A model generated the notes under the pieces. That model saw nothing but the letters and a program-made list of their open reading frames with translations, had not been told where the DNA came from and searched no databases. A program made the translations under genes and the position numbers. This document shows positions 1 through 64,000 of a DNA stretch of 64,000 nucleotides, piece after piece. Location: assembly GCA_023511625.1 (NCBI GenBank), contig JAIMBD010000007.1:1-64000 (forward strand). The letters are read 5' to 3'. The stretch's first letter is position 1, and each line of letters opens with the position of its first letter. The DNA is from Bacillota bacterium. GTDB lineage: Bacteria > Bacillota > Sulfobacillia > Sulfobacillales > Sulfobacillaceae.

Positions 1-2
1 GG

Positions 3-302
3 CGGGAGGCGGAGTACGGTAGCCTCTGCCACGACCGCGCGCTTCTGCGAACCCTCTCGCCCATCCACCAGATCGACCGCATCGCGGCGCCGCTCTTGGT
101 GGTCCACGGCGCGCAAGACCCCCGCGTACCGTTGGCCGAAGCCGAGCAACTGGTGGCGGCCCTAAAGACGCGCGGTCGCCCGGTCGAATACCTCCGCTAT
201 GGCGATGAGGGGCATGGCGTGGTGCGGCTGCACAACCTCCGTGACCTCTACCCGCGTCTTTTGCAGTTCTTGGCGGCGCATTTAGGACCTCGCCCCGGCT
301 GA
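3..302 (+). CDS. C-terminal end of an alpha/beta-hydrolase, S9 (prolyl oligopeptidase-like) peptidase; 5' truncated by window edge
   Basis: The reading frame is open from the left edge and gives about 99 residues ending at TGA 300-302. The fragment carries the end of an alpha/beta-hydrolase fold: a strand followed by HGAQDPRVP, where the Asp is the expected acid of the catalytic triad, then GDEGHG, where the His is the expected catalytic histidine. This spacing and the wording of both motifs fit the C-terminus of S9 acylaminoacyl-peptidase/prolyl oligopeptidase proteins. The nucleophile Ser and any N-terminal propeller lie outside the window, so substrate and localisation cannot be judged. 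The true start is not visible; internal TTG codons are not credible starts because the fold extends upstream. Confidence 0.8.
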   Translation, partial: REAEYGSLCHDRALLRTLSPIHQIDRIAAPLLVVHGAQDPRVPLAEAEQLVAALKTRGRPVEYLRYGDEGHGVVRLHNLRDLYPRLLQFLAAHLGPRPG

Positions 303-412
303 TGCCCCAAACGGCCGTCGGACCCGGGGTCGGTCGGCCCCGGGTCTTGGCTCCGATGGCGAAATGTCGCCTAAATGCGGGTACACAATGGCCGGTTGCC
401 CCCGGTTTTGCC

Positions 413-418
413 TACAAT
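413..418 (+). promoter_or_regulatory. Candidate -10 box ahead of the c-di-GMP riboswitch
   Basis: TACAAT lies about 26 bases upstream of the conserved riboswitch core. No good TTGACA-like -35 stands at 17 bases, so the promoter is only tentative. The region 303-443 otherwise shows no gene. Confidence 0.35.
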
Positions 419-443
419 CAACGATGGCTGAGGATGTTCTCGA

Positions 444-522
444 TTCACGGCAAACTTGTCGCAAGGCAGGGACGCAAAGCCACGGGCCCGCCCCTGGGGC
501 GGGCAGCCGGGTTGCCGAGAGC
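444..522 (+). ncRNA. Class I cyclic-di-GMP riboswitch aptamer (GEMM-I)
   Basis: The sequence shows the GEMM-I core in order: CGGCAAAC at 448-455, a short P2 hairpin with a TTG/CAA stem, GGGACGCAAAGCC at 469-481, a GC-rich P3 hairpin (CGGGCCCGCC with its complementary arm), then GCCGGGTTGCCGA. Aligned to the Vibrio Vc2 aptamer, the ligand-specificity position 20 is G, which points to c-di-GMP rather than cGAMP, and the A47-equivalent in ACGCAAAG is kept. About 85 bases separate the aptamer from the downstream start codon. A perfect 7-bp hairpin at 562-587 lies in this expression platform, but no U-tract follows it, so the mode of control (termination or translation) is unclear. Confidence 0.9.
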
Positions 523-561
523 AGCCGTCAGGACGGCCTGAGGCGCCATGCCCGAGGTCGG

Positions 562-587
562 CCGGTGGCTTTCCGTCGTCCCACCGG
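562..587 (+). promoter_or_regulatory. Hairpin in the riboswitch expression platform
   Basis: CCGGTGG and CCACCGG form a perfect 7-bp stem with a 12-base loop between the aptamer and the ribosome binding site (GGAGGG, about 598-604) of the secreted protein gene. There is no U-run, so it is not a standard terminator. It may pair alternatively with aptamer or ribosome-binding-site bases; this was not folded. Confidence 0.35.
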
Positions 588-606
588 AAATGGGGGGCGG
601 AGGGCG

Positions 607-2724
607 ATGCGGTGGGGACCGAGCAGGATCGCGCGCATCAGATGGCTGGGAATGTGGATGGGGGCCATCGGGTGGGCTTTTGGCGGATGGCTTGGGTTCG
701 GGACGCCCTGTCCAACGGTGGCCGCCGCTCAGGTCCAGGCGGCCACGTGGGTGAGCCGCGACACCTTTGGCGTCAACGTCGGCACCTGGGACCAGCAGCT
801 GGCCCAGCCGTCTACCATCGGGGCCTTGCAGCGCCTTGGAATCGGGTGGGAGCAGTTTCCGAACCCCGGGGGCGTCTACAACTGGATGACCAACCAGGCG
901 CTCGGCCCCAATGGGCAGTGGTCTCCGCAGCCGGTGTCGCTGACTCGGTGGGGCCACATCTTGAGCGCCACCGGTGAGCAGGGGCTCTATCTCGTCCCCT
1001 ACGGATTTAACCCCACCGGGACCGCCGGCGAGCCGGTCTCTGACGTGGTGCAGCTCACCCGATTCGTGGTGGCGCACCACCTGCCGATTACGGCTATGGT
1101 CATCGGGGCCGAGGAGTATCTCGGCGGCACCATCAACCTCCACCGCGACCGCTCTCCGGAACACTACGCCAAGTTGGCCGCCCAAATGGCTCAGGCCATC
1201 CACGCCGTGGACCCGGCCATGGCCGTCGGCGTCGACGTGGACGTGCCCCTGAACCCCTCGTTGCCCAACCCGGTGGCCGAAGCCTGGAACCGCGCGGTGC
1301 TGACGACCACGGCACCGTACGTGCAGTTTGTGAGCATCCATGTCTACCCCGTGCCCGAGATCGTCTCCAACGTCGACCTGCTGCAGGCCCTCCACAGTTA
1401 CATCCGCGCCGACATGGCCTACGTGCGCGCGGCCCTCAACCGCTATGCGCGAGGCTTTCCCCTGGCGGTGTGGGTGACGGAGTTCAATCCCTACAACGGG
1501 GCGTCGGTCCAAAGCGTGGAGCCTATCTTTGCCGCCGCCGCCACCGAGGGCCTCTTGCTGTGGGCGCATTTTGGGGCGCAGCGCGTCTTTTGGTGGAGCC
1601 TGCACGGCGATGCCAACCCGCCCCTACCCCTCGGCAGTCCGGTCCAGGCCACCGGACTGGAGACCAATCCCCATGCGCCCTTCGGGACCTTTGGCCTCCT
1701 GAGCGAGGCCATCCCCCCGCAGCCGGCGCCGCTCAACACCCCCTATCCAGCCGGCCAGGCCATCGCCCAGCTGATGGGCTGGGTCGGCCAGGGGGCGCAG
1801 CTGGTCCTCGCCCCCTGGTATCCCACTGCCCACGTGCTCGGGTTTGAGATCGCGCGTCCGGGGAAGGACACCTGGGTCGTCATCAACGCCGCCCACGCGC
1901 CGCGCACCGTGACAGTGGGGTCAGAGCGCCACACCTTGGCTCCCGGAAGCCTCTGGGTGGTCCAAAATCCTCCGGTCGCGCCGACACTTGCGACCGGCTT
2001 CCGCCCGAGCCTGCCTCCACCAGCGATTACAGCAGCAACCTTCGATGTGGCGACGGGGACCTTGACCATCACCGGGTCGCATTTTGGCGCCGAGCCGCCC
2101 GTTCAGTCAGCGCCGAGTGGCGGCGTCGATCAGGCGCGGCTTTTGGTTGAGGACACCGCCAATGGGGCCCACTACGGGTGGACGGCGCCGGGAGAGATCG
2201 ATTGGTACGGCGTAGACATCCGCAGTTGGACTGACCGGCGCATCGTGCTGGCTTTTCCGTCCAGCCCCCCTGCCCCCGACACCCCGCTGACGGTGAGCTT
2301 CTGGCACCGGGTGGCGGGACAAGCCTTGCGCGAGGCCGAGGCGCCGGTGGCGACCCGGTGGCTGGGCGGGGCGACTTCGCCTCCTCGCATCGACTCGGCC
2401 CGATTTTTGGACCCGGTGACCCTGGCCGTCTCGGGTTCCGACTTTGGGCCCCCGCCGCCCACAGTGCCGGCGACCCAAGGCGGCGTGGACCAGGCCTGGC
2501 TGCGCATCGACGATGCAAAAACCGGCGCCCACTACGGGTGGCGTTCGGCATCGGAGGTCGATGCCTACGGGATCACGCTGGTGCAGTGGACACCGGACCG
2601 CATCGTGGTCCGCTTTGCCGCCAGCCCTCCCGCCCCAGGCGATCCCCTGCGCGTGGAGTTTCCTGACACCGGAGCGCCCATGTTCCCTCTGGTCATGCCC
2701 GGTCGGGCCGTCGGCGGGGGTTAA
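607..2724 (+). CDS. Secreted glycoside-hydrolase-like protein with two C-terminal repeat modules, under a c-di-GMP riboswitch
   Basis: The 705-residue protein starts with a signal peptide (basic MRWGPSRIARIR, hydrophobic core, AAA region near residue 40). I chose ATG 607 because it follows GGCGGAGGG and gives a clean signal; the frame is open further upstream through the riboswitch. Residues about 45-460 resemble a TIM-barrel, cellulase-like secreted domain, rich in aromatic residues, with VTEFNPYNG as a possible catalytic Glu strand. That reading is an inference. After a Pro-rich linker come two related modules of about 100 residues (nt about 2020-2355 and 2370-2700). Both carry GGVDQA, GAHYGW, a D-x-YG-I/V segment and RIV with a Pro-rich end, like IPT/TIG-type surface repeats. 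It probably acts outside the cell on a polysaccharide or matrix. It is convergent with the exosortase/glycosyltransferase operon. Confidence 0.75.
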   Translation: MRWGPSRIARIRWLGMWMGAIGWAFGGWLGFGTPCPTVAAAQVQAATWVSRDTFGVNVGTWDQQLAQPSTIGALQRLGIGWEQFPNPGGVYNWMTNQALGPNGQWSPQPVSLTRWGHILSATGEQGLYLVPYGFNPTGTAGEPVSDVVQLTRFVVAHHLPITAMVIGAEEYLGGTINLHRDRSPEHYAKLAAQMAQAIHAVDPAMAVGVDVDVPLNPSLPNPVAEAWNRAVLTTTAPYVQFVSIHVYPVPEIVSNVDLLQALHSYIRADMAYVRAALNRYARGFPLAVWVTEFNPYNGASVQSVEPIFAAAATEGLLLWAHFGAQRVFWWSLHGDANPPLPLGSPVQATGLETNPHAPFGTFGLLSEAIPPQPAPLNTPYPAGQAIAQLMGWVGQGAQLVLAPWYPTAHVLGFEIARPGKDTWVVINAAHAPRTVTVGSERHTLAPGSLWVVQNPPVAPTLATGFRPSLPPPAITAATFDVATGTLTITGSHFGAEPPVQSAPSGGVDQARLLVEDTANGAHYGWTAPGEIDWYGVDIRSWTDRRIVLAFPSSPPAPDTPLTVSFWHRVAGQALREAEAPVATRWLGGATSPPRIDSARFLDPVTLAVSGSDFGPPPPTVPATQGGVDQAWLRIDDAKTGAHYGWRSASEVDAYGITLVQWTPDRIVVRFAASPPAPGDPLRVEFPDTGAPMFPLVMPGRAVGGG

Positions 2725-2776
2725 GGCGGGGGGGCTGGCCAAGACCGTGCGCCTGCTCTACTCCTACCGCCTCAGG

Positions 2777-4420
2777 TCAGGGGGCGTTGGGGCCAACGGT
2801 GTACAACCGCCAGCCCGATGACCCCGGAAAGGCGCGGATCAAGGTGGCCCAGGGCTCCTGGCCCGCCCATAGACCAGGCCACTGCCGGTTGACGGCGTTG
2901 AGAGCGGCTATGCCGGTCGGCTTCGGCACCAAGATGGCGTCGACCCGCCCGCGCGGGTTTTGGAGGATGGCGCGAAAGGCGTAATCCGAGGTGACGATGA
3001 ACTGGCGGGGATGGTCGGCGCGGATCACCACCGGCCAGTCGGTGAAGGTGTCGGCCAGGATGGTGACATGAGGGTGGCGGTTGACCCACTGGACGACTGG
3101 TGTGACCGAGGTAAAGGGGTCCTGGGTACCGACTTCGCCGCGCGCCAACTGGGCCAAAACGGCGCCGTCGGGGTAGCCCCACCCCGGGGTCTCAAGGGTC
3201 TTGACAGTGCCCACGTCTGCAGAGAGCACTGCCAAGAGAAATGCGACCCCCAAGGCGCTCCGCCACCCCCGGCGCGAGGGCAGGCGGGTCCGGAGTTGGC
3301 CTGCGGCGAACGCCGTCAGCAAAAGCCCGTTGGGAATATTCGGCAGAAAGTACCGGTCCCACTGGCCGAGGTGGCCGAGGTAGAGGAAGGCGGCTTCCAG
3401 GCCCACGGCGCCCACCGTGGCCCCCACCAAGACCGGCGCCCGCGGGTCGCGCCAGCGGCCGAAGGACAAGGCGAGGGCCACCACCAGCGCCGGGAGGAGC
3501 GGCCAGAACAGGAGCGTAAAGTGTCCTAGATAGCTTAAGGTGCCCAGGAGACTGTGCTTTGCGGCCGCCAGCGGGTGCGAACCATAGGCGCCGGTGGCGA
3601 TCTGGGCCAGGTTGCCGTAGTCCGATTTCAAGAAGTAGAGCGGGTTTTTCATGATGGCCCAGTTGAAGTAGATCCAGACTCCGGCCGCCCATCCGATGGG
3701 GGCGGCCAAGAGGATGAGAGCCCCCTGAACCTGTCTGGCCGGCACCCGTCCCCATAGAGCTCCGGCCAGCCCCGCCATGAGGCCCACAGTCAGGGGAATG
3801 GCTTCATAGCGCACTCCGAACCCGACCATCAGCCAGAGCGCCGCCCGAATCACGTAGCGCAGCTCACGGGTGGTGACGTAGCCCATCACGCCGTTTACGG
3901 CGCCTAGGTCACAGGTGGCCAGCATGAGGTCGGTCATGCCGTTGGCCCCATAGAGCACCACCAACGGGTTCAGGGCGTAGAGCGCGGTCGCCCCCCAGCG
4001 CAGAGCCGGGGGAAGCCCAAGTCGCCCCACGAGGTCGTAGAGGGCGCGCAGACCCAAGGCACCGAAGGCGGCACTGACTACCACCCCCGCGACGCCCCGG
4101 CTGACGACATCGGGAACCCAGGGATGCAGGATCGTCATGGGCAACGCGAGGAGGCTTGGCAAGGGGTTCCAAATGAAGCCGATAGCCCCAAGGTGGGGAT
4201 CGCGGCTGAAGAGCACGTAATAAGCGTTGGCCACCCGGGATAGGGCGTCCGCCGCAAAGTAGTGGAAATGGTAGATGAGGACCAAGCCTACGCCAAGGTA
4301 GAGGAAGAAGGCCAAGGTCCAGACCCAGCCCGGAGGATGTCCGGCCAGCGAGGCGTCTTGCGACGACACCGAGCGACCCGTCGGGGATGGGAAGGGCAGC
4401 GATTGGGGTAGCGAGCTCAC
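2777..4420 (-). CDS. Polytopic membrane protein resembling GT-C (ArnT/PMT-like) glycosyltransferases
   Basis: The 547-residue protein has about ten to twelve hydrophobic segments, then a soluble C-terminal part of about 130 residues. The first loop after TM1 contains YHFHYFAADALSRVANA, where an acidic residue in the first extracytoplasmic loop is the usual catalytic position of GT-C enzymes that use polyprenyl-phosphate sugars. The family is not firmly recognised. GTG start 4420 is preceded by AAGAAAGGA, which lies inside the end of the preceding gene, so the genes are tightly coupled. It is the last gene of the exosortase operon, so transfer of lipid-linked sugars to a polysaccharide or to the exosortase target is a reasonable guess. 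Confidence 0.65.
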   Translation of the reverse strand: MSSLPQSLPFPSPTGRSVSSQDASLAGHPPGWVWTLAFFLYLGVGLVLIYHFHYFAADALSRVANAYYVLFSRDPHLGAIGFIWNPLPSLLALPMTILHPWVPDVVSRGVAGVVVSAAFGALGLRALYDLVGRLGLPPALRWGATALYALNPLVVLYGANGMTDLMLATCDLGAVNGVMGYVTTRELRYVIRAALWLMVGFGVRYEAIPLTVGLMAGLAGALWGRVPARQVQGALILLAAPIGWAAGVWIYFNWAIMKNPLYFLKSDYGNLAQIATGAYGSHPLAAAKHSLLGTLSYLGHFTLLFWPLLPALVVALALSFGRWRDPRAPVLVGATVGAVGLEAAFLYLGHLGQWDRYFLPNIPNGLLLTAFAAGQLRTRLPSRRGWRSALGVAFLLAVLSADVGTVKTLETPGWGYPDGAVLAQLARGEVGTQDPFTSVTPVVQWVNRHPHVTILADTFTDWPVVIRADHPRQFIVTSDYAFRAILQNPRGRVDAILVPKPTGIAALNAVNRQWPGLWAGQEPWATLIRAFPGSSGWRLYTVGPNAP

Positions 4421-4427
4421 GCGGCGG

Positions 4428-4640
4428 TCATCCTTTCTTGGTGATCTTGGCGATCTGGGGGCGGGCGTCCTGCGGGGGGCGCGAGGCAGGACGGGCGCTC
4501 GACAAGAGGGCGTAGACGACGGCGAGGCCCAAGAAGGCCAGGGCGGGCAGGATATCCAGGACCCAGAACATGCCGACCATGCCGGCGAGAAAAATGCCGA
4601 CCATCAGGGCCGTCAAGCCCAGCGAAAGCGCTGCGCGCAT
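4428..4640 (-). CDS. Small two-helix membrane protein of the exosortase/glycosyltransferase operon
   Basis: This 70-residue protein starts at ATG 4640 behind AAAGAAAGGAG. It holds two hydrophobic helices (about residues 5-24 and 28-45), then a polar tail ending in KITKKG. No family is recognised. It sits 7 bases before the GT-C-like gene and 50 bases after the family 2 glycosyltransferase. A role as a small membrane subunit or flippase-like helper of the neighbouring glycosyltransferases is possible but unproven. Confidence 0.6.
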   Translation of the reverse strand: MRAALSLGLTALMVGIFLAGMVGMFWVLDILPALAFLGLAVVYALLSSARPASRPPQDARPQIAKITKKG

Positions 4641-4690
4641 GAAGGGTCTCCTTTCTTTAAGCTCAGCTTCGCGTCTCAAAAACTCCCAAC

Positions 4691-5440
4691 TCAGGGCCTG
4701 TCGGCCAACCAAGCGGGGGGCCGGTCGTCGTTCGGAAACCAAGCCGTGTGGGAGAGCCGCCGGCTCAACGCCCAAAAATCCCCAAGACAGCGGGCCATCT
4801 CGCCGAGTCCGGCCCGTCGGGGACGGACCTGGCGCTGGACTACGGGGAACTCGGCGATCTCGAGGGTGCATTGACGCGCCCACCAGAGCGCCTCGAGGTC
4901 AAAGAGCCAGCCATCTTCCTGGCCGAGGGTCAAGATGTCGCGGGCGAACCATCCTGGAAAGAGTTTGACGCCGGCTTGGGTGTCGTTCAGGCCTAAGCCC
5001 AACCCCCGTTCGATGAGCCAGTGCGCCAAGCGGGAGCTCCACCGCTCGTGCCAGCGCCGCCGGTCGCCGGCACGCCGACCGATGCCCACCCACCGGTGGG
5101 GGTGGCCGCTGCGACAGGCGGCGTCTACCATCGCCGTCAGGATCGCGGCGGGAAACTCCAGGTCGGCGTCGAGGAAACCTACCAGGTCCCCGCGACTGCG
5201 GGCGAACCCCTGGCGCAGGGCGGCTCCTTTGCCGGGAGCGCCGGGGTTGGCTGTCACCGACAGCGGGCAGCGGACGGCAGCGGTTAAAGCCGCCGAGGCC
5301 GTGTCATCCTCGGAGTGGTCGTCGACGACCACCACATCGTAGGAGACCGACAGGGGAGTGAGGGCGCGGTCGACCGCTTCGATGGCGACGGCGATATGCG
5401 GCGCCTCGTCGCGCGCGGGGATGACGATGGTGACGTGCAT
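4691..5440 (-). CDS. Family 2 glycosyltransferase (polyprenyl-phosphate sugar synthase-like)
   Basis: The 249-residue protein has a GT-A nucleotide-binding fold from the N-terminus: TIVIPARDE, then VVVDDHSEDDT, GKGAALRQGF and FLDADLEFP with the metal-binding DAD motif. These motifs are typical of the dolichyl/polyprenyl-phosphate mannose or glucose synthase branch of GT2. ATG 5440 is chosen over a frame extension to 5470 because AAAGGAGG stands 7 bases before it. No C-terminal membrane anchor is evident, which fits a soluble or peripheral enzyme. Its product, a lipid-linked sugar donor, could feed the GT-C-like protein at the end of the same operon. Confidence 0.85.
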   Translation of the reverse strand: MHVTIVIPARDEAPHIAVAIEAVDRALTPLSVSYDVVVVDDHSEDDTASAALTAAVRCPLSVTANPGAPGKGAALRQGFARSRGDLVGFLDADLEFPAAILTAMVDAACRSGHPHRWVGIGRRAGDRRRWHERWSSRLAHWLIERGLGLGLNDTQAGVKLFPGWFARDILTLGQEDGWLFDLEALWWARQCTLEIAEFPVVQRQVRPRRAGLGEMARCLGDFWALSRRLSHTAWFPNDDRPPAWLADRP

Positions 5441-5474
5441 GCGAAAGCCTCCTTTACACGGCCCGTGCACCCGA

Positions 5475-7676
5475 CTAGCCGGGCATTCGGGGCAGGGGTT
5501 GTAGTGCGGCCGGGTCCGGTGGCAAGGGGCCGGTCAACGGTTCCGGGGTCCACTCCGGAGACAAGCCGTGTTGGGTCTTCTCCCAGAGCGACGGGTGGCG
5601 GATGAGTTGCAGCACGGCCTTCCAGGCGGCAAGGGACATGAGCCCCCAGTAGAGCGGGGCCGTCAGACTGTGCTCGACGAGGTCCCACTGTTCAAGCCGT
5701 GCCGCCCCGATAGCTTGGAGGTAGGCGAAGAGAAAATTGCCGGCCAAAAGGTTGAGCATACCCACGTAGTAGATCCCGGGCGGAAAGAGCCGGCCGATGG
5801 CGCTACCGGGGGCGAGGAACCACAAGGTGGTGAGCGCCCAAAAGAAGGGGTTGAAGACCAGGGGCAGCACCGTGCCCAAAAGCGCGGCCTGCATCCCCAA
5901 AAACCGCTTCCAGCCGAGTTCAGCTAGGGTGGCGCGCGGTGTACGCATGTGCACGAGCCAGGTCTGCAAATAGCCCTTCACCCAGCGGGAGCGTTGGCGC
6001 ACCCAGTTCACGAACTCGGAGTTGGCCTCTTCTTGGGTGTAGCTGTTGACGATGGTGGTGCGGTAGCCGGAGCGGTACAGGCGGATACCGAGGTCGGCGT
6101 CTTCGGTGACATTGTAGGCGTCCCACGCTCCGATCTGCTCCAGGACGTTGCGGCGGAAGTGGTTCGAGGTGCCGCCCAAGGGAATGGGCAGGTCGAGCGC
6201 GTACAGTGCCGGCAGGTAGAGGTCGAACCAGGCCGCGTACTCGGCTGTAAACCACCGAGTGAGCAGGTTTTGCCGCCGGTTAAAGTAGGTGAGCTTGGCC
6301 TGGACGCAGGCGAGGTCCGGGCCGGAACGTTGGAAGACGAGGTAGGCCTTTTTCAGCTGATCGGGGTCGGGGACGTCTTCGGCGTCAAAGATGGTGACGA
6401 ACTCCCCCCGCGCGCGCTCTAGTCCGAAGTTGCAGGCTTTGGGCTTCGTACGAGGGTCCGCGGGGGGAATGGTCACCACCTCGACGTAGCTGGGAAAGCC
6501 GGTGGCCAAGGCTGCTGCGCGAGTCGCCTCGTCGTCGGCCTCGATCAACAGCTGAACGTCGAGGCGGTCCTTCGGCCAATCGAGCCGCTCCAACGCCTGC
6601 TTTAAGGTCGGCAGGACCGCCGCCTCGTCTCGCACCGGGATCAGGACGGTGTAGCGGGGAAGAGGGGTCTCGGAGAGGGCCGCCACCTCTTCGGGGGTCA
6701 CTGTGGCTACCACCTCGCGGTCGGTGGCCAGGATGACCATCCAGGCGCGGAACCCCACCAGGGTGCCATAAAGCAAGGTCATGGCAGCGGTTGCGGCGAT
6801 CCACGGCCAAATCCCGAAGATTGCGCTGCTGGCCGCGAGTGCCAACCCCAACGCAAGGCCGACGAAGGCCTGCGGACGCGTCAACACCCGGCGGGCCGAA
6901 AGATGCGGCGACTGCGCTTCAAGGCGGTCGCGGCTCGAGGCGAGGTCGGCGGGGCCGAAGCGCTGGTCCATCACCCAGTCCAGGTCTCGGGGGCCGGCCA
7001 CCACGGGGATGATGGTCCGGCGCACTTGGCGGCGCAGGCTTAAGAGGGCGAAGCGGTCTTCGGGGTCTTCCATGGCCACCACCAAGCGGTGGCGGTCCAC
7101 CAACACCGGCGCCACGCGGTGCCAACGCCAGAATCGCGCAGGGAACGTCTTCCATACCGCGTCCAGTTCCGGGTCGGAGGGCATGGACCGGCCGAGGAGA
7201 TCCACCCGCCCAAGGTCCCACTGCCGAGCCACGATATCCGCCACTTGGCCTCCGTGCAATCGGCCCGCTGCCCGCAGGATGTCCCCGATCCGACCGCCGG
7301 TCTTGGGCTGTTGGGCCAAGTAGCGGTCGACCTCGCTCGGGGTGACATAGCCCAATGCCACGGCCCACTCGCCGAACCGACGGCGCCGAGGAAGTTGGGG
7401 TCCGTCTTCAGCGTCCGGAAAACAGCGCGCGAGGGCGGCCTCCCAGCCGGCCCGGCTGGTGCGGTATAGAGAGGGTGCCGGGTCGAAGTGTGCCCACAGC
7501 CGTCGGGTTTCGGGACTGGGGGGCTCGAACACGGCGAGGCAAAGCGTCGGGCCGTCGAAGCCGAGCGGAAGGGCACCGGTGGCAAGACACCAGCGCCGTC
7601 CGAAAGAGCAGGCCAGCTCGCGGTCGATGGGGTCGACAAAGCGCCCATCGGGCCCGACGGTGACGTCTAAGTCCAT
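5475..7676 (-). CDS. Membrane family 2 glycosyltransferase with N-terminal tandem MshEN c-di-GMP-binding domain (NfrB-like)
   Basis: The 733-residue protein has two parts. The N-terminal third holds two 24-residue MshEN motifs, residues about 100-123 and 129-152, separated by 5 residues. Each has the R-x-G, G at position 10 and final Gln pattern (RFGEW...LAQQ and RIGDI...VARQ). This tandem layout is the known c-di-GMP-binding signature of MshE/GspE N-domains and NfrB. After a pair of membrane helices comes a processive GT2 domain with IPVRDE, FDAED, TEDADLG and QRSRW, then four or more C-terminal helices, as in cellulose-synthase-like enzymes. It probably polymerises an exopolysaccharide when c-di-GMP is bound. 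ATG 7676 lies 15 bases after GGGAGGA; a CTG 9 bases further upstream would be better spaced. The 125 bases before it hold no recognised element. Confidence 0.88.
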   Translation of the reverse strand: MDLDVTVGPDGRFVDPIDRELACSFGRRWCLATGALPLGFDGPTLCLAVFEPPSPETRRLWAHFDPAPSLYRTSRAGWEAALARCFPDAEDGPQLPRRRRFGEWAVALGYVTPSEVDRYLAQQPKTGGRIGDILRAAGRLHGGQVADIVARQWDLGRVDLLGRSMPSDPELDAVWKTFPARFWRWHRVAPVLVDRHRLVVAMEDPEDRFALLSLRRQVRRTIIPVVAGPRDLDWVMDQRFGPADLASSRDRLEAQSPHLSARRVLTRPQAFVGLALGLALAASSAIFGIWPWIAATAAMTLLYGTLVGFRAWMVILATDREVVATVTPEEVAALSETPLPRYTVLIPVRDEAAVLPTLKQALERLDWPKDRLDVQLLIEADDEATRAAALATGFPSYVEVVTIPPADPRTKPKACNFGLERARGEFVTIFDAEDVPDPDQLKKAYLVFQRSGPDLACVQAKLTYFNRRQNLLTRWFTAEYAAWFDLYLPALYALDLPIPLGGTSNHFRRNVLEQIGAWDAYNVTEDADLGIRLYRSGYRTTIVNSYTQEEANSEFVNWVRQRSRWVKGYLQTWLVHMRTPRATLAELGWKRFLGMQAALLGTVLPLVFNPFFWALTTLWFLAPGSAIGRLFPPGIYYVGMLNLLAGNFLFAYLQAIGAARLEQWDLVEHSLTAPLYWGLMSLAAWKAVLQLIRHPSLWEKTQHGLSPEWTPEPLTGPLPPDPAALQPLPRMPG

Positions 7677-7801
7677 CCAGGGCAGCGGAGATTCCTCCCA
7701 GCGGTCTTCAGGTCGGGAAACCACGCAGCAGCACCACCTTTTCACGGTTGACCGACTGATCGGTGCACGGAGGGCGCGAAGCGAGCGAGAGGAGGACACG
7801 G

Positions 7802-9424
7802 TCAAGCATGGACGGCAGCGGAGTCCGAAAGGTTCGGGTGGGCCGTACTGAGCGCAAGGCGGTCAGCGATGGCGACCAGGGCCTGCTCGGTGGCCCGTAG
7901 GGTAAGGGAACCGGCAAGGGTTGGGGATAGGGCGACGGCCGTGGCAGCAGGGCGACCTGGCTGCGTCGGCCATTTGGCGGCCGGAAAGGCGGCCAGGGAC
8001 CAGCGTAGGTACCGAACTCCGGCCGGCCCCTTCACGGCTCCTTCCCACTCGATGTCGACGTAAGTGGGGCGCGGTCCTCCGACCTTGTCCGGGGCCATGG
8101 CCACCACGTAGAGGGTGGCGGGGTTGCCGGTAGAAAGGGTCAGGGACTGGGCGTGCACGATGGCCGAGCCGTGATAGAGGAGGCAATCTTGAAACCCATA
8201 GGCTTCAAGGCGGCCGAAGTCTGGGGTCATCCAGATCTCGGCCAAAGCCTCGGCGCCGTGCGGGCTCGTGTACAGTTCGGCCACCGTGGCCGAGCCCGGG
8301 CCTAAGACCGAGCTTTCGTTGGCCCGGTAGGTGACTTTGGACCCAAAACCCGAGAGCTCGGGGAAAAAGGCATCGATGGCTGTGGTGGGGACGGTCACCG
8401 GCCGTCCCAAGGATCCAGCAGGCAGGGACCAGACGGGCAGCAAGGCGGCGAAGAGGCCTAGGCTCAGCGCGCCGCCAAGGCCGCACCGACGGCGGCTCGG
8501 GAGGGCCAGGAGGGGGCGCGCCGGCCAAGGCTCGGCCAGAAGGCCGAGGGGCCGGGCGAGCGCCATCAGGGTCAATCCCAGCGCGGCGAAGAAGAGAAAC
8601 CCCAAGCTGGGGTGCAGGACCCCGAAGGTAAATCCTGAGCCGAAGACGTGGACGGCGCCTACCAGCACGCCTAAACGCAGCCAATTGGACACCAAGGCCC
8701 CTGCTAAAGCTACGGCCACCATCGCGAGGCGACTTGGGACGGGGCCTTTCCAGAGGGTCAAGAACAGCGGGAGCAAAATTGCCGCGCCCAAAAGGCTGTC
8801 CGCTCCGCTGCAAGCCTGGGCCACAATCACCGGTACCCAGTGTCCGCGGTGGGCTACGACAAAGGTTCCGGTGGCGGCGTCGACCGTGCGCAGCCACGGC
8901 ACCCAGCGGGTGGCCGCCTCCAATCCGCGAATGGCGGCGGCCACGAGGGTGCCTTGAACGGGGTCGACCAGCGACTGAAAGACCGGAGGCCACGCCAGAA
9001 GCCAGTAGGCCAAGGGGGCGACCAGGCGCCGGGTGATGCCCACGCCAAACCAAAGCCAAGCCATGCCGAGCGCCCAGGCCGGCCACAACAAAAGCCCCAT
9101 GGCGTGGCCGACCAGGGTCACCGGCCAAAGCCGCGGCCCGAGGGCGAGGATGCCGCCGACCAGAAGAAGCGCCCCACCGCCGACCAACAGATCGACCTCG
9201 CGGTCATCCGGGTAGGCATGCGGCGTCGTGGCCAAGGTGACCGCGGCCCAGGCCACGGCCAAGACCGGGATCCACACCAGGTAGGCGACGGGCGTGTCGG
9301 CCAGAGCCTGTTGCCATAGGGGCTCGGCATAGGCCACGGCCGGGGCAAGCGCCAGGAGCGCCCACCCCCACAGGAAGCCCCGGTAGCCCTCGGAACCCAC
9401 CTTGTTACCTACGGCCGCAGCCAT
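7802..9424 (-). CDS. Exosortase with C-terminal EpsI-like extracytoplasmic domain
   Basis: This 540-residue protein is an exosortase/archaeosortase-family membrane transpeptidase. Eight or so helices span residues 15-295. The expected catalytic triad is visible: Cys205 in QACSGADS, Arg250 in SNWLRLG and His271 in HPSLG; WPPVFQSLVDP is also family-like. A further helix (about 317-333) leads to a C-terminal soluble domain (about 335-540) with LYHGSAIV and alternating strands, resembling the EpsI domain often fused to or next to exosortases. ATG 9424 lies one base after the stop of the upstream gene, whose product carries a tripartite C-terminal sorting tail. The gene pair therefore looks like an enzyme with a dedicated substrate. 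Exosortases are best known from Gram-negative bacteria with PEP-CTERM proteins. Confidence 0.87.
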   Translation of the reverse strand: MAAAVGNKVGSEGYRGFLWGWALLALAPAVAYAEPLWQQALADTPVAYLVWIPVLAVAWAAVTLATTPHAYPDDREVDLLVGGGALLLVGGILALGPRLWPVTLVGHAMGLLLWPAWALGMAWLWFGVGITRRLVAPLAYWLLAWPPVFQSLVDPVQGTLVAAAIRGLEAATRWVPWLRTVDAATGTFVVAHRGHWVPVIVAQACSGADSLLGAAILLPLFLTLWKGPVPSRLAMVAVALAGALVSNWLRLGVLVGAVHVFGSGFTFGVLHPSLGFLFFAALGLTLMALARPLGLLAEPWPARPLLALPSRRRCGLGGALSLGLFAALLPVWSLPAGSLGRPVTVPTTAIDAFFPELSGFGSKVTYRANESSVLGPGSATVAELYTSPHGAEALAEIWMTPDFGRLEAYGFQDCLLYHGSAIVHAQSLTLSTGNPATLYVVAMAPDKVGGPRPTYVDIEWEGAVKGPAGVRYLRWSLAAFPAAKWPTQPGRPAATAVALSPTLAGSLTLRATEQALVAIADRLALSTAHPNLSDSAAVHA

Positions 9425-9425
9425 G

Positions 9426-10307
9426 TCAGGACGTCACCCGCCGGCGCCGGGCCCAAACCCACGCCAAAGGACCGCCGAGGAGCAGGGGGCCGGCTGCGGC
9501 CCACGGCAACTCGGGCAGCTGTCCGGCCGGGGATTCCACCGAGGAGCTGAAGACGCTCATGGCGAACCACTCGCTGGGATCGATGGGGGCGGTGGTGTAC
9601 CCTGGCTGGTTGTTGGTGGTGCCGAGGTCGATGGTCACATTGCCGTCTGGCCCCACCCAGCCATACCAGATCCCCTCTACGTTCTGGGGGTTGTCAAAGG
9701 GATTGGCATCTCCGGGCCCGCCTTGGGCTCCGACCAAGACCACAAACTGGCCGGGTTGGGGAGCCGGGCTGCACCCGGCGGTATTCCAGATCGCTTGGTA
9801 GCCTGCGGGGGACAAGGCCGCGTCCCACTGGATACTGATGGTCCCACAGGTCGGGCCGTTGAGCTGCCCCTGTTGCCCAGAGGGGTCCGAAGGGCCGGGG
9901 TCGCTGTTGGACCCCCCGCTCCCCCCGTGGTTGTCGGCGGGGCGAAGCTCCATGGGGTGCACGGTGGCCGACGATTGCAGGTTTTGACCCCAGAAATAAC
10001 CCCCGCCGCTATCCCCACCTGGAGGGGGCGGCGAAGGAGGCCCATCCTGGGGGACGACCTGGACCTTTTCGATGGTGAACGACGAGCCCCCCGCATCCGG
10101 TGCCACCTCGGCATACCATCCGGGCGCTTGGCCCGGCCCTGAGACGATCGACGTCTGAAGGCTCTGATTGGGCCCGGGCGTAACCGCGATCCACCACGGG
10201 GTGGCCGGGCCCGAGGACGCCGCAAAAGCGGTCCCCGAGAGCAGAAAGAGGCCGGCTGCGGCCAAGGCGCTGGCTCCGCGGACTGAGGGGTGGGTCTTTG
10301 GGCGCAT
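9426..10307 (-). CDS. Secreted protein with C-terminal exosortase-type sorting tail (LPELPW-TM-Arg)
   Basis: The 293-residue product begins with a signal peptide (MRPKTHPSVRGASALAAAG..., cleavage near GTAFA-AS). The middle is Gly/Pro/Asn-rich with two cysteines and segments such as IWYGWVGPDGNV, so it is likely an extended surface or matrix protein. The end has the three-part layout of a sorting signal: LPELPW, a 15-residue hydrophobic stretch and ARRRR close to the terminus. The motif is not canonical LPXTG or PEP, but it lies directly before an exosortase gene. ATG 10307 is the only start giving a clean signal peptide, although AAGGAGGG stands about 20 bases upstream, which is unusually far. 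The first gene of the operon, it probably encodes the target of the following enzyme. Confidence 0.82.
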   Translation of the reverse strand: MRPKTHPSVRGASALAAAGLFLLSGTAFAASSGPATPWWIAVTPGPNQSLQTSIVSGPGQAPGWYAEVAPDAGGSSFTIEKVQVVPQDGPPSPPPPGGDSGGGYFWGQNLQSSATVHPMELRPADNHGGSGGSNSDPGPSDPSGQQGQLNGPTCGTISIQWDAALSPAGYQAIWNTAGCSPAPQPGQFVVLVGAQGGPGDANPFDNPQNVEGIWYGWVGPDGNVTIDLGTTNNQPGYTTAPIDPSEWFAMSVFSSSVESPAGQLPELPWAAAGPLLLGGPLAWVWARRRRVTS

Positions 10308-10336
10308 TCGACGTTTCGTGTGCGTTCCCTCCTTAC

Positions 10337-10383
10337 AAGGGGCCTTCAAGGGGCCTTGACAAGGGGCGTTAACAAGGGGCCTT
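10337..10383. repeat. Four short direct repeats of AAGGGGCCTT upstream of the exosortase-target gene
   Basis: AAGGGGCCTT occurs at 10337-10346, 10348-10357 and 10374-10383, with a one-base variant AAGGGGCGTT at 10361-10370. Spacing is 11, 13 and 13 bases. Each unit is nearly palindromic. The array ends just upstream of the ribosome binding site of the secreted target gene, inside its leader. It may be a regulator binding site array or an RNA structure. Confidence 0.8.
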
Positions 10384-10650
10384 AGGACTTCGCGATGGCT
10401 TCAGGGACGCTGTGCGGGCTCCGTGCAGACCCGGATACCCCGCGTGGGTTCCCGGATCGGCCTGGATCGCAGCTTTTGGGGGCGTGTCGCCCGGATGACC
10501 ATCCCGCCCTTCTGCGTAGGGCCCGGGGACACCGCCTTCATTGTCGAAGACTCCCCGCCATTCGGCAGTGCCGTTCCGAGTCGCGTCCTCGGTCTCACGC
10601 AAAGCCCTCCTCACCGTCTCGATGCCGGCCGCGATCCATCGCGTGGCCGC
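10384..10650 (-). other. Untranslated leader of the exosortase operon; no gene seen
   Basis: No credible reading frame is present on either strand between the terminator at 10656-10691 and the repeat array. On the minus strand the segment around 10420-10465 can form a stable hairpin (GATCCGGG with CCGGGTC, inner CCC/GGGG). I found no clear promoter and no known riboswitch core. A structured leader is possible. Confidence 0.4.
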
Positions 10651-10691
10651 AAAAGCCGCTGGCCCTGCGGGAGGAGCCGCAGGGCCAGCGG
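10651..10691 (-). terminator. Rho-independent terminator after the HTH/degenerate-GGDEF gene
   Basis: A perfect 15-bp stem (10656-10670 with 10677-10691) and a 6-base loop are followed, on the minus strand, by CTTTTG. It stands 15 bases after the stop codon at 10706 and separates the regulator operon from the exosortase operon. Confidence 0.85.
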
Positions 10692-10705
10692 GCTCAAGAC
10701 GAGAC

Positions 10706-11335
10706 TTAGGCGTCGGGATCGAGGTGGCGGGCCAACATCCGGCGCGCGGCCAAGGCGAGGCCGGCCTGGCGCGCCTTTTGTCCTACCTGGGGAAGAAATT
10801 CGGCCAAGGGGGCGGTGTTGTTGCCTACCTCAATGGCGAGCCCCCACCCCTGCCCGCGGGCGACGAGGCGACTCGACAGACGCCCCAGGGCCGCCTTGGC
10901 GCCAGCCGCCGAGGTTTCCGGCAAGAGAATCCAGGCCAAGCCGTCGATGGTCGCCAGTTGGTCTGACCGCCGGAGCCACGGTCGCACGGTTATGGCCAGC
11001 GCTATCGCCTCTTCGCCTTCGGTCGGGGCCAGGGCGGCGACGGCCCAGGGCGTGCCGGCGGCCCGACCCCGCAACTGCAAGTCGCGGGCCAGGGCGTAAA
11101 ACGCGGCGGAGTCGACCAGTCGGGCGGGGCCCGCTCGGGACCCCGAAGGGAATCCGCGCGGGGCAGGGAGGAGCTTCTCCCCAATCCGCCGGACGTAACG
11201 CCGCACCATGGCGGTGCTGACCCCGAGGGCGGCGGCCATCTCGGTCAGATCCGCCTGTTGGCTCAACAGTTGCAGCACCGCGCATTCGCGGTCGGTAAAC
11301 CGCCAGGATTCGTGGCCGCGCATCAAGACAAACAT
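10706..11335 (-). CDS. LuxR-like HTH protein with degenerate GGDEF domain keeping an I-site-like RxxD
   Basis: The N-terminal part (about residues 10-55 of 209) holds a helix-turn-helix: FTDRECAVLQLLSQQ, then a recognition helix in LGVSTAMVRRYVRRI, as in LuxR/sigma-like regulators. Residues about 75-200 have the length and strand order of a GGDEF domain, but the active-site loop reads DGLAW instead of GGDEF. Five residues before it stands RRSD (about 122-125), exactly where active cyclases carry the inhibitory RxxD site. The protein is therefore probably inactive as a cyclase but may bind c-di-GMP and act as a transcription factor. ATG 11335 follows GGGGGG; a TTG at 11371 is the alternative. 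It follows the STAND-like regulator by 73 bases. Confidence 0.65.
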   Translation of the reverse strand: MFVLMRGHESWRFTDRECAVLQLLSQQADLTEMAAALGVSTAMVRRYVRRIGEKLLPAPRGFPSGSRAGPARLVDSAAFYALARDLQLRGRAAGTPWAVAALAPTEGEEAIALAITVRPWLRRSDQLATIDGLAWILLPETSAAGAKAALGRLSSRLVARGQGWGLAIEVGNNTAPLAEFLPQVGQKARQAGLALAARRMLARHLDPDA

Positions 11336-11408
11336 CCCCCCGAATCGGCTCGACCAGAGGGCGAACCGCAATACGTCGCTGTCCGGCCGGCGTGCTGGCT
11401 TCGGCGCC

Positions 11409-13232
11409 TCACCGCTCGGGAGCGGGGGGCAGAAAGAGGTGTTCGGCCAGCCGGGTCAAGGCGCGCTGATGGGTGCGGAAATAGGTGGCTCGGGATACGT
11501 TCAGCCGTTCCGCCAAGAGTTCGTGGGGACCCTTGCGCTCCACGTAGTACAGCGTGAGCAGCGCGCGGCCGGACGGCCACTCGCCGAGGTCGGCAGAGCT
11601 TAAGGCGTCCAGCAGCCAATGGCGCAACCGAACAGGGGACAAACGCTCCGGCCACAGTTGGGCCAGGTCTGAGTGTTCGAGCTGGTCGAGGTCGTGGATG
11701 GCCAACAGCGCTTCGCGAGCGGCCTTGAAGAGCCGGTCGCGGGGCGCTGGGACATCGGGATACAAAAGGCGGCTGAGCCAGGGGCCAAGGCGGCGGGGGC
11801 CTAGGGCGAGCTCCCAGCGCTGAGGGTCGTGGGTCTCAAAGCCGTAGGCCTGAAACCACCGAGTGAGCAGACGAGCGTCGACCCCTGAATCGTGCAGGAC
11901 CTGCGCTTCGACCACCAGTCCGCGCGCCAGCACGGCCGAGGCTAAAAGCACCGTGGCGAGCGCCTCCCAGGCGTGCGGGCAGCCTGGGCTGAGCGCGATG
12001 CGCTCGACTACGGCGGGACCAGGCTCGCTGGCTCGGGGAAACTGCCCTTCTGCCGACGCCAACACCTGCCCGCTGGCGTCGGTCAACACCACGGCCTTGC
12101 GGGCTGTGGCGGCCGGCCAGTGGACCTGCCAAGACGTCGGCCACGCCTGACCGGCCAACACCCTGGGCGCCAAGACCGTGCGCAGGACCTCTTCGGCGAT
12201 GACGGCCGTGCCGGCCCCCTCGGCCCAGGCCACGAAGCGGGCCGCGTGCCACCGCCAGTGGCGGGCCGCCCACGGGCGCAGTTGGAGCACCGCTGGCTCG
12301 AGTTCCGCGCGCAGGGCCCCGCGAAATCCCCACAGCCCTGGACCCCGCGACTCCACCAGCGGGAGGGTACAGAGTCGCTCCCAATGGCGTGCCGTCAAGT
12401 CGGAGCCGACCACTGCGCCAAGCAGCGGCCGGGTGAAGGTGGGAAAAAGCAAGGCCGGTGCCACCACCGCATCCAGGGATTCGTCTCCGAGCCCGGCCCG
12501 CCAGTTGAGTCGGCGGGATCCCGGGTGCAGGGCGCGTTCCATGAACAGGCTCAAGGCTTGGCCGGCATCCAGGGACTCTACCACCGTCGGGTGCTGGTTA
12601 AAGGTCGCGGCCAGCCTCGACGCCAGGGTGGGAGATCCCCCCGAGACCAACTCGCCCAGTGCCGCAAGCCACGTCGGCATGCCGGCGCTGGCCAGATACC
12701 GCCGGGTGACCTCAGGCGCCCAGGGCAGGACGGAGAGAATCCGCCGCTGCCCCCGCACGTCGGGCGTCTCATGCCACAGCGCCGCAAACGGCTCGCGCCC
12801 GATGGCCATCACCAGCGTGCCGGGCCGAAGGCGCGGCCAGACCGTCTCGCACAGGTAGGCATCGAACTCGCGCCAGGCGTCGTAGTGGTCGATCACCCAG
12901 ATCAGGGGGCTGGGCGCTTCGCGCAGGGCGTCGATGGGATCCCATCCGGCCCCGTCGAGACCTAGCGCCTGCGCCAGGTGCTGGCCCACTGCTTGGGGAT
13001 GGGGGGCCACCTCGTCGGCGGCTGTCCACAGAATCGGAGGATCGGGAGCCATGGCCTTCAGGAAGGTGCGCACGAGGAGGCTCTTGCCGACCCCGGACGG
13101 GCCCTCGACTCCCACCACCACCGGGGCCGCTGCCGCGGCCCGCCAGGCTTGCTCCAGGCTCTCCATCTCGGCTGCGCGGTCAAACAACCGGCGTGCCGAC
13201 GCCAAGGTCATCCCGTCCTGTTCTCGGTTCAC
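11409..13232 (-). CDS. STAND/AAA-type ATPase transcriptional regulator with C-terminal HTH
   Basis: The 607-residue protein has a P-loop (GPSGVGKS, about residues 44-51), a Walker B-like LIWVIDHYD near residue 110, and the arginine-rich region expected of MalT/STAND-type NTPases. The middle is helical and may hold a sensor. Near the C-terminus, LAERLNVSRATYFRTHQ is a helix-turn-helix. No fixed ligand domain is recognised. GTG 13232 lies only two bases after GGAGG, so ATG 13211 may be the real start. The gene lies between the diguanylate cyclase and the HTH/degenerate-GGDEF protein, all on one strand, which suggests a shared regulatory circuit. Confidence 0.65.
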   Translation of the reverse strand: MNREQDGMTLASARRLFDRAAEMESLEQAWRAAAAAPVVVGVEGPSGVGKSLLVRTFLKAMAPDPPILWTAADEVAPHPQAVGQHLAQALGLDGAGWDPIDALREAPSPLIWVIDHYDAWREFDAYLCETVWPRLRPGTLVMAIGREPFAALWHETPDVRGQRRILSVLPWAPEVTRRYLASAGMPTWLAALGELVSGGSPTLASRLAATFNQHPTVVESLDAGQALSLFMERALHPGSRRLNWRAGLGDESLDAVVAPALLFPTFTRPLLGAVVGSDLTARHWERLCTLPLVESRGPGLWGFRGALRAELEPAVLQLRPWAARHWRWHAARFVAWAEGAGTAVIAEEVLRTVLAPRVLAGQAWPTSWQVHWPAATARKAVVLTDASGQVLASAEGQFPRASEPGPAVVERIALSPGCPHAWEALATVLLASAVLARGLVVEAQVLHDSGVDARLLTRWFQAYGFETHDPQRWELALGPRRLGPWLSRLLYPDVPAPRDRLFKAAREALLAIHDLDQLEHSDLAQLWPERLSPVRLRHWLLDALSSADLGEWPSGRALLTLYYVERKGPHELLAERLNVSRATYFRTHQRALTRLAEHLFLPPAPER

Positions 13233-13373
13233 GCCTCCGTGGCCCCCCTCTTTCGGCGCCGGCCCTTCGCCGGAACGGCGCCGCCGGCGCGGTGCAGCCG
13301 CTCCCGGTCATCGTACGGCAACATCGCGTGGCCGAGAGTGCCCGCATGGGTCTCGAATCTGGTCTCAACCCGC

Positions 13374-14930
13374 CTATTCGGCGAGACTGGTGTCGTAAAG
13401 CCGCCAGCCGTCCTTGCCGCTCCGCTTGGCGGCGTACATGGCCAGATCGGCCGCGTGCAGGAGGCTCTCTCCGTCCAGACCGTCTTCGGGGTAGCGGCTG
13501 AGTCCGGCGCTGATGCGCACGCGCACCGGGACGAGGCCCGGTGCGGCGAGCGGTTCGCCCATGGCGGCCAAAAGGCGCGCCAAGAGGCTTTGGGCGTCGC
13601 CGGCGGTGTTGACGTTCTGCACGAGAACGCCGAACTCGTCGCCGCCCAAGCGGGCCACCACGTCACCGGGGCGGAAGAGCCGCTGCAGGCGCTGACCCAC
13701 CTGACTTAACACCCAATCGCCGTGGCGATGGCCGTGGGTGTCGTTGAAGTGCTTAAAGTCGTCCAGGTCTACCAGGAGCACCGCAAAGGCTGCGTCGCCT
13801 TGGGTCATCTCCCGTAGGCGCTGGCGAAAATACCGGGGGTTGGCGAGACCGGTGAGGCTGTCTTGGTACGCCAGCCGGGAGATGGCATCGGTGTTGGCCC
13901 GCTCTTCGGTGACGTCGCGCAAGACCCAGAGCGCAAAGAGGTCTTCACCCACGTCCATGGCTTCGGCCTCGACCGCCAAAAGGCGCCGTTCCCCCCCTTG
14001 GGACAGCACTTCGGCCTCAAACGCGTTATGGAGTTGCTCGCCTTGCATCAGAGTGCGCAAGCGCTCCTGCACCAGGTCGCGGTGGGTGGGGAAGAAAAGC
14101 TTTTCCGCCATGGTGGGTAACCGCCCCACGAGTTGCACGGCCGCAGCGTTGGCGTCGAGGATTTCTCCGCTGGGGTCGACCAGTACCATAGGAGCGGGAT
14201 TGCTACTAAAGAGCGTCTGGTAGCGCTGGGCCCGCGAGGAGACCAGGGCGTAGCGGGTGACGGTGCGCCGCATGAGGGCGATCCAGACCAGCATGCCGGC
14301 CAGGTAAGGATAGGGCGGCAGCCAGGGCGGTGCAGAGGCGGGCAACATCACCCCCAGCACGAGGTCGGCCACGATCAAGGTCAGGGCGCCCCAGAAGAGC
14401 CCCAAGAGGCGGCCTCGCTGGTTGGGATGGGTGGCGCGGCCAAGCCCGTACCCGAGTCCGATGGCCGTGGCCGAAGAGACCACCACCGCGATCTCCATGG
14501 CGCGGTGAAAGCGCGCCCCGTAGATGGGCTCCCACCAAAACCCGCGCCAGACAAACCCGTCGACATTGTAGAGGTTGAGGCCAGAGATCACTGAAAACAG
14601 CGCCAAGGCCATCCAAACCCAGGTCACGACTTCCACCAGCCAACGCGGCCAGCGGCGTTCCCACCGCAGTACCTGGAGGTGGATGCGGATGCCGACGCCG
14701 GTGAGGACGGCGCCTAAGGTGCCGAGTCCCCACACTGCCACTCGGTAAGCGCCTGCCGGCCACAACTGGGTCAACAACACCGTGAACAGCATGGCCAGCA
14801 GGATGAGGTGTTCGGCAAACAGCCACCGGCTTATGGTGGACCGGGGGTTGCGTTGCACGAGCTCGATGCCCCAGTGGAAGAGCCACAGCATCGGGACACC
14901 GAGGATGAGCAGGATCCAGGCTGCCTGCAT
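13374..14930 (-). CDS. Membrane diguanylate cyclase (7TM-PAS-GGDEF)
   Basis: The 518-residue protein begins with about seven helices (residues 1-220, in the style of the N-terminal 7TM region of histidine kinases). A PAS domain follows (about 225-335: TLFSSNPAPMVLVDPSGEIL), then a GGDEF domain (about 350-510). The active site is intact (GGDEF at 429-433). Five residues upstream is RPGD (420-423), a full inhibitory I-site, and the DLDDFKHFNDTHG metal and nucleotide loop is present. It should make c-di-GMP from two GTP and be feedback-inhibited. No EAL domain is attached. The start at ATG 14930 follows AGAGGTG. A sigma-A promoter stands at 15043-15071. It could supply the ligand for the nearby riboswitch, MshEN glycosyltransferase and HTH protein. 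Confidence 0.9.
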   Translation of the reverse strand: MQAAWILLILGVPMLWLFHWGIELVQRNPRSTISRWLFAEHLILLAMLFTVLLTQLWPAGAYRVAVWGLGTLGAVLTGVGIRIHLQVLRWERRWPRWLVEVVTWVWMALALFSVISGLNLYNVDGFVWRGFWWEPIYGARFHRAMEIAVVVSSATAIGLGYGLGRATHPNQRGRLLGLFWGALTLIVADLVLGVMLPASAPPWLPPYPYLAGMLVWIALMRRTVTRYALVSSRAQRYQTLFSSNPAPMVLVDPSGEILDANAAAVQLVGRLPTMAEKLFFPTHRDLVQERLRTLMQGEQLHNAFEAEVLSQGGERRLLAVEAEAMDVGEDLFALWVLRDVTEERANTDAISRLAYQDSLTGLANPRYFRQRLREMTQGDAAFAVLLVDLDDFKHFNDTHGHRHGDWVLSQVGQRLQRLFRPGDVVARLGGDEFGVLVQNVNTAGDAQSLLARLLAAMGEPLAAPGLVPVRVRISAGLSRYPEDGLDGESLLHAADLAMYAAKRSGKDGWRLYDTSLAE

Positions 14931-15042
14931 GGGCGTTCACCTCTTCTCGGTTCCCGCCGGTTCCGTTCAGCGTTCGCAAAGGTGGAACGCACGACGCCCT
15001 GCCTTAAGGCCTTCCTCCGGGAATGATTGCCATTATGGAGCC

Positions 15043-15071
15043 ATTGTAGGGGATTTCGGGGGCCGTGGCAA
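15043..15071 (-). promoter_or_regulatory. Sigma-A promoter of the diguanylate cyclase gene
   Basis: On the minus strand TTGCCA (15066-15071) and TACAAT (15043-15048) are 17 bases apart. The transcript leader would be about 105 bases. Confidence 0.75.
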
Positions 15072-15194
15072 CGCAAAACCGCTCGAGATACCCCAAGCGA
15101 GACCCGAGCCGACAGTTGGCCCCAGACTGCATGGGGCGAGGGGGAGCAGTAGGGTAAGAGCAGTGGCGGCATGAAGCTGAAGAAGGAGGAAGAC

Positions 15195-15794
15195 ATGTCC
15201 ATGTCCACACGCGGTGCCAATCCGGAGTGGCGGCGGGGGCTGCGCTTTTTGGCAGTAGGAGCAGTCAACACCGGCGTAGACCTCGCGCTGTTTTACGCCA
15301 TCACGGTCCTGTGGCCGCCGCGGGGGGAGGGCTTAATCGTGGCCATCGAAGCCGCCGGCGCCTGGCTCGGCGCGAACCTCGGCGGGCGCGCCCTGCACGG
15401 GCGCATCACCTTCGGTATCCCTATGAAAGTCAAACCGTATCTGGCGGTATCGTTGGCGGCGGTAGGGTTGCAGGCGGCCATGGCGGCAGCGGGCAGTGCC
15501 GTCTTGGGGCAAGAGGGGGCGCTTCTCGGCAAGGTGCTAGGGGCCGCCATCGGGGCCGGGTTTGCCTACCGGGGGTATCGGCGGTGGGCCTTGGCCGGCG
15601 CGCCGGCGGTCCCACCGGCTCCGGCCCCGTCGGCGGCTGCCCGGGGGCAAAAGGCGGTGGCCTTACCGTCCGGTGCCCGGGGACAACGCGCGCCGGCGGA
15701 CCTCTTCAACCACCGCCTCTGCCGTCAGCCCTTCGGCGTTGATGACCGGAGCTGGCGTGACGGCATCCTCGATGCCCAAGAACCCCGCATCTGA
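15195..15794 (+). CDS. GtrA-like small membrane protein
   Basis: The 199-residue product has four predicted helices within residues 15-130, in the pattern of GtrA-type proteins (RFLAVGAVNTGVDLALFY at the start, YRGYRRWAL at the end of the last helix). GtrA proteins help flip polyprenyl-linked sugars or take part in cell-wall polysaccharide synthesis. ATG 15195 follows AAGAAGGAGG. The last 60 residues are Pro/Ala-rich, then unlike any domain. The final 44 codons are antisense to the YkuS-like gene, so the true protein may be functionally complete near residue 145. It is one of several sugar-transfer genes in this half of the window. Confidence 0.7.
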   Translation: MSMSTRGANPEWRRGLRFLAVGAVNTGVDLALFYAITVLWPPRGEGLIVAIEAAGAWLGANLGGRALHGRITFGIPMKVKPYLAVSLAAVGLQAAMAAAGSAVLGQEGALLGKVLGAAIGAGFAYRGYRRWALAGAPAVPPAPAPSAAARGQKAVALPSGARGQRAPADLFNHRLCRQPFGVDDRSWRDGILDAQEPRI

Positions 15795-15929
15795 GCCCTG
15801 GACCACGACGGCGCCGACGCCCTGTGGCATCTTCCCGTGCCACAAGACGACGTCGTAGCCGGCTTGGCGGAGGGCCTCGGCGTAGGGGCTGAGTTGGCCT
15901 TCGACGGCCACGCGAATCGGTTTGGTCAT
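15663..15929 (-). CDS. UPF0180/YkuS-family protein
   Basis: This 88-residue protein (MTKPIRVAVEGQLSPYAEAL, then GYDVV and VVVQGSDAGFLGIED) matches the small UPF0180 family typified by Bacillus YkuS, whose function is unknown. ATG 15929 is preceded by GGGGAGGAAGC. Its 3' end overlaps the 3' end of the convergent GtrA-like gene by 132 bases, which is an unusual arrangement. Both frames have good ribosome binding sites, so I keep both. Confidence 0.72.
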   Translation of the reverse strand: MTKPIRVAVEGQLSPYAEALRQAGYDVVLWHGKMPQGVGAVVVQGSDAGFLGIEDAVTPAPVINAEGLTAEAVVEEVRRRALSPGTGR

Positions 15930-16092
15930 GAGCTTCCTCCCCAAAATGCGCCCACATGGCGCTTGGACCTTCAATCAGGGCCTAGGTCCGCGAGCCGTAG
16001 TCTGCCGCGTCGTTCCACCTCCTATCCGGTTTAGCGCAGACGGGGGAACCGTTATACTGGATAAAAGAATACCAGCGGCAGGAGGGAATCCG

Positions 16093-16488
16093 GTGCCAAC
16101 TGTGTTTAGCCGTATCATCGCGCGCGAATTGCCGAGCTACGGGGTGCGGGAAGACGATCGCTTTTACGCGTTTTTGGACATTTACCCGGTGCGCCCTGGC
16201 CACACCTTGGTGGTGCCCAAGGTGGAAGTGGACTACTTCTTCGACTTGCCCCCAGACATCCTGCGCGAGATCTGGGTCTTCAGCCAACCCGTGGCTGCGG
16301 CCCTCCGCCGCGTGACGGGGTGCCTGCGCGTGGGCGCCGTAGTGGCGGGGCTTGAGGTGCCTCATGCCCATCTCCACCTCATCCCTATCGATCGCGAGAG
16401 CGACCTGCACCTCGACCGGCGGGCGCCGGCATCGCCGGATGCCCTCGCAGAGATGGCTGCGGCCATCCGGGCCGCCCTGGAGTCGTAG
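16093..16488 (+). CDS. HIT-family nucleotide-binding hydrolase/transferase
   Basis: The 131-residue protein contains the histidine-triad motif HAHLHLI near residue 95, preceded by VPKVEVDYFFDL. The middle His is the expected nucleophile for nucleoside phosphoramidate or dinucleotide hydrolysis. GTG 16093 is chosen because GGAGGG stands 6 bases before it. A TATACT box at about 16052-16057 is a possible -10. The gene is followed after three bases by the nitronate monooxygenase-like gene, so they are co-transcribed. Confidence 0.88.
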   Translation: MPTVFSRIIARELPSYGVREDDRFYAFLDIYPVRPGHTLVVPKVEVDYFFDLPPDILREIWVFSQPVAAALRRVTGCLRVGAVVAGLEVPHAHLHLIPIDRESDLHLDRRAPASPDALAEMAAAIRAALES

Positions 16489-16491
16489 GCG

Positions 16492-17448
16492 GTGAGAACC
16501 CGTCTGACGGAACGGCTCGGCATCCGCTATCCCATCTTGCAAGGGGGCCTCGCGTACCTTGCCCGGGCCGAGCTGGCGGCGGCAGTCTCTAACGCCGGGG
16601 GCCTCGGGCAGATCACCGCCACCACTCTGCCCTCGCCGCAGGCCTTGGAGGCGGAGGTGGCCCGGCTGCGGTCCCTGACGACGGCCCCCTTCGGCGTCAA
16701 CTTCGCGCTGGGGCGGCGGCCCATCGAAGACCTTCTGGCGGCGGCGTTGGCCTTGCGCGTGCCGGTGATCTCGCTCACGGGAGGCAATCCCGAACCCTAT
16801 GTAGAGCAGATCCGGCGCGCCGGGGCCGAGTGGATTACGCTCGTGGGCAGCGTGCGGGCCGCCGTCAAGGCCGAGGCCCTGGGGGCGACGGCCGTGGTGG
16901 CCGTGGGGTATGAGGCCGGGGGGCACCTTGGGCGCGACGATGTGACCACGTTGGTCTTGACGCGCCTGGTGGTCGAGGCGGTACGGATTCCGGTGGTGGC
17001 GTCGGGCGGCATCGCCGATGGACGGGGACTTTTGGCGGCCTTGGCCCTCGGCGCATCCGGCGTGGAGATGGGCACGCGCTTTGTGGCCACCCAGGAGTCG
17101 CCGGCACATCCCCGCTACAAGGCGGCGCTGGTGGCCGGAGAGGCCACAGGCACGGCAGTGGTCGAACGCACCCTGCGCTCGCCGGGGCGCATGCTGGCCT
17201 CGCCCTGGACGGAGGCCATTGCCATTGCCGAGGCAGCCGGCGACCAGGAGCGCCTGCTGGAGCTGATCGGGGGGGCCGCGAACCGCCGGGCGGCCTTGGA
17301 CGGGGAGCTCGATCGCGGATTCGTGTGGGCCGGCCAGGCCATGGGCCTGATCCGCGACGTGCCGTCGGTGGCCGAACTCATCCGGCGCATGGTGGCGGAA
17401 GCGGAAGCGGCGTGGCAGACGCTGGGCCAACTATGGGAGGGGTGTTGA
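16492..17448 (+). CDS. Nitronate monooxygenase / FabK-like FMN enzyme
   Basis: The 318-residue TIM-barrel flavoprotein begins GIRYPILQGGLAYLAR, with AVSNAGGLGQI, FGVNFALG, VVAVGYEAGGHLGR (the catalytic His region of nitronate monooxygenases), PVVASGGIADGRG and GASGVEMGTRF (phosphate/FMN-binding). It either oxidises alkyl nitronates (2-nitropropane dioxygenase family) or is an enoyl-ACP reductase of the FabK type. The GHLGR motif favours the nitronate monooxygenase branch, but the two are hard to separate by eye. The GTG start lies 3 bases after the HIT gene, and its stop overlaps the next start (TGATG). Confidence 0.82.
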   Translation: MRTRLTERLGIRYPILQGGLAYLARAELAAAVSNAGGLGQITATTLPSPQALEAEVARLRSLTTAPFGVNFALGRRPIEDLLAAALALRVPVISLTGGNPEPYVEQIRRAGAEWITLVGSVRAAVKAEALGATAVVAVGYEAGGHLGRDDVTTLVLTRLVVEAVRIPVVASGGIADGRGLLAALALGASGVEMGTRFVATQESPAHPRYKAALVAGEATGTAVVERTLRSPGRMLASPWTEAIAIAEAAGDQERLLELIGGAANRRAALDGELDRGFVWAGQAMGLIRDVPSVAELIRRMVAEAEAAWQTLGQLWEGC

Positions 17449-18992
17449 TGAATTCCTCCTCAGAAGCGGTGGCAGGGCGCCAGGCGCGCCCTGTGCGCCG
17501 AGGCTACGTCCTCGGAGGCATTATCCTGACCTTGGCGCTGTCCGCCATGGACAGCACCATCGTGGCCACTGCCATTCCCTCTATCGTGCGCGACCTTGGA
17601 GGGTTCTCGCTCTTTCCCTGGGTCTTCTCGGTGTACCTGTTGGTGCAATCGGCCACCATCCCGCTGTATGGCAAGCTCTCGGACTTGTACGGGCGAAAAC
17701 CGGTCCTGCTGGTGGGTTCGGCCATCTTCCTTTTAGGTTCGGTGCTCTCCGGCCTGTCCTGGAACATGGTGGCGCTCATCGTCTTCCGCGGGATCCAGGG
17801 GATCGGGGCGGGAGCCGTGCAGCCGGTGGCCACCACCGTGGTGGGCGACCTCTACACCCTGGAAGAGCGCGGGCGCATCCAAGGCTATGTCTCCAGCGTC
17901 TGGGGCATCTCGGCCATTTTCGGGCCGGCCGTGGGCGGGTTTTTGGTGGAATACGCCTCCTGGCACTGGATCTTCTTTATTAACCTGCCCATTGGCGCCG
18001 CCGCCTTGGCCATGGTCGGCACCTTCCTGCACGAGGCCGTGGAACCCAAGCGCCACCGCATCGACTACGCCGGCGCCATCTTGCTGACGGCGTCGATGGG
18101 GCTCATCATCTTTGGGCTGTTGCAGGGCGGCGTGAGCTGGGCCTGGATGTCCTGGCCTTCGGCCGCGATCTTCGCCGGCGGGATCGGGTTGTTCTGGGCG
18201 TTTTTGGCCGTCGAGCGGCGGGCGGCAGAGCCGGTGATGCCGCTGTGGGTCTATCGGTATCGCTTCTTGTCCTTCGCCAACCTGGCCTCCTTGGTGGTGG
18301 GCGCCCTGATGATCGGGCTCACGTCGTTTCTGCCCACCTTTGCCCAGGCCGAGCTCGGGGCAAGCCCGGTCGTGGCCGGTTTTGCCCTGGCGGCGATGTC
18401 GGTGGGGTGGCCACTGGCTTCGGCCGTCTCCGGCGTGGTCTACCTCCGCATCGGCTTTCGCCAGAGCGCGCTTCTGGCTTCGCTGGTGACGGTGGCCGCC
18501 TCGTTGTGGTTCTTGCGCTTTTCGGCCGGCTCGAGCCCGGTGGCAGTCACAGCGGCCAGCTTTCTCATGGGCGTAGGGCTGGGCCTTTTGTCCACAAGCC
18601 TTTTGGTCGGGGTGCAGAGTGTCGTCAGCTGGAATCGGCGGGGAGTGGCGACGGGGGCCAACATGTTTACCCGCATGCTCGGCAGTACCGTGGGGGTGGC
18701 AGTCTTCGGGAGCCTGGTCAACGCCGAGCTCAAGCGGTGGTTCGCGGCGCCGCCGCCGGCCGTGGCGCCCTTTCTGCCGCGCTCGCTCAACGCCGCCACG
18801 CTGGTGCTAGGCGGCCAGCTGCCCCCCATCGACCCGCGCGCCTTGGACTACGTCCGGCAAGGCCTCTACCGCGGCATTCACGAAGTCTTCTGGGGGCTTC
18901 TCGCGGCCAGTGTGCTCGGCATCGTCCTCGAGCTCGGCATGCCCAGGAGGGCCGATCCCCTGCCCGACGACAGCTCCGAGCGCGGCTTTTAG
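17448..18992 (+). CDS. DHA2-family 14-TM drug/proton antiporter (MFS)
   Basis: The 514-residue membrane protein shows MFS motif A (GKLSDLYGRKPV), motif C-like GPAVGGFLVEYASWHWIF and motif D1 near the N-terminus (DSTIVATAIPSIVRDLGG). Its length and about 14 helices place it with the DHA2 family of multidrug exporters (EmrB/QacA/MDR type). The substrate is unknown. Start ATG 17448 overlaps the stop of the preceding gene by one base and is preceded by GGGAGGGG. Confidence 0.88.
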   Translation: MNSSSEAVAGRQARPVRRGYVLGGIILTLALSAMDSTIVATAIPSIVRDLGGFSLFPWVFSVYLLVQSATIPLYGKLSDLYGRKPVLLVGSAIFLLGSVLSGLSWNMVALIVFRGIQGIGAGAVQPVATTVVGDLYTLEERGRIQGYVSSVWGISAIFGPAVGGFLVEYASWHWIFFINLPIGAAALAMVGTFLHEAVEPKRHRIDYAGAILLTASMGLIIFGLLQGGVSWAWMSWPSAAIFAGGIGLFWAFLAVERRAAEPVMPLWVYRYRFLSFANLASLVVGALMIGLTSFLPTFAQAELGASPVVAGFALAAMSVGWPLASAVSGVVYLRIGFRQSALLASLVTVAASLWFLRFSAGSSPVAVTAASFLMGVGLGLLSTSLLVGVQSVVSWNRRGVATGANMFTRMLGSTVGVAVFGSLVNAELKRWFAAPPPAVAPFLPRSLNAATLVLGGQLPPIDPRALDYVRQGLYRGIHEVFWGLLAASVLGIVLELGMPRRADPLPDDSSERGF

Positions 18993-19021
18993 GGCGGCCC
19001 GGGAGTTGCTAGAATGAGGGT

Positions 19022-19660
19022 ATGAACAGCACCGACACCGAGCGCATGCCCAAGGCGGCCCAAGAGCCCATCTTGTTCATCTTCACCGGCCCCTCGGGGG
19101 TCGGTAAAGGTTCGGTGATGCGGGCGCTTTTGGCGCGGGATCCGCACCTGCACAAGGTGGTCACCTACACCACCAGGCCTCCCCGAGAGGGGGAAGTCGA
19201 TGGGTTTGACTACCGGTTTGTCTCCAAGGCCGAATTCGAGGCGCTGTTGGCCCAGGGAGCGCTGTACGAGCACGAGCGGGTCTACCAGGACTACTATTAC
19301 GGATCGCCGCGCGACATCTTCATTCCTGACCACGACGGGGTGATCGAGCTCGACTACAAGGGCCGGCTCAAGTACCAGGCCCGGTTTCCGCACGTGGTCT
19401 CCATCTTCCTCCTTCCACCGTCTTTGGAGGAACTGAAGCGGCGGATCCTCAATCGCTCGCGGGTCACCAACCTCGAAGCCCGCTTGAAGAACGCCGTCGA
19501 GCAGTTGCGCCAGGCCGCCTCTTACGATTACCTGGTGCAGAACGACGACCTCGAGCGGTGCGTCGAGGAGGTGCACACCGTCATCCGAGCCGAGCGCATC
19601 CGGCGCCGAGGGCGATGTCTCTGGCGCCGGCTGTGGGCCGAGGAGCCGCCGGCTCCGTGA
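19022..19660 (+). CDS. gmk: Guanylate kinase
   Basis: The 212-residue protein phosphorylates GMP to GDP. P-loop GPSGVGKGS is near residue 24, the GMP-binding region reads TTRPPREGEVDGFDYRF, then YYYGSPRD, and LLPPSLEELKRRI with the lid arginine-rich segment follows. The strand normally reading LEIDVQGA is diverged to VIELDYKGR, so this is a somewhat atypical member. The N-terminal 17 residues are an extension; ATG 19046 is a possible alternative start. TAGAAT lies just 9 bases before the ATG, which would make a very short leader. It is not next to rpoZ as in many Firmicutes. Confidence 0.82.
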   Translation: MNSTDTERMPKAAQEPILFIFTGPSGVGKGSVMRALLARDPHLHKVVTYTTRPPREGEVDGFDYRFVSKAEFEALLAQGALYEHERVYQDYYYGSPRDIFIPDHDGVIELDYKGRLKYQARFPHVVSIFLLPPSLEELKRRILNRSRVTNLEARLKNAVEQLRQAASYDYLVQNDDLERCVEEVHTVIRAERIRRRGRCLWRRLWAEEPPAP

Positions 19661-19668
19661 GGGGGCCC

Positions 19669-20760
19669 ATGCGCATCGCGCTGTTGGCTGACGCCGGCAG
19701 CATCCACGCGCGCCGTTGGGCCGAGGGCCTGGCCGGGCGGGGGCACGTGGTGGCGCTCTGGTCCGAGCGGGATTGGCCCGGCGCGGTGCCCCGGGGCGTG
19801 CTGGTCCACCGCTTGGCTCCGCTGGCCAGCGCCCGGCGGGGGATGGCGGCCAACCTGGTCGCGATTCGGCGGGGAGTGGCGGCCTTTGGTCCGGACGTGG
19901 TGCATGCCCACTACGCTTCCCATTACGGGTTGTACGGCGCCTTGTTGGGCGCGCAACCGCTGGTGATTTCGGTCTGGGGGGCCGACGTGGAGGTCTTCCC
20001 GCAAGAGCGCCCAGCTCTTCACCGGCCGCTTTTGGCGTGGATCTTCCGCCGGGCTCGGGCCGTGACGGCTACCAGCCGGCATCTGGCCCGGGTGGCCCAG
20101 GGCCTCGGTGCCCGCGCCGTGGCGGTCATCCCTTTCGGCGTGGACCGCACGCGGTTTTTCCCGGTTCCGCCCAATCCCCCCGGGACGCCCTTGCGCTGGG
20201 TGATCAACAAGGCGTTGGAGCCGGTGTACGGGATCGACTTTCTTTTGGAGGTGCTGGCGTCTTTGGAGCCGGGGCTGGAGTGGGAAGGCCGCATCGCTGG
20301 AGGGGGCAGCCAAGCCCAGCGCCTGCGGCAGCTCGCGGCCGCTCGAGGGCTCTCCTCGCGCATCGAGTGGCTCGGGCCGGTGGCCAGCGACCGCTTGCCG
20401 GAGGTGCTGGCCTGGGCCGATGTGGGGCTTTACCCTTCGTGGCGGGAGTCGTTCGGGGTGGCTCCGCTGGAATGTATGGCGCTCGGACGGGCCGTGGTGG
20501 GGCACCGGGTGGGCGGTCTTCCCGAGGTGATCCGCGACGGGGAGACCGGCTGGTTGGTCGAGATCGGCGACCGGGCAGGGTGGGCCGCCTTGCTTCGCGC
20601 CTTGGCTTCCGACCCCGCGGTGGCCCGGGCACGTGGAGCCGCCGGCCCCAGGTGGGTGGCCGAGGCCTACGACTGGGAGGCGAGTCTCGACCAGATGGAG
20701 GCCTTGTACCGGCGCGTCAGCCGCAGCGATGGGCAGGAGCCAGGCCGAGAATCTGGGTGA
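19669..20760 (+). CDS. Family 4 (GT-B) glycosyltransferase
   Basis: The 363-residue protein starts MRIALLADAGSIHARRW and has the two Rossmann domains of GT4: the N-domain with VHAHYASHYG and VWGADVEV; the C-domain with WLGPVASDRLPEVLAWADVGLYPSWRE... and GVAPLECMALGRAVVGHRVGGLPEVI, the E-x7-E nucleotide-sugar site. It transfers a sugar from a nucleotide donor, probably to an exopolysaccharide or glycolipid. It starts 8 bases after guanylate kinase, with GAGGGGG as ribosome binding site, and its 3' end overlaps the convergent helicase-associated gene by 44 bases. Confidence 0.87.
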   Translation: MRIALLADAGSIHARRWAEGLAGRGHVVALWSERDWPGAVPRGVLVHRLAPLASARRGMAANLVAIRRGVAAFGPDVVHAHYASHYGLYGALLGAQPLVISVWGADVEVFPQERPALHRPLLAWIFRRARAVTATSRHLARVAQGLGARAVAVIPFGVDRTRFFPVPPNPPGTPLRWVINKALEPVYGIDFLLEVLASLEPGLEWEGRIAGGGSQAQRLRQLAAARGLSSRIEWLGPVASDRLPEVLAWADVGLYPSWRESFGVAPLECMALGRAVVGHRVGGLPEVIRDGETGWLVEIGDRAGWAALLRALASDPAVARARGAAGPRWVAEAYDWEASLDQMEALYRRVSRSDGQEPGRESG

Positions 20761-22522
20761 GGTGCACCGTCACACCGGTTTTGGCCGGCAGCCGAATGCC
20801 CTGCAACCACCCGCGGTTGAGGAAGGTGGGAAGGATGGTCTCCACCAACACCTCCCGCCGGCCGGTGGGAAAGTACTGGACGTCCACCGGGCTTTCGTGG
20901 CGGATGGCTTCGCCCAACAGCCGCTCGAGCTCGCTTACGGGGTGGTAGGCCAAGGCTTCGTGGAGCTTCGGCACCAGCACCTGATTGTAGCCGAGCCACA
21001 CCAGCTGAGGCGCAGTAGGGGCCGCAGCGGCCGCAAGCGGCGGCGGCTCCGGCAGGCCTGGCGTCTCGACGACGTCGCGGATCCATATGCCGGCCCGGCG
21101 CAGCCGCTCTGAGGCCTCGTGCAGTCCGTCGCGCCGGATGACAAGGTCAGCCGGGGAGAGGCGGCGGACCGCGAGGGCACCTAAGATGCGCTCGGCGTGC
21201 GCCGAGTCCTCCGCCGACTGGCTGTGCAGGATGAGCGCCTCCACCCAGCGGTGGCGGCCGAGCTGCCGAAACCAATCCCGAACGTTGGCCACGAGGTTGG
21301 GCGAAAGCTCGGTGCGGGAGAGGGACGCGACCGCCTCGAGGTACGACTCGAGCTCAAAGCCGAGGTCGAGCGCGCGCTCGACGGCCCCGCGGTCGATCTG
21401 TAGCACCCACATGCGGTCGGTGTGCTGGGGGGTGGCGAGCCGGTTCCACTGCCAACGTTCGGCATAGGGGACTTCCGGCGGCACCAGCACCTCGCCGGTG
21501 GGCTGCACGATGGCCGACCGGGGGCGCGTGGGGCTCCAACGCCCGTGATAGGCGTAATAGGCGGCGTCGGTCAAGCGACCGCGCCCCGCCTCCTCTTCCC
21601 ACGCACCGGCGGCTAAAAGCCGCGCCCACGCCTCCGGCAATTGGCGCACGACTTCTGGGCGGACCTTTCGGGCGCGCAGGAAGGCCTCCAGTTTGGCCCG
21701 GTCTAGCCACTGGTCGGGTTCGAGGCCCGCGGCGAGCCAGATGAGCAGGGGGCCGAGGGACTGGTGGGCGGGCGTGCCGGCGGCAAACTGCAACCAATCC
21801 TGAGCCCGTTCGGCGACAGGCTTGTGCCAATACTCGGCGGCCGAAGCCGTTGGCACGAGCTCGCGCGCCTCGCCGTGGAGGGTGAGAAGCCCCTTCAGTT
21901 GGGCGAATTGCAGGGCCGCGGCGAAGCGGTGGCGTTCGGGCTCGCCGCCGCGCTTGTCCCACATCCACGAAAGCAGCTTGGCCTCGGCCCGCTTGTAGAC
22001 GTAGTGCTGTTGCGTGATGGGGATGGGCTGGCGGTCGGCATAGGCGACGACCTGAAAGACGTCGTGCAAGAACGGGGACCATTCTTCGGCCCGGTCGCTG
22101 GGGCGAGGAGTTCGGGCCTCGGCCGCAAGGTCGGCGTCGCGCGCCGGCGCGAGCGCCTCAAAGAGCGGGGTCGCGCACTCGGCGGGCAGGACGAAGCTTG
22201 GCCGGTAGTAGTCGCTGCGCAACAGGAAGACCAGCCCAGCCTGAGCCAGGCGATTGACCGCCGAGGCAAAGCGGGGTAAGCGGTGGATGTCTTCATGGGC
22301 GATGAGCCCCGAGCGTAGGAGCCACGCCCCGAAGACCTGGCGCTCCTCCCCGGGCAGGGTTTCGACGGCGGCGGCGACGCGTTCCGGTTGCGCCAAGCGC
22401 TCGATGAGCTCCTCCAAGGCGGCGTGGGGTGGCAGGCCTACGGACTGCATCAAGGCGCGGACGTCGGTCGGTGGCAAATGCGGCAGGATCTGCCGCAATG
22501 AGGGGGAGACCCACAGCTGCAT
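20717..22522 (-). CDS. Helicase-associated protein (XPB/Ssl2-partner type, Helicase_C_3-like)
   Basis: This 601-residue protein has no Walker motifs. It is rich in helices and ends with a domain of the 'helicase conserved C-terminal' or XPB-associated type (AIVQPTGEVLVPPEVPYAERW... and MWVLQIDRGAVERAL... followed by LERLLGEAIRHESPVDVQY), commonly encoded next to bacterial XPB. ATG 22522 lies two bases after the XPB stop; a TTG at 22528 would overlap it. It probably works as the obligate partner of that helicase in nucleotide excision or transcription-coupled repair, an inference from gene pairing. Confidence 0.75.
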   Translation of the reverse strand: MQLWVSPSLRQILPHLPPTDVRALMQSVGLPPHAALEELIERLAQPERVAAAVETLPGEERQVFGAWLLRSGLIAHEDIHRLPRFASAVNRLAQAGLVFLLRSDYYRPSFVLPAECATPLFEALAPARDADLAAEARTPRPSDRAEEWSPFLHDVFQVVAYADRQPIPITQQHYVYKRAEAKLLSWMWDKRGGEPERHRFAAALQFAQLKGLLTLHGEARELVPTASAAEYWHKPVAERAQDWLQFAAGTPAHQSLGPLLIWLAAGLEPDQWLDRAKLEAFLRARKVRPEVVRQLPEAWARLLAAGAWEEEAGRGRLTDAAYYAYHGRWSPTRPRSAIVQPTGEVLVPPEVPYAERWQWNRLATPQHTDRMWVLQIDRGAVERALDLGFELESYLEAVASLSRTELSPNLVANVRDWFRQLGRHRWVEALILHSQSAEDSAHAERILGALAVRRLSPADLVIRRDGLHEASERLRRAGIWIRDVVETPGLPEPPPLAAAAAPTAPQLVWLGYNQVLVPKLHEALAYHPVSELERLLGEAIRHESPVDVQYFPTGRREVLVETILPTFLNRGWLQGIRLPAKTGVTVHLTQILGLAPAHRCG

Positions 22523-22524
22523 CG

Positions 22525-24243
22525 TCAACTCCGAGCGCGGAAGGGGATGACCGGACTTAAGACCCGCTCCACGGGCCGGCCGTGTTCGTCGGCGTGCGCC
22601 ACCTCGTACCGGTAGCCCTGTTCACACAGGAAGAGCTGCCGCTTTTGGGCAAACTCCTGCTCTGGGCTTTCCTCTGAGACTACGGTGTAAAACACGGCCT
22701 GGGCGCCGTTGGACTTCGGGCGCAGGATGCGGCCCAGGCGTTGGGCCTCCTCTTGCCGGGAGCCGAAGGTGCCGCTGACCTGGATGGCCACGTTGGCGTC
22801 GGGTAGGTCGATGGCAAAGTTGGCCACCTTGGAGACCACCAGTAACCGGATCTCCCCTTGGCGGAAGCGCTCGTAGAGCTCCTCCCGCTGGCGCGGCGGG
22901 GTCTTGCCGGTAACGAGCGGCGCGTTGAGGCGGTGGGCCAGGGCCTCGAGTTGGGCCAGGTACTGACCGATGACCAAGATGTGGTCGCCGGCGTGATGAT
23001 GGACCAAGGCTTCCACGACCGAAAGCTTGGCCGGGTTTTCGGCGCAAAGGCGGACCTGGTCGGCGGGGTCGCTGGCGGCTAAAAGTTGGCGCAGCGACTC
23101 CGGCATGCGCACGCGGATTTCCCGGCACTGCGCCGTGGCGATCCACCCTTGGGCCTCCAACTCGCGCCAGGGCACGTCGAAGCGCTTGGGGCCGATGAGG
23201 GCAAAGACGTCGTCGGCGCGCCCGTCTTCGCGCACCAGCGTGGCCGTGAGCCCTAGTCGGCGCCGGGCCTGGAGGCTGGCCGTAAGCCGGAAGATAGGAG
23301 CCGGCAAGAGGTGGACTTCGTCGTAGATGATCAGTCCCCAGTCTTCGCGGTCCAACCGCTGAAAGTGCTCAAACTGGCCCCTTCGCCGGTGGGCCAGGAG
23401 CTGATAGGTGGTCAGCGTGACCGGCCGGACCTCCTTTTTGGCCGCCGAGTACTCGCCGATGGCTTCGGCCGTCAGGGTGGTCTTGTCGAGGAGCTCCTCG
23501 CGCCATTGATGTAGGGAGGCCAGCGAGGTGGTCAGGATGAGGGTGTGGCGTTGAACCCGCTCCATGGCGCCGATGCCTACCAAGGTCTTGCCGGCGCCGC
23601 AGGGCAGCACCACGATTCCGCTCCCGCGGTCGACGCGTCCGTCGCCCCAGAAGGCCTGAACGGCGTCGACTTGGTAGCGGCGCAGGGCAAAGGGGCGCCC
23701 CCGGCGGTCGGTGGACTTCCACGCCAAGGACAACGGGGTCCCTTCGGCGTAGCCGGCTTGGTCGTCCACCGGCCACCCGATTTTGGCCAACGCCTGCTTG
23801 ATGAGCCCCCGCCGTTCCGGCGCCACGCGGAACCCCGGCGCCAGCGGGGGTCCTAGGAGTCCTGCGACGTGGCGATGTCGGCCGACGGCTTGTAGCAACG
23901 TGGCGTCCGAGCCTGTCAGCCAAAGGCCGTCGCCGTCGGGAGCCACCACCAGGCGAAGGCGCCCGTAGCGGCGGGCTTGGTCCTCGACGAACTCTGCCAC
24001 CTCGCGGGGAATGGGGTACTGGGAGTAGCGGGTCAGACGCGCCAGGATCTCGTCGGGGGTCAAGCCGGACGCCACGGCGTTCCACAGCGACAGGTGCGAG
24101 AGGCGATAGGTGTGCACGTGCTCAGGACTCTTGACCAATTCGGCGATCCCGACCAAGGCGTCGCGCGCCTCTTCAAACAGCGGATGGTCCACTTCCAAAA
24201 GCAGCGAGAGATCGGATTGGACCACCAACGGCAACCGGTCCAC
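22525..24243 (-). CDS. Bacterial XPB-type DNA repair helicase
   Basis: The 572-residue superfamily 2 helicase has an N-terminal XPB damage-recognition-like domain (LPLVVQSDLSLLLEVDHP... HVHTYRLSHLSLWNA). Motif I is LPCGAGKT, motif II is DEVH (the XPB/Rad25 form), motif III is LTATL, and the second RecA domain ends SRQEEAQRLGRILRPK. GTG 24243 is preferred over ATG 24264 because AAAGGGGGGAG stands 5 bases before it and homologues begin near VDRLPLVV. It unwinds DNA 3' to 5' in repair or transcription-linked opening. It forms an operon with the helicase-associated gene that follows. Confidence 0.9.
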   Translation of the reverse strand: MDRLPLVVQSDLSLLLEVDHPLFEEARDALVGIAELVKSPEHVHTYRLSHLSLWNAVASGLTPDEILARLTRYSQYPIPREVAEFVEDQARRYGRLRLVVAPDGDGLWLTGSDATLLQAVGRHRHVAGLLGPPLAPGFRVAPERRGLIKQALAKIGWPVDDQAGYAEGTPLSLAWKSTDRRGRPFALRRYQVDAVQAFWGDGRVDRGSGIVVLPCGAGKTLVGIGAMERVQRHTLILTTSLASLHQWREELLDKTTLTAEAIGEYSAAKKEVRPVTLTTYQLLAHRRRGQFEHFQRLDREDWGLIIYDEVHLLPAPIFRLTASLQARRRLGLTATLVREDGRADDVFALIGPKRFDVPWRELEAQGWIATAQCREIRVRMPESLRQLLAASDPADQVRLCAENPAKLSVVEALVHHHAGDHILVIGQYLAQLEALAHRLNAPLVTGKTPPRQREELYERFRQGEIRLLVVSKVANFAIDLPDANVAIQVSGTFGSRQEEAQRLGRILRPKSNGAQAVFYTVVSEESPEQEFAQKRQLFLCEQGYRYEVAHADEHGRPVERVLSPVIPFRARS

Positions 24244-24287
24244 GCGCTCCCCCCTTTCCCCCATGTCCGCACGGCGGCGCTAGCGTC

Positions 24288-24316
24288 ATTGTATCTGAGG
24301 TGGGGAGGAGATGGAA
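24288..24316 (-). promoter_or_regulatory. Candidate sigma-A promoter of the XPB operon
   Basis: On the minus strand TTCCAT (24311-24316) and TACAAT (24288-24293) are 17 bases apart. The -35 is weak. Confidence 0.5.
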
Positions 24317-24336
24317 GACAGAGTGGAGGTGGGCTG

Positions 24337-26856
24337 CTAGCGCGCAGTGGGGACTGGTACCCGAGCCAGAACCGCCCGCAGCTCCTCCAATTGGTAGGGT
24401 TTGGGGAGAAAGTCGAGGAATCCTAAGGCTTCGTAGCGCTCCCACTCGATGTCTGCATAGCCGCTCATCACCACGGCCCGCACGTGGGGGTCGAAGCGCT
24501 GGAGGGCTTCGAGCGTCGCCTGGGCGCCGAACCCCGTGGGCACAGTCCAGTCGAGCAGGCACAGGTCGAAAGGTGCGCCGGCGCGCCACGCCGCTTGGTA
24601 CCGCTCGACGGCTTCGGACCCATCGGCCGTCAAGGTGGGGGTGCACCCGAGCAGCTGAAGAAACGCCCCGGCCACCTCCCGCACGGCGGCCTCGTCGTCC
24701 ATGACTAGCACCCGCAAGGGGGGAAGGGGGGAAGGCGCATCCGGGCGGGCCAAGGGCCTGGGACTGGCCGGCAACCAGACAGTAAAGCGGGTGTGTCGCC
24801 CGGGTTCCGAGGTCACGGTCAAAAAGCCACCGTGACGGCGTGCGATGGCTTCAGCCGTGGCCAAGCCCAGACCTTGGCGGCGGGGCTTGGTGGTGAAATA
24901 CGGGTCGAAGATGCGCGCGAGGTTTTCGGGCGCGATGCCAGGCCCATCGTCTTCGACCGTCACGGTCACGCCTGGCGGCCCCTCGCCGTCCCTGGCGGGA
25001 TGGTTGGCGGTCGTCACCCGGATGGCGCCGCCGGCCTCCAAGGCCTCGACGGCGTTGGTCAAAAGCTCGGCCAGAAGCTGCGCCACCTGTTCGGCGTCGA
25101 CCAGGGCCGGCCACAGATGGGGTTCCGGGTGATGGTGCACCGCGATGGCAGACGGCGGTGCCAGGTCGGCCACTGCCTTGGCCACCAGTTGGTTGATATC
25201 GGTGGGTCGGGGAGCCAGGGGATGGCCGCGGGCGAAGGCCATCAACCGGTTGGCCAGTTCGCGGGCCCGCTGGCCGGCGGCGTCGGCCGCCGCCAAGAAG
25301 CCTGGCACCCGGTCCGGAGCCTGGGCGAGGTAGGCTTCGGCCAGTGCGAGGTTGCCAAGGATGGCGGCCAGTTGATTGTTGAAGTCGTGTGCGATTCCGG
25401 CCGCGAGTCGGCCCAGCGCTTCGAGATTACGGGCGCGTTGCACGGCGGCTTCGCGCTCGGCCCGCTCGGTCACGTCGTGCACCACGCCCACCAGGCCCAG
25501 TACGGTGCCGTCCCCGTCGCGGATGAGCTCGGCCCGCGACTCCACCGTGCGCACCTGTCCATCTGGCAGCACCAGGCGGTGCTCCACGGCGTAGGGCACG
25601 CCGTCGCGAACGGCGCGGCGCAGCGCGGCGCGGATGCGAAAACGGTCTTGCTCCGGCACGGCGTTCCGAAACCAGGCCGCAAGGTCCGGGGGTGCTTGGG
25701 CCGGATCGAGGCCGAAGAGGCGATAGGTCTCGGCAGGCCAGGTCAGCACTCGGTGCCGGTAATCGTAGTCCCAGTACCCGATGCGCGCCATTCTTTGCGC
25801 CGCCAGCACCCGCGCCTGGCTTTGGACCAAGCGGGCGTGTTCCGCTTCTTGCTCGGTGATGTCGCGCAGGTGCACCACCAAGCCCTTAAAGCCGGGCGGG
25901 CCGAGCCCCTCGCCTCGGCGGCGCGCCGCCGCTTCGAAGGTGCGGCACGTCCCATCCCGGCATCGCAGGTCCACTTTGGCGCGCAGGATCTCCGAGGCTT
26001 GGGCCTCTTTCCATCGGCGTTCCCAGGCCAGGGTCGAATCGGGGGTCAAGAGGGCAGACACCGGCTGCCCCACCAGGGCCTCGGGGGGCCACCCCGTCCA
26101 GGCGTAGGCGTTGGCACTGGCGTAGCGGATGATGCCGTCGGCCCCGAGGACCAAAATCAGGTCGGCGGCGTTGTCGACCAGGTACCGAAAGCGCCGTTCC
26201 CCCTCGCGCCACGCTTCGACCTCGGCCTCGGCCAGCTGGACCGAAAGGCCGAGGTTGGCCTGCCCGGCCGCAACGGCCGCCACGTGTGCCACGACCAGGG
26301 CCACTACGCCGACACCAAGGCGCAGGCCCGCGAGCGGGGCTGGGGAGTGAACCAGCACCAGGACGAGCGCCCCCAAGGCATAGCCCAGGGCCCGGGGCCA
26401 GGTGGACAGGTGGGGAGAGCGTCTGAGGTTTGGGCGGGGCTGAGCTCCCTGCGCCAACGCGGCGCTGAGGAGGCTTGCGCTCACCAACGCCAACAAGGCC
26501 TCCCCCCCTATCCCGGCGAACACGTCGGCCCCGAGCCACGGGATAAGCCAGAGCCCACTTAAGGCCAAGACCCTCCCGACCCGATGCCTCCGGCGTTCCG
26601 AAGACCCCAGTGCCAGCACGGCCAGCGTGAGGGCGCCTCCCCAGGCCAGAGCGCCGGCCGGCCCGAGAAGTCGGCCGGTGTCGAGAGCAGTGCTGCCCAC
26701 AGCGGCCGATGCCAGCACCAATCCTGCGATGGCGCGCCGCGCGCGCCCCGTCCACCCCCAGGCGGCAGTGGCGCGGCGGGAGAGCGTAAGGCCGGCCCAT
26801 CCGCCTGCCGCTGCGGTCTCCACGGCCAGGATCCCGGAGACCGGATCTGCTGGCAT
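24337..26856 (-). CDS. Hybrid sensor histidine kinase (membrane-PAS-PAS-HisKA-HATPase-REC)
   Basis: The 839-residue protein starts with six or so helices (residues 1-205). Two PAS domains follow (about 215-330 and 350-465). The dimerisation box carries the phospho-acceptor His in IAHDFNNQL. The ATPase domain shows the N-box LLTNAVEAL, G1 DDGPGIAP, F-box FDPYFTTK and G2 QGLGLA. A C-terminal receiver domain (about 715-839) has the acidic VMDDE, phospho-acceptor Asp in LLDWTVP and Lys in PKPY. No DNA-binding output is attached, so the target is unknown. ATG 26856 follows AAGGGGGAA. It stands alone between divergent or unrelated genes. Confidence 0.9.
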   Translation of the reverse strand: MPADPVSGILAVETAAAGGWAGLTLSRRATAAWGWTGRARRAIAGLVLASAAVGSTALDTGRLLGPAGALAWGGALTLAVLALGSSERRRHRVGRVLALSGLWLIPWLGADVFAGIGGEALLALVSASLLSAALAQGAQPRPNLRRSPHLSTWPRALGYALGALVLVLVHSPAPLAGLRLGVGVVALVVAHVAAVAAGQANLGLSVQLAEAEVEAWREGERRFRYLVDNAADLILVLGADGIIRYASANAYAWTGWPPEALVGQPVSALLTPDSTLAWERRWKEAQASEILRAKVDLRCRDGTCRTFEAAARRRGEGLGPPGFKGLVVHLRDITEQEAEHARLVQSQARVLAAQRMARIGYWDYDYRHRVLTWPAETYRLFGLDPAQAPPDLAAWFRNAVPEQDRFRIRAALRRAVRDGVPYAVEHRLVLPDGQVRTVESRAELIRDGDGTVLGLVGVVHDVTERAEREAAVQRARNLEALGRLAAGIAHDFNNQLAAILGNLALAEAYLAQAPDRVPGFLAAADAAGQRARELANRLMAFARGHPLAPRPTDINQLVAKAVADLAPPSAIAVHHHPEPHLWPALVDAEQVAQLLAELLTNAVEALEAGGAIRVTTANHPARDGEGPPGVTVTVEDDGPGIAPENLARIFDPYFTTKPRRQGLGLATAEAIARRHGGFLTVTSEPGRHTRFTVWLPASPRPLARPDAPSPLPPLRVLVMDDEAAVREVAGAFLQLLGCTPTLTADGSEAVERYQAAWRAGAPFDLCLLDWTVPTGFGAQATLEALQRFDPHVRAVVMSGYADIEWERYEALGFLDFLPKPYQLEELRAVLARVPVPTAR

Positions 26857-26897
26857 ACCCTGGATTCCCCCTTGGTGGTGCCGGTTTGAGCGGTTTC

Positions 26898-26903
26898 ATT
26901 ATA
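26898..26903 (-). promoter_or_regulatory. Candidate -10 of the hybrid kinase gene
   Basis: A perfect TATAAT on the minus strand stands about 42 bases before the kinase ATG. At 17 bases upstream only GTTAGC is found as a -35. Confidence 0.5.
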
Positions 26904-27240
26904 CCCGCGGTCGAAAATCGGCTAACACCGCCAATCGACCGGACCCGTCGGGAAATTTGCCGACATCTGCGCGCGAAGCGTACCAGAGGGACAAGGGACG
27001 GGGGAGCGGCCGGAAGGGCCATGGTGGGCGCGCCGTTTTCGTCCCGGATGGGCCTCGAGCTCGGGGCGGCTCCTTTCGGGAAGCGAGGACCAGTCCTTCG
27101 CGCGGGGCCTCTCCGGGTTGCGGGGAGAAGGCCCGTACCCCGTCTTTACGGGGGGAGGGGGCAGGGGGAGGGAATGGTGGCGTTGTTCTCCCTCCGTCCC
27201 TGCCGGTCCGGGGCCGGCTTCGAAGGCAGGACCAGGCCAG
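26904..27240. other. Intergenic stretch without a recognised gene
   Basis: This stretch lies between the minus-strand kinase promoter and the plus-strand fur promoter. It contains purine-rich runs and stop-poor GC sequence but no frame with a ribosome binding site and no conserved product. Confidence 0.5.
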
Positions 27241-27245
27241 CTTAA

Positions 27246-27274
27246 TTGCAAATTTATTGCAGAGAGGGTATACT
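27246..27274 (+). promoter_or_regulatory. Sigma-A promoter with overlapping palindromic operator (fur autoregulation)
   Basis: TTGCAA (27246-27251) and TATACT (27269-27274) are 17 bases apart. A perfect inverted repeat TGCAA-ATTTA-TTGCA (27247-27261) overlaps the -35 and spacer; it can be read as a 7-1-7 box, the layout bound by Fur, Zur and PerR proteins. The nearest gene encodes such a protein, so autorepression is likely. Confidence 0.75.
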
Positions 27275-27309
27275 GGACGGTGAAAGGGGTCCCAGAGGGG
27301 GGAGGTCCT

Positions 27310-27750
27310 ATGACGGCCGAGACGCCGGAGCAACTTTTTCGGAAGACGCTGCACGCCCGCGGCTACCGGGTGACCCCGGACCGGCTCCGGGTCTTTCGGC
27401 ACCTCTTGGCTCGCCCCCAACCGGTGGCAGTGGCCGAGTTGGCCGATGCCCTCCAAGCCGAGGGGACGCACCCGGTCACAGTCTACCGCGTCATCGACTG
27501 CCTGAGCGCACTAGGTGTAGTCCATCCGGTCCTGCTCGGCAGTGCTGTGGGCTTCGAGCTTTCCGCCCCGTTTCGCGCCCACCACCACCACCTCTGGTGC
27601 CGGGGATGCGGACGCCTCTTCGACCTCGCCGAGTGCGAACTCGACCCCGTCATCCGCCGCATCGAGGAGGTGCACCACCTCAAGGTGGAAGGGCACGAAT
27701 TGACCCTCGAAGGGCTGTGCGACCGCTGTGCGGCCCGCTCCGAGGCCTGA
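27310..27750 (+). CDS. Fur-family metalloregulator
   Basis: The 146-residue protein has the winged helix in residues 1-85 (GYRVTPDRLRVFRHL, then HPVTVYRVIDCLSALGVV) and the metal/dimerisation half with HHHHLWCRGCGRL, a structural Cys pair, and LCDRC at the end for the second zinc ligand pair. The four cysteines imply a structural Zn site. Which metal or signal it senses (Fe, Zn, Mn or peroxide) cannot be read reliably. ATG 27310 follows GGGGGGAGG. A promoter with an overlapping palindrome lies 36-64 bases upstream. The NRAMP-related transporter downstream could be a target. Confidence 0.9.
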   Translation: MTAETPEQLFRKTLHARGYRVTPDRLRVFRHLLARPQPVAVAELADALQAEGTHPVTVYRVIDCLSALGVVHPVLLGSAVGFELSAPFRAHHHHLWCRGCGRLFDLAECELDPVIRRIEEVHHLKVEGHELTLEGLCDRCAARSEA

Positions 27751-27941
27751 TGCCCCATTACCGCACCGAAACAAGCACCGTTGCCAAAGCGCTCCATATT
27801 CTGGGGATGGACCGGATGTTGGTCGCGGCTAAGAGAGTAAGCCGTGGCTAACTTTGAACGCGGGCCGGCCTTTGGGAAGAGGCGGGTCCGCCCGGGTCGA
27901 ACAACGGGGCCGCGTGGGCCGGCCGAAGCGGGGGATGCGGC

Positions 27942-29264
27942 GTGCGGAACGAGGGCGCTTGGAACGAGGAGTGGGTACGGGCTCGGGGCCGATGGCGGGT
28001 GGTGCGCGCCCGGCGGCAGGGCCGGTGGTGGCGGGTCCTGTGGCTGGTGGCGGGCCCTGGGCTTCTGGTCATGTTGGGCGAAAACGATGGTCCCAGCATG
28101 TTGTCTTACGCCGCCACCGGGGCGCAGTACGGGATCGGGTTCTTCTTGCCCTTTGTGGTGCTGACCTTTGCCATGGCCTTCGTCGCCCAGGAAATCACCG
28201 TGCGCTTGGGCGCCGCGACCCAGAGCGGGCATGCCGAGCTCATCTACCGGCGGTTTGGGCGCTTTTGGGGCAACTTCGCCATGGTGGACCTGATGGTGAC
28301 CAACTTCATGACTCTGGTCACCGAATTTGTAGCCATGGTCGCCGGCAGCGCCTATTTCGGGGTGCCGGCGCCGGCGGCGGTGGCGGTCGGCGTGGCGGTG
28401 GTGTCGGCGGGGCTCTGGTTGCACCGCTACTGGTCGTGGGAGCGCCTGACGCTGGGGCTGGCCGTCGTCAACCTGGTCTTTATTCCCATCGCCCTCCTCA
28501 GTCATCCCGACTGGGGGGCCGTGGGTCGGGCGCTCGTCACCTTCCGCCCCTGGCCGGCGGGCGGCGCCACCAGCACCCTGACCATGATCCTGGCCGACAT
28601 CGGGGCCACCATTACCCCGTGGATGCTCTTCTTCCAACAGGGTGCCGTCAGCGACAAGGGCCTTGGAGGGGCCGAGATTCCCTGGGGGCGGTGGGATACG
28701 GCCCTCGGTGCGACCCTGGCCGCCTTGGCGGCGTTGGGCTGCATTGTGGCCACGGCTCCCCTGCACGCCCACGGCATGAACGCCAGCGCCTTTTCGGCGG
28801 CCGCGTTTGCCCAGGCGCTTTTACCCTGGGTGGGCAGTGTCGGCAGCGCGCTCTTTGCCATCGGCATCATCGAAGCCGGGGTGGTGGCCGCGGCCACCAT
28901 CTCCGTCTCCTCGGCCTACGCCTGGGGAGAGGTGACGGGGCAGGCGCACAGCTTAAACCGGTCGTTGCGGGAGGCCCCGGGGTTCTACGCCGTGCTGGTG
29001 GGCATCGCGGCCCTGGCGGGATCCGTGGTCTTGATCCCCCACTTTCCCTTGGAGACGGTGGTCATTCTAGTCAATGTGGTGGCCGTGTTGACGATGCCGC
29101 CGGCCATTGGCTTTTTGCTCCTCTTGGCCAACGATGCCGAGGTGGTGGGCCACCATCGTTCGGGACGGCTGTGGAACGGGCTCGGGATTGGGGTCGGCTG
29201 CTTTGTGGCGCTGGCCGGGTTGGTGTACGCCGTGACGGTGGTCCTGCCGGCGGTAACCAGATAG
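27942..29264 (+). CDS. NRAMP-related cation transporter with altered metal site (possible Mg2+ type, NRMT-like)
   Basis: The 440-residue protein has about eleven helices in the NRAMP order. In helix 1 the metal motif DPGN of Mn/Fe transporters is replaced by DGPS (residues 49-52, in LGENDGPSML). In helix 6 the MPH motif is replaced by TPW (225-227, in GATITPWM). NRAMP-related magnesium transporters are known to carry such substitutions (DPGN to a DGxS form and loss of the helix-6 Met), so transport of Mg2+ or another hard cation is more likely than Mn2+. The first 30 residues are basic. The GTG start has a weak ribosome binding site. It lies 191 bases after the fur-type gene. Confidence 0.8.
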   Translation: MRNEGAWNEEWVRARGRWRVVRARRQGRWWRVLWLVAGPGLLVMLGENDGPSMLSYAATGAQYGIGFFLPFVVLTFAMAFVAQEITVRLGAATQSGHAELIYRRFGRFWGNFAMVDLMVTNFMTLVTEFVAMVAGSAYFGVPAPAAVAVGVAVVSAGLWLHRYWSWERLTLGLAVVNLVFIPIALLSHPDWGAVGRALVTFRPWPAGGATSTLTMILADIGATITPWMLFFQQGAVSDKGLGGAEIPWGRWDTALGATLAALAALGCIVATAPLHAHGMNASAFSAAAFAQALLPWVGSVGSALFAIGIIEAGVVAAATISVSSAYAWGEVTGQAHSLNRSLREAPGFYAVLVGIAALAGSVVLIPHFPLETVVILVNVVAVLTMPPAIGFLLLLANDAEVVGHHRSGRLWNGLGIGVGCFVALAGLVYAVTVVLPAVTR

Positions 29265-29293
29265 AGCGGGTCGCAGGGAAAGGAGGCGTAGCC

Positions 29294-29500
29294 ATGGCGC
29301 AGAGGGTGGGATTCGACGACGGGGAGACGATGACGGGACTGGCGCAACTGGTGGCGGAACAGGAAAGCCTGCGCCGCCGACAGGCGACCTTGGGGCTGCG
29401 TCCCTTGACTCCGGGTCTGCGCTGGACGCTCTGGGGCCTGAGGATCTACGTGCTCCTCATGGTGGCGATGGTGGCCTGGGAAGCGGTGACGGCGCACTGA
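29294..29500 (+). CDS. Small single-helix membrane protein downstream of the NRAMP-related gene
   Basis: The 68-residue product has a polar first half with a short coiled-coil-like stretch (LAQLVAEQESLRRRQATLG) and one C-terminal helix (about residues 47-63). ATG 29294 is preceded by AAAGGAGGCG. It is 29 bases after the transporter and before a terminator, so it shares that operon. Function unknown; it may be an accessory subunit of the transporter. Confidence 0.65.
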   Translation: MAQRVGFDDGETMTGLAQLVAEQESLRRRQATLGLRPLTPGLRWTLWGLRIYVLLMVAMVAWEAVTAH

Positions 29501-29517
29501 GCCGCTACAAAACCTTA

Positions 29518-29546
29518 CGGCCCTGGGGGAAGTGCTCCCAGGGCCG
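29518..29546. terminator. Bidirectional hairpin terminator between the transporter operon and the oxidoreductase operon
   Basis: A perfect 10-bp stem CGGCCCTGGG / CCCAGGGCCG with a 9-base loop lies between two convergent genes. Tails are weak (GCGGCTTTC on plus). Confidence 0.65.
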
Positions 29547-29558
29547 CGGCTTTCGGCT

Positions 29559-30422
29559 TCAGTCGAGGGTAGCCAGGACCTTCTTCCACGTCTCCGGGTC
29601 GAGGTGCAGGTCTTGCTCCACCAACGGGGTCTCGCGGAACCCTGGCACCAGGTCCTCGAAGCTCGGGGCCTCTTCTTGGTAGATGAGGCCGGTGACCAAC
29701 TCGTCGGTCTCGGCCAAGAGGGCCAAGGCAGCTGTGCGGTCGTGGGGATTGTAGTCCGGCCACTCGTCGAGGTTCTTCAACACCTTCTTGTACCAGTCGT
29801 AGGTGTTGACCTTGTTGTAGGTGACGCAGGGCGAGATGGTGTTGATGAGAGCAAACCCTCGGTGCCGGATACCGGCTTCAATCAATTTGGCCAGTTGCGG
29901 CTGCCAGCTCGAAAAGCCCTGCGCTACGAAGGTGGCGCCGCCCGAGATGGCCAGCATCAAAGGGTGGACCGGCCGCTCGATGTTGCCCTTGGGCGTAGAC
30001 TTGGTCTGGAACCCTTCCGCAGAGGTCGGCGACGTTTGGCCCTTGGTCAGCCCATAGATGTGGTTATCCATCACGATGTAGGTGATGTCGAGGTTTCGGC
30101 GCATGGCGTGCATGAAGTGGCCCATACCGATGGCGTAGGCGTCGCCGTCGCCGCCGGCTGCGATCACCGTCAGGTCGCGGTTGGCCAATTTCAATCCCAA
30201 TGCCGCCGGCATGGTGCGACCGTGGGTGACGTGCAGGTTGTACGAGTTAATGTAGTTGCCGATTTTGCCCGAGCAGCCAATCCCGGCCACGATGGCCACC
30301 TTTTCCGGTTCTACCCCGACGGCCACCAAGGCCTTCTGCAGGGCCGCCAGGACCCCGAAGTCCCCGCATCCCGGGCACCACCACGACTTCTCGTTGGTCT
30401 TAAATTCGGCCAAGGTCGCCAT
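29559..30422 (-). CDS. korB: 2-oxoacid:ferredoxin oxidoreductase beta subunit
   Basis: The 287-residue thiamine diphosphate subunit has WWCPGCGDFG near the N-terminus (two Cys of the proximal FeS cluster), GIGCSGK, the ThDP/Mg motif GGDGDAYAIG...DNHIYGLTKGQ, and later cysteine in SPCVTYN. It matches KorB-type subunits of 2-oxoglutarate or other 2-oxoacid:ferredoxin oxidoreductases, which make acyl-CoA and reduced ferredoxin. Start ATG 30422 overlaps the alpha stop (TGATG), so the two are translationally coupled. The substrate cannot be fixed from sequence. The bidirectional terminator lies just downstream. Confidence 0.9.
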   Translation of the reverse strand: MATLAEFKTNEKSWWCPGCGDFGVLAALQKALVAVGVEPEKVAIVAGIGCSGKIGNYINSYNLHVTHGRTMPAALGLKLANRDLTVIAAGGDGDAYAIGMGHFMHAMRRNLDITYIVMDNHIYGLTKGQTSPTSAEGFQTKSTPKGNIERPVHPLMLAISGGATFVAQGFSSWQPQLAKLIEAGIRHRGFALINTISPCVTYNKVNTYDWYKKVLKNLDEWPDYNPHDRTAALALLAETDELVTGLIYQEEAPSFEDLVPGFRETPLVEQDLHLDPETWKKVLATLD

Positions 30423-32170
30423 CAGCGCACCACCTCCACTCGGCTGAGACTGCCACGCGCCGCCGCTACCACTTCTTCCGGGGCCATGGGCACGCCGTCG
30501 TACTTCACGAAGCTTTCAAAGCGGGCGTCGGCCGCACCTTGGGCCCGCATCCAGGTCAAGAGCTGGGCCGTGGCGTTCTGCTCCACCACCAGGACCCGCC
30601 GGGCCTTCGCCAAGGCCTCGCGCACCTGCTCGGTGGGGAAGGGGGCCAGCGTGCGCAGCCACGCGATGGCCACCCGATGGCCCTCGGCCTCCAACATGGC
30701 CTTGGCTTCGCGGATGACGCCCACGGTGGAGTTGATGCCCATCAGGACCAGATCCGCGTCGGCCGGGCCTTCCATCTTGATGCCTACCCGGTGGCGGTTG
30801 ATGGCCCGGATCTTCTCCAAGCGCTTATTCATCATCTGCACGCGGTTTTTGGGGTCTTCATTGACCTTGCCGGTGACCGAGTGCTCGGAACCCGTCGCCA
30901 GGTACTGGCCGTACTTCTCGCCTGGCAGGCTGCGCGGCGAGATGCCGTCTGGCGTCAACCGATAGCGTTCGAACACCTCTTGGCCCATGGCCAACAGTTC
31001 CTCCGGCGACACCACGCGACCCCGCTCGATGGGGACGTCCGGGCTGGCCACGACCCGGCGTTCCACCGTCTGCTTCCACAGCGCCAGCGAAAGATCCGTG
31101 GCGATGATGACCGGGTTCTGGTAGGTTTCGGCCAGGTTGAAGGCCTCGTAGGCGTCCTCGAACGATTCTTCGGGGCTGCCGGGGGTGATGACGATCCGCG
31201 GCCCTTCCCCGTGCCCTCCGTTGAGGAGGGCCAAGAGGTCCGATTGCTCCTGCTTGGTGGGCATCCCGGTACTGGGGCCGCCGCGTTGCGTGTCGACGAT
31301 CACCACCGGGATCTCGGCCATGGAGGCCAGCCCGATGGACTCCTGCATCAGGGAGATCCCGGGACCGGAGGTGGCCGTCATGGCGCGTACCCCCGCAAAC
31401 CCGGCCCCGACGGCGGCCACGATGGAGCCGAGCTCGTCCTCCATCTGCACCACCGCGCCGCCCACCAGCGGAAACCATTTGGCCAAGGCCTCCATGATGT
31501 CCGACGCAGGCGTGATGGGATAACCGCAGAAGACGCGGCATCCGCCCGCCAGGGCGCCGAGGGCCGTCATCTCGTTGCCGGTTACGACCAGACGGTCTCC
31601 CGGCGTCGGCTTGCCTAACGAGAAGGTCAAAAGATGCGGATAGCGCTCCCGCACCGCCTCGTATCCGGCCCGCACGGCGCGGCGGTTGGCCTCCATCACC
31701 GCCTCCCCCTTGCGGGCGAACTTGGAGGCGACGTATTCCGCGAACGGTTCTACCGGCAGGTTGAGCAGGGCCACCGACGCCCCTACGGCCACCATGTTGC
31801 GCATGACCACCGAGCCATGCTCTTTGGCCATCTCGGTCAAGGGCAACGTCAGGAGATGGGCCTTGACGGTGTCGGGCACCACCGGGTCGAACCCGCTGTC
31901 GGCCAGCAACAAGCCGCCGTCCAGTTCATGGGCATTCTTGTCGATGGTCTCCTGGTTTAACGCCACCAAGATGTCGGTGCGCAGGGTGGGGGCAGCCACT
32001 GGCGTGGTGGCGATGCGGACCTTGTAGTGGGTGTGTCCCCCTTTGATCCGCGACGAAAACCACTTATACCCGTAAACATAGTAACCCATCCGGTTCAAGA
32101 CCGTGGCCAACACGTCTCCCGTGGAATCGATTCCCTCGCCTTGGTCCCCGCCGATTTTCCAGGCCAACAT
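30422..32170 (-). CDS. korA: 2-oxoacid:ferredoxin oxidoreductase alpha subunit (gamma-alpha fusion)
   Basis: The 582-residue protein has the gamma domain at the N-terminus (residues 1-190: KIGGDQGEGIDSTGDVLATV, KWFSSRIKGGHTHY). The alpha pyrimidine-binding domain follows with the signature YPITPASD (about residue 222) and GPGISLMQE. The C-terminal transketolase-like part has GINSTVG. This gamma-alpha fusion is the usual Firmicute and archaeal KorA layout. ATG 32170 follows AAGGAGGCG. LysR, divergent across a 200-base gap, may control it. A role in CO2-linked or anaplerotic metabolism of 2-oxoglutarate is likely. Confidence 0.9.
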   Translation of the reverse strand: MLAWKIGGDQGEGIDSTGDVLATVLNRMGYYVYGYKWFSSRIKGGHTHYKVRIATTPVAAPTLRTDILVALNQETIDKNAHELDGGLLLADSGFDPVVPDTVKAHLLTLPLTEMAKEHGSVVMRNMVAVGASVALLNLPVEPFAEYVASKFARKGEAVMEANRRAVRAGYEAVRERYPHLLTFSLGKPTPGDRLVVTGNEMTALGALAGGCRVFCGYPITPASDIMEALAKWFPLVGGAVVQMEDELGSIVAAVGAGFAGVRAMTATSGPGISLMQESIGLASMAEIPVVIVDTQRGGPSTGMPTKQEQSDLLALLNGGHGEGPRIVITPGSPEESFEDAYEAFNLAETYQNPVIIATDLSLALWKQTVERRVVASPDVPIERGRVVSPEELLAMGQEVFERYRLTPDGISPRSLPGEKYGQYLATGSEHSVTGKVNEDPKNRVQMMNKRLEKIRAINRHRVGIKMEGPADADLVLMGINSTVGVIREAKAMLEAEGHRVAIAWLRTLAPFPTEQVREALAKARRVLVVEQNATAQLLTWMRAQGAADARFESFVKYDGVPMAPEEVVAAARGSLSRVEVVR

Positions 32171-32277
32171 GCGCCGTCGCCTCCTTGGCTCCTCGGGCCA
32201 GACATGACCGTCGCCGTTCCGTTCCTACCAGTTACTTTACCCGCGATCTAAGATGAATTAAAATGAACGTTGTTTAT

Positions 32278-32296
32278 CCTTTCCATTACCGAAAGG
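32278..32296. promoter_or_regulatory. Palindrome with the T-N11-A layout, candidate LysR operator
   Basis: CCTTTC-CATTACC-GAAAGG forms an inverted repeat with 6-base arms in the gap between korA and the divergent lysR gene. A LysR-type regulator encoded beside it would be the natural ligand-responsive binder. Confidence 0.6.
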
Positions 32297-32316
32297 AATG
32301 TGTTTGCTCCCTTCAT

Positions 32317-32322
32317 TATAAT
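32317..32322 (+). promoter_or_regulatory. Candidate -10 of the lysR gene
   Basis: A perfect TATAAT stands 52 bases before the lysR ATG. The -35 region is poor, as is common when an activator is needed. Confidence 0.4.
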
Positions 32323-32373
32323 GGGCAGGGAGAGAAACGCAAAATCGGTGGGCGACGCCCCAGGAGGACCGCG

Positions 32374-33378
32374 ATGTTGCTGGCCTGGTTTCGAACCTTC
32401 GTTCGGGTGGTAGAGGCGGGGGGCATCACCCGGGCGGCCGAGCAGCTCTCCCTGACCCAGCCGGCCGTCACCAAGCAGCTGCGCGCCCTCGAAGAGGCCT
32501 TTGGCACCCGCCTGCTGGTGCGCCGCGGCCGCCGCGTGTTGCCGTCGGCCAGCGGGGAGACCTTGTACCATTACGCGAAGCGCATCCTGGCGCTGGTCGA
32601 CCAGGCGCACGATGCCGTCAACGAACTCGAGCGGCCGGGGGGAGGCGAGATTCACCTGGGCGCCGTCTCCACCGTTGCTGTCTCCACACTGCCCCAAGTG
32701 CTGTCGGCGTTTACCTCGCGCTTTCCGCGCATGCGGGTGCGCGTGCGCATCGGAGAGATCCAGGACAACCTGGATGCCCTGTTGCGGGGGGACGTGGCCG
32801 TGAGCGTCATGACGGTGCCCATCGTGCACCCGCAGGTGGACTCGGTGCCCCTCTTCGAGGATCCGGTCCGGTTGGTGGTGGCTCCGGAACGGGCGGCGCG
32901 CCTCAGGCGCCCGGTGCGGCTGTTGGACCTGGCCGAGATGGACTTCATCTCCTACGAACGGCCTTCGCGGTTCCGCTCCTTCGTGGATGGGGTGCTCGAG
33001 CAGCACGGGCTGATTCCCCGAGTCCTGATGGAGTTCAACAGCCATGAGGTGGTCAAGACCATGGTCAAGAGCGGGCTCGGCGTGGCCATGGTCCCCGACT
33101 CGGTGGTGCGCGACGACATCGCGGCCGGCGATTTGGTGGCCATCGAGGTGGCCGACCTGCCTCCTCTGGCCCGCACCACCTCGCTCAACCTGCTGCGGGA
33201 CCCGCCGGTCTCCGGTGCGCTGGTGGCCTTGGTGGGCACGTTTTTTACCCACTATCAAGTGCCGGCGCACCTGTGGCCGGGATGGTACCGAGACCGGGCC
33301 GCGGTGTGGTCAGCGATGGGGCCGGTTCACACCCCCGAAGGTCGTGATAGGATGGGGCCAGGAGGTTTTGCCCAGTGA
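32374..33378 (+). CDS. LysR-family transcriptional regulator
   Basis: The 334-residue protein has the N-terminal LysR winged HTH (LAWFRTFVRVVEAGGITRAAEQLSLTQPAVTKQLRALEEA written here by its two ends; residues 1-60) and a PBP2-like effector domain (about 90-300: GEIHLGAVSTVAVSTLPQ, then DVAVSVMTVPI). ATG 32374 is preceded by AGGAGGACC. Reading upstream to 32263 is open but has no signal. It is divergent from korAB, the usual layout for a LysR activator of a metabolic operon, with a palindrome in the gap. The last 30 residues are an extension. Confidence 0.88.
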   Translation: MLLAWFRTFVRVVEAGGITRAAEQLSLTQPAVTKQLRALEEAFGTRLLVRRGRRVLPSASGETLYHYAKRILALVDQAHDAVNELERPGGGEIHLGAVSTVAVSTLPQVLSAFTSRFPRMRVRVRIGEIQDNLDALLRGDVAVSVMTVPIVHPQVDSVPLFEDPVRLVVAPERAARLRRPVRLLDLAEMDFISYERPSRFRSFVDGVLEQHGLIPRVLMEFNSHEVVKTMVKSGLGVAMVPDSVVRDDIAAGDLVAIEVADLPPLARTTSLNLLRDPPVSGALVALVGTFFTHYQVPAHLWPGWYRDRAAVWSAMGPVHTPEGRDRMGPGGFAQ

Positions 33379-33388
33379 GGAGGGGGGC

Positions 33389-34183
33389 TTGACGAGCGAG
33401 GGGACAGGTGGACTGGCCTGGGCTAGGTGGGAGACAGAGCAACTCGCCCGCCTGCCCGACCCGGTGGCCGAGGCGGTATCCGGACTGGCAGCCGAATCCC
33501 GTCGGCGGTGGATCCTGCGGTTTCGGCTCGGGCGCCCGTCCCCGGCCGCCGAAGTGGTGAGGGATTGGCTCTTATCCGAGGTTGCAGGACCGCCACGGTG
33601 GGTTGTGCCCGCCATGGCGTGGGACCACGTCGTGGGGCCGCGCGCCGTGCTCTTGAGCTATCCCGAAGCGGTGGGACAAGACCCGCTGGCTTTGGCGTAC
33701 CTCGGGTGGCTGGGCGCAGGATCGGGCGACCAACGGCAGGCCGTGGTGGAGCGGCTGGGACCGCTGTGGGGACTTTGCCTTTACGCGGCCGAACGCGGCG
33801 GGGGCGTGGAGGCGACAGGACTCGAGTCGTGGCTTTCGGCCTATCGCGGGGCACTTTGGGAGGCCGGCTTGGGGGCTGTGGTGCGATGGGCGGAGATGCG
33901 CGCCGGCCGTGCCTTCGACTTCGCCGTTCGCTGGCCGGAGGTCCCGACGGCGGAGGCGGCGGCGTTGCGGCGCCAGTTGACCTTTGGGATCGTACCCCAT
34001 CGGCCAGGGGGCGAGGCGGCTCCCGATCCGGTGGCGGTGCTGTGGGCCTGGGCCGGTTTGCCAGAGGCAGAACAGGCTCAGACGGCAGCGCTGTGCACCA
34101 AGGCCCTCGAAGGATGGCACCTGATTGGGGTGTGGCGGCGCGTGGCCGAGATGCCTGCCGAGGAGGGGTCCGAGTGGTCTTAG
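33389..34183 (+). CDS. Hypothetical protein coupled to the dCTP deaminase-like gene
   Basis: The 264-residue product has no family I recognise. It is helical, rich in Trp and Arg (RRRWILRFRLGRPSPAAEVV) and shows no signal peptide, no membrane helix and no Walker motif. TTG 33389 follows GAGGAGGGGGG by one to two bases; the frame is open further upstream but overlaps lysR. Its 3' end overlaps the dcd-type gene by 10 bases, which argues for co-translation and a linked role. Confidence 0.55.
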   Translation: MTSEGTGGLAWARWETEQLARLPDPVAEAVSGLAAESRRRWILRFRLGRPSPAAEVVRDWLLSEVAGPPRWVVPAMAWDHVVGPRAVLLSYPEAVGQDPLALAYLGWLGAGSGDQRQAVVERLGPLWGLCLYAAERGGGVEATGLESWLSAYRGALWEAGLGAVVRWAEMRAGRAFDFAVRWPEVPTAEAAALRRQLTFGIVPHRPGGEAAPDPVAVLWAWAGLPEAEQAQTAALCTKALEGWHLIGVWRRVAEMPAEEGSEWS

Positions 34184-34782
34184 GTGAAGCCGAACTGCGG
34201 GCGCGCCTGGCTGCACCGCTGGAAGAGCGGTTGGTGGTCACCCCCATCTTGGATCCCGACCAGATCCGGGGAGGGTCGTTGGATGTGCGCCTCGGTACCG
34301 AATTTATCGTGCTCAAGCGCTCTCCGCGGGGGCCCATCGACCCCCTTCAGATGGGGGTGGACGCGCCCGACAGCCAGGAGCGGTTGCGGGTCGCGGTCGG
34401 AGAGCGCATGATCCTCCATCCCAACCAGCTGGTGTTGGGTGCGATCTTGGAGTTCATTCGCGTGCCCGACGACCTCATGGCCTACGTCATCGGGCGGTCG
34501 TCATGGGGGCGGCTGGGCCTCATCGTGGCCACGGCCACCATGGTGTCGCCTGGCTTTCGCGGCAGCCTCACCCTAGAGCTCGCCAACCTCGGCGACACGC
34601 CGGTGTTCCTCTATCCCGGCACGCGGGTGGCGCAATTGGTCTTCCACACCCTGCACCAGCCGGCCCCGGCTTACGGCCAGGGCGAAGCCAAATACTCAAG
34701 TCCCACCGGGCCGGAATTTTCGAAGTTGGCCTTTGACCGGGATTGGGCGGTCATTCGCCGATTGCGCCGCGATCCGGGCTAG
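34174..34782 (+). CDS. dcd: dCTP deaminase / dUTPase-family protein
   Basis: The 202-residue protein matches the Dcd/dUTPase fold: IRGGSLDVRLG, the substrate loop VIGRSSWGRLGL, then the motif with the catalytic Glu in SPGFRGSLTLELANLG, followed by YPGTRVAQLVF and YSSPTGPEFS at the C-terminal arm. It should deaminate dCTP to dUTP, possibly bifunctionally to dUMP. GTG 34174 has AGGAGGGG 5 bases upstream and overlaps the preceding gene. The 3' end overlaps the convergent marR gene by 32 bases. Confidence 0.88.
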   Translation: MVLGEAELRARLAAPLEERLVVTPILDPDQIRGGSLDVRLGTEFIVLKRSPRGPIDPLQMGVDAPDSQERLRVAVGERMILHPNQLVLGAILEFIRVPDDLMAYVIGRSSWGRLGLIVATATMVSPGFRGSLTLELANLGDTPVFLYPGTRVAQLVFHTLHQPAPAYGQGEAKYSSPTGPEFSKLAFDRDWAVIRRLRRDPG

Positions 34783-35206
34783 GGGCCGGTAGCTCGGGGG
34801 CAGGGGCCGCGAGTTTGGCCAGAAGCTCGACCAGCGTGGCCCGGTCCTCGCGGGACAGGGTTTCCACCGAGCGCACGACGCGGGCGCGAAAGACGGCATC
34901 GGCCTCCCTGAGCGCCGCTTGGCCGGCGGGCGTGAGCACCACATGGACGAACCGCTGGTCCTCGGCCGGGTCGCGCTGTCGCTTGACGTAGCCCAAGGCT
35001 TCCAGTTTGTCCACCATCCGGGTGGCCCCGGCCGTAGTCAGCGCCAAAAGGTCGGCCAACTCCCCGATCTTGACCCGGCGACCGCCTTCCAAGACCTTCA
35101 TCACCCGGCGTTGCGATCGGGAGAGGGGACCGAATTGACGGCCCAACCCCTGGTACCATCCTTCGAGGGCCTGGCCGATGGCCCAGACCGCGGCATCGTC
35201 CGACAT
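34751..35206 (-). CDS. MarR-family transcriptional regulator
   Basis: The 151-residue protein has the winged HTH of MarR in residues 30-110: LSRSQRRVMKVLEGG, then IGELADLLALTTAGATRMVDKLEALGYV and the wing RQRDPAEDQRFVHVVLT. ATG 35206 follows GGGAGGACGC. A sigma-A promoter lies 45-73 bases upstream. Ligand and targets are not evident. The C-terminus is Pro-rich and its 3' end overlaps the convergent dcd gene. Confidence 0.88.
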   Translation of the reverse strand: MSDDAAVWAIGQALEGWYQGLGRQFGPLSRSQRRVMKVLEGGRRVKIGELADLLALTTAGATRMVDKLEALGYVKRQRDPAEDQRFVHVVLTPAGQAALREADAVFRARVVRSVETLSREDRATLVELLAKLAAPAPELPAPSPDRGAIGE

Positions 35207-35250
35207 GCGTCCTCCCTGTCCTGCCCCCGGGCGTGCGGCGATTTGCCCCA

Positions 35251-35279
35251 ATTATAGTGCGAGCGACGCCGTCCGCCAA
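35251..35279 (-). promoter_or_regulatory. Sigma-A promoter of the marR gene
   Basis: On the minus strand TTGGCG (35274-35279) and TATAAT (35251-35256) are 17 bases apart. Confidence 0.75.
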
Positions 35280-35304
35280 TCGCTGGCGCGGCCGGGAGAA
35301 CGCG

Positions 35305-35613
35305 TTAGTCGGGGAGGTCTTCGAAGACCGCCGCCACCATCTCGTCGATGGAGTGGTCCTTGTCCGTCCGCTCGTCGATGGTGATCTGGGTGAGCACCCG
35401 GTCGACCCCGTGCCCGAACGGCACCCGGTGCATGGCCCGCACCAGGTTCAAGATGTGGTCCAGGTCGCCGGCTAAAATGGTGGAGGTGGGCGTCAATTCG
35501 CTGTCTACCTCGGGATCGTCCTTGACGAGGTTGTAGCAGGCCTTGACGTAGCTCGAGATGCTGGGGACGATGGTCCCCATGGGCACCACCTTGACTTCTA
35601 CCACTGCCGCCAT
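35305..35613 (-). CDS. MTH1187/YqgV-family thiamine-binding-type protein
   Basis: The 102-residue protein (VEVKVVPMGT..., SSYVKACYNLV, LTPTSTILAGDLDHIL, RVLTQITIDERTDK) fits the small ferredoxin-fold family typified by MTH1187 and YqgV, for which thiamine binding has been shown in some members. ATG 35613 has AAAGGGGG 8 bases upstream. It is monocistronic between panD and marR on the same strand. Confidence 0.82.
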   Translation of the reverse strand: MAAVVEVKVVPMGTIVPSISSYVKACYNLVKDDPEVDSELTPTSTILAGDLDHILNLVRAMHRVPFGHGVDRVLTQITIDERTDKDHSIDEMVAAVFEDLPD

Positions 35614-35718
35614 ACGCTTTCCCCCTTTATAACGCCTTTCGGTGCTGGGCGGGCAAGGGCCAAACCGACCCCGGGCCATCCCTGCTGTCGCCCACAGTAT
35701 GGCGGCGGGGGCCCCCCT

Positions 35719-36120
35719 TTATCCGGCGCCGTCCTCGGCCGTAAAGGGGCTCTCGCCTTCTACCACCGCCGTGATGCGGTTGTGCTCGTCGACGTAGACC
35801 AGCCGGGGGCGGTGCTGGCGGCGCTCCTCCTCGGAATAGTGGCCGTAGGCCATGATGATGACCAGGTCCCCGGGGTGAAAGTGACGTGCCGAGGTGCCGT
35901 TCAGACACACCGTGTCGGGATGGTCCGGGTCGCGGATGACGTAGGTGACCCAATGGGTCCCGTTGTGGATGTTGGTGATGTGCACGAACTCGTACGGGAC
36001 GATGTCGGCCGCTTCGCACAAGGCGTGGCCCAAGGTGAGACTGCCGACGTAGTTGAGATTGGCCTCGGTCACCACGGCTCGGTGGATCTTCGATTTCAGG
36101 AGTTCCCGCTGCACCTGCAT
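35719..36120 (-). CDS. panD: Aspartate 1-decarboxylase
   Basis: The 133-residue pyruvoyl enzyme turns aspartate into beta-alanine for pantothenate and CoA synthesis. It self-cleaves at Gly26-Ser27 in NYVGSLTL. Lys9 (MQVQRELLKSKIH), RAVVTEA and the C-terminal NGTSARHFHPGDLVIIMAYG are conserved. ATG 36120 follows AAAGGGAGGC. panB and panC are not adjacent here. Confidence 0.92.
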   Translation of the reverse strand: MQVQRELLKSKIHRAVVTEANLNYVGSLTLGHALCEAADIVPYEFVHITNIHNGTHWVTYVIRDPDHPDTVCLNGTSARHFHPGDLVIIMAYGHYSEEERRQHRPRLVYVDEHNRITAVVEGESPFTAEDGAG

Positions 36121-36419
36121 CCTGCCTCCCTTTTGTCCCGCGCTGGGCGCCTCGTCCTGGTAAGATATGCGAATGCGGCGAAAAACTTGCCGCGGCCGAA
36201 GGCGCGAAGACCTTGGCCTGCCCCAACAAATCCGAATCTACAGTCCGACCTAGCGGAGCGACAGGGTCTGCCATCGCAGCCTTGGGCCCTCGGAAGGGGT
36301 CGGTCGCAGTCCGGGGCGTCGTGCCCTTGGAGGGATGGCTAGAGGGGCCTTCAGGTGCATAAAGCGGCGCAGGTTCGGCCACGCTGAAGACACAGGCAAA
36401 AGGCGGCGGAGGTGAGACC
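36121..36419. other. Divergent intergenic region between panD and a small gene
   Basis: I see no gene in these 299 bases. GTAAGATATGCG near 36161 may hold a weak -10 for one strand, without a convincing -35. Confidence 0.35.
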
Positions 36420-36707
36420 ATGAGCGGCGAATCCCAAGCCTCCGAGGGTAGGCATCGGCCGCGCGCCGGGGCAGCTGCCGAAGCCCCGGTGGAATCGCTC
36501 AACCACGCCATTCGCCGTGAGCTCGGCTACCTCGACGCGGTGGTGGCGACCCCGTTCCGGGTGCTGCGGCGCGGATTGAAGCGCCGGGAGGGCGCCTTGG
36601 CCGAGGGGATGGAGGAGCTCCTGTGGGCGCTCGAGGGTATGGCGCGTCTTCCCGTCAAGGTGTTGCAAGCGGCATTCGGCGGCGAGGAGGAGGTCACTCC
36701 CCGCTAG
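36420..36707 (+). CDS. Hypothetical 95-residue protein
   Basis: The product is charged, with a helical middle (ESLNHAIRRELGYLDAVVATPFRVLRR) and no membrane segment. No family is recognised. ATG 36420 is preceded by GGCGGAGGTGAG, a good ribosome binding site. It precedes the MFS gene by 72 bases. Confidence 0.55.
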   Translation: MSGESQASEGRHRPRAGAAAEAPVESLNHAIRRELGYLDAVVATPFRVLRRGLKRREGALAEGMEELLWALEGMARLPVKVLQAAFGGEEEVTPR

Positions 36708-36779
36708 CCTGCTCCAAAACCCGCCTCGGTTCTTTCTCCCGTGCCGGCCTCGTAGCCTATCCCGGAGGGAGGCTTCGAG

Positions 36780-37958
36780 GTGGGGCGCGGGCTTTCGGGC
36801 TTTTCGCCCGATTTGTGGTGGCTGACGGTAAGCCTCGGGCTTTTTGGGCTCGGGTTTGGCCTGTACGCGGTGATCTGGCCCCTGTGGGTCGAGCGGCTCG
36901 GAGGCGGGCCCTTGGCCATCGGGCTTATCGGCACAGTGGCGTCGGTGGTCACGGCCGCGTCGGTGTGGCCAGGGGGATGGCTAGCCGACCGGTGGGACCG
37001 ACGTTGCCTCATTTTCTGGGGTTCGGCCCTGGCCGTGCCGGTGCCGTTGGCTTTTGCCGCCGCCCATCGCTGGACGGCCCTGATTCCCGGCATGGTGGTC
37101 TATTGCGCCTCCAACTTCTCCCTGCCGGCGCTGCAGGCGGTGATTGTGTCCGAGACGGCGCCGGAACGCCTTGCCACGGTGTATAACCTCATCATGGCCG
37201 CCTTTGCCGTCGGGATGACGGCGGGCCCGGCCTTGGGCGGGGCCTTGGCGGAATGGGCGGGATTTGGGCCCGTCTTTGACTTGGCCGCAGCGTTGTACCT
37301 GCTTTCCGCCTTGGCGGTGCTGCCCATCCGCCCGAAGCCGGCGCGACCCCGGACAGGTTTAGGCCCGGTGGCGCCCATCCTGTCGCCGGCGTTGCGCCGC
37401 TGGTTGGCCCTGGCTTCGTTGGCGGCGCTGGCTGGAGGGATTAGCGGGCCGTTCGTCGTGCCCTACCTCAAAATGGCGGCGCACCTCGACTTGGAAGCGA
37501 TCGGGGGCATGGGTTCACTGGGGGTGCTGGCGGCGACGGTTTCGGGACCGGCCTGGGGGTGGGCAGCGGCCCGTTGGGGGATCCCTCGGGTGATGGGGCT
37601 GGGATTTGGTCTCGGGGCCTTTGGAGCCGTGCTCCTCCTCCTGGACCCCGGCCGTGCGGCGGGGCTCTTTGCCGCGACCTTCCTGCGCGGCATCGGGGAA
37701 GGGGCGCGGACCCTGGGAGGCGTAGCCATTGGGCGCGCCGTGGACCCGACCCAGGCCGGCCGGGCCTATGGCACCCTCAACCTGATTACTGAAGGGGTCG
37801 GCGCCCTGGCCCCTTTGGCGGGAGGCTGGCTGTACGCCCGAGCGGCGTGGCTGCCGCTGTGGTGTGGCGCGGCCCTGACCGGACTTCTGGCGGCGGGGCT
37901 TCTGGCTGGTCCGCCCTACCGTTGGCCGTGGAGCGCGTCGGGACCGGAAACCGGGTAG
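36780..37958 (+). CDS. Major facilitator superfamily transporter
   Basis: The 392-residue membrane protein has twelve helices. The loop 2-3 motif reads GGWLADRWDRRC (motif A, D-R-x-x-R form). Its repeat in the second half is GWAAARWGIPR. The family is close to general MFS drug or solute exporters, substrate unknown. GTG 36780 has GGAGGGAGGC upstream. Confidence 0.82.
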   Translation: MGRGLSGFSPDLWWLTVSLGLFGLGFGLYAVIWPLWVERLGGGPLAIGLIGTVASVVTAASVWPGGWLADRWDRRCLIFWGSALAVPVPLAFAAAHRWTALIPGMVVYCASNFSLPALQAVIVSETAPERLATVYNLIMAAFAVGMTAGPALGGALAEWAGFGPVFDLAAALYLLSALAVLPIRPKPARPRTGLGPVAPILSPALRRWLALASLAALAGGISGPFVVPYLKMAAHLDLEAIGGMGSLGVLAATVSGPAWGWAAARWGIPRVMGLGFGLGAFGAVLLLLDPGRAAGLFAATFLRGIGEGARTLGGVAIGRAVDPTQAGRAYGTLNLITEGVGALAPLAGGWLYARAAWLPLWCGAALTGLLAAGLLAGPPYRWPWSASGPETG

Positions 37959-37984
37959 CGTTCCCAGTCTGCCATGGGAGGGGC

Positions 37985-38491
37985 TTAGGGCGTGTGGAGG
38001 GGATCGAAAAACGGCTTGAAGACCAAGAGGGCGTCTTCGCCGTTCTTAAAAAAGTGCGGGCGCCGGCCTATGACCTGCCACCCGATGGTCTGGAGCAGGT
38101 GGAGTTGGGCGCGGTTTCCGGCTCGGACCTCGCCGACGAAGGCACCGGCGCCCAGGTCCTCGGCCACCGGCTCGGCGGCAGTCAGGAGAAACCGGGCCAA
38201 TCCCTGACGCCGATAGCGAGGGTGGGTCACGTTGGCGAAGACGTGGGCAAAGCCGCCCACCACCTCAAAGCCGAAGTAGGCGGCCAGCCGGCTTCGGTCT
38301 CGCACCACTATCCAGCGGGCGCGGGGGTGGCGCCACGCCTGCCACAAGGCTGCCCAAGGCATCGGTTCCAAAAAGACCACGCGCTCCAGTCGACCGATGG
38401 CCCAAAGATCGCGGAGGGTGGCAAAGCCGACCCGGTATCCTCGATAACCCGCCGGAAGGACAGGAAGCCTGGTCACCCCGTTCTCTGTCAT
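37985..38491 (-). CDS. GNAT-family N-acetyltransferase
   Basis: The 168-residue protein has the GNAT acetyl-CoA site in YRRQGLARFLL (motif A, Q/RxxGxG/A-like), strands upstream in HVFANVTHP, and a RimI-like C-terminal block (LHLLQTIGWQVIGRRPHFF). ATG 38491 is preceded by AGAGGAG. Substrate unknown. It is divergent from the Mur ligase gene. Confidence 0.8.
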   Translation of the reverse strand: MTENGVTRLPVLPAGYRGYRVGFATLRDLWAIGRLERVVFLEPMPWAALWQAWRHPRARWIVVRDRSRLAAYFGFEVVGGFAHVFANVTHPRYRRQGLARFLLTAAEPVAEDLGAGAFVGEVRAGNRAQLHLLQTIGWQVIGRRPHFFKNGEDALLVFKPFFDPLHTP

Positions 38492-38692
38492 GGACTTTCT
38501 CCTCTTGCTCCCTTCTTTAGCAATCTGCACCCCAAAACGTCCTTCTGCCCTCTCGTGGTCAACGAATGCAGCGTCCGGCCTTTTGGTGACGGCGGGGACC
38601 ATTTTTCGGGGTCCTGGATAAGATGGGGTGAATCCCGGCTTCCCCTTGGGAGTCGTTGGGGACCCACCGGGTGGCGAAGGGAGGGAGCAGCC

Positions 38693-40198
38693 TTGCATCC
38701 ACAACCACTGGAGACCCTCTTGGCAGGAGTGGAGGGGGTGGGGTTTGGGGACTGGCGCCGGGTGGCGGTTTCCGCCATCGCCTTGGATTCGCGGCGGGTT
38801 GAGCCCGGGACGCTGTTTGTGGCCTTGGCCGGACAGCACCGGCACGGCCGCCAGTTTCTGGAGGAGGCGAAGGCGCGGGGTGCGACGGCCGTGCTGCTCG
38901 ACCGCCGCGACTGGCAGGCCGGCCTGCGGTCGCCGTTGCCGGGCTTTGCCGCTGCGCGCCCGCGCGAGGCCGTGGCCGTGGCCGCATCCCGCCTTTTCGG
39001 CGAACCGGCCCGCGACCTGGAACTCGTGGGGGTGACCGGTACCAACGGCAAGACCACCGTGGTCTACCTGGTGGCCCAGATCCTCGAGGCGGCCGGCCGC
39101 CGGCCCGCGTATTGGAGTACGGCCGAGGTTCGGGGTGGTCAGACCACCTTTCGCCCCCTGATGACCACCCCCGAGGCGCCGGACCTCCACCGCTTCTTGG
39201 CCGAGGTGCGGGAGCGGGGGGGACGCGAGGTGATTCTCGAGGTGTCGTCCCACGCCTTGAGGTTGGGACGCGTGCACACCTTGGACTTTCGGGCCGGCGT
39301 CGTCACCAATCTCAGCCCCGACCATCTCGACTTTCATGCCGACTTTGCCGACTACCGCGAGGCCAAGCGCCTTTTGGTGTCCGGATTGGATTCGAACGCC
39401 TTGGCGGTGCTCAATCAAGATGACCCCGAGGTGTGGGGGTTTCGCGCCACCACGCGGGCGCGGGTGGTGGGCTACGGCCTTGGGCCCGAGGCCGAGGTGG
39501 GGGCCGAGGAGGTTGCCGCCGGTGGAGAAGGCAGTCGCTTTCGCCTGGTTTTCCGGGGCGAGTGGGCCCGCCGCGCCGGTGTTCGGAGCCTGGCGGTGGC
39601 GCTGCCGCTGCCGGGGCGGCACAACGTCTACAACGCCTTGGCGGCAGCGGCGGTGGCCCTTCACTGGGGCGTCGAGGCAGAGGGGGTGCGACAGGCGCTC
39701 GAGCGCGCGCGCCCGCCCGTGCGCCGACTGGAGCGGTTTGACCTCGGGCCGTTTACGGTAGTCAATGACGTGGCCATGAACCGGGCCAGCTACGACGCGG
39801 TGATGGAAACCATGCGGCGGTGGCAGCGCCCTCTGGTGGTGGTCAACGCGCTTCGCGGCAACCGGGGCGAGGCGGTCAACCGGGAGATCGCGGAGACCTT
39901 GGCGCGATGGAACCAGATGCTGCACTTTTCTCCCCTCATCCTCTCCCTCAGCGAAGGGCATGTCGCTGCGCTGCCGGCGGACTACCGCGTCCGCCCCGCC
40001 GAGCTTAAGGCCTTCTTGGAATCGGCGGCCGACTCGGGCCTCACCGTGGAGTGTTATCAAGAACTGCCAGACGCCATCGCCCGCGGCGTGGATCGGCTCG
40101 TACCCGGCGGCCTCTTGCTTTTGCTCGGCACGTTCGGCATGGACGACGGCCCCGCCTTGGCCCGCGCTGCCCTCGAATCCCGCTGGAAGGGGGCATAA
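38693..40198 (+). CDS. Mur ligase-family protein (MurE-like, divergent C-terminal domain)
   Basis: The 501-residue protein has three Mur-ligase domains. The N-domain carries LDSRRVEPGTLFVALAG. The central ATPase has GVTGTNGKTT (113-122), EVSSHAL, SPDHLDFH and YREAKRLL with the Lys that is usually carbamylated. In the C-domain, where MurE has DYAHNP, the sequence reads VNDVAMNRASYD, and the later GCGGDRD block is replaced by VNALRGNRGEAVNREI. The DNPR-type diaminopimelate motif is also missing. It is therefore probably not the housekeeping MurE but a ligase for another amide bond. TTG 38693 follows GAAGGGAGGGAG. It is single, away from a dcw cluster. Confidence 0.8.
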   Translation: MHPQPLETLLAGVEGVGFGDWRRVAVSAIALDSRRVEPGTLFVALAGQHRHGRQFLEEAKARGATAVLLDRRDWQAGLRSPLPGFAAARPREAVAVAASRLFGEPARDLELVGVTGTNGKTTVVYLVAQILEAAGRRPAYWSTAEVRGGQTTFRPLMTTPEAPDLHRFLAEVRERGGREVILEVSSHALRLGRVHTLDFRAGVVTNLSPDHLDFHADFADYREAKRLLVSGLDSNALAVLNQDDPEVWGFRATTRARVVGYGLGPEAEVGAEEVAAGGEGSRFRLVFRGEWARRAGVRSLAVALPLPGRHNVYNALAAAAVALHWGVEAEGVRQALERARPPVRRLERFDLGPFTVVNDVAMNRASYDAVMETMRRWQRPLVVVNALRGNRGEAVNREIAETLARWNQMLHFSPLILSLSEGHVAALPADYRVRPAELKAFLESAADSGLTVECYQELPDAIARGVDRLVPGGLLLLLGTFGMDDGPALARAALESRWKGA

Positions 40199-40295
40199 GC
40201 GCGCCTGATACCATGCCATAAATAAATTGTCATTTCCTTTTGGTCAATTTGCTGGTACGGTAAAGGGGAAGAAATTTTCGAGGGGTGAATGCACG

Positions 40296-40496
40296 ATGTT
40301 GTACCCTCCGCTTCCTCTTCCGGAGATGCTGCAGGTGTTCTCGTTCCACAATCCCTTGACGGTGGCGTGGGCGGCCGTGGCCGCGGCCATCTTGGTCTTC
40401 TTCGGCGGCTTTATCACCGGCATGGTGCTGGGCCAGCCCGAGGAGGCCGTGGCCGACGCGGCCTCGGAGCTGAAGGCGGAGCGCCACTCGGCTTAA
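40296..40496 (+). CDS. Small one-helix membrane protein
   Basis: The 66-residue product has a Pro-rich start, one helix (about residues 22-45, with FFGGFITGMVLG) and a charged C-terminus. ATG 40296 is preceded by GAGGGGTG. It is followed by a strong terminator, so it is probably a monocistronic unit, convergent with the germination operon. Function unknown. Confidence 0.62.
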   Translation: MLYPPLPLPEMLQVFSFHNPLTVAWAAVAAAILVFFGGFITGMVLGQPEEAVADAASELKAERHSA

Positions 40497-40513
40497 AGGA
40501 TCGCGGGTGGAAA

Positions 40514-40541
40514 GGCTCCGGCCACGGCCGGAGCCGTTTTT
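40514..40541. terminator. Rho-independent terminator, probably shared by convergent operons
   Basis: A perfect 10-bp stem GGCTCCGGCC / GGCCGGAGCC with a 2-base loop is followed by GTTTTT on the plus strand, between the small membrane gene and the end of the gerC-like gene. Confidence 0.85.
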
Positions 40542-40557
40542 CGTTTGCGGGCGCTCC

Positions 40558-41703
40558 TTAAGCCTGCGGATTGAGGCTCCCGGTGTCCCGCAGCGTCACC
40601 GCGACCGTGACGGTCACCGGCGCGCGGGCCAAGGCCGCGGTCCAGGTTTTCGGGTTGGGGGCAGCGGAAAAGGGGCGGGTGGCGAGGGCTTTCGGGTAAC
40701 AGGCGAAGAGGTCGAGGCGGTGGGCCTGGGACCAGCGGACAAGGGCCAGCGCGTCGTGGGCCAGCACCTCCGCCGCTCGGCGTTGGATGGCCGAGGCGCT
40801 CAGGAGCGGGCCCGTGCCATCGACCTCGTCGAGGGTGACGGCGACCTGGCCGGCGACTGTCAGGCGACCGGCAGCCAACGCGATGTGAAAGTGGCTCGAC
40901 ACCGTCTGCAGGACATACCGGCGTCCTCCGTCTTTCAGGCTTAAGAGGAGAGACGGTGCGCGCCCGGCCAAAAGGCCGTAGGTTTCGGTCTCTCGGCGGC
41001 TCCACTCTCCGGCCAGCCCCAGCGGTGTGACCACGGCGGCGCCGACCACGCTGAAGTCCGACCCACTGGCCACCCCCGGTTCTGGGCGAAGCGCCAGCAC
41101 CGGCAACACCGCCGCCTCCGCCGGCTGGTTTAACCAGTGTTCGGCGATCTGGTACATGCGCACGGGGTAGGCCCAGCCGTCGTGTTCCGCCGCCTTTAAG
41201 GTCTGGTTGAGGACCTCGACCGGATCGGGTCCTACCGGATTGGTGGTCTCGGCAAACGGCATCGCCTGGCTGCGGCTGACCAGCACCCAAAAGGTGCGGT
41301 GCAGGTAGGGGGCGCGCATCAGGCGGTCGACCAGTCCCGGCCAGCCAGGAGAACGGAGGACGGCGGGACTGATGACTACCACCCGGAGATGGGCGAAGGT
41401 CAAGGGGTTGCGGTTGGGAAAGTCGAGCCCTGTGCGGCGCAGGGCCTCCGTCACGGAGGACCCCGTCCCTTGAAAAACCCAGGTGGGGCGTTCGGCGCCG
41501 CTGCCGCTCGAAGCCCCTGGCGAATGCATCAGCTGGGGCACGTCGGATTCCACCGTGACCTGGTAGCGGCCGTGCACCCAGTCTACAGCCAACAGCACGG
41601 GAATGGTCAAGGGTTCAGGGGTAGCGATGTCCCAGCAGCCCGACAGGCTAACGGTCAACAGGGCGCACAAGACCGCCCAGGCTCCGCGCCGCCGGCCGAT
41701 CAT
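40558..41703 (-). CDS. Spore germination receptor lipoprotein, GerC type
   Basis: The 381-residue lipoprotein starts with a signal and lipobox (LTVSLSGCWD, Cys about residue 23), followed by ATPEPLTIPVLLAVDW as in GerAC/GerKC/GerC proteins. The Ger(x)C domain covers the rest. ATG 41703 overlaps the preceding stop (ATGA). It forms the third subunit of the inner-membrane germinant receptor. The chain ends 17 bases before the shared terminator. Confidence 0.88.
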   Translation of the reverse strand: MIGRRRGAWAVLCALLTVSLSGCWDIATPEPLTIPVLLAVDWVHGRYQVTVESDVPQLMHSPGASSGSGAERPTWVFQGTGSSVTEALRRTGLDFPNRNPLTFAHLRVVVISPAVLRSPGWPGLVDRLMRAPYLHRTFWVLVSRSQAMPFAETTNPVGPDPVEVLNQTLKAAEHDGWAYPVRMYQIAEHWLNQPAEAAVLPVLALRPEPGVASGSDFSVVGAAVVTPLGLAGEWSRRETETYGLLAGRAPSLLLSLKDGGRRYVLQTVSSHFHIALAAGRLTVAGQVAVTLDEVDGTGPLLSASAIQRRAAEVLAHDALALVRWSQAHRLDLFACYPKALATRPFSAAPNPKTWTAALARAPVTVTVAVTLRDTGSLNPQA

Positions 41704-42788
41704 CGGACCCGGGGGCTTAGGCGCATCCGCGCCCCGGCCCCGGCCAACACCCCCACCAGAGCGGGAAACAGGGAGAAGGTCCAGCTGGTGGCGATGAACC
41801 CGATGCGGCTTGGTACGGAGGGGAAGGCCACCAGCGCGAGGGCCAAAGTCAGGCCTCCCGTGGCGAGCGGCCACGCCGCGTGCCACCGCCGCCGCCACGC
41901 CCGGCGCAGGGCGTCGCTGGCGGCAAAGAGCCAGATGGCCAATTTCAGTTCGATGAGGCCGAGCCACACCGGCACGAAGATGAGGTCGAGGCGCGACAGA
42001 AACTGGCCTGCGCGCACGAGGCGAATGGTTTCCAGCACCGGATAAGTGGCAAGGCGGGCATAGCCCACGCCGAGCACGCCCCAGACCACTATCGTGGTGG
42101 CGAGCAGGACGGCGCTGGCGCCGAGGGCCCCCTCGACAACGGCTCGGGTCAGGCGGGCAGGGCGGTCCTCGCGGCAGTAATCGAGAAAGCTCACGCCGAC
42201 CACGCTCTCGCCGAGAAAACTCAGGGGCAAAGCCGCCGCCGACCACACCGAAGCCCACCGGTTCGGCCACCACGGTAGGTAGTTGGTGGGCCGGATGAAG
42301 CCTAAGGTGGGGAGGATGAGGATCGCGCTGAAGCCGAGGCCGGTCATGGTCAAAAGGTCGCTCACCCGGGCCAACCCCTCTGCCCTGCCATAAGCCAGCG
42401 CCACCGCGGCCCCGAGAACCAGGGCCCCCACTGCCCAGCCCGGTGTGCGGGGCAGCACGCTTGCCTGCACGAAGCTCAAGAGCTCGTTCCAGATGGAGAT
42501 GCAAGCCACTGCGAGGGCCAGGCCGTAAAAGCCTGACAGCACCTGTCCGCCGCTACGCCCTAGGGCCTTCTGGAAGACGTGGTGGGGGCCATGGCCCGCC
42601 ATCAGCGCGGCCACGGACCAGTTGATGGCCAAGCCCCCGCCCGTGGCCAGCGCCAAGGCCCACAGGGCTCCGCTGCCGGCTTGAGCGAAGGCCTGCCCAG
42701 GCAAGAAGACCACCGTGGTGGGGAGGATGGCCATCAGCTGTAGCCGCCGGAGCTGTTTTGCGCTGATGGTGTGGCGCACCGACCTCAT
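41700..42788 (-). CDS. Spore germination receptor permease-like subunit, GerB type
   Basis: The 362-residue protein has ten helices of the GerAB/APC amino-acid permease fold (ISAKQLRRLQLMAILPTTVVFLP, then IWNELLSFVQASVLPRTPGW). It binds germinants, usually amino acids, in the membrane. Start ATG 42788 overlaps the GerA stop (ATGA). It belongs to the family PF03845-type spore permeases. Confidence 0.88.
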   Translation of the reverse strand: MRSVRHTISAKQLRRLQLMAILPTTVVFLPGQAFAQAGSGALWALALATGGGLAINWSVAALMAGHGPHHVFQKALGRSGGQVLSGFYGLALAVACISIWNELLSFVQASVLPRTPGWAVGALVLGAAVALAYGRAEGLARVSDLLTMTGLGFSAILILPTLGFIRPTNYLPWWPNRWASVWSAAALPLSFLGESVVGVSFLDYCREDRPARLTRAVVEGALGASAVLLATTIVVWGVLGVGYARLATYPVLETIRLVRAGQFLSRLDLIFVPVWLGLIELKLAIWLFAASDALRRAWRRRWHAAWPLATGGLTLALALVAFPSVPSRIGFIATSWTFSLFPALVGVLAGAGARMRLSPRVR

Positions 42789-44242
42789 CTTCGGCCCGGC
42801 GTCTGGCGTGGCCAGCGGACCACGGTATCCCGCCAGCCGCCGGGCCGCCAGGGGCTGAGGGGGGCGAGATAGGCCACCTGGGCCGACTGCACCCGCACCG
42901 CCACGGCCAAAAGCGCCATCCAGGCAGTGACTACGCCCACAAACCCGAATACGGCCGCGACCGGGATCAAGGCGTAGCGCAGGACCCGCAAGACGTTGGA
43001 AAGATTGGCATCGGGGACCAGGTACTGGGCCAAGATGGCCAGGGTGACGGTGATGAGGGTGGGAGCGCTGACGATGCCGGCTTGGATGGCGGCGTTGCCC
43101 AAGATGAGGGTGCCGAAGATGGTGACCGTCTGCCCCAGGGCGCCGGGCATGATGAGCCCCGCCTCTTGCACCACGTCGACCACGCCGAGCAGGATGAGGG
43201 TCTCCACGACTGCAGGGAAGGGGATGCTGAGCCGGGTGCGGACCGTGGTGAGGTAGAGGGCAAGGGGAATAAAGGCGGGGTTGACGGTGATGGCGGCGAC
43301 GAACACCGCCGGAAGCGTGGTGGCGATGAGAAGCCCCACGTAGCGCGCGCATCGCGTGATCGAACCCGTCAGCGGCATTTGGTAGTAATCGCCGGGACTG
43401 GACAGAAGGTCGGTCAGGCGTGCCGGCACCAGCAACACGCTCGGGCTGTGGTCGACCAGGATGGCGGCGCGGCCCTGTAACAGGGCTGCCGCCACCTGGT
43501 CCGGCCGTTCGCTGTACTGGGTGAGCGGTAACCAGGCGGGGCCGGCCAGCGCCTGGGCCAGGCGCGAGGAGTCGACCATGCCGCGCAGGGCAAGGATTTT
43601 CAGGCGCCGGCGCAGCCAGCGCAGGACCGGGGCCGGGGCCACGCCCATGAGGTGCACCAGCGCCACCGTGTTCTCGCTCAAGCCGCCAAGGCGTAAGGTC
43701 TCGGCCCGCAGCGCAGGCGTGGCCAGGTACTGGCGCAAAAGGCCGAGATTTACCGCCAGCACCTCGACGAACCCCACGTGAGGGCCGTGGACCACCGTGG
43801 CGTTGGGCGGCTCGGCGACGCTGCGCTGGGGCGGCTTGGCCACGTCTACGGCCCACCATCCCCCTGCGGCGCTGCCGCACACCGCATGGCCGGCCAGCAA
43901 GGCCTCGAGGGCCTGCGAGCGGGTGAAGACCGGCGCGACTTTGGGCAGCGTGAAGTGAGCCGGGGCTACTCCGGCTTCCAACGGGGCCACCACCCCTTGT
44001 AGCAGCGGCACGGTGTCCACCAGTCCTTCAAGGTACAGGAGCATGGCCGGGCCTTGGGGGGTGTCGAGCCGACGGGCCACCAAGTCCGGCGGGTGGCCCA
44101 GCGCCTTGGCCAGGACATCGCCGCCCCGGAAGGGGTCGGAAGGCAGGGCGTCATCCCCCGTCCAACTCTCCAGCCGGTTGCCGAACCGCTCCAAAAGGGC
44201 TACCAGCTCCGCGACCGCCTCCATTCCCGGCATGAACGACAT
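42785..44242 (-). CDS. Spore germination receptor subunit, GerA type
   Basis: The 485-residue protein has a soluble N-terminal domain, then helices in the C-terminal half (SIPFPAVVETLILLGVVDVVQEAGLIMPGALGQ written by its ends; FVAAITVNPAFIPLAL). It matches GerAA/GerKA family subunits that assemble with GerB and GerC into a receptor that opens the dormant spore. ATG 44242 has AAAGGAGG about 11 bases upstream. Order A-B-C with 4-base overlaps. The germinant is unknown. Confidence 0.9.
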   Translation of the reverse strand: MSFMPGMEAVAELVALLERFGNRLESWTGDDALPSDPFRGGDVLAKALGHPPDLVARRLDTPQGPAMLLYLEGLVDTVPLLQGVVAPLEAGVAPAHFTLPKVAPVFTRSQALEALLAGHAVCGSAAGGWWAVDVAKPPQRSVAEPPNATVVHGPHVGFVEVLAVNLGLLRQYLATPALRAETLRLGGLSENTVALVHLMGVAPAPVLRWLRRRLKILALRGMVDSSRLAQALAGPAWLPLTQYSERPDQVAAALLQGRAAILVDHSPSVLLVPARLTDLLSSPGDYYQMPLTGSITRCARYVGLLIATTLPAVFVAAITVNPAFIPLALYLTTVRTRLSIPFPAVVETLILLGVVDVVQEAGLIMPGALGQTVTIFGTLILGNAAIQAGIVSAPTLITVTLAILAQYLVPDANLSNVLRVLRYALIPVAAVFGFVGVVTAWMALLAVAVRVQSAQVAYLAPLSPWRPGGWRDTVVRWPRQTPGRR

Positions 44243-44526
44243 GCTTCCGGTGGCCTCCTTTCCCCGCTTTCTCCGCCCTTGCGGGCGGCTTCCTTGGCCG
44301 TGTCGCCCCTAATGCGCCGCCTTCGGGGGTCGGCGACAGGGCTGCCATGGCTTTTTGACCTAGGATTTCCTCTTGGTAGCAGGCTATGAGAAGAAGCCGG
44401 TCGCCGGTTTTTGGGTCGAGCCGCGCCCAGTGCGCAAAAACTGTCGCGGAAAAGAGGAATGCCAGGATCCCTGTCGAAAGGGAAGGTGCCGGGAAATATT
44501 GGAGCAAAGACGGGGATGAGCGGCAC

Positions 44527-45102
44527 ATGGGGAACAAAGCGCTGGCATTCTTCGACCGGGGCTTGGCCGTGGAGGTGGCCTCTCCCATCTTTTCCCCGCC
44601 GCGACCGCGGCGGCGCGGGCGGAAGAACGAGCGGGAACGGTTCTTCCCCAACGGAGCCCCGATTCCGACCCGCGAGCAGCTGATCCAATACATTCTCGAG
44701 CACGTGCTGTACCAGATCGACCTGACGGTGGGGGGGCCGGTCTTCTGCAAGCACATCGTCAAGCCCAATCAGGACCGCAATCGCGAGAGCATGTACCACA
44801 TCGTCTTCGGCCCACCGCCGTGGGCGGGGGTGTGGGAGGTGGTGGGCAACCGCCGCATGTTCGACGTCCGCACCATCTACCTTGAGCAGGAGAAGACCTG
44901 GTTGCCGCAGATCGTCTTGTCGCCGGGCAACTACATCGGGGTGGACAACCTTAACGGCATCGAGCTGTCCTACCGGGAACTGAAGGCCGAGATGATCCGG
45001 CGCGGATTTACCACCGCCGAAGAGTTCGACCGCTATTCCGATACCAGCGAAGAGGGTCGGCGGCTGGCGATTCAGACCGCCGTGCGGGGCATCTGGATGT
45101 GA
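44527..45102 (+). CDS. Hypothetical protein upstream of the motility operon
   Basis: This 191-residue soluble protein has no recognised family. A compact, well-ordered middle (EQLIQYILEHVLYQIDLTV, then GGPVFCKHIVKPNQDRN, VWEVVGNRRMFDVRTIYLE) and no long low-complexity run suggest a real folded protein. The start ATG 44527 has only a weak GGGGATG upstream, and the open frame runs further. It is 43 bases before motA on the same strand. Confidence 0.5.
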   Translation: MGNKALAFFDRGLAVEVASPIFSPPRPRRRGRKNERERFFPNGAPIPTREQLIQYILEHVLYQIDLTVGGPVFCKHIVKPNQDRNRESMYHIVFGPPPWAGVWEVVGNRRMFDVRTIYLEQEKTWLPQIVLSPGNYIGVDNLNGIELSYRELKAEMIRRGFTTAEEFDRYSDTSEEGRRLAIQTAVRGIWM

Positions 45103-45145
45103 CGCGAGGGCACTGCAGGACGCCACGGGAAAGAAGGGACGCGCG

Positions 45146-45970
45146 GTGAAGATCGACATCTCGGCGCTCGGGGGCATCATCTTTGGGGTGGTGGCGCTGG
45201 TTTCCGGATTCGTCCTCGAGGGCGGCCGAGCCGGGGCGCTGTTGCAGGGGACGGCAGCCATCATCGTCATCGGGGGGACCATCGCCGCCACGGCGGTATC
45301 GTTCTCCCTCGACGACCTCAAGAAGGTCCCCCAGTTGATGCGCATGGGGTTCACCCGCCAGACCTTTGACCCCATCGCGCTCATCGACCAGTTGGCGCGG
45401 TACACCGACATCGCTCGCCGCGAGCAACCGTTGGCGTTGGAGCGGGAAATCGAGCACGCCGGCGACCAATTCCTGGCCAAGGGGCTTCAGCTCATCGTCG
45501 ACAACGCCGACCCGGAACTCATCCGCCAGATGCTGGAGGCGGACATTTACGCCTGGTCCAACCAGCAGCGGGTGGGGGTGTCGATCTTCGAGGCCGCTGG
45601 AGGCTATGCTCCCACCATGGGCATCATCGGGACGGTGATGGGGCTGGTGCACGTATTGGGGGAACTGGCTGGAAATCCCAACGACCTCGCCACGGCCATC
45701 GGGCTGTCGTTCATTGCCACCCTGTACGGGGTGTCGACGGCCAACCTGCTGTGGCTGCCGATGGCCAGCAACCTCAAGAACAAGGCCAAACATGACCTGT
45801 TGAAGCGGCAGATCGCGCTCGAGGGGATTTTGTCCATTCAGCAGGGCATGCCGCCGGCCATCTTGAAGGACAAGCTGATGAGCTTCATCCGGCCGGCCGC
45901 CGAAGGCGGCGCCGGCGCAGGGGCGGCGGCAGAAGGGGTCCCGGGCCGCCGGGCGGTGGGGGCGTCGTAG
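45146..45970 (+). CDS. motA: Flagellar stator protein MotA
   Basis: The 274-residue protein has four helices, a large cytoplasmic loop and the second helix pair after it (YAPTMGIIGTVMGLVHVL, then LSFIATLYGVSTANLLWLP). The PTMGIIGTVMGL motif is the stator proton or sodium path. Start GTG 45146 follows GAAGGGACG. The C-terminus is a Gly/Ala tail. It is the first gene of the motility operon here, with motB directly after. Confidence 0.93.
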   Translation: MKIDISALGGIIFGVVALVSGFVLEGGRAGALLQGTAAIIVIGGTIAATAVSFSLDDLKKVPQLMRMGFTRQTFDPIALIDQLARYTDIARREQPLALEREIEHAGDQFLAKGLQLIVDNADPELIRQMLEADIYAWSNQQRVGVSIFEAAGGYAPTMGIIGTVMGLVHVLGELAGNPNDLATAIGLSFIATLYGVSTANLLWLPMASNLKNKAKHDLLKRQIALEGILSIQQGMPPAILKDKLMSFIRPAAEGGAGAGAAAEGVPGRRAVGAS

Positions 45971-46723
45971 ATGCGGTGGGAGGACGACGGCGAAGAACAC
46001 GGGTCTGAGACCGGAGGGCTTTTGCGGTGGCTCATCACCTACGCCGACCTCATCACGCTGTTGTTGGCGTTTTTTATCATTCTCTACGCTTTGAACCGCA
46101 CGCAACAGGTGCGGTTTACGCTCATCGCCCAAGCCCTGTCGCGAGAGTTCAATTCCCAGAGCATCATCGGCCAGTCGCCGGGGCCCTCGGTCATCCAGGG
46201 GCTCTCTGGCACCCGCACCAGCGGGCCCAGCACCGAGCTTCTGCAGCTTTCCCGGCTCCAGACGGCGCTGCAACAAGCCATCGACCAGGCAGGGCTCGGG
46301 CGACAGGTGTCGATCACCTCAAGCCCGGTGGGGGTGGAGCTGAGCCTCAACGCCCACCTGCTCTTTGCGCCGGGACGTGCAGAGCTGAGCCCTCAGGCGG
46401 TGGCGCTCCTGCGCTCGCTCGGAACGGTGTTGACCCGGGTGCCCAACCCGATTGAAGTGGCGGGGTACACCGACAGCACCCCCATCCACACCGCGCGCTA
46501 TCCCAGTAACTGGCAGCTTTCGGCCATGCGCGCGGCCAACGTGGTCTACACCTTGGCCCAAGTGCCGGGGATGGATCCCAAGCGCCTGTTCGTCACGGCC
46601 TGGAGCAAGTACCACCCGGTGGCATCGAACGCCACGGCGCAGGGGCGCCAGGAAAACCGGCGGGTGAACATCGTCATCCTGCGCACGCCGGTGGCGCAGG
46701 TGGTCACGGCCAGCGGCGGATAG
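45971..46723 (+). CDS. motB: Flagellar stator protein MotB
   Basis: The 250-residue protein has one helix near residues 18-40 with the ion-binding Asp in TYADLITLLLAFFI, and a C-terminal OmpA-like peptidoglycan-binding domain (VEVAGYTDSTPIH written as VAGYTDSTPIH; NRRVNIVIL at the end). It starts with ATG 45971 right after the motA stop. It anchors the stator to the cell wall. Confidence 0.93.
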   Translation: MRWEDDGEEHGSETGGLLRWLITYADLITLLLAFFIILYALNRTQQVRFTLIAQALSREFNSQSIIGQSPGPSVIQGLSGTRTSGPSTELLQLSRLQTALQQAIDQAGLGRQVSITSSPVGVELSLNAHLLFAPGRAELSPQAVALLRSLGTVLTRVPNPIEVAGYTDSTPIHTARYPSNWQLSAMRAANVVYTLAQVPGMDPKRLFVTAWSKYHPVASNATAQGRQENRRVNIVILRTPVAQVVTASGG

Positions 46724-46788
46724 GGCAGCTGAGGGCAAGCCGGCGCGCCGAAGGCGGCGCGAAACCGAAAGGGGGACACGAAGACGGC

Positions 46789-47139
46789 ATGCAATTGACG
46801 GAAGCGGCGATTGTCCAGGCTTTGAGTCTGTCGCAGAAGGCGCTCTTAACCGAGGCCAACAACTTGGCCAACGCCGAGACGCCAGGCTACCAGGCCGAGC
46901 GCTGGTCGTTCCGCGCGGCCTTGGCCCAGGCCATCGCCATGGGTCCCAACGCGGTGTTGAGCGTGGCGGGGACACCGGTGCCTGATCCCGGGGCCACCCA
47001 GGCCAACGGCAACACCGTCTCCATCACGCGGTCGATGACGGCCTTGGCTCAGGACCAGGTCTACTACGATACGGCCGTGGCGGCCTGGCAGCACTGGCAG
47101 AACGGGATCAAGGCGGTGGCGGAAGGGAAGGCCCTGTGA
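46789..47139 (+). CDS. flgB: Flagellar rod protein FlgB
   Basis: The 116-residue rod protein has the flagellar rod N-terminal motif (LSQKALLTEANNLANAETPGYQ) and C-terminal repeats typical of FlgB. ATG 46789 is preceded by AAAGGGGGAC. Its stop overlaps the flgC start. Confidence 0.92.
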   Translation: MQLTEAAIVQALSLSQKALLTEANNLANAETPGYQAERWSFRAALAQAIAMGPNAVLSVAGTPVPDPGATQANGNTVSITRSMTALAQDQVYYDTAVAAWQHWQNGIKAVAEGKAL

Positions 47140-47540
47140 TGTTTAGCGGACTGAGCATTCCGGCCAGCGCCTTGACGGCAGAGACCCTGCGCATGGACGT
47201 CATCGCCCAGAACCTGGCCAACATCGACACCACCGTCACGCCACAAGGGGGCCCCTACCGGCGCCAGTTCGTGGTGCTGGCGGCGCGCCCGGCAGGCGCA
47301 GACGGGGTGGGGCAGGGAGTGGAAGTGGCGGCGGTGCTGCCCGATCCGAGCCCCTTCAAGGTGGTCTACGACCCGGGCAATCCCCTGGCCAACGCCCAGG
47401 GCGATGTGCTCTACCCGAACGTGCACCTGGCCACCGAGATGGTCGACCTCATCGCCGCCTCGCGGGCCTACGCGGCCAACGCGACGGTCTTCAATGCGGT
47501 CAAGAGCGAAGCGGTCAAAGCCTTGAGCATCGGAGCGTGA
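47139..47540 (+). CDS. flgC: Flagellar rod protein FlgC
   Basis: The 133-residue protein has the rod motif ASALTAETLRMDVIAQNLANIDTT and the C-terminal HLATEMVDLIAASRAYAAN of proximal rod proteins. ATG 47139 overlaps the flgB stop by one base; a GTG just before it is the alternative. Confidence 0.92.
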   Translation: MFSGLSIPASALTAETLRMDVIAQNLANIDTTVTPQGGPYRRQFVVLAARPAGADGVGQGVEVAAVLPDPSPFKVVYDPGNPLANAQGDVLYPNVHLATEMVDLIAASRAYAANATVFNAVKSEAVKALSIGA

Positions 47541-47544
47541 GACC

Positions 47545-47844
47545 ATGGCCTTGACGTTGCAGTTCCTGCCCCCGGTCACGCTGCCGCCGGCGCCGGCGAG
47601 CACGGGCGGGGGCGGGGGGCATTCCGCAAGCTTCGGCGCCCTCCTGGGGCAGGCCGTAGGACGGCTGGAGTCCAGTCAAGCAGCGGCCGACCAGGCTATC
47701 CTGTCGGCCTTAAGCGGGAACACCTCGCTCACCACGGTGATGGTGGCCATGGCGGAGGCCCAGCTGACCCTGGATACGGCCGTAGCGGTGCAAAATCAAG
47801 CCCTGTCCAGTTATCAGACCATCATGAACATGCCCTTGAGCTGA
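47545..47844 (+). CDS. fliE: Flagellar hook-basal body protein FliE
   Basis: The 99-residue protein has the FliE pattern: Pro-rich N-terminus, ASFGALLGQAVGRLESSQAAAD, then SLTTVMVAMAEAQLTLDTAVAVQNQALSSYQTIMNM written by its ends (SLTTVMVAMAEAQ ... YQTIMNMPLS). It links the MS ring and rod. It starts 4 bases after flgC. Confidence 0.9.
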   Translation: MALTLQFLPPVTLPPAPASTGGGGGHSASFGALLGQAVGRLESSQAAADQAILSALSGNTSLTTVMVAMAEAQLTLDTAVAVQNQALSSYQTIMNMPLS

Positions 47845-47857
47845 GGAGCGGTTGCGG

Positions 47858-49420
47858 TTGAACGAGCGGATCCAGCAGCTGGGTCGGCAGGTGGTAGAGC
47901 GGATTCGAGCCATGGACAACACCCAGCGGTTGCGGCTGGGGGCTCTGTTGGCCTTGGGGGTGCTGCCGGTGGCCCTCGCCATCGGCTTTGTCACCCGGAC
48001 CAACTGGCAGCCGCTGTACACCAATTTGAGCCCGCAGGCAGCGGGACAGATCACTGCGGTCTTGACCCAGCAGAAGATTCCTTATCAACTCGCTGACCAA
48101 GGACGGACAGTGCTGGTGCCTCAACAGGATGTCGACCAGGTGCGGGTGGAACTGGCGGACCGCAACATTCCGTCCAGTTCCGCGGGGACGGTAGGGATGC
48201 CGACCCCCCTCACCTTTAGCCTGGGCGAAAGTAATCAGGAACTGCAGATGCAGGCGCTCCTCAACCTGGAGGCCGGCCTTCAGCAGACCATCGACACCAT
48301 CAACGGCGTGGACACCTCGCGCGTGCTGATCAACGAGCCTCCGCCGGCGCTGTTTGGCGAGGGGACGAACCCGGCCACGGCCTCGGTCTTCGTGCAGCTC
48401 AAACCCGGGGCAAGCCTCTCCCCGGCCGCCGTGCGCGGCATCATGAATCTGGTGGCGCACGCCGTCAACGGGCTTCAACCCAAGGACGTCTCGGTCGTGG
48501 ACCAAAACGGCACCCTGCTGTCGGCGCAAGCGCTCCAACCCACTGCGGCCAGCAACCTGGCCGGGGTGGCCAGTTCCGAACTGCAGGCGGAAGAGGCAGT
48601 GGACCAGGCCATCGAGAACAATGTCGCCTCCATGTTGAACCAGGTGTTGGGTCCAGGGCAGGCCGTGGTGCGCGTCAACGCCGCCCTCAACTTCAACTCC
48701 GGAACCCAGACGCAAGTGACCTACGGCAAAGGCGTGATCTCCTCGCAGCAGGTGGAAACCTCTACCAGCCAGAACGCGCCGGCGCCCGTGACTCAGGCCG
48801 GCGCAGGCGGGAACGTCCCCGGCTATCCTACGGTGAACCTAGGGACCGGGAATTCCCAGAGCAACCAGAACACCACCATCACGCGCTACCTGGTCCCCAA
48901 GACCGAGACGCAGACCACCCTGCCGGCCGGATCCATCTCCCGGCTGACGGTGGCGGTGGCCGTGGATCAGCGGCTGACACCGGCGGAACAAGCCAACCTG
49001 CAAAACCTGGTGGCCCAGGCGGCCGGGATTCAACCGGGGCGCGGGGATCGGGTGACGGTGGTCGGACAGCCGTTCAACCGCCAACAGGTCAACCAGGTGT
49101 TGGCACAGATGGCGGCGGCCCAGCGGGCCCAGCGCCTGCGGCAGGAGATCGCGGCGGCTGTGGCGGCACTGGCGGGCTTGGGTCTCATCCTGCTCGTGCG
49201 GCGGCAGCTTCGGCGCGCACAGAAGGCCCGAGAAAGCGTCCCGGCGGCGCTGCCGGCGCCGGAGACCCCGGCGGTGGTCATCGAGCGCAGCGAGCTGGGC
49301 GCAGGCCCGGAGGCCGAGTACGCCTTGGACCAGGAGCGCCGCTACCTCGGCGAGATGCTCAAGCGCGACCCCCAGAACGTGGCCCGCCTGGTGCGCACGT
49401 GGCTGGAGCAAGAGGGATAG
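47858..49420 (+). CDS. fliF: Flagellar MS-ring protein FliF
   Basis: The 520-residue membrane ring protein has a first helix at about residues 27-45, YTNLSPQAAGQITAVL, the ring-building motifs NGVDTSRVLIN, SVVDQNGTLLS, a variable periplasm-exposed part, and the second helix near 430-450. The C-terminal end (YLGEMLKRDPQNVARLVRTWL) is the FliG-binding tail. TTG 47858 is chosen because GAGGAG stands 9 bases upstream; TTG 47852 is possible. Confidence 0.92.
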   Translation: MNERIQQLGRQVVERIRAMDNTQRLRLGALLALGVLPVALAIGFVTRTNWQPLYTNLSPQAAGQITAVLTQQKIPYQLADQGRTVLVPQQDVDQVRVELADRNIPSSSAGTVGMPTPLTFSLGESNQELQMQALLNLEAGLQQTIDTINGVDTSRVLINEPPPALFGEGTNPATASVFVQLKPGASLSPAAVRGIMNLVAHAVNGLQPKDVSVVDQNGTLLSAQALQPTAASNLAGVASSELQAEEAVDQAIENNVASMLNQVLGPGQAVVRVNAALNFNSGTQTQVTYGKGVISSQQVETSTSQNAPAPVTQAGAGGNVPGYPTVNLGTGNSQSNQNTTITRYLVPKTETQTTLPAGSISRLTVAVAVDQRLTPAEQANLQNLVAQAAGIQPGRGDRVTVVGQPFNRQQVNQVLAQMAAAQRAQRLRQEIAAAVAALAGLGLILLVRRQLRRAQKARESVPAALPAPETPAVVIERSELGAGPEAEYALDQERRYLGEMLKRDPQNVARLVRTWLEQEG

Positions 49421-49422
49421 CC

Positions 49423-50433
49423 ATGCGCAGGGAAGGGTTAGCGGGGGTCAAAAAGGCCGCCATCTTGCTCATGTCGCTCCCGGCTCAGGAGGCATCGTCC
49501 ATCCTTCGTCACCTCAGCCGGGCCGAGGTGGAGAAGATCGCGGCCGAAATCGCCAACACCCGCCGGGTCGACCGCGACCTCCAGAAGGCGGTGCTGGAGG
49601 AGTTCTACCAGATGTCCTTGGCGCAGGCCGAGATCGCCGAGGGCGGGATCGAGGCGGCTCGGGCCCTGCTCGAGCGGGCCTTTGACCCAGCCCGAGCCAA
49701 CGAGATCTTGACCCGCCTGACCGCGTTGATGCAGCGCCGCCCCTTTGAGGTGTTGCGCAAGGTCGACCCGGCTCAGATCCTGGCCTTTATCCAAAACGAA
49801 CATCCCCAGACCATCGCCGTGCTGTTGGCCTATATGGACCCGGCCCAAGCCTCCCAGGTGCTCTCGGCCCTGCCCGACGACCTGCAGGGCGAGGTGGCGC
49901 GGCGGATTGCGGTCATGGACCGCGTCTCGCCGGAGATGATCAAGGAAATCGAAGCCTTGATCGAAAAGCGGCTGCAGACCTTGTCGGTGGAAGTGATGGG
50001 CAACGCCGGGGGCATCCAGGGGCTGGTGCCCATCTTGTCCAACGCCGACCGCAACGCCGAGCGCACCATCTTGAACCGGCTGGAGGCCGACGACCCCGAG
50101 CTGGCCGAGGAGGTGCGGGCGCGGATGTTTGTGTTTGAAAACATCGTCCAACTCGACGACCGGTCGATCCAAAAAGTGTTGCGCCGAGTGGACAACAAGA
50201 CCTTGGCCACGGCGCTGAAGGGGACGCCCGAAGAGGTCAGCCAGAAGATTTTCAAGAACCTGTCACAGAAGGCGGCCGAACTTTTGCGCGACGATATGGC
50301 CGTGATGGGGCCGGTGCGCATCCGCGATGTGGAGCAGGCCCAGCGAGAGGTCATCCATATCATCCGGCAATTGGAAGACCAAGGCGAGATCGTGATTTCT
50401 CGCGGCAACGAGGAAGACGACTATGTGGTCTAA
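49423..50433 (+). CDS. fliG: Flagellar motor switch protein FliG
   Basis: The 336-residue protein has the three FliG domains: AAILLMSLPAQEASSILRHLS, the EHPQTIAVLLAYMDP middle domain (ENEHPQ form here NEHPQ), and the C-terminal torque domain (FENIVQLDDRSIQKVLRRV, then DDMAVMGPVRIRDVEQAQ). ATG 49423 follows the fliF stop by two bases. The overlap with fliH is 11 bases. Confidence 0.93.
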   Translation: MRREGLAGVKKAAILLMSLPAQEASSILRHLSRAEVEKIAAEIANTRRVDRDLQKAVLEEFYQMSLAQAEIAEGGIEAARALLERAFDPARANEILTRLTALMQRRPFEVLRKVDPAQILAFIQNEHPQTIAVLLAYMDPAQASQVLSALPDDLQGEVARRIAVMDRVSPEMIKEIEALIEKRLQTLSVEVMGNAGGIQGLVPILSNADRNAERTILNRLEADDPELAEEVRARMFVFENIVQLDDRSIQKVLRRVDNKTLATALKGTPEEVSQKIFKNLSQKAAELLRDDMAVMGPVRIRDVEQAQREVIHIIRQLEDQGEIVISRGNEEDDYVV

Positions 50434-51100
50434 GGTGGTCAAAAGCCAAAGCCAGATTCGGGTGCCAGAGCCGTTGCGCCTAGCTCCTCCCGATCCGCGG
50501 CAGGCCGCGACGGACGCGGCTTTGGACAAGGTCGCGGCCGAGGCCAAAGCCGCCGCCGAAAAGTGCCTGGCCCAGGCGCAGGCCGAGGCCGAGGCGCTTC
50601 GGGAAGCGGCGCGGCGCGAGGGGCATGAAGAGGGGTATCGCGAGGGGTACGCGGCCGGTCTGAAGGCGGCGGAGTCGGTCCGCGCGGCGCTGGAGGCGGC
50701 CATTGCTGCCCCCTTGCAGCATCTGCGCGCGGTGCAAGATGCGGCCCAACTGGTCCGAGACCACGCCGTCCTCTACGCGGCTCGACGCTTGGCCGAACAC
50801 TGTCTTCCGGCCGCGATGGGCGAGCGCCCGGAATGGTGGGGCCCGTACCTCGAAGCGGCCGCCCGCGAACTGGCCGGAGAGCCGGCGCGGCTTCTCTTGG
50901 CTCCAGAGTGGCAGGAGCAGGTTGCAGTCATGACGGCGGCTTTGGAACGCCTCGGCCTTCGGGTGGCGGTGGAGCTCGACGCCGCGTTGAGCCCGGACGG
51001 CATCGCGCTCGAGGATGCCGACGGGGCCAGGGTGTGGGCGGGGTTTGCGGCCGTGTTGGAGCGCGCGGTTGACGAGGTGCTCTATGGCGACGGGGATTGA
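50423..51100 (+). CDS. fliH: Flagellar assembly protein FliH
   Basis: The 225-residue protein has the Ala/Glu-rich coiled N-half (AEAKAAAEKCLAQAQAEAEAL) and GHEEGYREGYAAGLKAAE, a GxxxG repeat region typical of FliH, then a C-terminal domain that binds FliI. ATG 50423 overlaps the fliG end. It regulates the export ATPase. Confidence 0.88.
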   Translation: MWSKVVKSQSQIRVPEPLRLAPPDPRQAATDAALDKVAAEAKAAAEKCLAQAQAEAEALREAARREGHEEGYREGYAAGLKAAESVRAALEAAIAAPLQHLRAVQDAAQLVRDHAVLYAARRLAEHCLPAAMGERPEWWGPYLEAAARELAGEPARLLLAPEWQEQVAVMTAALERLGLRVAVELDAALSPDGIALEDADGARVWAGFAAVLERAVDEVLYGDGD

Positions 51101-52415
51101 GGAGCGGATTGACCGCCTTACCGCGCGCCCGCCTCGGTTTCCGCGGGTCGGGGTGGTGGCCGAGGTGCGTGGCACCACGGTAGTGGCGGTGGGACTGAAG
51201 GCGGCGCTGGGCGAGGTCTGCCGCATCGACGTCGGCGGCGAGCGCCCGGTGTGGGGAGAGGTGTCGGGGTTTCTCCCGGGAGGGCGGGTGTTTTTGACCC
51301 CGTACGGCGACTTGGGCGGCATCGCCGCCGGCGACCAGGTGGTGGCGGTGGGGCGCGCCGCGGCGGTGCCGGTGGGGCCGGCCCTTTTGGGGCGGGCCTT
51401 GGACGGGATCGGGCGGCCCCTCGACGGCCGGGGACCCGTTTTCGGCTTTGGCCGCGCCGTCGCTCCGCGGCCGCTTTCTCCTCTCGCCCGGCTTTCGGTG
51501 GAAGAGCCCCTGTGGACCGGGATTCGGGTGGTGGACGGCTTGTTGACGTTGGGCAAAGGGCAGCGCGTGGGCATCTTTGCCGGGGCCGGCGTGGGCAAGA
51601 CCACGCTGCTCCACCAACTGATGGCCGGGGCCGCTGCCGACGTGGTGGTGGCTGCCCTGGTAGGCGAACGCGGCCGCGAGGTGTCGGCCTTCTACCGTCG
51701 GCTTTCCGGGCCCCTGCGGCGCCGCACGGTGCTGGTGGCGGCTACTTCCGACGCCGCGGCGCTGTTGCGGGTGCGGGCCGCCGAGACGGCCCTGACGGTG
51801 GCCGAGGCCTTCCGGGACCAGGGGAAGGATGTCCTACTGGTGATGGACTCTTTGACGCGCGTGGCGATGGCCCAGCGCGAACACGGCCTCGCCTCCGGCG
51901 AGGTGGCGTCGATGCGCGGATACACCCCCTCGGTGTTTCACCTTCTGCCCCGCCTTTTGGAGCGGGCCGGGAGGACCGCGCGGGGGTCCATCACTGGGCT
52001 TTTTACGGTGTTGCTGGAGGCCGACGACCCCACCGAGCCTATCGGCGACGCCGTGCGCGGCATCCTCGACGGCGCCCTCTACCTCTCCCGCCGCTTGGCC
52101 CAGGCCCAGCACTTTCCCGCTGTGGATGTGTTGGCGTCCTTGAGCCGCACCATGGACGAGGTGGTGACCGAACCGCACAGACGGCTTGCCGCCGAGGCGC
52201 GCGCGGTGCTGGCGACCCTCGAAGAGGGGCGCGACCTGGTGCAAATCGGGGCGTATCAACCAGGGTCCAATCCCGAGTTGGACCGGGCGCTGGCATTGGA
52301 AACGGCCCTGAAGGCGTGGCTTAGGCAAGGGCGGGAAGAGTGGTGCGACCCGACCCAGGCCTTGGCCGATCTTTCCCAGATCCTGGAGGGAGATGGTGGG
52401 CATGGCACCGCATGA
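51084..52415 (+). CDS. fliI: Flagellar export ATPase FliI
   Basis: The 443-residue ATPase has P-loop GAGVGKTT, the FliI/F1-beta family segment VGERGREVSAFYRRL, Walker B LLVMDSLTRVAMAQRE and GSITGLFTVLLEADDPTEP. It drives flagellar protein export with FliH and FliJ. ATG 51084 overlaps fliH by 17 bases. Confidence 0.93.
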   Translation: MATGIEERIDRLTARPPRFPRVGVVAEVRGTTVVAVGLKAALGEVCRIDVGGERPVWGEVSGFLPGGRVFLTPYGDLGGIAAGDQVVAVGRAAAVPVGPALLGRALDGIGRPLDGRGPVFGFGRAVAPRPLSPLARLSVEEPLWTGIRVVDGLLTLGKGQRVGIFAGAGVGKTTLLHQLMAGAAADVVVAALVGERGREVSAFYRRLSGPLRRRTVLVAATSDAAALLRVRAAETALTVAEAFRDQGKDVLLVMDSLTRVAMAQREHGLASGEVASMRGYTPSVFHLLPRLLERAGRTARGSITGLFTVLLEADDPTEPIGDAVRGILDGALYLSRRLAQAQHFPAVDVLASLSRTMDEVVTEPHRRLAAEARAVLATLEEGRDLVQIGAYQPGSNPELDRALALETALKAWLRQGREEWCDPTQALADLSQILEGDGGHGTA

Positions 52416-52836
52416 CGTGCGGCTGGTCCGATACCGGCGGCACTTGGAGCGGGCGGCCGAACGGGCACGGGCCGAACTCGGGGCGCTGGAACGGGAGGCG
52501 GCGCGCCTGGAGGCGGTTCGGCAGGCGCTTCGGGCAGAGCAGGCGGCCTTAAGCGAGCGCCTTCAAGCAGCCCAGGACGTTGAGACCATCGCCTTTTTGT
52601 TGCGCGAGTGGGAGCAGTGCCATCAGCGCCTCGGCGCCTTGTCGGCCGACGCGGCGCGGGTCGCCCAGGCGGTGTCGGACGCGCGCGAGGCGGTGCGGGC
52701 CCTATGGCAGGCGACCGAGCGCGTCGACCGCTGGCTTTCCGCCCGCGCTGAGGCCGAGGCCCGACGACACCGCCGGCGGTGGGCGCGGGCCTTGGAGGAA
52801 ATGCTGGCCGCCCGGTCCGCGCCGGAGGAGGTGTGA
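52402..52836 (+). CDS. fliJ: Flagellar export chaperone FliJ
   Basis: This 144-residue, almost purely coiled-coil protein (Arg/Glu/Ala heptads) sits right after fliI, the normal position of FliJ. ATG 52402 is preferred to ATG 52393 because GGAGGG stands 11 bases upstream instead of 2. It overlaps fliI by 14 bases. Confidence 0.8.
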   Translation: MAPHDVRLVRYRRHLERAAERARAELGALEREAARLEAVRQALRAEQAALSERLQAAQDVETIAFLLREWEQCHQRLGALSADAARVAQAVSDAREAVRALWQATERVDRWLSARAEAEARRHRRRWARALEEMLAARSAPEEV

Positions 52837-52841
52837 AGGGG

Positions 52842-53486
52842 ATGGGATTGAGTCCTAACCTGCCGGTCGAGCTAGGAGTCGGGTCGCGGCAAGTCAAGAC
52901 GCGCGTCATCCGCCTTCTCGGCAACAATGAGGTCTACCTCGACGCCATCCCGGAATTAGAGTCGGAATTGACCCCACCGCCTGGCAGTCGGGTGGAGTTG
53001 GCTTGGCTCGAAGATGATCGCCGCTTTTACCAGCAAGGGCAAGTGGTGGACATCCTCGACCCCCTGCCCATCATTCTCTTGCGCATGGAAGGCGAACCGG
53101 TCCATCAAGAGCTGCGCTCGTATCCGCGCATCAAGGTGGCCGTCCCGTTGGAATACGCGCTCACGCGGCAGGCGGCGTGGTCGCTGACCACCACCCTCGA
53201 CCTGTCCGCCGGCGGGCTTCGGTTTCCGAGCGCGTTCGAGGTCTGGCCAGGGCTTCACCTTCGGCTGCGCCTGCGACTGGACGGAGAGGTGTGGCCCCTG
53301 GTGGGGGCCGTAGTGCGCTGCGCCTCCAAGCCGGCAGAATGGCGGGGCCGCCTCCAGTGGGAGACGGCGGTCCGGTTCTTGGCCCCCTCCCCGGCAGCGC
53401 GTGCAGCCATCGGCCGGTTTGTGGAACGAGAGGTCGCTCGGCAGCAGCGGGGGCGGAGTTCGAGCCGCTCGCGCAGCGGCCGGTAA
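52842..53486 (+). CDS. PilZ-domain c-di-GMP effector in the flagellar operon (YcgR/MotI-like)
   Basis: The 214-residue protein has a YcgR-like N-domain (residues 10-85: GSRVELAWLEDDRRFYQQG...) and a C-terminal PilZ domain. The c-di-GMP motifs are intact: RSYPR (92-96, RxxxR) and DLSAGG (120-125, D-x-S-x-x-G). Such proteins curb the flagellar motor or switch when c-di-GMP is high. ATG 52842 follows AGGAGGTGTG. Between fliJ and fliK it may be co-expressed with the motor, so motility could be tied to the c-di-GMP system in the first 15 kb. Confidence 0.9.
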   Translation: MGLSPNLPVELGVGSRQVKTRVIRLLGNNEVYLDAIPELESELTPPPGSRVELAWLEDDRRFYQQGQVVDILDPLPIILLRMEGEPVHQELRSYPRIKVAVPLEYALTRQAAWSLTTTLDLSAGGLRFPSAFEVWPGLHLRLRLRLDGEVWPLVGAVVRCASKPAEWRGRLQWETAVRFLAPSPAARAAIGRFVEREVARQQRGRSSSRSRSGR

Positions 53487-53573
53487 CGCATCCGGGAAAG
53501 GAGGTGAGGCTCGACCAGCGCGCCGTGGCGAGGCGAAAGGTGTCGATTACCGGCAAGAAAGGGGGTGAATGAC

Positions 53574-54929
53574 ATGCCCAATCCGGTGGGGGTGGCGTTG
53601 TCAGGGGCAGACCGGGCGCCGGTGGCGTCGGGTCCCGCCTCGGTCGGCGCTGCCCAGGGGGCGATGCCGCAGGGTTCGCACCGGGGCCGGTTTCGGGCAG
53701 CGCTCCAGCAGGCGAAGGCCCACGGAGCCAAAGGCCGCCGGGCGCGAACCGCCGAAGGCCCTGACGGCCAAGACCCGGCCCTGCCACCCTGGCCGGTTCC
53801 GGTTTTTGCCGCTGCCGTGGCGCCCAAGACGCCGAAAGACGCCGGCAGCCCGGCGACGGGAAACCGACCGGTGGGGGGGCCTTGGGGGCCGAGCCTTCGG
53901 GCTCGGGCGCCCGAGACGGCTTCGGCGCCGCGCCGCCTGCATCTTGCGGTCAAGACCAGTCAGGCGGTCTTGGGGCGGGGAAAGCCTGCGCCGGAAACTG
54001 CGGGGGCCCAAGCGCCGCTGAAAGCGTCCAGCCCCGGCGAGCCCACGCCGCCGGCGCCCCGCCCTCTCCTCGGGCAGGGGACGGACCCTCCAACGACAGG
54101 GCACCATGCCGCCGGGTCCCCGCAGAGGCCTTGGCCCACCGCGGCATCGGCGGTCGAGCCGGGTGCACCGCCGGCTCCAGGTCCCGAGGGGCGGGCTGAC
54201 CCGTCTCGCCCAGCCCGGGCGGTGCCGGCCCCGTCGGTCTCCACGGCGCAGGCCAAGCCACCGGCGCTCCACGTCTCGTCTTCTTCTCCCCGACTGTCGA
54301 GGCTCGGGCGGCAGGGTGACCCGCTGCGGCTAAAATCCGCAAGTTCGGCCACAGCCCGACCCGAAAAGGCCTCGGCCGAGGCGCCCTGGGCCGCGGGGGT
54401 CCAAGTGCCGCCAGCGGCGACGCGGTCGGTGGCGGCCGTCGGCCCGCGTCTTTCGGGTGCGACAGGCTCTTTCGCAGCCGCTCCGCCTTCCGTGGCGCCA
54501 CCCCACTGGCAGGTCGAGGGCCAACGGATTTCGCCGCCGAGCGAATCCGCGGCGCAAGCCAGCCGTTGGCGCATCAAGCCGCCCAAAGCGCCTCCGTTCT
54601 GGGTGACGGTCCACGGGAGCTCCACGGCTGGCCAACGGATGGACGTGCGGGTGGAACTGACGGCCGGCCATCGGGCGTGGCTTGAGGCGAGTCCCAGCGG
54701 GTGGAACCACCTGGCCCAGCGCTTGCAGGACACCCACGGCACGCCGGTGCGCCTTGAGGTGGACTGGAGCGGCGGATGGGCCGCCGGTGGGGGCGGTGGT
54801 GCGGGACAACAGGGGGCCGGCGGCGGCGGGTTGACGGCGCCCCGGGTCCCGTGGGCGCAGGGGGCGGCGGCCGACTCCTCCGCGCAGACCTTTTCCGACG
54901 CCCAACCCGGCATCGACTTTCGCGCCTGA
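53574..54929 (+). CDS. fliK: Flagellar hook-length control protein FliK
   Basis: The 451-residue protein is Pro/Ala-rich and low in complexity over the first 330 residues. A conserved C-terminal substrate-switch domain (about 345-420: FWVTVHGSS, then MDVRVELTAGHRAWLEA and TPVRLEVDWSGG) follows, with a Gly-rich tail. ATG 53574 stands behind AAAGGGGGTG; a GTG 9 bases upstream is less well placed. The position after fliJ and before flgD is typical. Confidence 0.82.
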   Translation: MPNPVGVALSGADRAPVASGPASVGAAQGAMPQGSHRGRFRAALQQAKAHGAKGRRARTAEGPDGQDPALPPWPVPVFAAAVAPKTPKDAGSPATGNRPVGGPWGPSLRARAPETASAPRRLHLAVKTSQAVLGRGKPAPETAGAQAPLKASSPGEPTPPAPRPLLGQGTDPPTTGHHAAGSPQRPWPTAASAVEPGAPPAPGPEGRADPSRPARAVPAPSVSTAQAKPPALHVSSSSPRLSRLGRQGDPLRLKSASSATARPEKASAEAPWAAGVQVPPAATRSVAAVGPRLSGATGSFAAAPPSVAPPHWQVEGQRISPPSESAAQASRWRIKPPKAPPFWVTVHGSSTAGQRMDVRVELTAGHRAWLEASPSGWNHLAQRLQDTHGTPVRLEVDWSGGWAAGGGGGAGQQGAGGGGLTAPRVPWAQGAAADSSAQTFSDAQPGIDFRA

Positions 54930-54948
54930 AGTCAGGAGGTGAACGACA

Positions 54949-55401
54949 ACGAGTGCCATCGGAGCCATCAACACCGGGCCGAATGGCCTAAGCCCATCGA
55001 ACTCCCCGTCCGGGGCCTCGGGCCCAACCGATCCCTTGGCTCCGCAGAACCTCGGGGAGAGCGCGTTCTTGCAGCTCTTGGCGGCCGAGTTGCAGTATCA
55101 AGACCCGTTGCAGCCGATGGATAACACCCAGTTCGTGGCGGAACTGGCGCAGTTTTCCACCCTGGCGGCCGTTACCAACCAGTCGACGACCTTAAGCCAG
55201 ATTCTCACCCAGCTGCAGCAAGGAGCGGCGTTCAACCCGCTCTTGCAGGCGAGCCAGCTCTTGGGGAAGACGGTAGTCACCGCCTCCGGCCAAGGGACGG
55301 TCGCGGCCGCGACGGTCAACGCCCAAGGGGCCGTTACCTTGACCGTCACCGGGCTCGGTTCCGTGCCGCTCGACCAAGTGACGGAGGTCAAAAGTGGCTG
55401 A
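54949..55401 (+). CDS. flgD: Flagellar hook capping protein FlgD, apparent ACG start
   Basis: The 150-residue FlgD has LGESAFLQLLAAELQYQDPL and PMDNTQFVAELAQFSTLAAV, the family signature, with a short C-terminal part. The frame has no ATG, GTG or TTG near the ribosome binding site. AGGAGGTG (54934-54941) is followed after 7 bases by ACG AGT GCC; a stop lies just before, and the next credible start, TTG 55036, has no ribosome binding site and would remove the N-terminal 29 residues. I therefore place the start at ACG 54949. Its stop overlaps the next gene by 8 bases. Confidence 0.82.
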   Translation, partial: TSAIGAINTGPNGLSPSNSPSGASGPTDPLAPQNLGESAFLQLLAAELQYQDPLQPMDNTQFVAELAQFSTLAAVTNQSTTLSQILTQLQQGAAFNPLLQASQLLGKTVVTASGQGTVAAATVNAQGAVTLTVTGLGSVPLDQVTEVKSG

Positions 55402-55861
55402 GGTGCATCCCGTAGCGCTGGGATCTCCGCTGCCTGCAGGCGGCGCATCCGTATCGCCGCACCCCCAGGCGACCTTTCGCCACACGCTCAAGGAGGCCTT
55501 GCGTTGGTCGGCGCATGCAGGACAACGGGCCCAAGCCCGCGGCCTTACGATACCGGCCGAGGAAATGGCCGAAGTGGAGGCCGCCACGGCCAGGGCGCGG
55601 GCGGCGGGCTCGAAGACGGCGGCTATCGTGACCGCGTCGGCCGTGTACGTGGTGGCACCGCCCTCTGGGGTGATCATCACGGCCCTGCCGGTGGCCGGTC
55701 CAGACGGCGAGGGGCTGATGGTCAACCGCATCGACACGGTGGTGTGGGTGGGTCGGACCCAAACGGAGACCCCGGGCTCTGGACGGACTGAAGGAGCCCA
55801 CGCACCGTGGCCGTATCCCCCAGGCCTGTGGCTGGCGGGGGAACCAGACGGCGGCGCCTGA
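55394..55861 (+). CDS. TIGR02530-like flagellar operon protein
   Basis: The 155-residue protein follows flgD and has the family pattern HTLKEALRWSAHAGQRAQAR (residue 28 onwards), AGSKTAAIVTASAVYVV and ITALPVAGP...MVNRIDTVV. This small family is found between flgD and flgE in many Firmicutes; the function is unclear. GTG 55394 overlaps flgD. Confidence 0.78.
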   Translation: MAEVHPVALGSPLPAGGASVSPHPQATFRHTLKEALRWSAHAGQRAQARGLTIPAEEMAEVEAATARARAAGSKTAAIVTASAVYVVAPPSGVIITALPVAGPDGEGLMVNRIDTVVWVGRTQTETPGSGRTEGAHAPWPYPPGLWLAGEPDGGA

Positions 55862-55954
55862 GCCGGCTTTCCGAGGGGCGACTTGAGGAAGACGGTCGCG
55901 CGCCACGGTCGATTTTCGCGGAAGCCATTTTGGGAGCAAAAGGAGGGGCCATCG

Positions 55955-57193
55955 ATGTCCGACAGTTTGTACGCGGCCATTTCCGGCCTGAATGCCGAAC
56001 AGCAACTTTTGGGGGTGGTCTCCCAAAACATCGCCAACGTCAACACGGTGGGCTACAAGGCGAGTGCCGTCAGTTTCGCCGAGGCCTTGCAGCAGACCTT
56101 GCAAGGTGCCGGGGCCCCCACGGCCAACCAGGGCGGAACCAACCCCGAACAGGTGACGGCGGGCGGGGCCGTGAACGTTAACGCCATCGACGTCAACATG
56201 GGCCAGGGGCAGATTCAGAGCACCGGCATCAACACCAACCTGGCCATTCAGGGCAACGGCTTCTTTGTGGTGCAGATGCCGCAAGGCAACCGCGCCTACA
56301 CCCGGGCCGGGGACTTTACCACCGACGCCAATGGGACCCTGGTCGACCCCGAAGGGCATCCGGTGCTGGGGTGGATGGCCACCAACGGCACCTTGCCGAC
56401 GGAGAATACCGCCAACCTGGCTCCGATTCAGATTCCTCAAACCCTGATGCCGCCCGCGGCCACTACCGGTGTGACGGTCACCGGCAATCTCAACGCCGCC
56501 GATGCCGCGGGCACCGTAGAGTCGGTGCCGGTGACGATCTACGACAGCTTAGGCACCGCCATTCCTGTGACCTTGACCTTTACGGCTCCCAGTTCGGGGT
56601 CGACCTCGTGGACCGTCGGGGCCACCGTGCCGAGCGGCGATTCCTACACGTTGAGTGCCACCAGCATCTCCTTCAGCGGCACCAACGGCACCCTCAACAG
56701 CGGCTCGTCGCCCATTACTTTGACCGTGACCGAGGCCAACGGCAACAAGGTCACGGCCACGGTCGACCTCAGTGCTCTCACGGCCTACTCGGCGCCCACG
56801 CAGCTGACGGCCACGCAGACGGGCGGAGCCGCAGCCGGCACCTTGGAGTCGTTTAGCATCAACAACCAAGGCGAGGTGGTGGGGACCTACTCCAACGGGT
56901 TGACTCAGACCATCGGGCAGATTGCGCTAGCGGCTTTCGCCAATCCGGCCGGGTTGACCAACATCGGCAACAGCCTTTGGCAGACGTCGCCCAATTCCGG
57001 GCCGAGTCAAATCGGCGCGCCCAACACCGGACCGCGGGGGTCCATTCAGGCCGGCGCCTTGGAGGGGTCGAACGTCGACCTGGCCAACGAATTCGTCAAC
57101 ATGATCATCGCCCAGCAAGGGTATCAAGCCAACGCCAAAGTCATCACCGTCGACCAGACCCTGCGCCAGACCTTGACCAACATGGTGCAGTAA
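55955..57193 (+). CDS. flgE: Flagellar hook protein FlgE
   Basis: The 412-residue hook protein has the N-terminal motif YAAISGLNAEQQLLGVVSQN then IANVNTVGYKAS, NGFFVVQ and the C-terminal NVDLANEFVNMIIAQQGYQA. Ser/Thr/Gly-rich strands fill the middle. ATG 55955 follows AAAGGAGGGG. It is the last gene before the terminator at 57209; fliL, fliM and fliN do not follow. Confidence 0.93.
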   Translation: MSDSLYAAISGLNAEQQLLGVVSQNIANVNTVGYKASAVSFAEALQQTLQGAGAPTANQGGTNPEQVTAGGAVNVNAIDVNMGQGQIQSTGINTNLAIQGNGFFVVQMPQGNRAYTRAGDFTTDANGTLVDPEGHPVLGWMATNGTLPTENTANLAPIQIPQTLMPPAATTGVTVTGNLNAADAAGTVESVPVTIYDSLGTAIPVTLTFTAPSSGSTSWTVGATVPSGDSYTLSATSISFSGTNGTLNSGSSPITLTVTEANGNKVTATVDLSALTAYSAPTQLTATQTGGAAAGTLESFSINNQGEVVGTYSNGLTQTIGQIALAAFANPAGLTNIGNSLWQTSPNSGPSQIGAPNTGPRGSIQAGALEGSNVDLANEFVNMIIAQQGYQANAKVITVDQTLRQTLTNMVQ

Positions 57194-57208
57194 GCCAACC
57201 GGTTAGGT

Positions 57209-57260
57209 GCGGGCGGGCCCCAGGGGCCAAACTCCCTCGCGGGCCCGCCCGCGGCGTTTT
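57209..57260 (+). terminator. Rho-independent terminator of the motility operon
   Basis: A perfect 12-bp stem GCGGGCGGGCCC (57209-57220) / GGGCCCGCCCGC (57241-57252) is followed by GGCGTTTT, 15 bases after the flgE stop. Confidence 0.88.
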
Positions 57261-57317
57261 GCGGGCGCAAGGCCGCCCAGGGCGGATGGCGTACCCGGAG
57301 CGAGAAGTTCGAGCGGG

Positions 57318-58391
57318 TTATCCCTTCGGGTGCGGCAAGGCTTGGCTCAGCCAGGCATCGAACTGGGACTGGGTCATGAAACCGGCTTCCCGCGCCACCG
57401 GTTGATGGCGGGCGTTGAGCAGCACGAAGCTCGGGTAGGCGTTGGCCTGCCAAGACGCCGGCAACTGGTCGCCCAACGGCACAAAGTAGACCGGGATCCC
57501 CGGCAGGGGATAGCGCGCCACGAAGGCCTTGAGGTTTGACACCAGGTCCTGGTTGGAGGCCAAGGGCGTCCGGGAGCCGTCTTGGGCCGTCAAGGCGATG
57601 GATTGCAAGGTCGGCGCCGTGGCGGCTTGTCCGACGCCGCCCAAGGGGGAGGCATCGACCAAGACGAACCCGATCCCCTTTTGGTGGGCGAAGGCCGCGT
57701 CGGGCCTGTCTAGCCACCGGGCCGTGGTGGCACAAAATTCGCACCAAGGGGCCATCACCTCGACCACCACGGGACCTGCGGGCAGCGACGCCGGCCGGTT
57801 AGAGAGGTCGCGCAGGGCGAAGCCTCCGGTAGGAGCGGGGGCTGTGGTGGCCGGGGCCGTCGACTGCCCGGCCACCACAGCCAGGCTCAACAGTCCCGCC
57901 GCCCAAATCCCGCCGCCCCACAACGCGACGTTGGGGCCGAGGGTGGCTTGAGGCCGGGTGGCGCGGCCAAAGCCGATGGCGAGGAGGATCATGAGTTGGG
58001 CCGCCGAACACCACAGGCACACCGCGTGGTCGCGCCACTCGAAACCCAAGGCCCAGGCCAGGGCGACGAGCCCTATACCTTCCCAGACCGTTCCGATCCA
58101 GCGGTTGCCCCGGCTCCATAAGGGCCAGAAGAGGCCGAAGGCGGCCCACAACGCGCCCCAGAAGGCAAAGGGGAGACCAAAGACCACGCTGCCAGGGCCG
58201 GTCAGCACCTGGGTACAGTGAATCACGCCGCCGGCAGAAGAGGGGCAGACCACTTGTTGGTGGGCCCAATGGGCCCAGGTCAGGTAGGCGGTGATCCCCA
58301 ACATGACCACCAGGGCTCCCCATTCCACGCCCACGGTCCACCGCGGCGGGGGTAGAGGTTGCCGGGGGCGTACCCGGGGTTTCTGGCTCAC
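57318..58391 (-). CDS. VKOR-thioredoxin fusion, disulfide-forming membrane oxidoreductase
   Basis: The 357-residue protein has a four-helix vitamin K epoxide reductase domain with Cys49 and Cys59 in the loop, Ser68 in GSVVFGLPF, and active-site Cys125-Cys128 in VCLWCSA. After a linker, a thioredoxin/DsbA domain carries APWCEFC (Cys217, Cys220). The fusion makes disulfide bonds in exported proteins and passes electrons to quinone. GTG 58391 follows AAGGAGGGG. It is single. Exported target proteins could include the Cys-bearing exosortase target. Confidence 0.9.
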   Translation of the reverse strand: MSQKPRVRPRQPLPPPRWTVGVEWGALVVMLGITAYLTWAHWAHQQVVCPSSAGGVIHCTQVLTGPGSVVFGLPFAFWGALWAAFGLFWPLWSRGNRWIGTVWEGIGLVALAWALGFEWRDHAVCLWCSAAQLMILLAIGFGRATRPQATLGPNVALWGGGIWAAGLLSLAVVAGQSTAPATTAPAPTGGFALRDLSNRPASLPAGPVVVEVMAPWCEFCATTARWLDRPDAAFAHQKGIGFVLVDASPLGGVGQAATAPTLQSIALTAQDGSRTPLASNQDLVSNLKAFVARYPLPGIPVYFVPLGDQLPASWQANAYPSFVLLNARHQPVAREAGFMTQSQFDAWLSQALPHPKG

Positions 58392-58538
58392 TGCGACCCC
58401 TCCTTCTTTTCCTCTTCTTCTGCCTCGTTGGGCGCGGTCGGTCCCCGTTTCCGGCTACGGCCACGCGCTGCGCCTTGGATGCGCCAAGCGGTCGGCCGCG
58501 CACGGCGCCCAGGCGCCTTCGGCTCGCAATTTGTCGGC

Positions 58539-58568
58539 ATTATAGCAGAGGGGATGAAGATTCGTCAG
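58539..58568 (-). promoter_or_regulatory. Candidate sigma-A promoter of the VKOR-thioredoxin gene
   Basis: On the minus strand CTGACG (58563-58568) and a perfect TATAAT (58539-58544) are 18 bases apart. Confidence 0.65.
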
Positions 58569-58870
58569 CAGGAGAGGTTTGGCGGGAGAGGATGGGCGGT
58601 TTGGCCACGGGGTGACCCCCGGACGCCGGCTCGGGGGCCGTTTCCGCAAACGAGGGGCCGCATTGGAGGCGGATTATATGGAGAAATTCGTAGAGAGCAT
58701 CTAGTAAATCAATCGGAAATTCACTATACAACAGCGACGATAAAGGTACCATAGAAGGTGCCGGGTGCATGGCATACGCTCGACGGAGTCGGTGCCGCGT
58801 ACCCAAGACGTTGTTGAGCGGGTTGGGCACTGAACCCTACCCGTCAGGCGAGTAGAAGGGGGGACAGGCG
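58569..58870. other. AT-richer divergent region upstream of the Rieske oxygenase gene
   Basis: I see no gene here. About 58676-58765 is much more AT-rich than the rest of the window and includes CACTATACAAC and GATAAAG, possible -10 elements for the plus strand without clear -35 boxes. Confidence 0.4.
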
Positions 58871-60121
58871 ATGCTGACGCCGGAGGAGAACGAGACCCTG
58901 ACTCGCGTCGGACCCACGGCGCCCATGGGACGCTTCCTCCGCCGCTATTGGGTCCCGGCGCTGTTGGCCGAAGAGGTGCCCCCGCCCGGGGGGGCACCGG
59001 TGCGGTGCCGGATTTTGGGCGAAGACCTGGTGTTGTTCTGCGACCAAGACGGTCACCTGGCGTTGTTGGACGAACACTGCGCGCACCGTCGGGCCTCGCT
59101 CTACTACGGGCGCAACGAAGGCGTGGGGTTGCGCTGCGTCTACCACGGATGGATGTTTGACCGCCATGGGCAGTGTATCGACATGCCGTCGGAGCCGCCG
59201 GAGAGCGCCTTCAAAGAGAAGGTGCGGATCGCGGCCTACCCCGCGGTGGTGCAAGCAGGCGTGGTGTGGGCGTATCTCGGACCCGGGGAGCCGCCGCCGC
59301 TGCCGGCGATGGAATGGATGACGCTGCCTGCGAGCCATTGCGTCGTCTCCAAACACCTGGCCGAGTGCAACTGGTTCCAGGTGTTGGAAGGAGCCATCGA
59401 TTCCAGTCACATTTCGTTTCTTCACCGGTTAAGCGACCCGGCCCATCCCAAAAACCGCTTCGAACAGCTCAAACTCGGCGATCCCCACCCCCGCTTTGAG
59501 GTGGCGGAGACGCCTTACGGATTGGCCGTGGGCGCCCGGCGCAGCGTCGGCGACGACCAGTACTGGTGGCGCATCACCCAGTACCTCTGTCCCTACTACA
59601 CCCTCATCCCGCCGGTGGAGGAGGGGTGGATCGGGGCCTTCTTCGTGGCGCCTATCGACGACACGGCCACGTGGGTGTTCCGGGCCCGTTATCACCCGGA
59701 GAAGCCGCAGACTCAAAACTACCCGACTCCAGACCGCTACGAGCCCGGCACGTACCGCTTGGCTCGCAACCGCGACAACGAGTACCGCATCGACCGCGAA
59801 GCGCAACTGAACGGCACCTCGTACACCGGGATCGACGGTATCGCCGAGCAAGACCTGATGGTCGCGGAGACCGAAGGGGTTATCTACGACCGCACGCTGG
59901 AGCGGCTGGGGACCAGCGACGTCGGCATCATCCGCTGCCGGCAGTACCTGCTGCACCACGTGGCGGCATTTCTGGCCGGCGCGACGCCGCCTAACCTCGA
60001 TCCCCGCGAGCACCGCGTGCGGCCGGTCTCGATGATCCTTCCCCGCTCGGTGCCGTTTATGGAGGGGGCACGCGAAGCCATGCGGGCCTCCCCTGGCGTG
60101 CCGGTGTTCGTGGTGGCGTGA
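58871..60121 (+). CDS. Rieske non-heme iron oxygenase, phthalate-dioxygenase-like alpha subunit
   Basis: The 416-residue oxygenase has a Rieske [2Fe-2S] domain with Cys70-x-His72 and Cys89-x2-His92 (EHCAHRRA, RCVYHGW). The catalytic domain carries the iron ligands His180 and His185 in IDSSHISFLH. The family (aromatic-ring hydroxylating, phthalate 4,5-dioxygenase branch) acts with a separate reductase, which is not in the window. ATG 58871 follows AAGGGGGGA. It is followed by an MFS transporter, so the pair may import and oxidise an aromatic or heterocyclic acid. Confidence 0.88.
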   Translation: MLTPEENETLTRVGPTAPMGRFLRRYWVPALLAEEVPPPGGAPVRCRILGEDLVLFCDQDGHLALLDEHCAHRRASLYYGRNEGVGLRCVYHGWMFDRHGQCIDMPSEPPESAFKEKVRIAAYPAVVQAGVVWAYLGPGEPPPLPAMEWMTLPASHCVVSKHLAECNWFQVLEGAIDSSHISFLHRLSDPAHPKNRFEQLKLGDPHPRFEVAETPYGLAVGARRSVGDDQYWWRITQYLCPYYTLIPPVEEGWIGAFFVAPIDDTATWVFRARYHPEKPQTQNYPTPDRYEPGTYRLARNRDNEYRIDREAQLNGTSYTGIDGIAEQDLMVAETEGVIYDRTLERLGTSDVGIIRCRQYLLHHVAAFLAGATPPNLDPREHRVRPVSMILPRSVPFMEGAREAMRASPGVPVFVVA

Positions 60122-60192
60122 AGGCAGGGGCGGGGGCGGCAGTCCGGTGCCGCCTCCCCGACACCCGCACCGGGAGAAAGGGGGAGAGGGTT

Positions 60193-61452
60193 TTGGCCAG
60201 CATCAAGACGGCGCGCGCCTGGCGCTCGCTGTTCGTGTTTTGGCTCTTCAGCTTTCTCTATTCGTTTTCGTGGTTTTGCCAGACTCCCTTGTTGTTTCCG
60301 TATTGGCATCTGAAACTCGGGGTACCGATGACTGCGGCCATTATGCTGGTGGGTAGCGGGCTCGTGACCCTCCCCACGTTGATCCTGACGTTGCCGGCGG
60401 GGAACTTCGTCGACCGCCACGGCCTCAAGCAAGGGGTCGGTGTGCTCTTGGTCATCTGTGCCGTGGCCTTTGGGCTAAGACCGCTCGTGGTCGACTCGTT
60501 TGTCGGGATGGCAGCGCTCACCGCGCTCGCCATCGGGTTTATCATCGCCCCTTACTCGTACGGGGTGGTGGCGCTGCGGCGGTTCCCGCGGGCGCAGTAC
60601 GGGCTGGCCATCAGTTTGGCCGGCACCGCCTTGCTGGTCGGCCAACTGGTGGCGTTTGCGGTGGCGCCGGCGCTGTTTGCGCGGCTTGGCATCCGGGCGA
60701 CCTTTGAGTGGATGTCGGCGGCGTGGGCGGCGATGATCGCCCTGTGGTTTTTGGCCATGCCGGCCGAGGACCTGCCGGGGGCGGAGGGAGAAACGGGGCG
60801 GCGAACGTTGGGCGAAGCCTTACGCCTGTTGTTCTCGGTGCCGGGGATGGGTTGGCTCGTCGCGGCCACCGGCTGCTTGACCGGTGCCCAAATCTTTGCC
60901 AGCGGCTTTCTGCCTGGGTTTCTGGAATCGGCTGGCCACCTTTCACCGGCTTTGGCGTCCCAGGTGGTGGGCCTGCTTCCGATTGGCGCTTTGATCGCGG
61001 CCATCGGCCTCGTGCCGTGGGCCGACCGTCGCCGAACCCTGCCGGTAGTGGGCGCAGCCAGTGCCGCAGTGATGGTCTTGGCGCTGGTGGTGGCGGCCGT
61101 GGGCGGCGCGCCGACGGCGGGGGCCGGCGGTGCGTACGCGTTCGGCGTGGGGCTCGGATTTCAGTCCGCCTTTCTCTGCGTCCAAACCTTGATCCAGCGC
61201 ATGCAGGGGCGCGCGTCGCTCAGTGGGACGGCCGGGGCCTTGGGGGGGATGGCCAACGGCGTCGCCATCCTCATCGTGCCGCCCGGCGTGGCGTGGGTGA
61301 GCCAAGTGGCCGGCAGCGCCGCGGCCTTAGGCGTGGCCGCCGCCGTGACGGCGGTGGCGTTGGTGGGACTTGTCGCAGTGGGTCCGGCGGCCCGGCGCGT
61401 CCTGAGCGCCGGCGGCCGGGAAGCCCCCATGCCCCAATCCCGACCGGGCTAG
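60193..61452 (+). CDS. MFS transporter paired with the Rieske oxygenase
   Basis: The 419-residue protein has 12 helices, LPAGNFVDRHGLKQ in loop 2-3 (motif A-like), and a hydrophilic middle loop. TTG 60193 follows GGGGGAGAGGG. It is 71 bases downstream of the oxygenase. Substrate unknown, probably that of the oxygenase. Confidence 0.8.
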   Translation: MASIKTARAWRSLFVFWLFSFLYSFSWFCQTPLLFPYWHLKLGVPMTAAIMLVGSGLVTLPTLILTLPAGNFVDRHGLKQGVGVLLVICAVAFGLRPLVVDSFVGMAALTALAIGFIIAPYSYGVVALRRFPRAQYGLAISLAGTALLVGQLVAFAVAPALFARLGIRATFEWMSAAWAAMIALWFLAMPAEDLPGAEGETGRRTLGEALRLLFSVPGMGWLVAATGCLTGAQIFASGFLPGFLESAGHLSPALASQVVGLLPIGALIAAIGLVPWADRRRTLPVVGAASAAVMVLALVVAAVGGAPTAGAGGAYAFGVGLGFQSAFLCVQTLIQRMQGRASLSGTAGALGGMANGVAILIVPPGVAWVSQVAGSAAALGVAAAVTAVALVGLVAVGPAARRVLSAGGREAPMPQSRPG

Positions 61453-61462
61453 AAAAACCGTT

Positions 61463-61492
61463 GCGGGAGGCTCTGCCATCAGGGCCTCCCGC
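61463..61492. terminator. Hairpin between convergent genes
   Basis: GCGGGAGGC / GCCTCCCGC form a 9-bp stem with a 12-base loop between the MFS gene and the convergent zinc-ribbon gene. On the minus strand it is followed by AACGGTTTTTC. Confidence 0.65.
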
Positions 61493-61526
61493 CACTAGAA
61501 AAACTCGAATGGGGGCGGATCGCTCT

Positions 61527-61718
61527 TCATGCCGTCGGCATCCGCAGGCGGGGCGACTCCGCCGCCTCCTCCCAGTCTTCGTCCCCGTCTAGGTTAGACA
61601 CGTAGCTGCATTCGGGGTAGTTTTCGCACATCAAGTACGGGTCGCCGGTCAGCCGATTGACGCGGCGCCGCAGCGTTCCCCGCCGGCAGCGCGGGCACAG
61701 GCTGGCGTTGCTCTTCAA
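61527..61718 (-). CDS. Small C4 zinc-ribbon protein (topoisomerase-type zinc finger)
   Basis: The 63-residue protein has CPRCRRGTLRRR and, after about 12 residues, MCENYPECSYV, four Cys in the pattern of the C-terminal zinc finger of topoisomerase I. Here it stands as an independent gene. TTG 61718 is preferred because AAAGGAG stands 8 bases upstream. An acidic tail follows. It may bind DNA or RNA. Confidence 0.72.
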   Translation of the reverse strand: MKSNASLCPRCRRGTLRRRVNRLTGDPYLMCENYPECSYVSNLDGDEDWEEAAESPRLRMPTA

Positions 61719-61950
61719 AACGCACACTCCTTTCTACGGTCGGTAAAATTCTTGGGTCCATGATCAAGGCCTTGGCAGACGGCGCAGGTCCATGGAGGAC
61801 AAACTCGTTCACACGTTCACAAAGCTGTGGGACATCCCGCCCTCTCCCTGCCGCCAATCCCAGCTTACCACGAATATGTTAAAAACGTGTTAACTGCAGT
61901 TAAAAATTTGAGGGAACACCTTAAGCCTGCCGCCTGGCACCTGGAGATTT
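61719..61950. other. AT-rich intergenic region with palindromes
   Basis: There is no gene. Bases 61866-61915 are strikingly AT-rich and include the perfect 14-base palindrome TTAACTGCAGTTAA (61890-61903) beside GTTAAAAACGTGTTAA, a likely protein-binding or promoter region. Confidence 0.45.
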
Positions 61951-61973
61951 AAGGCCGGGTAAACCCCGGCCTT
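61951..61973 (-). terminator. Hairpin after the Spo0E-like gene
   Basis: AAGGCCGGG / CCCGGCCTT make a 9-bp stem with a 5-base loop, 6 bases after the stop codon. The tail is A-rich (AAATC), so its use as a terminator is uncertain. Confidence 0.45.
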
Positions 61974-61979
61974 TGCAGT

Positions 61980-62168
61980 TCAGGCGGTATAGCGGTGGGC
62001 CTGCTCGGCGGGTGGAGATTTGGCGTCCATGTCCCGTTGGGCCCGCAGGATCCATCCGTCCAAGGCCTGACTTAGGGCCAAGAGACGGGGGTCGTGAAGG
62101 TCGCGAGTTTGGGCGTAGAGTTGGATCAGCTGCGCTCGCAACCGTTCTATCGGGTCGTCGCTCGGCAT
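61980..62168 (-). CDS. Spo0E-like aspartyl-phosphate phosphatase
   Basis: The 62-residue protein is a two-helix hairpin: IERLRAQLIQLYAQTRDL, then LLALSQALDGWILRAQ with the S-Q-x-L-D motif (residues 33-37) of Spo0E/YisI proteins. These dephosphorylate Spo0A-P and delay sporulation. ATG 62168 follows AAGGAACGAG. Length fits the family. It supports an endospore-forming host. Confidence 0.85.
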   Translation of the reverse strand: MPSDDPIERLRAQLIQLYAQTRDLHDPRLLALSQALDGWILRAQRDMDAKSPPAEQAHRYTA

Positions 62169-62500
62169 CTCTCGTTCCTTGCCTTTTATTTTTGGGGAGC
62201 CTCCCAAGGACAAACCTCCACCGCCCCGCCAAGGGTGGAACCTTGTAGGGTAGGGTGGTGCCGCAGCGGTGCTACGGGCTACTCTCACGAAAAGGGAAGG
62301 CTCCCAGACGACCCTTTTCGGTCATCGATGTGGTGTTGCCACGGGAACCCGAAGCCGCCTTCCAGGTCTGACCGCTTGTCCGCCCGAGCGGGGCGAGGAT
62401 GCGGCATCGGTTCCACACAAAGCATAAGGATTCGCCCAAACCCCCAAATCTCCTGCTACATGGGGGTAAAAAGCGTTCGACGAGGCTCGACCGCAATCGC
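62169..62500. other. Gap between the Spo0E-like gene and fliQ
   Basis: I see no protein gene in these 332 bases. A perfect 9-bp hairpin CGAAAAGGG (62288-62296) / CCCTTTTCG (62312-62320) may end the fliOPQ transcript on the minus strand, but it has no clear U-tail. No fliR follows fliQ. Confidence 0.45.
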
Positions 62501-62770
62501 TTAGGGGCCCAACATCCGCCACAGGCCCCCGAAATCTTGGGCCGCGTAATTGGTTAGGGCGCGTAGAAAGAAGGGGCCGGCCAGGTAAAGAATGACGACC
62601 AGCGCTGCCATCTTGGGCAGAAACGAGAGGGTCAAATCCTGGATCTGGGTGGCGGCTTGCAAGATGCCCACCAACAATCCGACGATAAGGCTTGCCGCCA
62701 ACACCGGGACCAAGATGAGCGCAGCAGTGGTCAGGCCCCCGTAGCTAAGACTCAGAAAGTGGTCGAACAC
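62501..62770 (-). CDS. fliQ: Flagellar export apparatus protein FliQ
   Basis: The 89-residue protein has two helices and the FliQ motif VGLLVGILQAATQIQDLTLSFLPK. GTG 62770 follows GAGGAGGAGAC. It lies 102 bases after fliP. It is part of the type III export gate. Confidence 0.92.
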   Translation of the reverse strand: MFDHFLSLSYGGLTTAALILVPVLAASLIVGLLVGILQAATQIQDLTLSFLPKMAALVVILYLAGPFFLRALTNYAAQDFGGLWRMLGP

Positions 62771-62872
62771 GATGTCGTCTCCTCCTCACAGGGTGCTGCT
62801 GGAGTCGGCCGCACCCAAAACGCCATCTTCTCCGCGCAGCGTTCGCTTTGGGAGCTTCGCGGCCCCTTAGGG

Positions 62873-63622
62873 TCAGTGGAACGAAAGGACCAGGGATTGC
62901 ACCACCAAATCCCACCCGTTCGCCAGCACGAAGACCAGAAGTTTCAGGGGAAGGGAGATCAAGGTGGGGGGGACCATCATCATCCCCATCGACATGAGGA
63001 TGGTGGAGACCACCAAATCGATGATGACGAACGGAATGTAGATGTAGATCCCGATTTCAAACGCCGTGCGCAGCTCCGAGATGATGAACGCCGGAATCAA
63101 GGCCGTGGTGGGGACTTGGCTCAAGGAGTGCGGTGGCGGCAGGTGTAGGAGATGGAGAAACAGGGCCAAATCCTCCGGCCGCGTCTGCCGGTCCATGAAG
63201 GTGCGCAGCGGGCCCATGGCCGCTCCGATGGCGGCCGTCAAGGTCAGCTGGTTGTGCAGGTAGGGCTGGAGCGCCTGATGGTTGATGGCGTTCAACGTGG
63301 GGCTCATGACGAAGAGGGTGAGGAATAGAGCCAGTCCGATGAGCACCTGATTGGGCGGCGTGTTCTGCAGCCCGAGGGCGCTGCGGGTGAACGACAACAC
63401 GGTGACGATGCGCGTGAAGGCTGTCATCGTCACCAAAATGGCCGGCAACAGGGAAAGCAGGGCCAACAGCGCCAACAGGCTTACGGCCTGGTTGGGGCCC
63501 GGGCCGGGGCCCAGCGTGACGGTGATCCCCGGCGCGGCGGCTTGGGTCTGCGCCCAGGCCACGGCTGGGGTTCCCGCCACCAGCGCTCCGACCGCCGCGC
63601 CCACCCAAAGCCCTCGCTTCAT
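62873..63622 (-). CDS. fliP: Flagellar export apparatus protein FliP
   Basis: The 249-residue export-gate protein has a signal-like first helix, LPAILVTMTAFTRIVTVLSF, RSALGLQNTPPNQVLIGLALFLT (written by its ends) and ELRTAFEIGIYIYIPFVIIDLVVS-type C-terminal helices. ATG 63622 overlaps the fliO stop (ATGA). Confidence 0.93.
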   Translation of the reverse strand: MKRGLWVGAAVGALVAGTPAVAWAQTQAAAPGITVTLGPGPGPNQAVSLLALLALLSLLPAILVTMTAFTRIVTVLSFTRSALGLQNTPPNQVLIGLALFLTLFVMSPTLNAINHQALQPYLHNQLTLTAAIGAAMGPLRTFMDRQTRPEDLALFLHLLHLPPPHSLSQVPTTALIPAFIISELRTAFEIGIYIYIPFVIIDLVVSTILMSMGMMMVPPTLISLPLKLLVFVLANGWDLVVQSLVLSFH

Positions 63623-63993
63623 CGCGGCCCCCCTGGCGGCGTGTGCAGGCGGCGCCACACCTCCTCGGCAAAACCCCGCCGAGACAGGGGGAATGGGGTC
63701 GTCGGCGCCGCAGGGGGCCCCTGCCGGGCCAAGGCGTCGGCATCTAATTCGCACAACAGGTCGATATGCGCGTCGGTGATGCCCACGCACAAGGTCTTGT
63801 CCACGACCTGGATGATAGCGATGCCGCGCTTGGGGCCGAGCGGCAGAAAATCGATCTGCTGAATATAGTGCGAGGGGCTGTGCGAACCAAACCCCGCCCG
63901 CCGCAAGAGCCGGGCCGCGACGTAGGCCAACCCTGCGACCAGAATCAGGGCCCAAAGAAAATTGAAAAAGATTGCGGCGGTGCTGATGGCCAT
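63619..63993 (-). CDS. fliO: FliO-like flagellar biosynthesis protein, start at window edge
   Basis: The 124-residue protein has one N-terminal helix (about residues 10-30) and a small soluble domain with IQQIDFLPLGPKRGIAIIQVVD and CVGITDAHIDLL, as in FliO/FliZ. ATG 63993 has TGGAGGG directly before it, with almost no spacing, and the window ends 7 bases upstream, so the true start could lie outside. It precedes fliP, the usual order. Confidence 0.78.
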   Translation of the reverse strand: MAISTAAIFFNFLWALILVAGLAYVAARLLRRAGFGSHSPSHYIQQIDFLPLGPKRGIAIIQVVDKTLCVGITDAHIDLLCELDADALARQGPPAAPTTPFPLSRRGFAEEVWRRLHTPPGGPR

Positions 63994-64000
63994 CCCTCCA

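Follow-up and report, generated by a model that had tools for sequence, protein, structure and literature searches.

An exosortase and its probable PExP-tailed substrates in an exopolysaccharide locus of monoderm spore-formers related to Sulfobacillus

Gene content of the locus

The window analysed here is a stretch of 64,000 nucleotides from a Bacillota bacterium of the Sulfobacillaceae (assembly GCA_023511625.1, contig JAIMBD010000007.1). Within it, a minus-strand run at 2777–10307 encodes a secreted target protein, an exosortase, a glycosyltransferase with an MshEN domain (MshEN-GT), a GT2 enzyme, a small membrane protein, and a GT-C-like protein, all of which had been listed in a preliminary description of this DNA (Table 1). 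The small membrane protein had been assigned to a 151-aa ORF that overlaps the GT2 gene; the protein is present, but it most likely corresponds to the shorter ORF given in Table 1. A single base separates the TGA of the target gene from the ATG of the exosortase gene, and the MshEN-GT probably starts at the ATG at 7676. The GT2 enzyme is possibly a polyprenyl-phosphate sugar synthase, and the AAA/STAND-like ATPase is a probable regulator. In relatives a segment similar to the GtrA/DPMS transmembrane-domain protein appears, judging from its tail sequence, to be fused to the GT2. Between 2.5 and 11.5 kb, a search for promoter-like sites found none, and terminator-like matches were not above chance. 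Spore germination genes also lie within the window.

Table 1. Features of the exosortase locus and its surroundings (window coordinates)
Feature	Position	Strand	Basis and remarks
c-di-GMP-I (GGC) riboswitch aptamer	439..520	+	Rfam RF03167, 60.1 bits (gathering cut-off 59)
Secreted glycoside-hydrolase-like protein	607..2724	+	Clan GH-A-like; downstream of riboswitch
GT-C-like integral membrane glycosyltransferase	2777..4420	-	PMT_2-like, below Pfam cut-off; conserved in loci
Small membrane protein	4428..4640	-	70 aa; kept beside MshEN-GT, 61-71 aa in relatives
GT2 glycosyltransferase	4691..5440 (/5470)	-	Sequence
Membrane GT2, processive type (QxxRW), N-terminal MshEN domain	5475..7805	-	Sequence; motif definition from PMC5013675
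Exosortase, unnamed family	7802..9424	-	540 aa; profiles, 25 homologues, predicted structure
Putative secreted exosortase substrate	9426..10307	-	293 aa; sequence and tail profile
Putative sorting tail	9429..9524	-	QLPELPWA motif, hydrophobic helix, ARRRR cluster; sequence and alignment of 22 tails
AAA/STAND-like ATPase, C-terminal HTH	11409..13232	-	Recurs near relatives' loci
PAS-GGDEF diguanylate cyclase	13374..14930	-	RxxD I-site and GGDEF; homologues recur near relatives' loci
GtrA/DPMS transmembrane-domain protein	15171..15794	+	Sequence

The exosortase

On the evidence of its sequence, the window enzyme is a true exosortase of the exosortase/archaeosortase superfamily. It is matched by PF09721 (58.5 bits, cut-off 25.7) and TIGR04178 (39.1 bits, cut-off 23), and consists of a transmembrane core (residues ~1–300) followed by an extracytoplasmic C-terminal domain (~345–531). 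The Cys205/Arg250/His271 set noticed earlier is invariant in 25 homologues, where it sits within C205-S-G (C205/G207), N247-x-x-R250, and H271-x-x-x-G275. When contigs were scanned for relatives, an alignment found some and a single sequence none.

The predicted structure of the enzyme (mean pLDDT 83) suggests a Mog1/PsbP-like fold for the C-terminal domain. This assignment rests on a VIA-align Z of about 8–9, since a Foldseek search with the model gave no match at E ≤ 0.001; a PDB sequence search returned nothing useful. EpsI (TIGR02914) is absent from the NCBIfam matches of all 25 homologues, and the fold comparison was made with a set that included no EpsI structure.

The target and its sorting tail

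The target comprises a Sec signal peptide, a low-complexity region, a conserved β-rich domain, and a C-terminal GQLPELPWA-TM-RRRR tail (C-terminal sequence GQLPELPWAAAGPLLLGGPLAWVWARRRRVTS). The β-rich domain is shared by targets adjoining other exosortases; the predicted structure of the whole protein is poor (pLDDT 56). In the alignment of 22 tails, the residues P, E, P, A, and P are invariant, and the family motif can be written LPExPW/Y, or PExP-[W/Y]-A, followed by a transmembrane helix and then Arg residues. The cleavage region is predicted to lie at or just past LPELP.

The tail lies far above chance expectation. The same search pattern gave three matches in 950 kb of reversed DNA, compared with tailed ORFs at 32/35 exosortase loci, and had no match in 52 kb of neighbouring DNA on the same contig. 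A tail profile recovers the target from its own genome with E = 1.3e-16.

The preliminary description had envisaged a single adjacent target, a claim that is not supported because at least three proteins with strong tails, spread over three contigs, are encoded in the genome. Relatives have up to six per genome (E ≤ 0.001), scattered over distant loci and with mature parts that look diverse. A fourth tail variant, LPEVAW, and one tail in an apparently broken frame are also present in the genome of the window.

Pairing of exosortase and tail across genomes

Flanking sequence was usable at 35 exosortase loci. A PExP-tailed ORF is present in the flank retrieved for 32 of them, and at 28 it shares the strand of the exosortase and is no more than 1.5 kb away, where about 0.3 would be expected by chance. 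The pairing spans five families of the class, including two (f27 and f167) that were not used in defining the motif. Across all 154 genomes examined from the class, 28 have both tail and exosortase, 5 and 4 have one of the two, and 117 have neither (Fisher p = 1.7e-21, phylogeny ignored). In one genome (G030) there are two types of exosortase, and next to each lies a different tail variant, PEVPWA at one and PQTPYA at the other. The exosortase/target pair is thus conserved, which supports the dedicated pair in the EPS locus of a monoderm spore-former that the preliminary description had proposed, and the system is lineage-restricted, occurring in acid-loving spore-formers related to Sulfobacillus.

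We also looked for the contrary cases, exosortase homologues without a tailed neighbour and targets with an unconserved motif, and for the most part did not find them. The clear exception is a single genus (G036 and G037), in which an exosortase 53% identical is present and no PExP tail was found; a divergent protein encoded alongside combines a signal peptide with a TM helix and Arg residues but does not have the motif. No tail was found on the short contig L036 either. Conversely, tails are present and no exosortase was detected in G001, G011, G018, and G485. In G018 only 0.37 kb separates the tail from the end of its contig, and an exosortase start sought in that interval was not found; the position of the tail is compatible with an assembly gap, though no proof of one.

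Two other explanations of the tails were weighed against these data. Since the tail resembles an LPXTG anchor in its LP motif, TM segment, and Arg residues, since the target gives a weak match to TIGR01167 (11.8 bits, cut-off 15.9), and since the genome encodes one sortase, the tails might be ordinary LPXTG-like signals processed by that sortase, with the adjoining exosortase incidental. The motif, however, is without T-G, and the co-occurrence of tails with sortases is weak (18/25 versus 14/36, p = 0.018), whereas that with exosortases is strong and adjacent. Seven tail-bearing genomes are without a PF04203 match, six sortase-bearing genomes of the order are without tails, and three genomes at least 93% complete (G008, G016, and G020) have tails without a sortase match. 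The sortase was rejected as the processing enzyme on the grounds that the tails do not track sortases, and we regard this explanation as very unlikely.

Exosortases have been little studied biochemically, and the PExP tail might do no more than anchor a protein family in the membrane, with the exosortase acting elsewhere, for example on polysaccharide or lipid. The genus that has an exosortase without the motif would fit such an arrangement. In contrast, the motif is common to tailed proteins with diverse-looking mature parts at distant loci, it follows the exosortase phyletically, and the tail is built like PEP-CTERM, GlyGly-CTERM, and LPXTG signals; a mere anchor is therefore improbable. Very probably, the LPExPW/Y tail is where the exosortase cleaves a family of surface proteins.

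Exopolysaccharide genes and c-di-GMP

The MshEN c-di-GMP receptor has been defined by two 24-residue RLGxx...LxxQ motifs separated by a 5-residue spacer (PMC5013675). The window MshEN domain has two canonical 24-residue motifs with a 5-residue spacer (RFG..Q / PKTGG / RIG..Q). An orthologue of the MshEN-GT occurs in 21/22 genomes with the long exosortase as compared with 1/39 without, which ties the exosortase to EPS genes. Both motif Arg residues are kept in 7/22 aligned sequences. The canonical window domain supports the c-di-GMP control proposed earlier, whereas MshEN sensing as a general feature was overstated, one or both motif arginines having been lost in most homologues.

Control by c-di-GMP is nevertheless better supported than before, because a conserved riboswitch precedes the hydrolase gene. 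The aptamer is full-length, scores above the gathering cut-off in the manner of other c-di-GMP-I riboswitches (RF01051/RF03167; 69.3 bits with RF01051), and is the sole c-di-GMP-I riboswitch that an RF01051 search found in its genome. A homologue of the hydrolase, which has candidate catalytic residues Glu169 and Glu292 and relatives with IPT/TIG repeats, is present in many exosortase loci. What sets this aptamer apart from c-di-GMP-I riboswitches generally is its position before a secreted glycoside hydrolase of an EPS locus, an arrangement seen at 17/17 homologues examined; downstream of many of these aptamers lies a hairpin with a U-tract that resembles a terminator. Loci of the more distant families yielded no riboswitch, and in G017 and G029, whose genomes are closed or nearly so, the exosortase is far removed from the genes for the synthase and the hydrolase. 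The riboswitch-hydrolase unit suggests that c-di-GMP controls polymer breakdown as well as synthesis.

Relation to known systems

Of the known systems, PEP-CTERM/EpsH comes closest, together with XrtG/Firmicu-CTERM among monoderms. The locus is reminiscent of PEP-CTERM/EpsH (XrtA) in its exosortase signature (Cys-x-Gly, Asn-x-x-Arg, His-x-x-x-Gly), its EPS gene neighbourhood, and its sorting tail (Pro-Glu motif, TM helix, Arg cluster), which is carried by several secreted proteins and tracks the exosortase across genomes. It differs in having PExP-[W/Y]-A in place of PEP, in an enzyme whose C-terminal domain matches no EpsI model, and in its monoderm host; PEP-CTERM was found in 2006 only in outer-membrane bacteria, with none in Firmicutes (Haft, PMC1569441). 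PEP-CTERM models gave no match to the 22 tails at E ≤ 5. The monoderm state follows from an Omp85/BamA search, which had no match in the genome of the window; positive controls match in seven genomes, which we take to be those of outer-membrane bacteria.

The system might instead be a diverged member of XrtG/Firmicu-CTERM or of XrtJ/PExPT-CTERM. XrtG sets of lactobacilli (TIGR03110; PMC12854382) are of like composition, with a tailed protein, an exosortase, and two associated glycosyltransferases in a monoderm member of the Bacillota; TIGR03110 weakly matches 17/25 of the exosortase homologues. The PExP core is shared with PExPT-CTERM (TIGR04200), which matches one of the 22 tails (E = 0.0047). 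However, an NCBIfam search with the window exosortase (E ≤ 1) returned neither XrtG nor XrtJ, none of the 25 exosortases is matched by the XrtJ model at E ≤ 0.01, and Firmicu-CTERM matches 0/22 tails at E ≤ 5. The closest models of the window exosortase, those of general EpsH (54 of 105.6 bits) and XrtA (TIGR03109, 47.3 of 208 bits), are far below cut-off; the enzyme also scores below the NCBIfam cut-off of the exosortase subfamily model. The locus is further distinguished from XrtG/Firmicu-CTERM by several genome-scattered substrates, an MshEN-GT, a GT-C protein, and a riboswitch-controlled hydrolase, and membership of either known group is unlikely. As to the proposal of an undescribed sorting system, neither the enzyme nor the conserved tail is covered by any Xrt or C-terminal sorting model of NCBIfam, but monoderm sets of exosortase, target, and glycosyltransferases have a precedent in XrtG/Firmicu-CTERM.

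Archaeosortase A (ArtA) of Haloferax belongs to the same enzyme superfamily, and its host is likewise monoderm; it has been proposed to cleave its substrate, which then receives a lipid, with archaetidylethanolamine as the nucleophile (PMC7157517). Unlike in the ArtA model, phosphatidylserine decarboxylase (PF02666) was not found in the genome of the window or in 22/25 exosortase-bearing genomes searched, so a phosphatidylethanolamine acceptor is not supported.

Proposed mechanism and significance

Gene content, conservation, pairing, the multi-substrate distribution, and riboswitch conservation are observed. We propose that the lineage-specific exosortase recognises the C-terminal PExP-[W/Y]-A/transmembrane/Arg tail on Sec-exported proteins, makes a cut close to the motif, and joins the newly formed C-terminus to an acceptor; cleavage and transfer are proposed because of the conserved Cys-Arg-His set. 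The proteins would thereby be freed of their membrane helix, with the surface or its exopolysaccharide as their final anchor. The cluster would make that polysaccharide by means of the c-di-GMP-controlled GT2 synthase, the GT2, the GT-C transferase, and the small membrane protein, and the secreted glycoside hydrolase would trim or release it, in whichever direction its c-di-GMP riboswitch acts. To the system as a whole, in which the exosortase cuts PExP-tailed proteins and attaches them to the surface or to EPS made by the cluster, we assign a probability of roughly 0.8. Far more tentative is the fuller picture of a multi-substrate system of monoderm acidophilic spore-formers in which the acceptor might be a glycan or polyprenyl-linked glycan from the co-encoded c-di-GMP-controlled synthase, neither phosphatidylethanolamine nor peptidoglycan, and c-di-GMP might set both the synthesis (MshEN) and the hydrolysis (riboswitch) of one polymer.

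Exosortases were originally reported as a trait of outer-membrane bacteria. The set described here is a variant found in a single-membrane spore-former, with several putative substrates and a motif unnamed in NCBIfam. A comparative genomic study of bioleaching bacteria that included S. thermosulfidooxidans recorded the PEP-CTERM exosortase system in Leptospirillum and in no other species compared (PMC5418355), so exosortase systems in Sulfobacillus may have been overlooked. Cultured hosts exist in Sulfobacillus thermotolerans Kr1 and S. harzensis DSM 109850, in which no outer membrane would hamper study of the reaction, and the attachment and EPS of these bacteria matter for biomining.

Organization of the gene cluster

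The six genes between 2777 and 10307 were confirmed in the minus-strand order given by the preliminary description, and the short intergenic gaps are compatible with one operon; a promoter and terminator search at the cluster returned nothing distinguishable from chance. For the small membrane protein, a 151-aa ORF was rejected in favor of the 70-aa frame. Elsewhere in the window, a gerA-type spore germination operon (40558–44242) with flagellar genes next to it supports a spore-forming, motile host.

Table. Features of the exosortase region and associated c-di-GMP elements
Feature	Position	Strand	Remarks
Secreted tailed protein	9426–10307	-	293 aa, C-terminus GQLPELPWAAAGPLLLGGPLAWVWARRRRVTS; first in transcription order
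Exosortase	7802–9424	-	540 aa; begins one base after tailed-protein gene
MshEN-glycosyltransferase	5475–7805	-	start probably 7676
GT2	4691–5440	-	after MshEN-glycosyltransferase in transcription order
Small membrane protein	4428–4640	-	70 aa
GT-C-like protein	2777–4420	-	last in transcription order
PAS-GGDEF protein	13374–14930		with I-site
c-di-GMP-I riboswitch	439–520	+	upstream of secreted hydrolase-like gene
Secreted GH-A-like hydrolase	607–2724	+	start probably ATG 607, not 364

Pairing of exosortase and tail

The exosortase and the PExP tail, a C-terminal PExP-[W/Y]-A motif followed by a transmembrane helix and an Arg cluster, are a real pair. The expectation that exosortase homologues neighbor tailed proteins was largely borne out: of the 35 exosortase loci whose flanks were usable, 32 have a tailed ORF in the fetched flank, and at 28 it lies within 1.5 kb in the same orientation, against about 0.3 expected by chance (3 matches in 950 kb of reversed DNA). 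Conservation of the tail also held, as P-E-x-P-x-A plus one later Pro is invariant across 22 aligned tails. The motif was derived from families f1 and f2; tails of f19, f27, and f167, inspected afterward, agree with it (TPETPYT, LPEVPYP, LPEAPLA, and TPETPYS).

Across the 154 Sulfobacillia genomes, 28 carry exosortase and tail, 5 exosortase alone, 4 tail alone, and 117 neither (Fisher p = 1.7e-21, a descriptive value given the shared ancestry of the genomes and the incompleteness of many). In three of the five (G057, G483, and G487), a tail overlooked by the profile does lie next to the exosortase, which reduces the exosortase-only genomes to G036 and G037, the one genus forming the exception. 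Their exosortases (L031 and L032) are the closest homologues, at 53% identity, and lack a PExP tail. A divergent neighboring protein there combines a signal peptide with a transmembrane segment and Arg residues that come after VVPHAGGSS, which may be an altered sorting signal.

The single target proposed earlier is not what was found: the window genome encodes three strong tails, on contigs C5, C16, and C3 (E = 1e-16 to 8e-12), and other genomes up to six each at E ≤ 0.001. A further, weaker tail on C16 (L102, 8701–8784; E = 4e-5) sits in a broken-looking frame (LPEAPYAAALPLAGARGLW...) related to intact proteins in G001 and G029, and C37 encodes the variant LPEVAW. The tailed proteins carry signal peptides and vary in their mature parts; a small β-rich domain is common to those adjacent to exosortases. 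At one locus (L055, G057), two similar tailed proteins (9676–10236 and 11662–12234), along with exosortase and glycosyltransferase fragments present more than once, suggest local duplication.

The exosortase and its relatives

Comparison with the Xrt models, called for in the preliminary description, placed the window enzyme above the superfamily cutoffs PF09721 and TIGR04178 in profile searches, with none of the named Xrt models passed; the general exosortase subfamily model gave 54 of 105.6 bits, and no match to the EpsI profile was seen (25 exosortase homologues). Cys205, Arg250, and His271, invariant in the alignment of 25 homologues, fall inside three motifs described for EpsH (PMC1569441). 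The predicted structure, a confident one (pLDDT 83), consists of a helical core and an extracytoplasmic C-terminal domain (~345–531) that resembles the Mog1/PsbP fold, with Z up to 9.0, a value that can reflect a common arrangement only.

The system would work like PEP-CTERM/EpsH, yet enzyme and tail fail its model tests, and like XrtG/Firmicu-CTERM (PMC12854382), yet it fails those enzyme and tail models too. Haft in 2006 found no Firmicutes with PEP-CTERM (PMC1569441), and a 2017 comparison of three species, including S. thermosulfidooxidans, placed a PEP-CTERM system in L. ferriphilum only (PMC5418355). Judged by sequence, the exosortase/PExP system appears new relative to the named models; the 2012 archaeosortase/exosortase survey could list a Sulfobacillus protein.

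The window exosortase has homologues in 33 of the 154 Sulfobacillia genomes. A phylum-wide draw of 398 genomes gave four matches, all inside this class, and among 84,980 species genomes scanned, relatives turned up in Sulfobacillus and other Bacillota, along with a few MAGs that carry other labels. A second, shorter type (L054, L056, L057, and L058; about 300 aa) has no C-terminal domain and is adjoined by its own tiny tailed protein (PETPYA/PQTPYA); these loci also carry large proteins of about 630–665 aa.

c-di-GMP elements

Control by c-di-GMP through MshEN, as first proposed, stood in part. In the window protein, a 5-residue spacer separates two motifs of exact length (RFG...Q and RIG...Q; definition from PMC5013675), but both arginines are retained in only 7 of 22 aligned sequences, so that the property is not general. 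In Sulfobacillus homologues (L033–L052), the motif arginines are lost in many and the glycosyltransferase part is conserved; their ability to bind c-di-GMP may repeatedly have disappeared or changed.

Besides the riboswitch at 439–520, no other of the c-di-GMP-I class was found in the window genome. The same aptamer lies upstream of the hydrolase gene at each of the 17 homologues examined, and many of these have a terminator-like hairpin and a U-tract directly behind the aptamer. The hydrolase is similar to enzymes of clan GH-A; Glu169 and Glu292 are conserved, and relatives carry TIG repeats. In homologues, this unit lies mostly near exosortase/exopolysaccharide genes.

Proposed mechanism and exopolysaccharide link

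Genes, conservation, exosortase/tail pairing, and riboswitch are direct observations. In the mechanism that we propose, tailed substrates would be exported via Sec, the exosortase would recognize PExP-[W/Y]-A, Cys205 would form a thioester in analogy to ArtA and sortase, and an acceptor would release the substrate from its transmembrane helix. Phosphatidylserine decarboxylase is absent from the window genome and from 22 of 25 exosortase-bearing genomes searched, making phosphatidylethanolamine, the acceptor proposed for ArtA, unlikely here by the usual route.

Of 22 genomes that encode the long exosortase, 21 have an MshEN-glycosyltransferase orthologue, versus 1 of 39 lacking that exosortase. 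The orthologues of G017 and G029 map elsewhere on the chromosome, adjoining GT-C and hydrolase genes, which argues for a functional link to the exosortase beyond position alone. The putative acceptor is possibly a glycan made by the neighboring genes.
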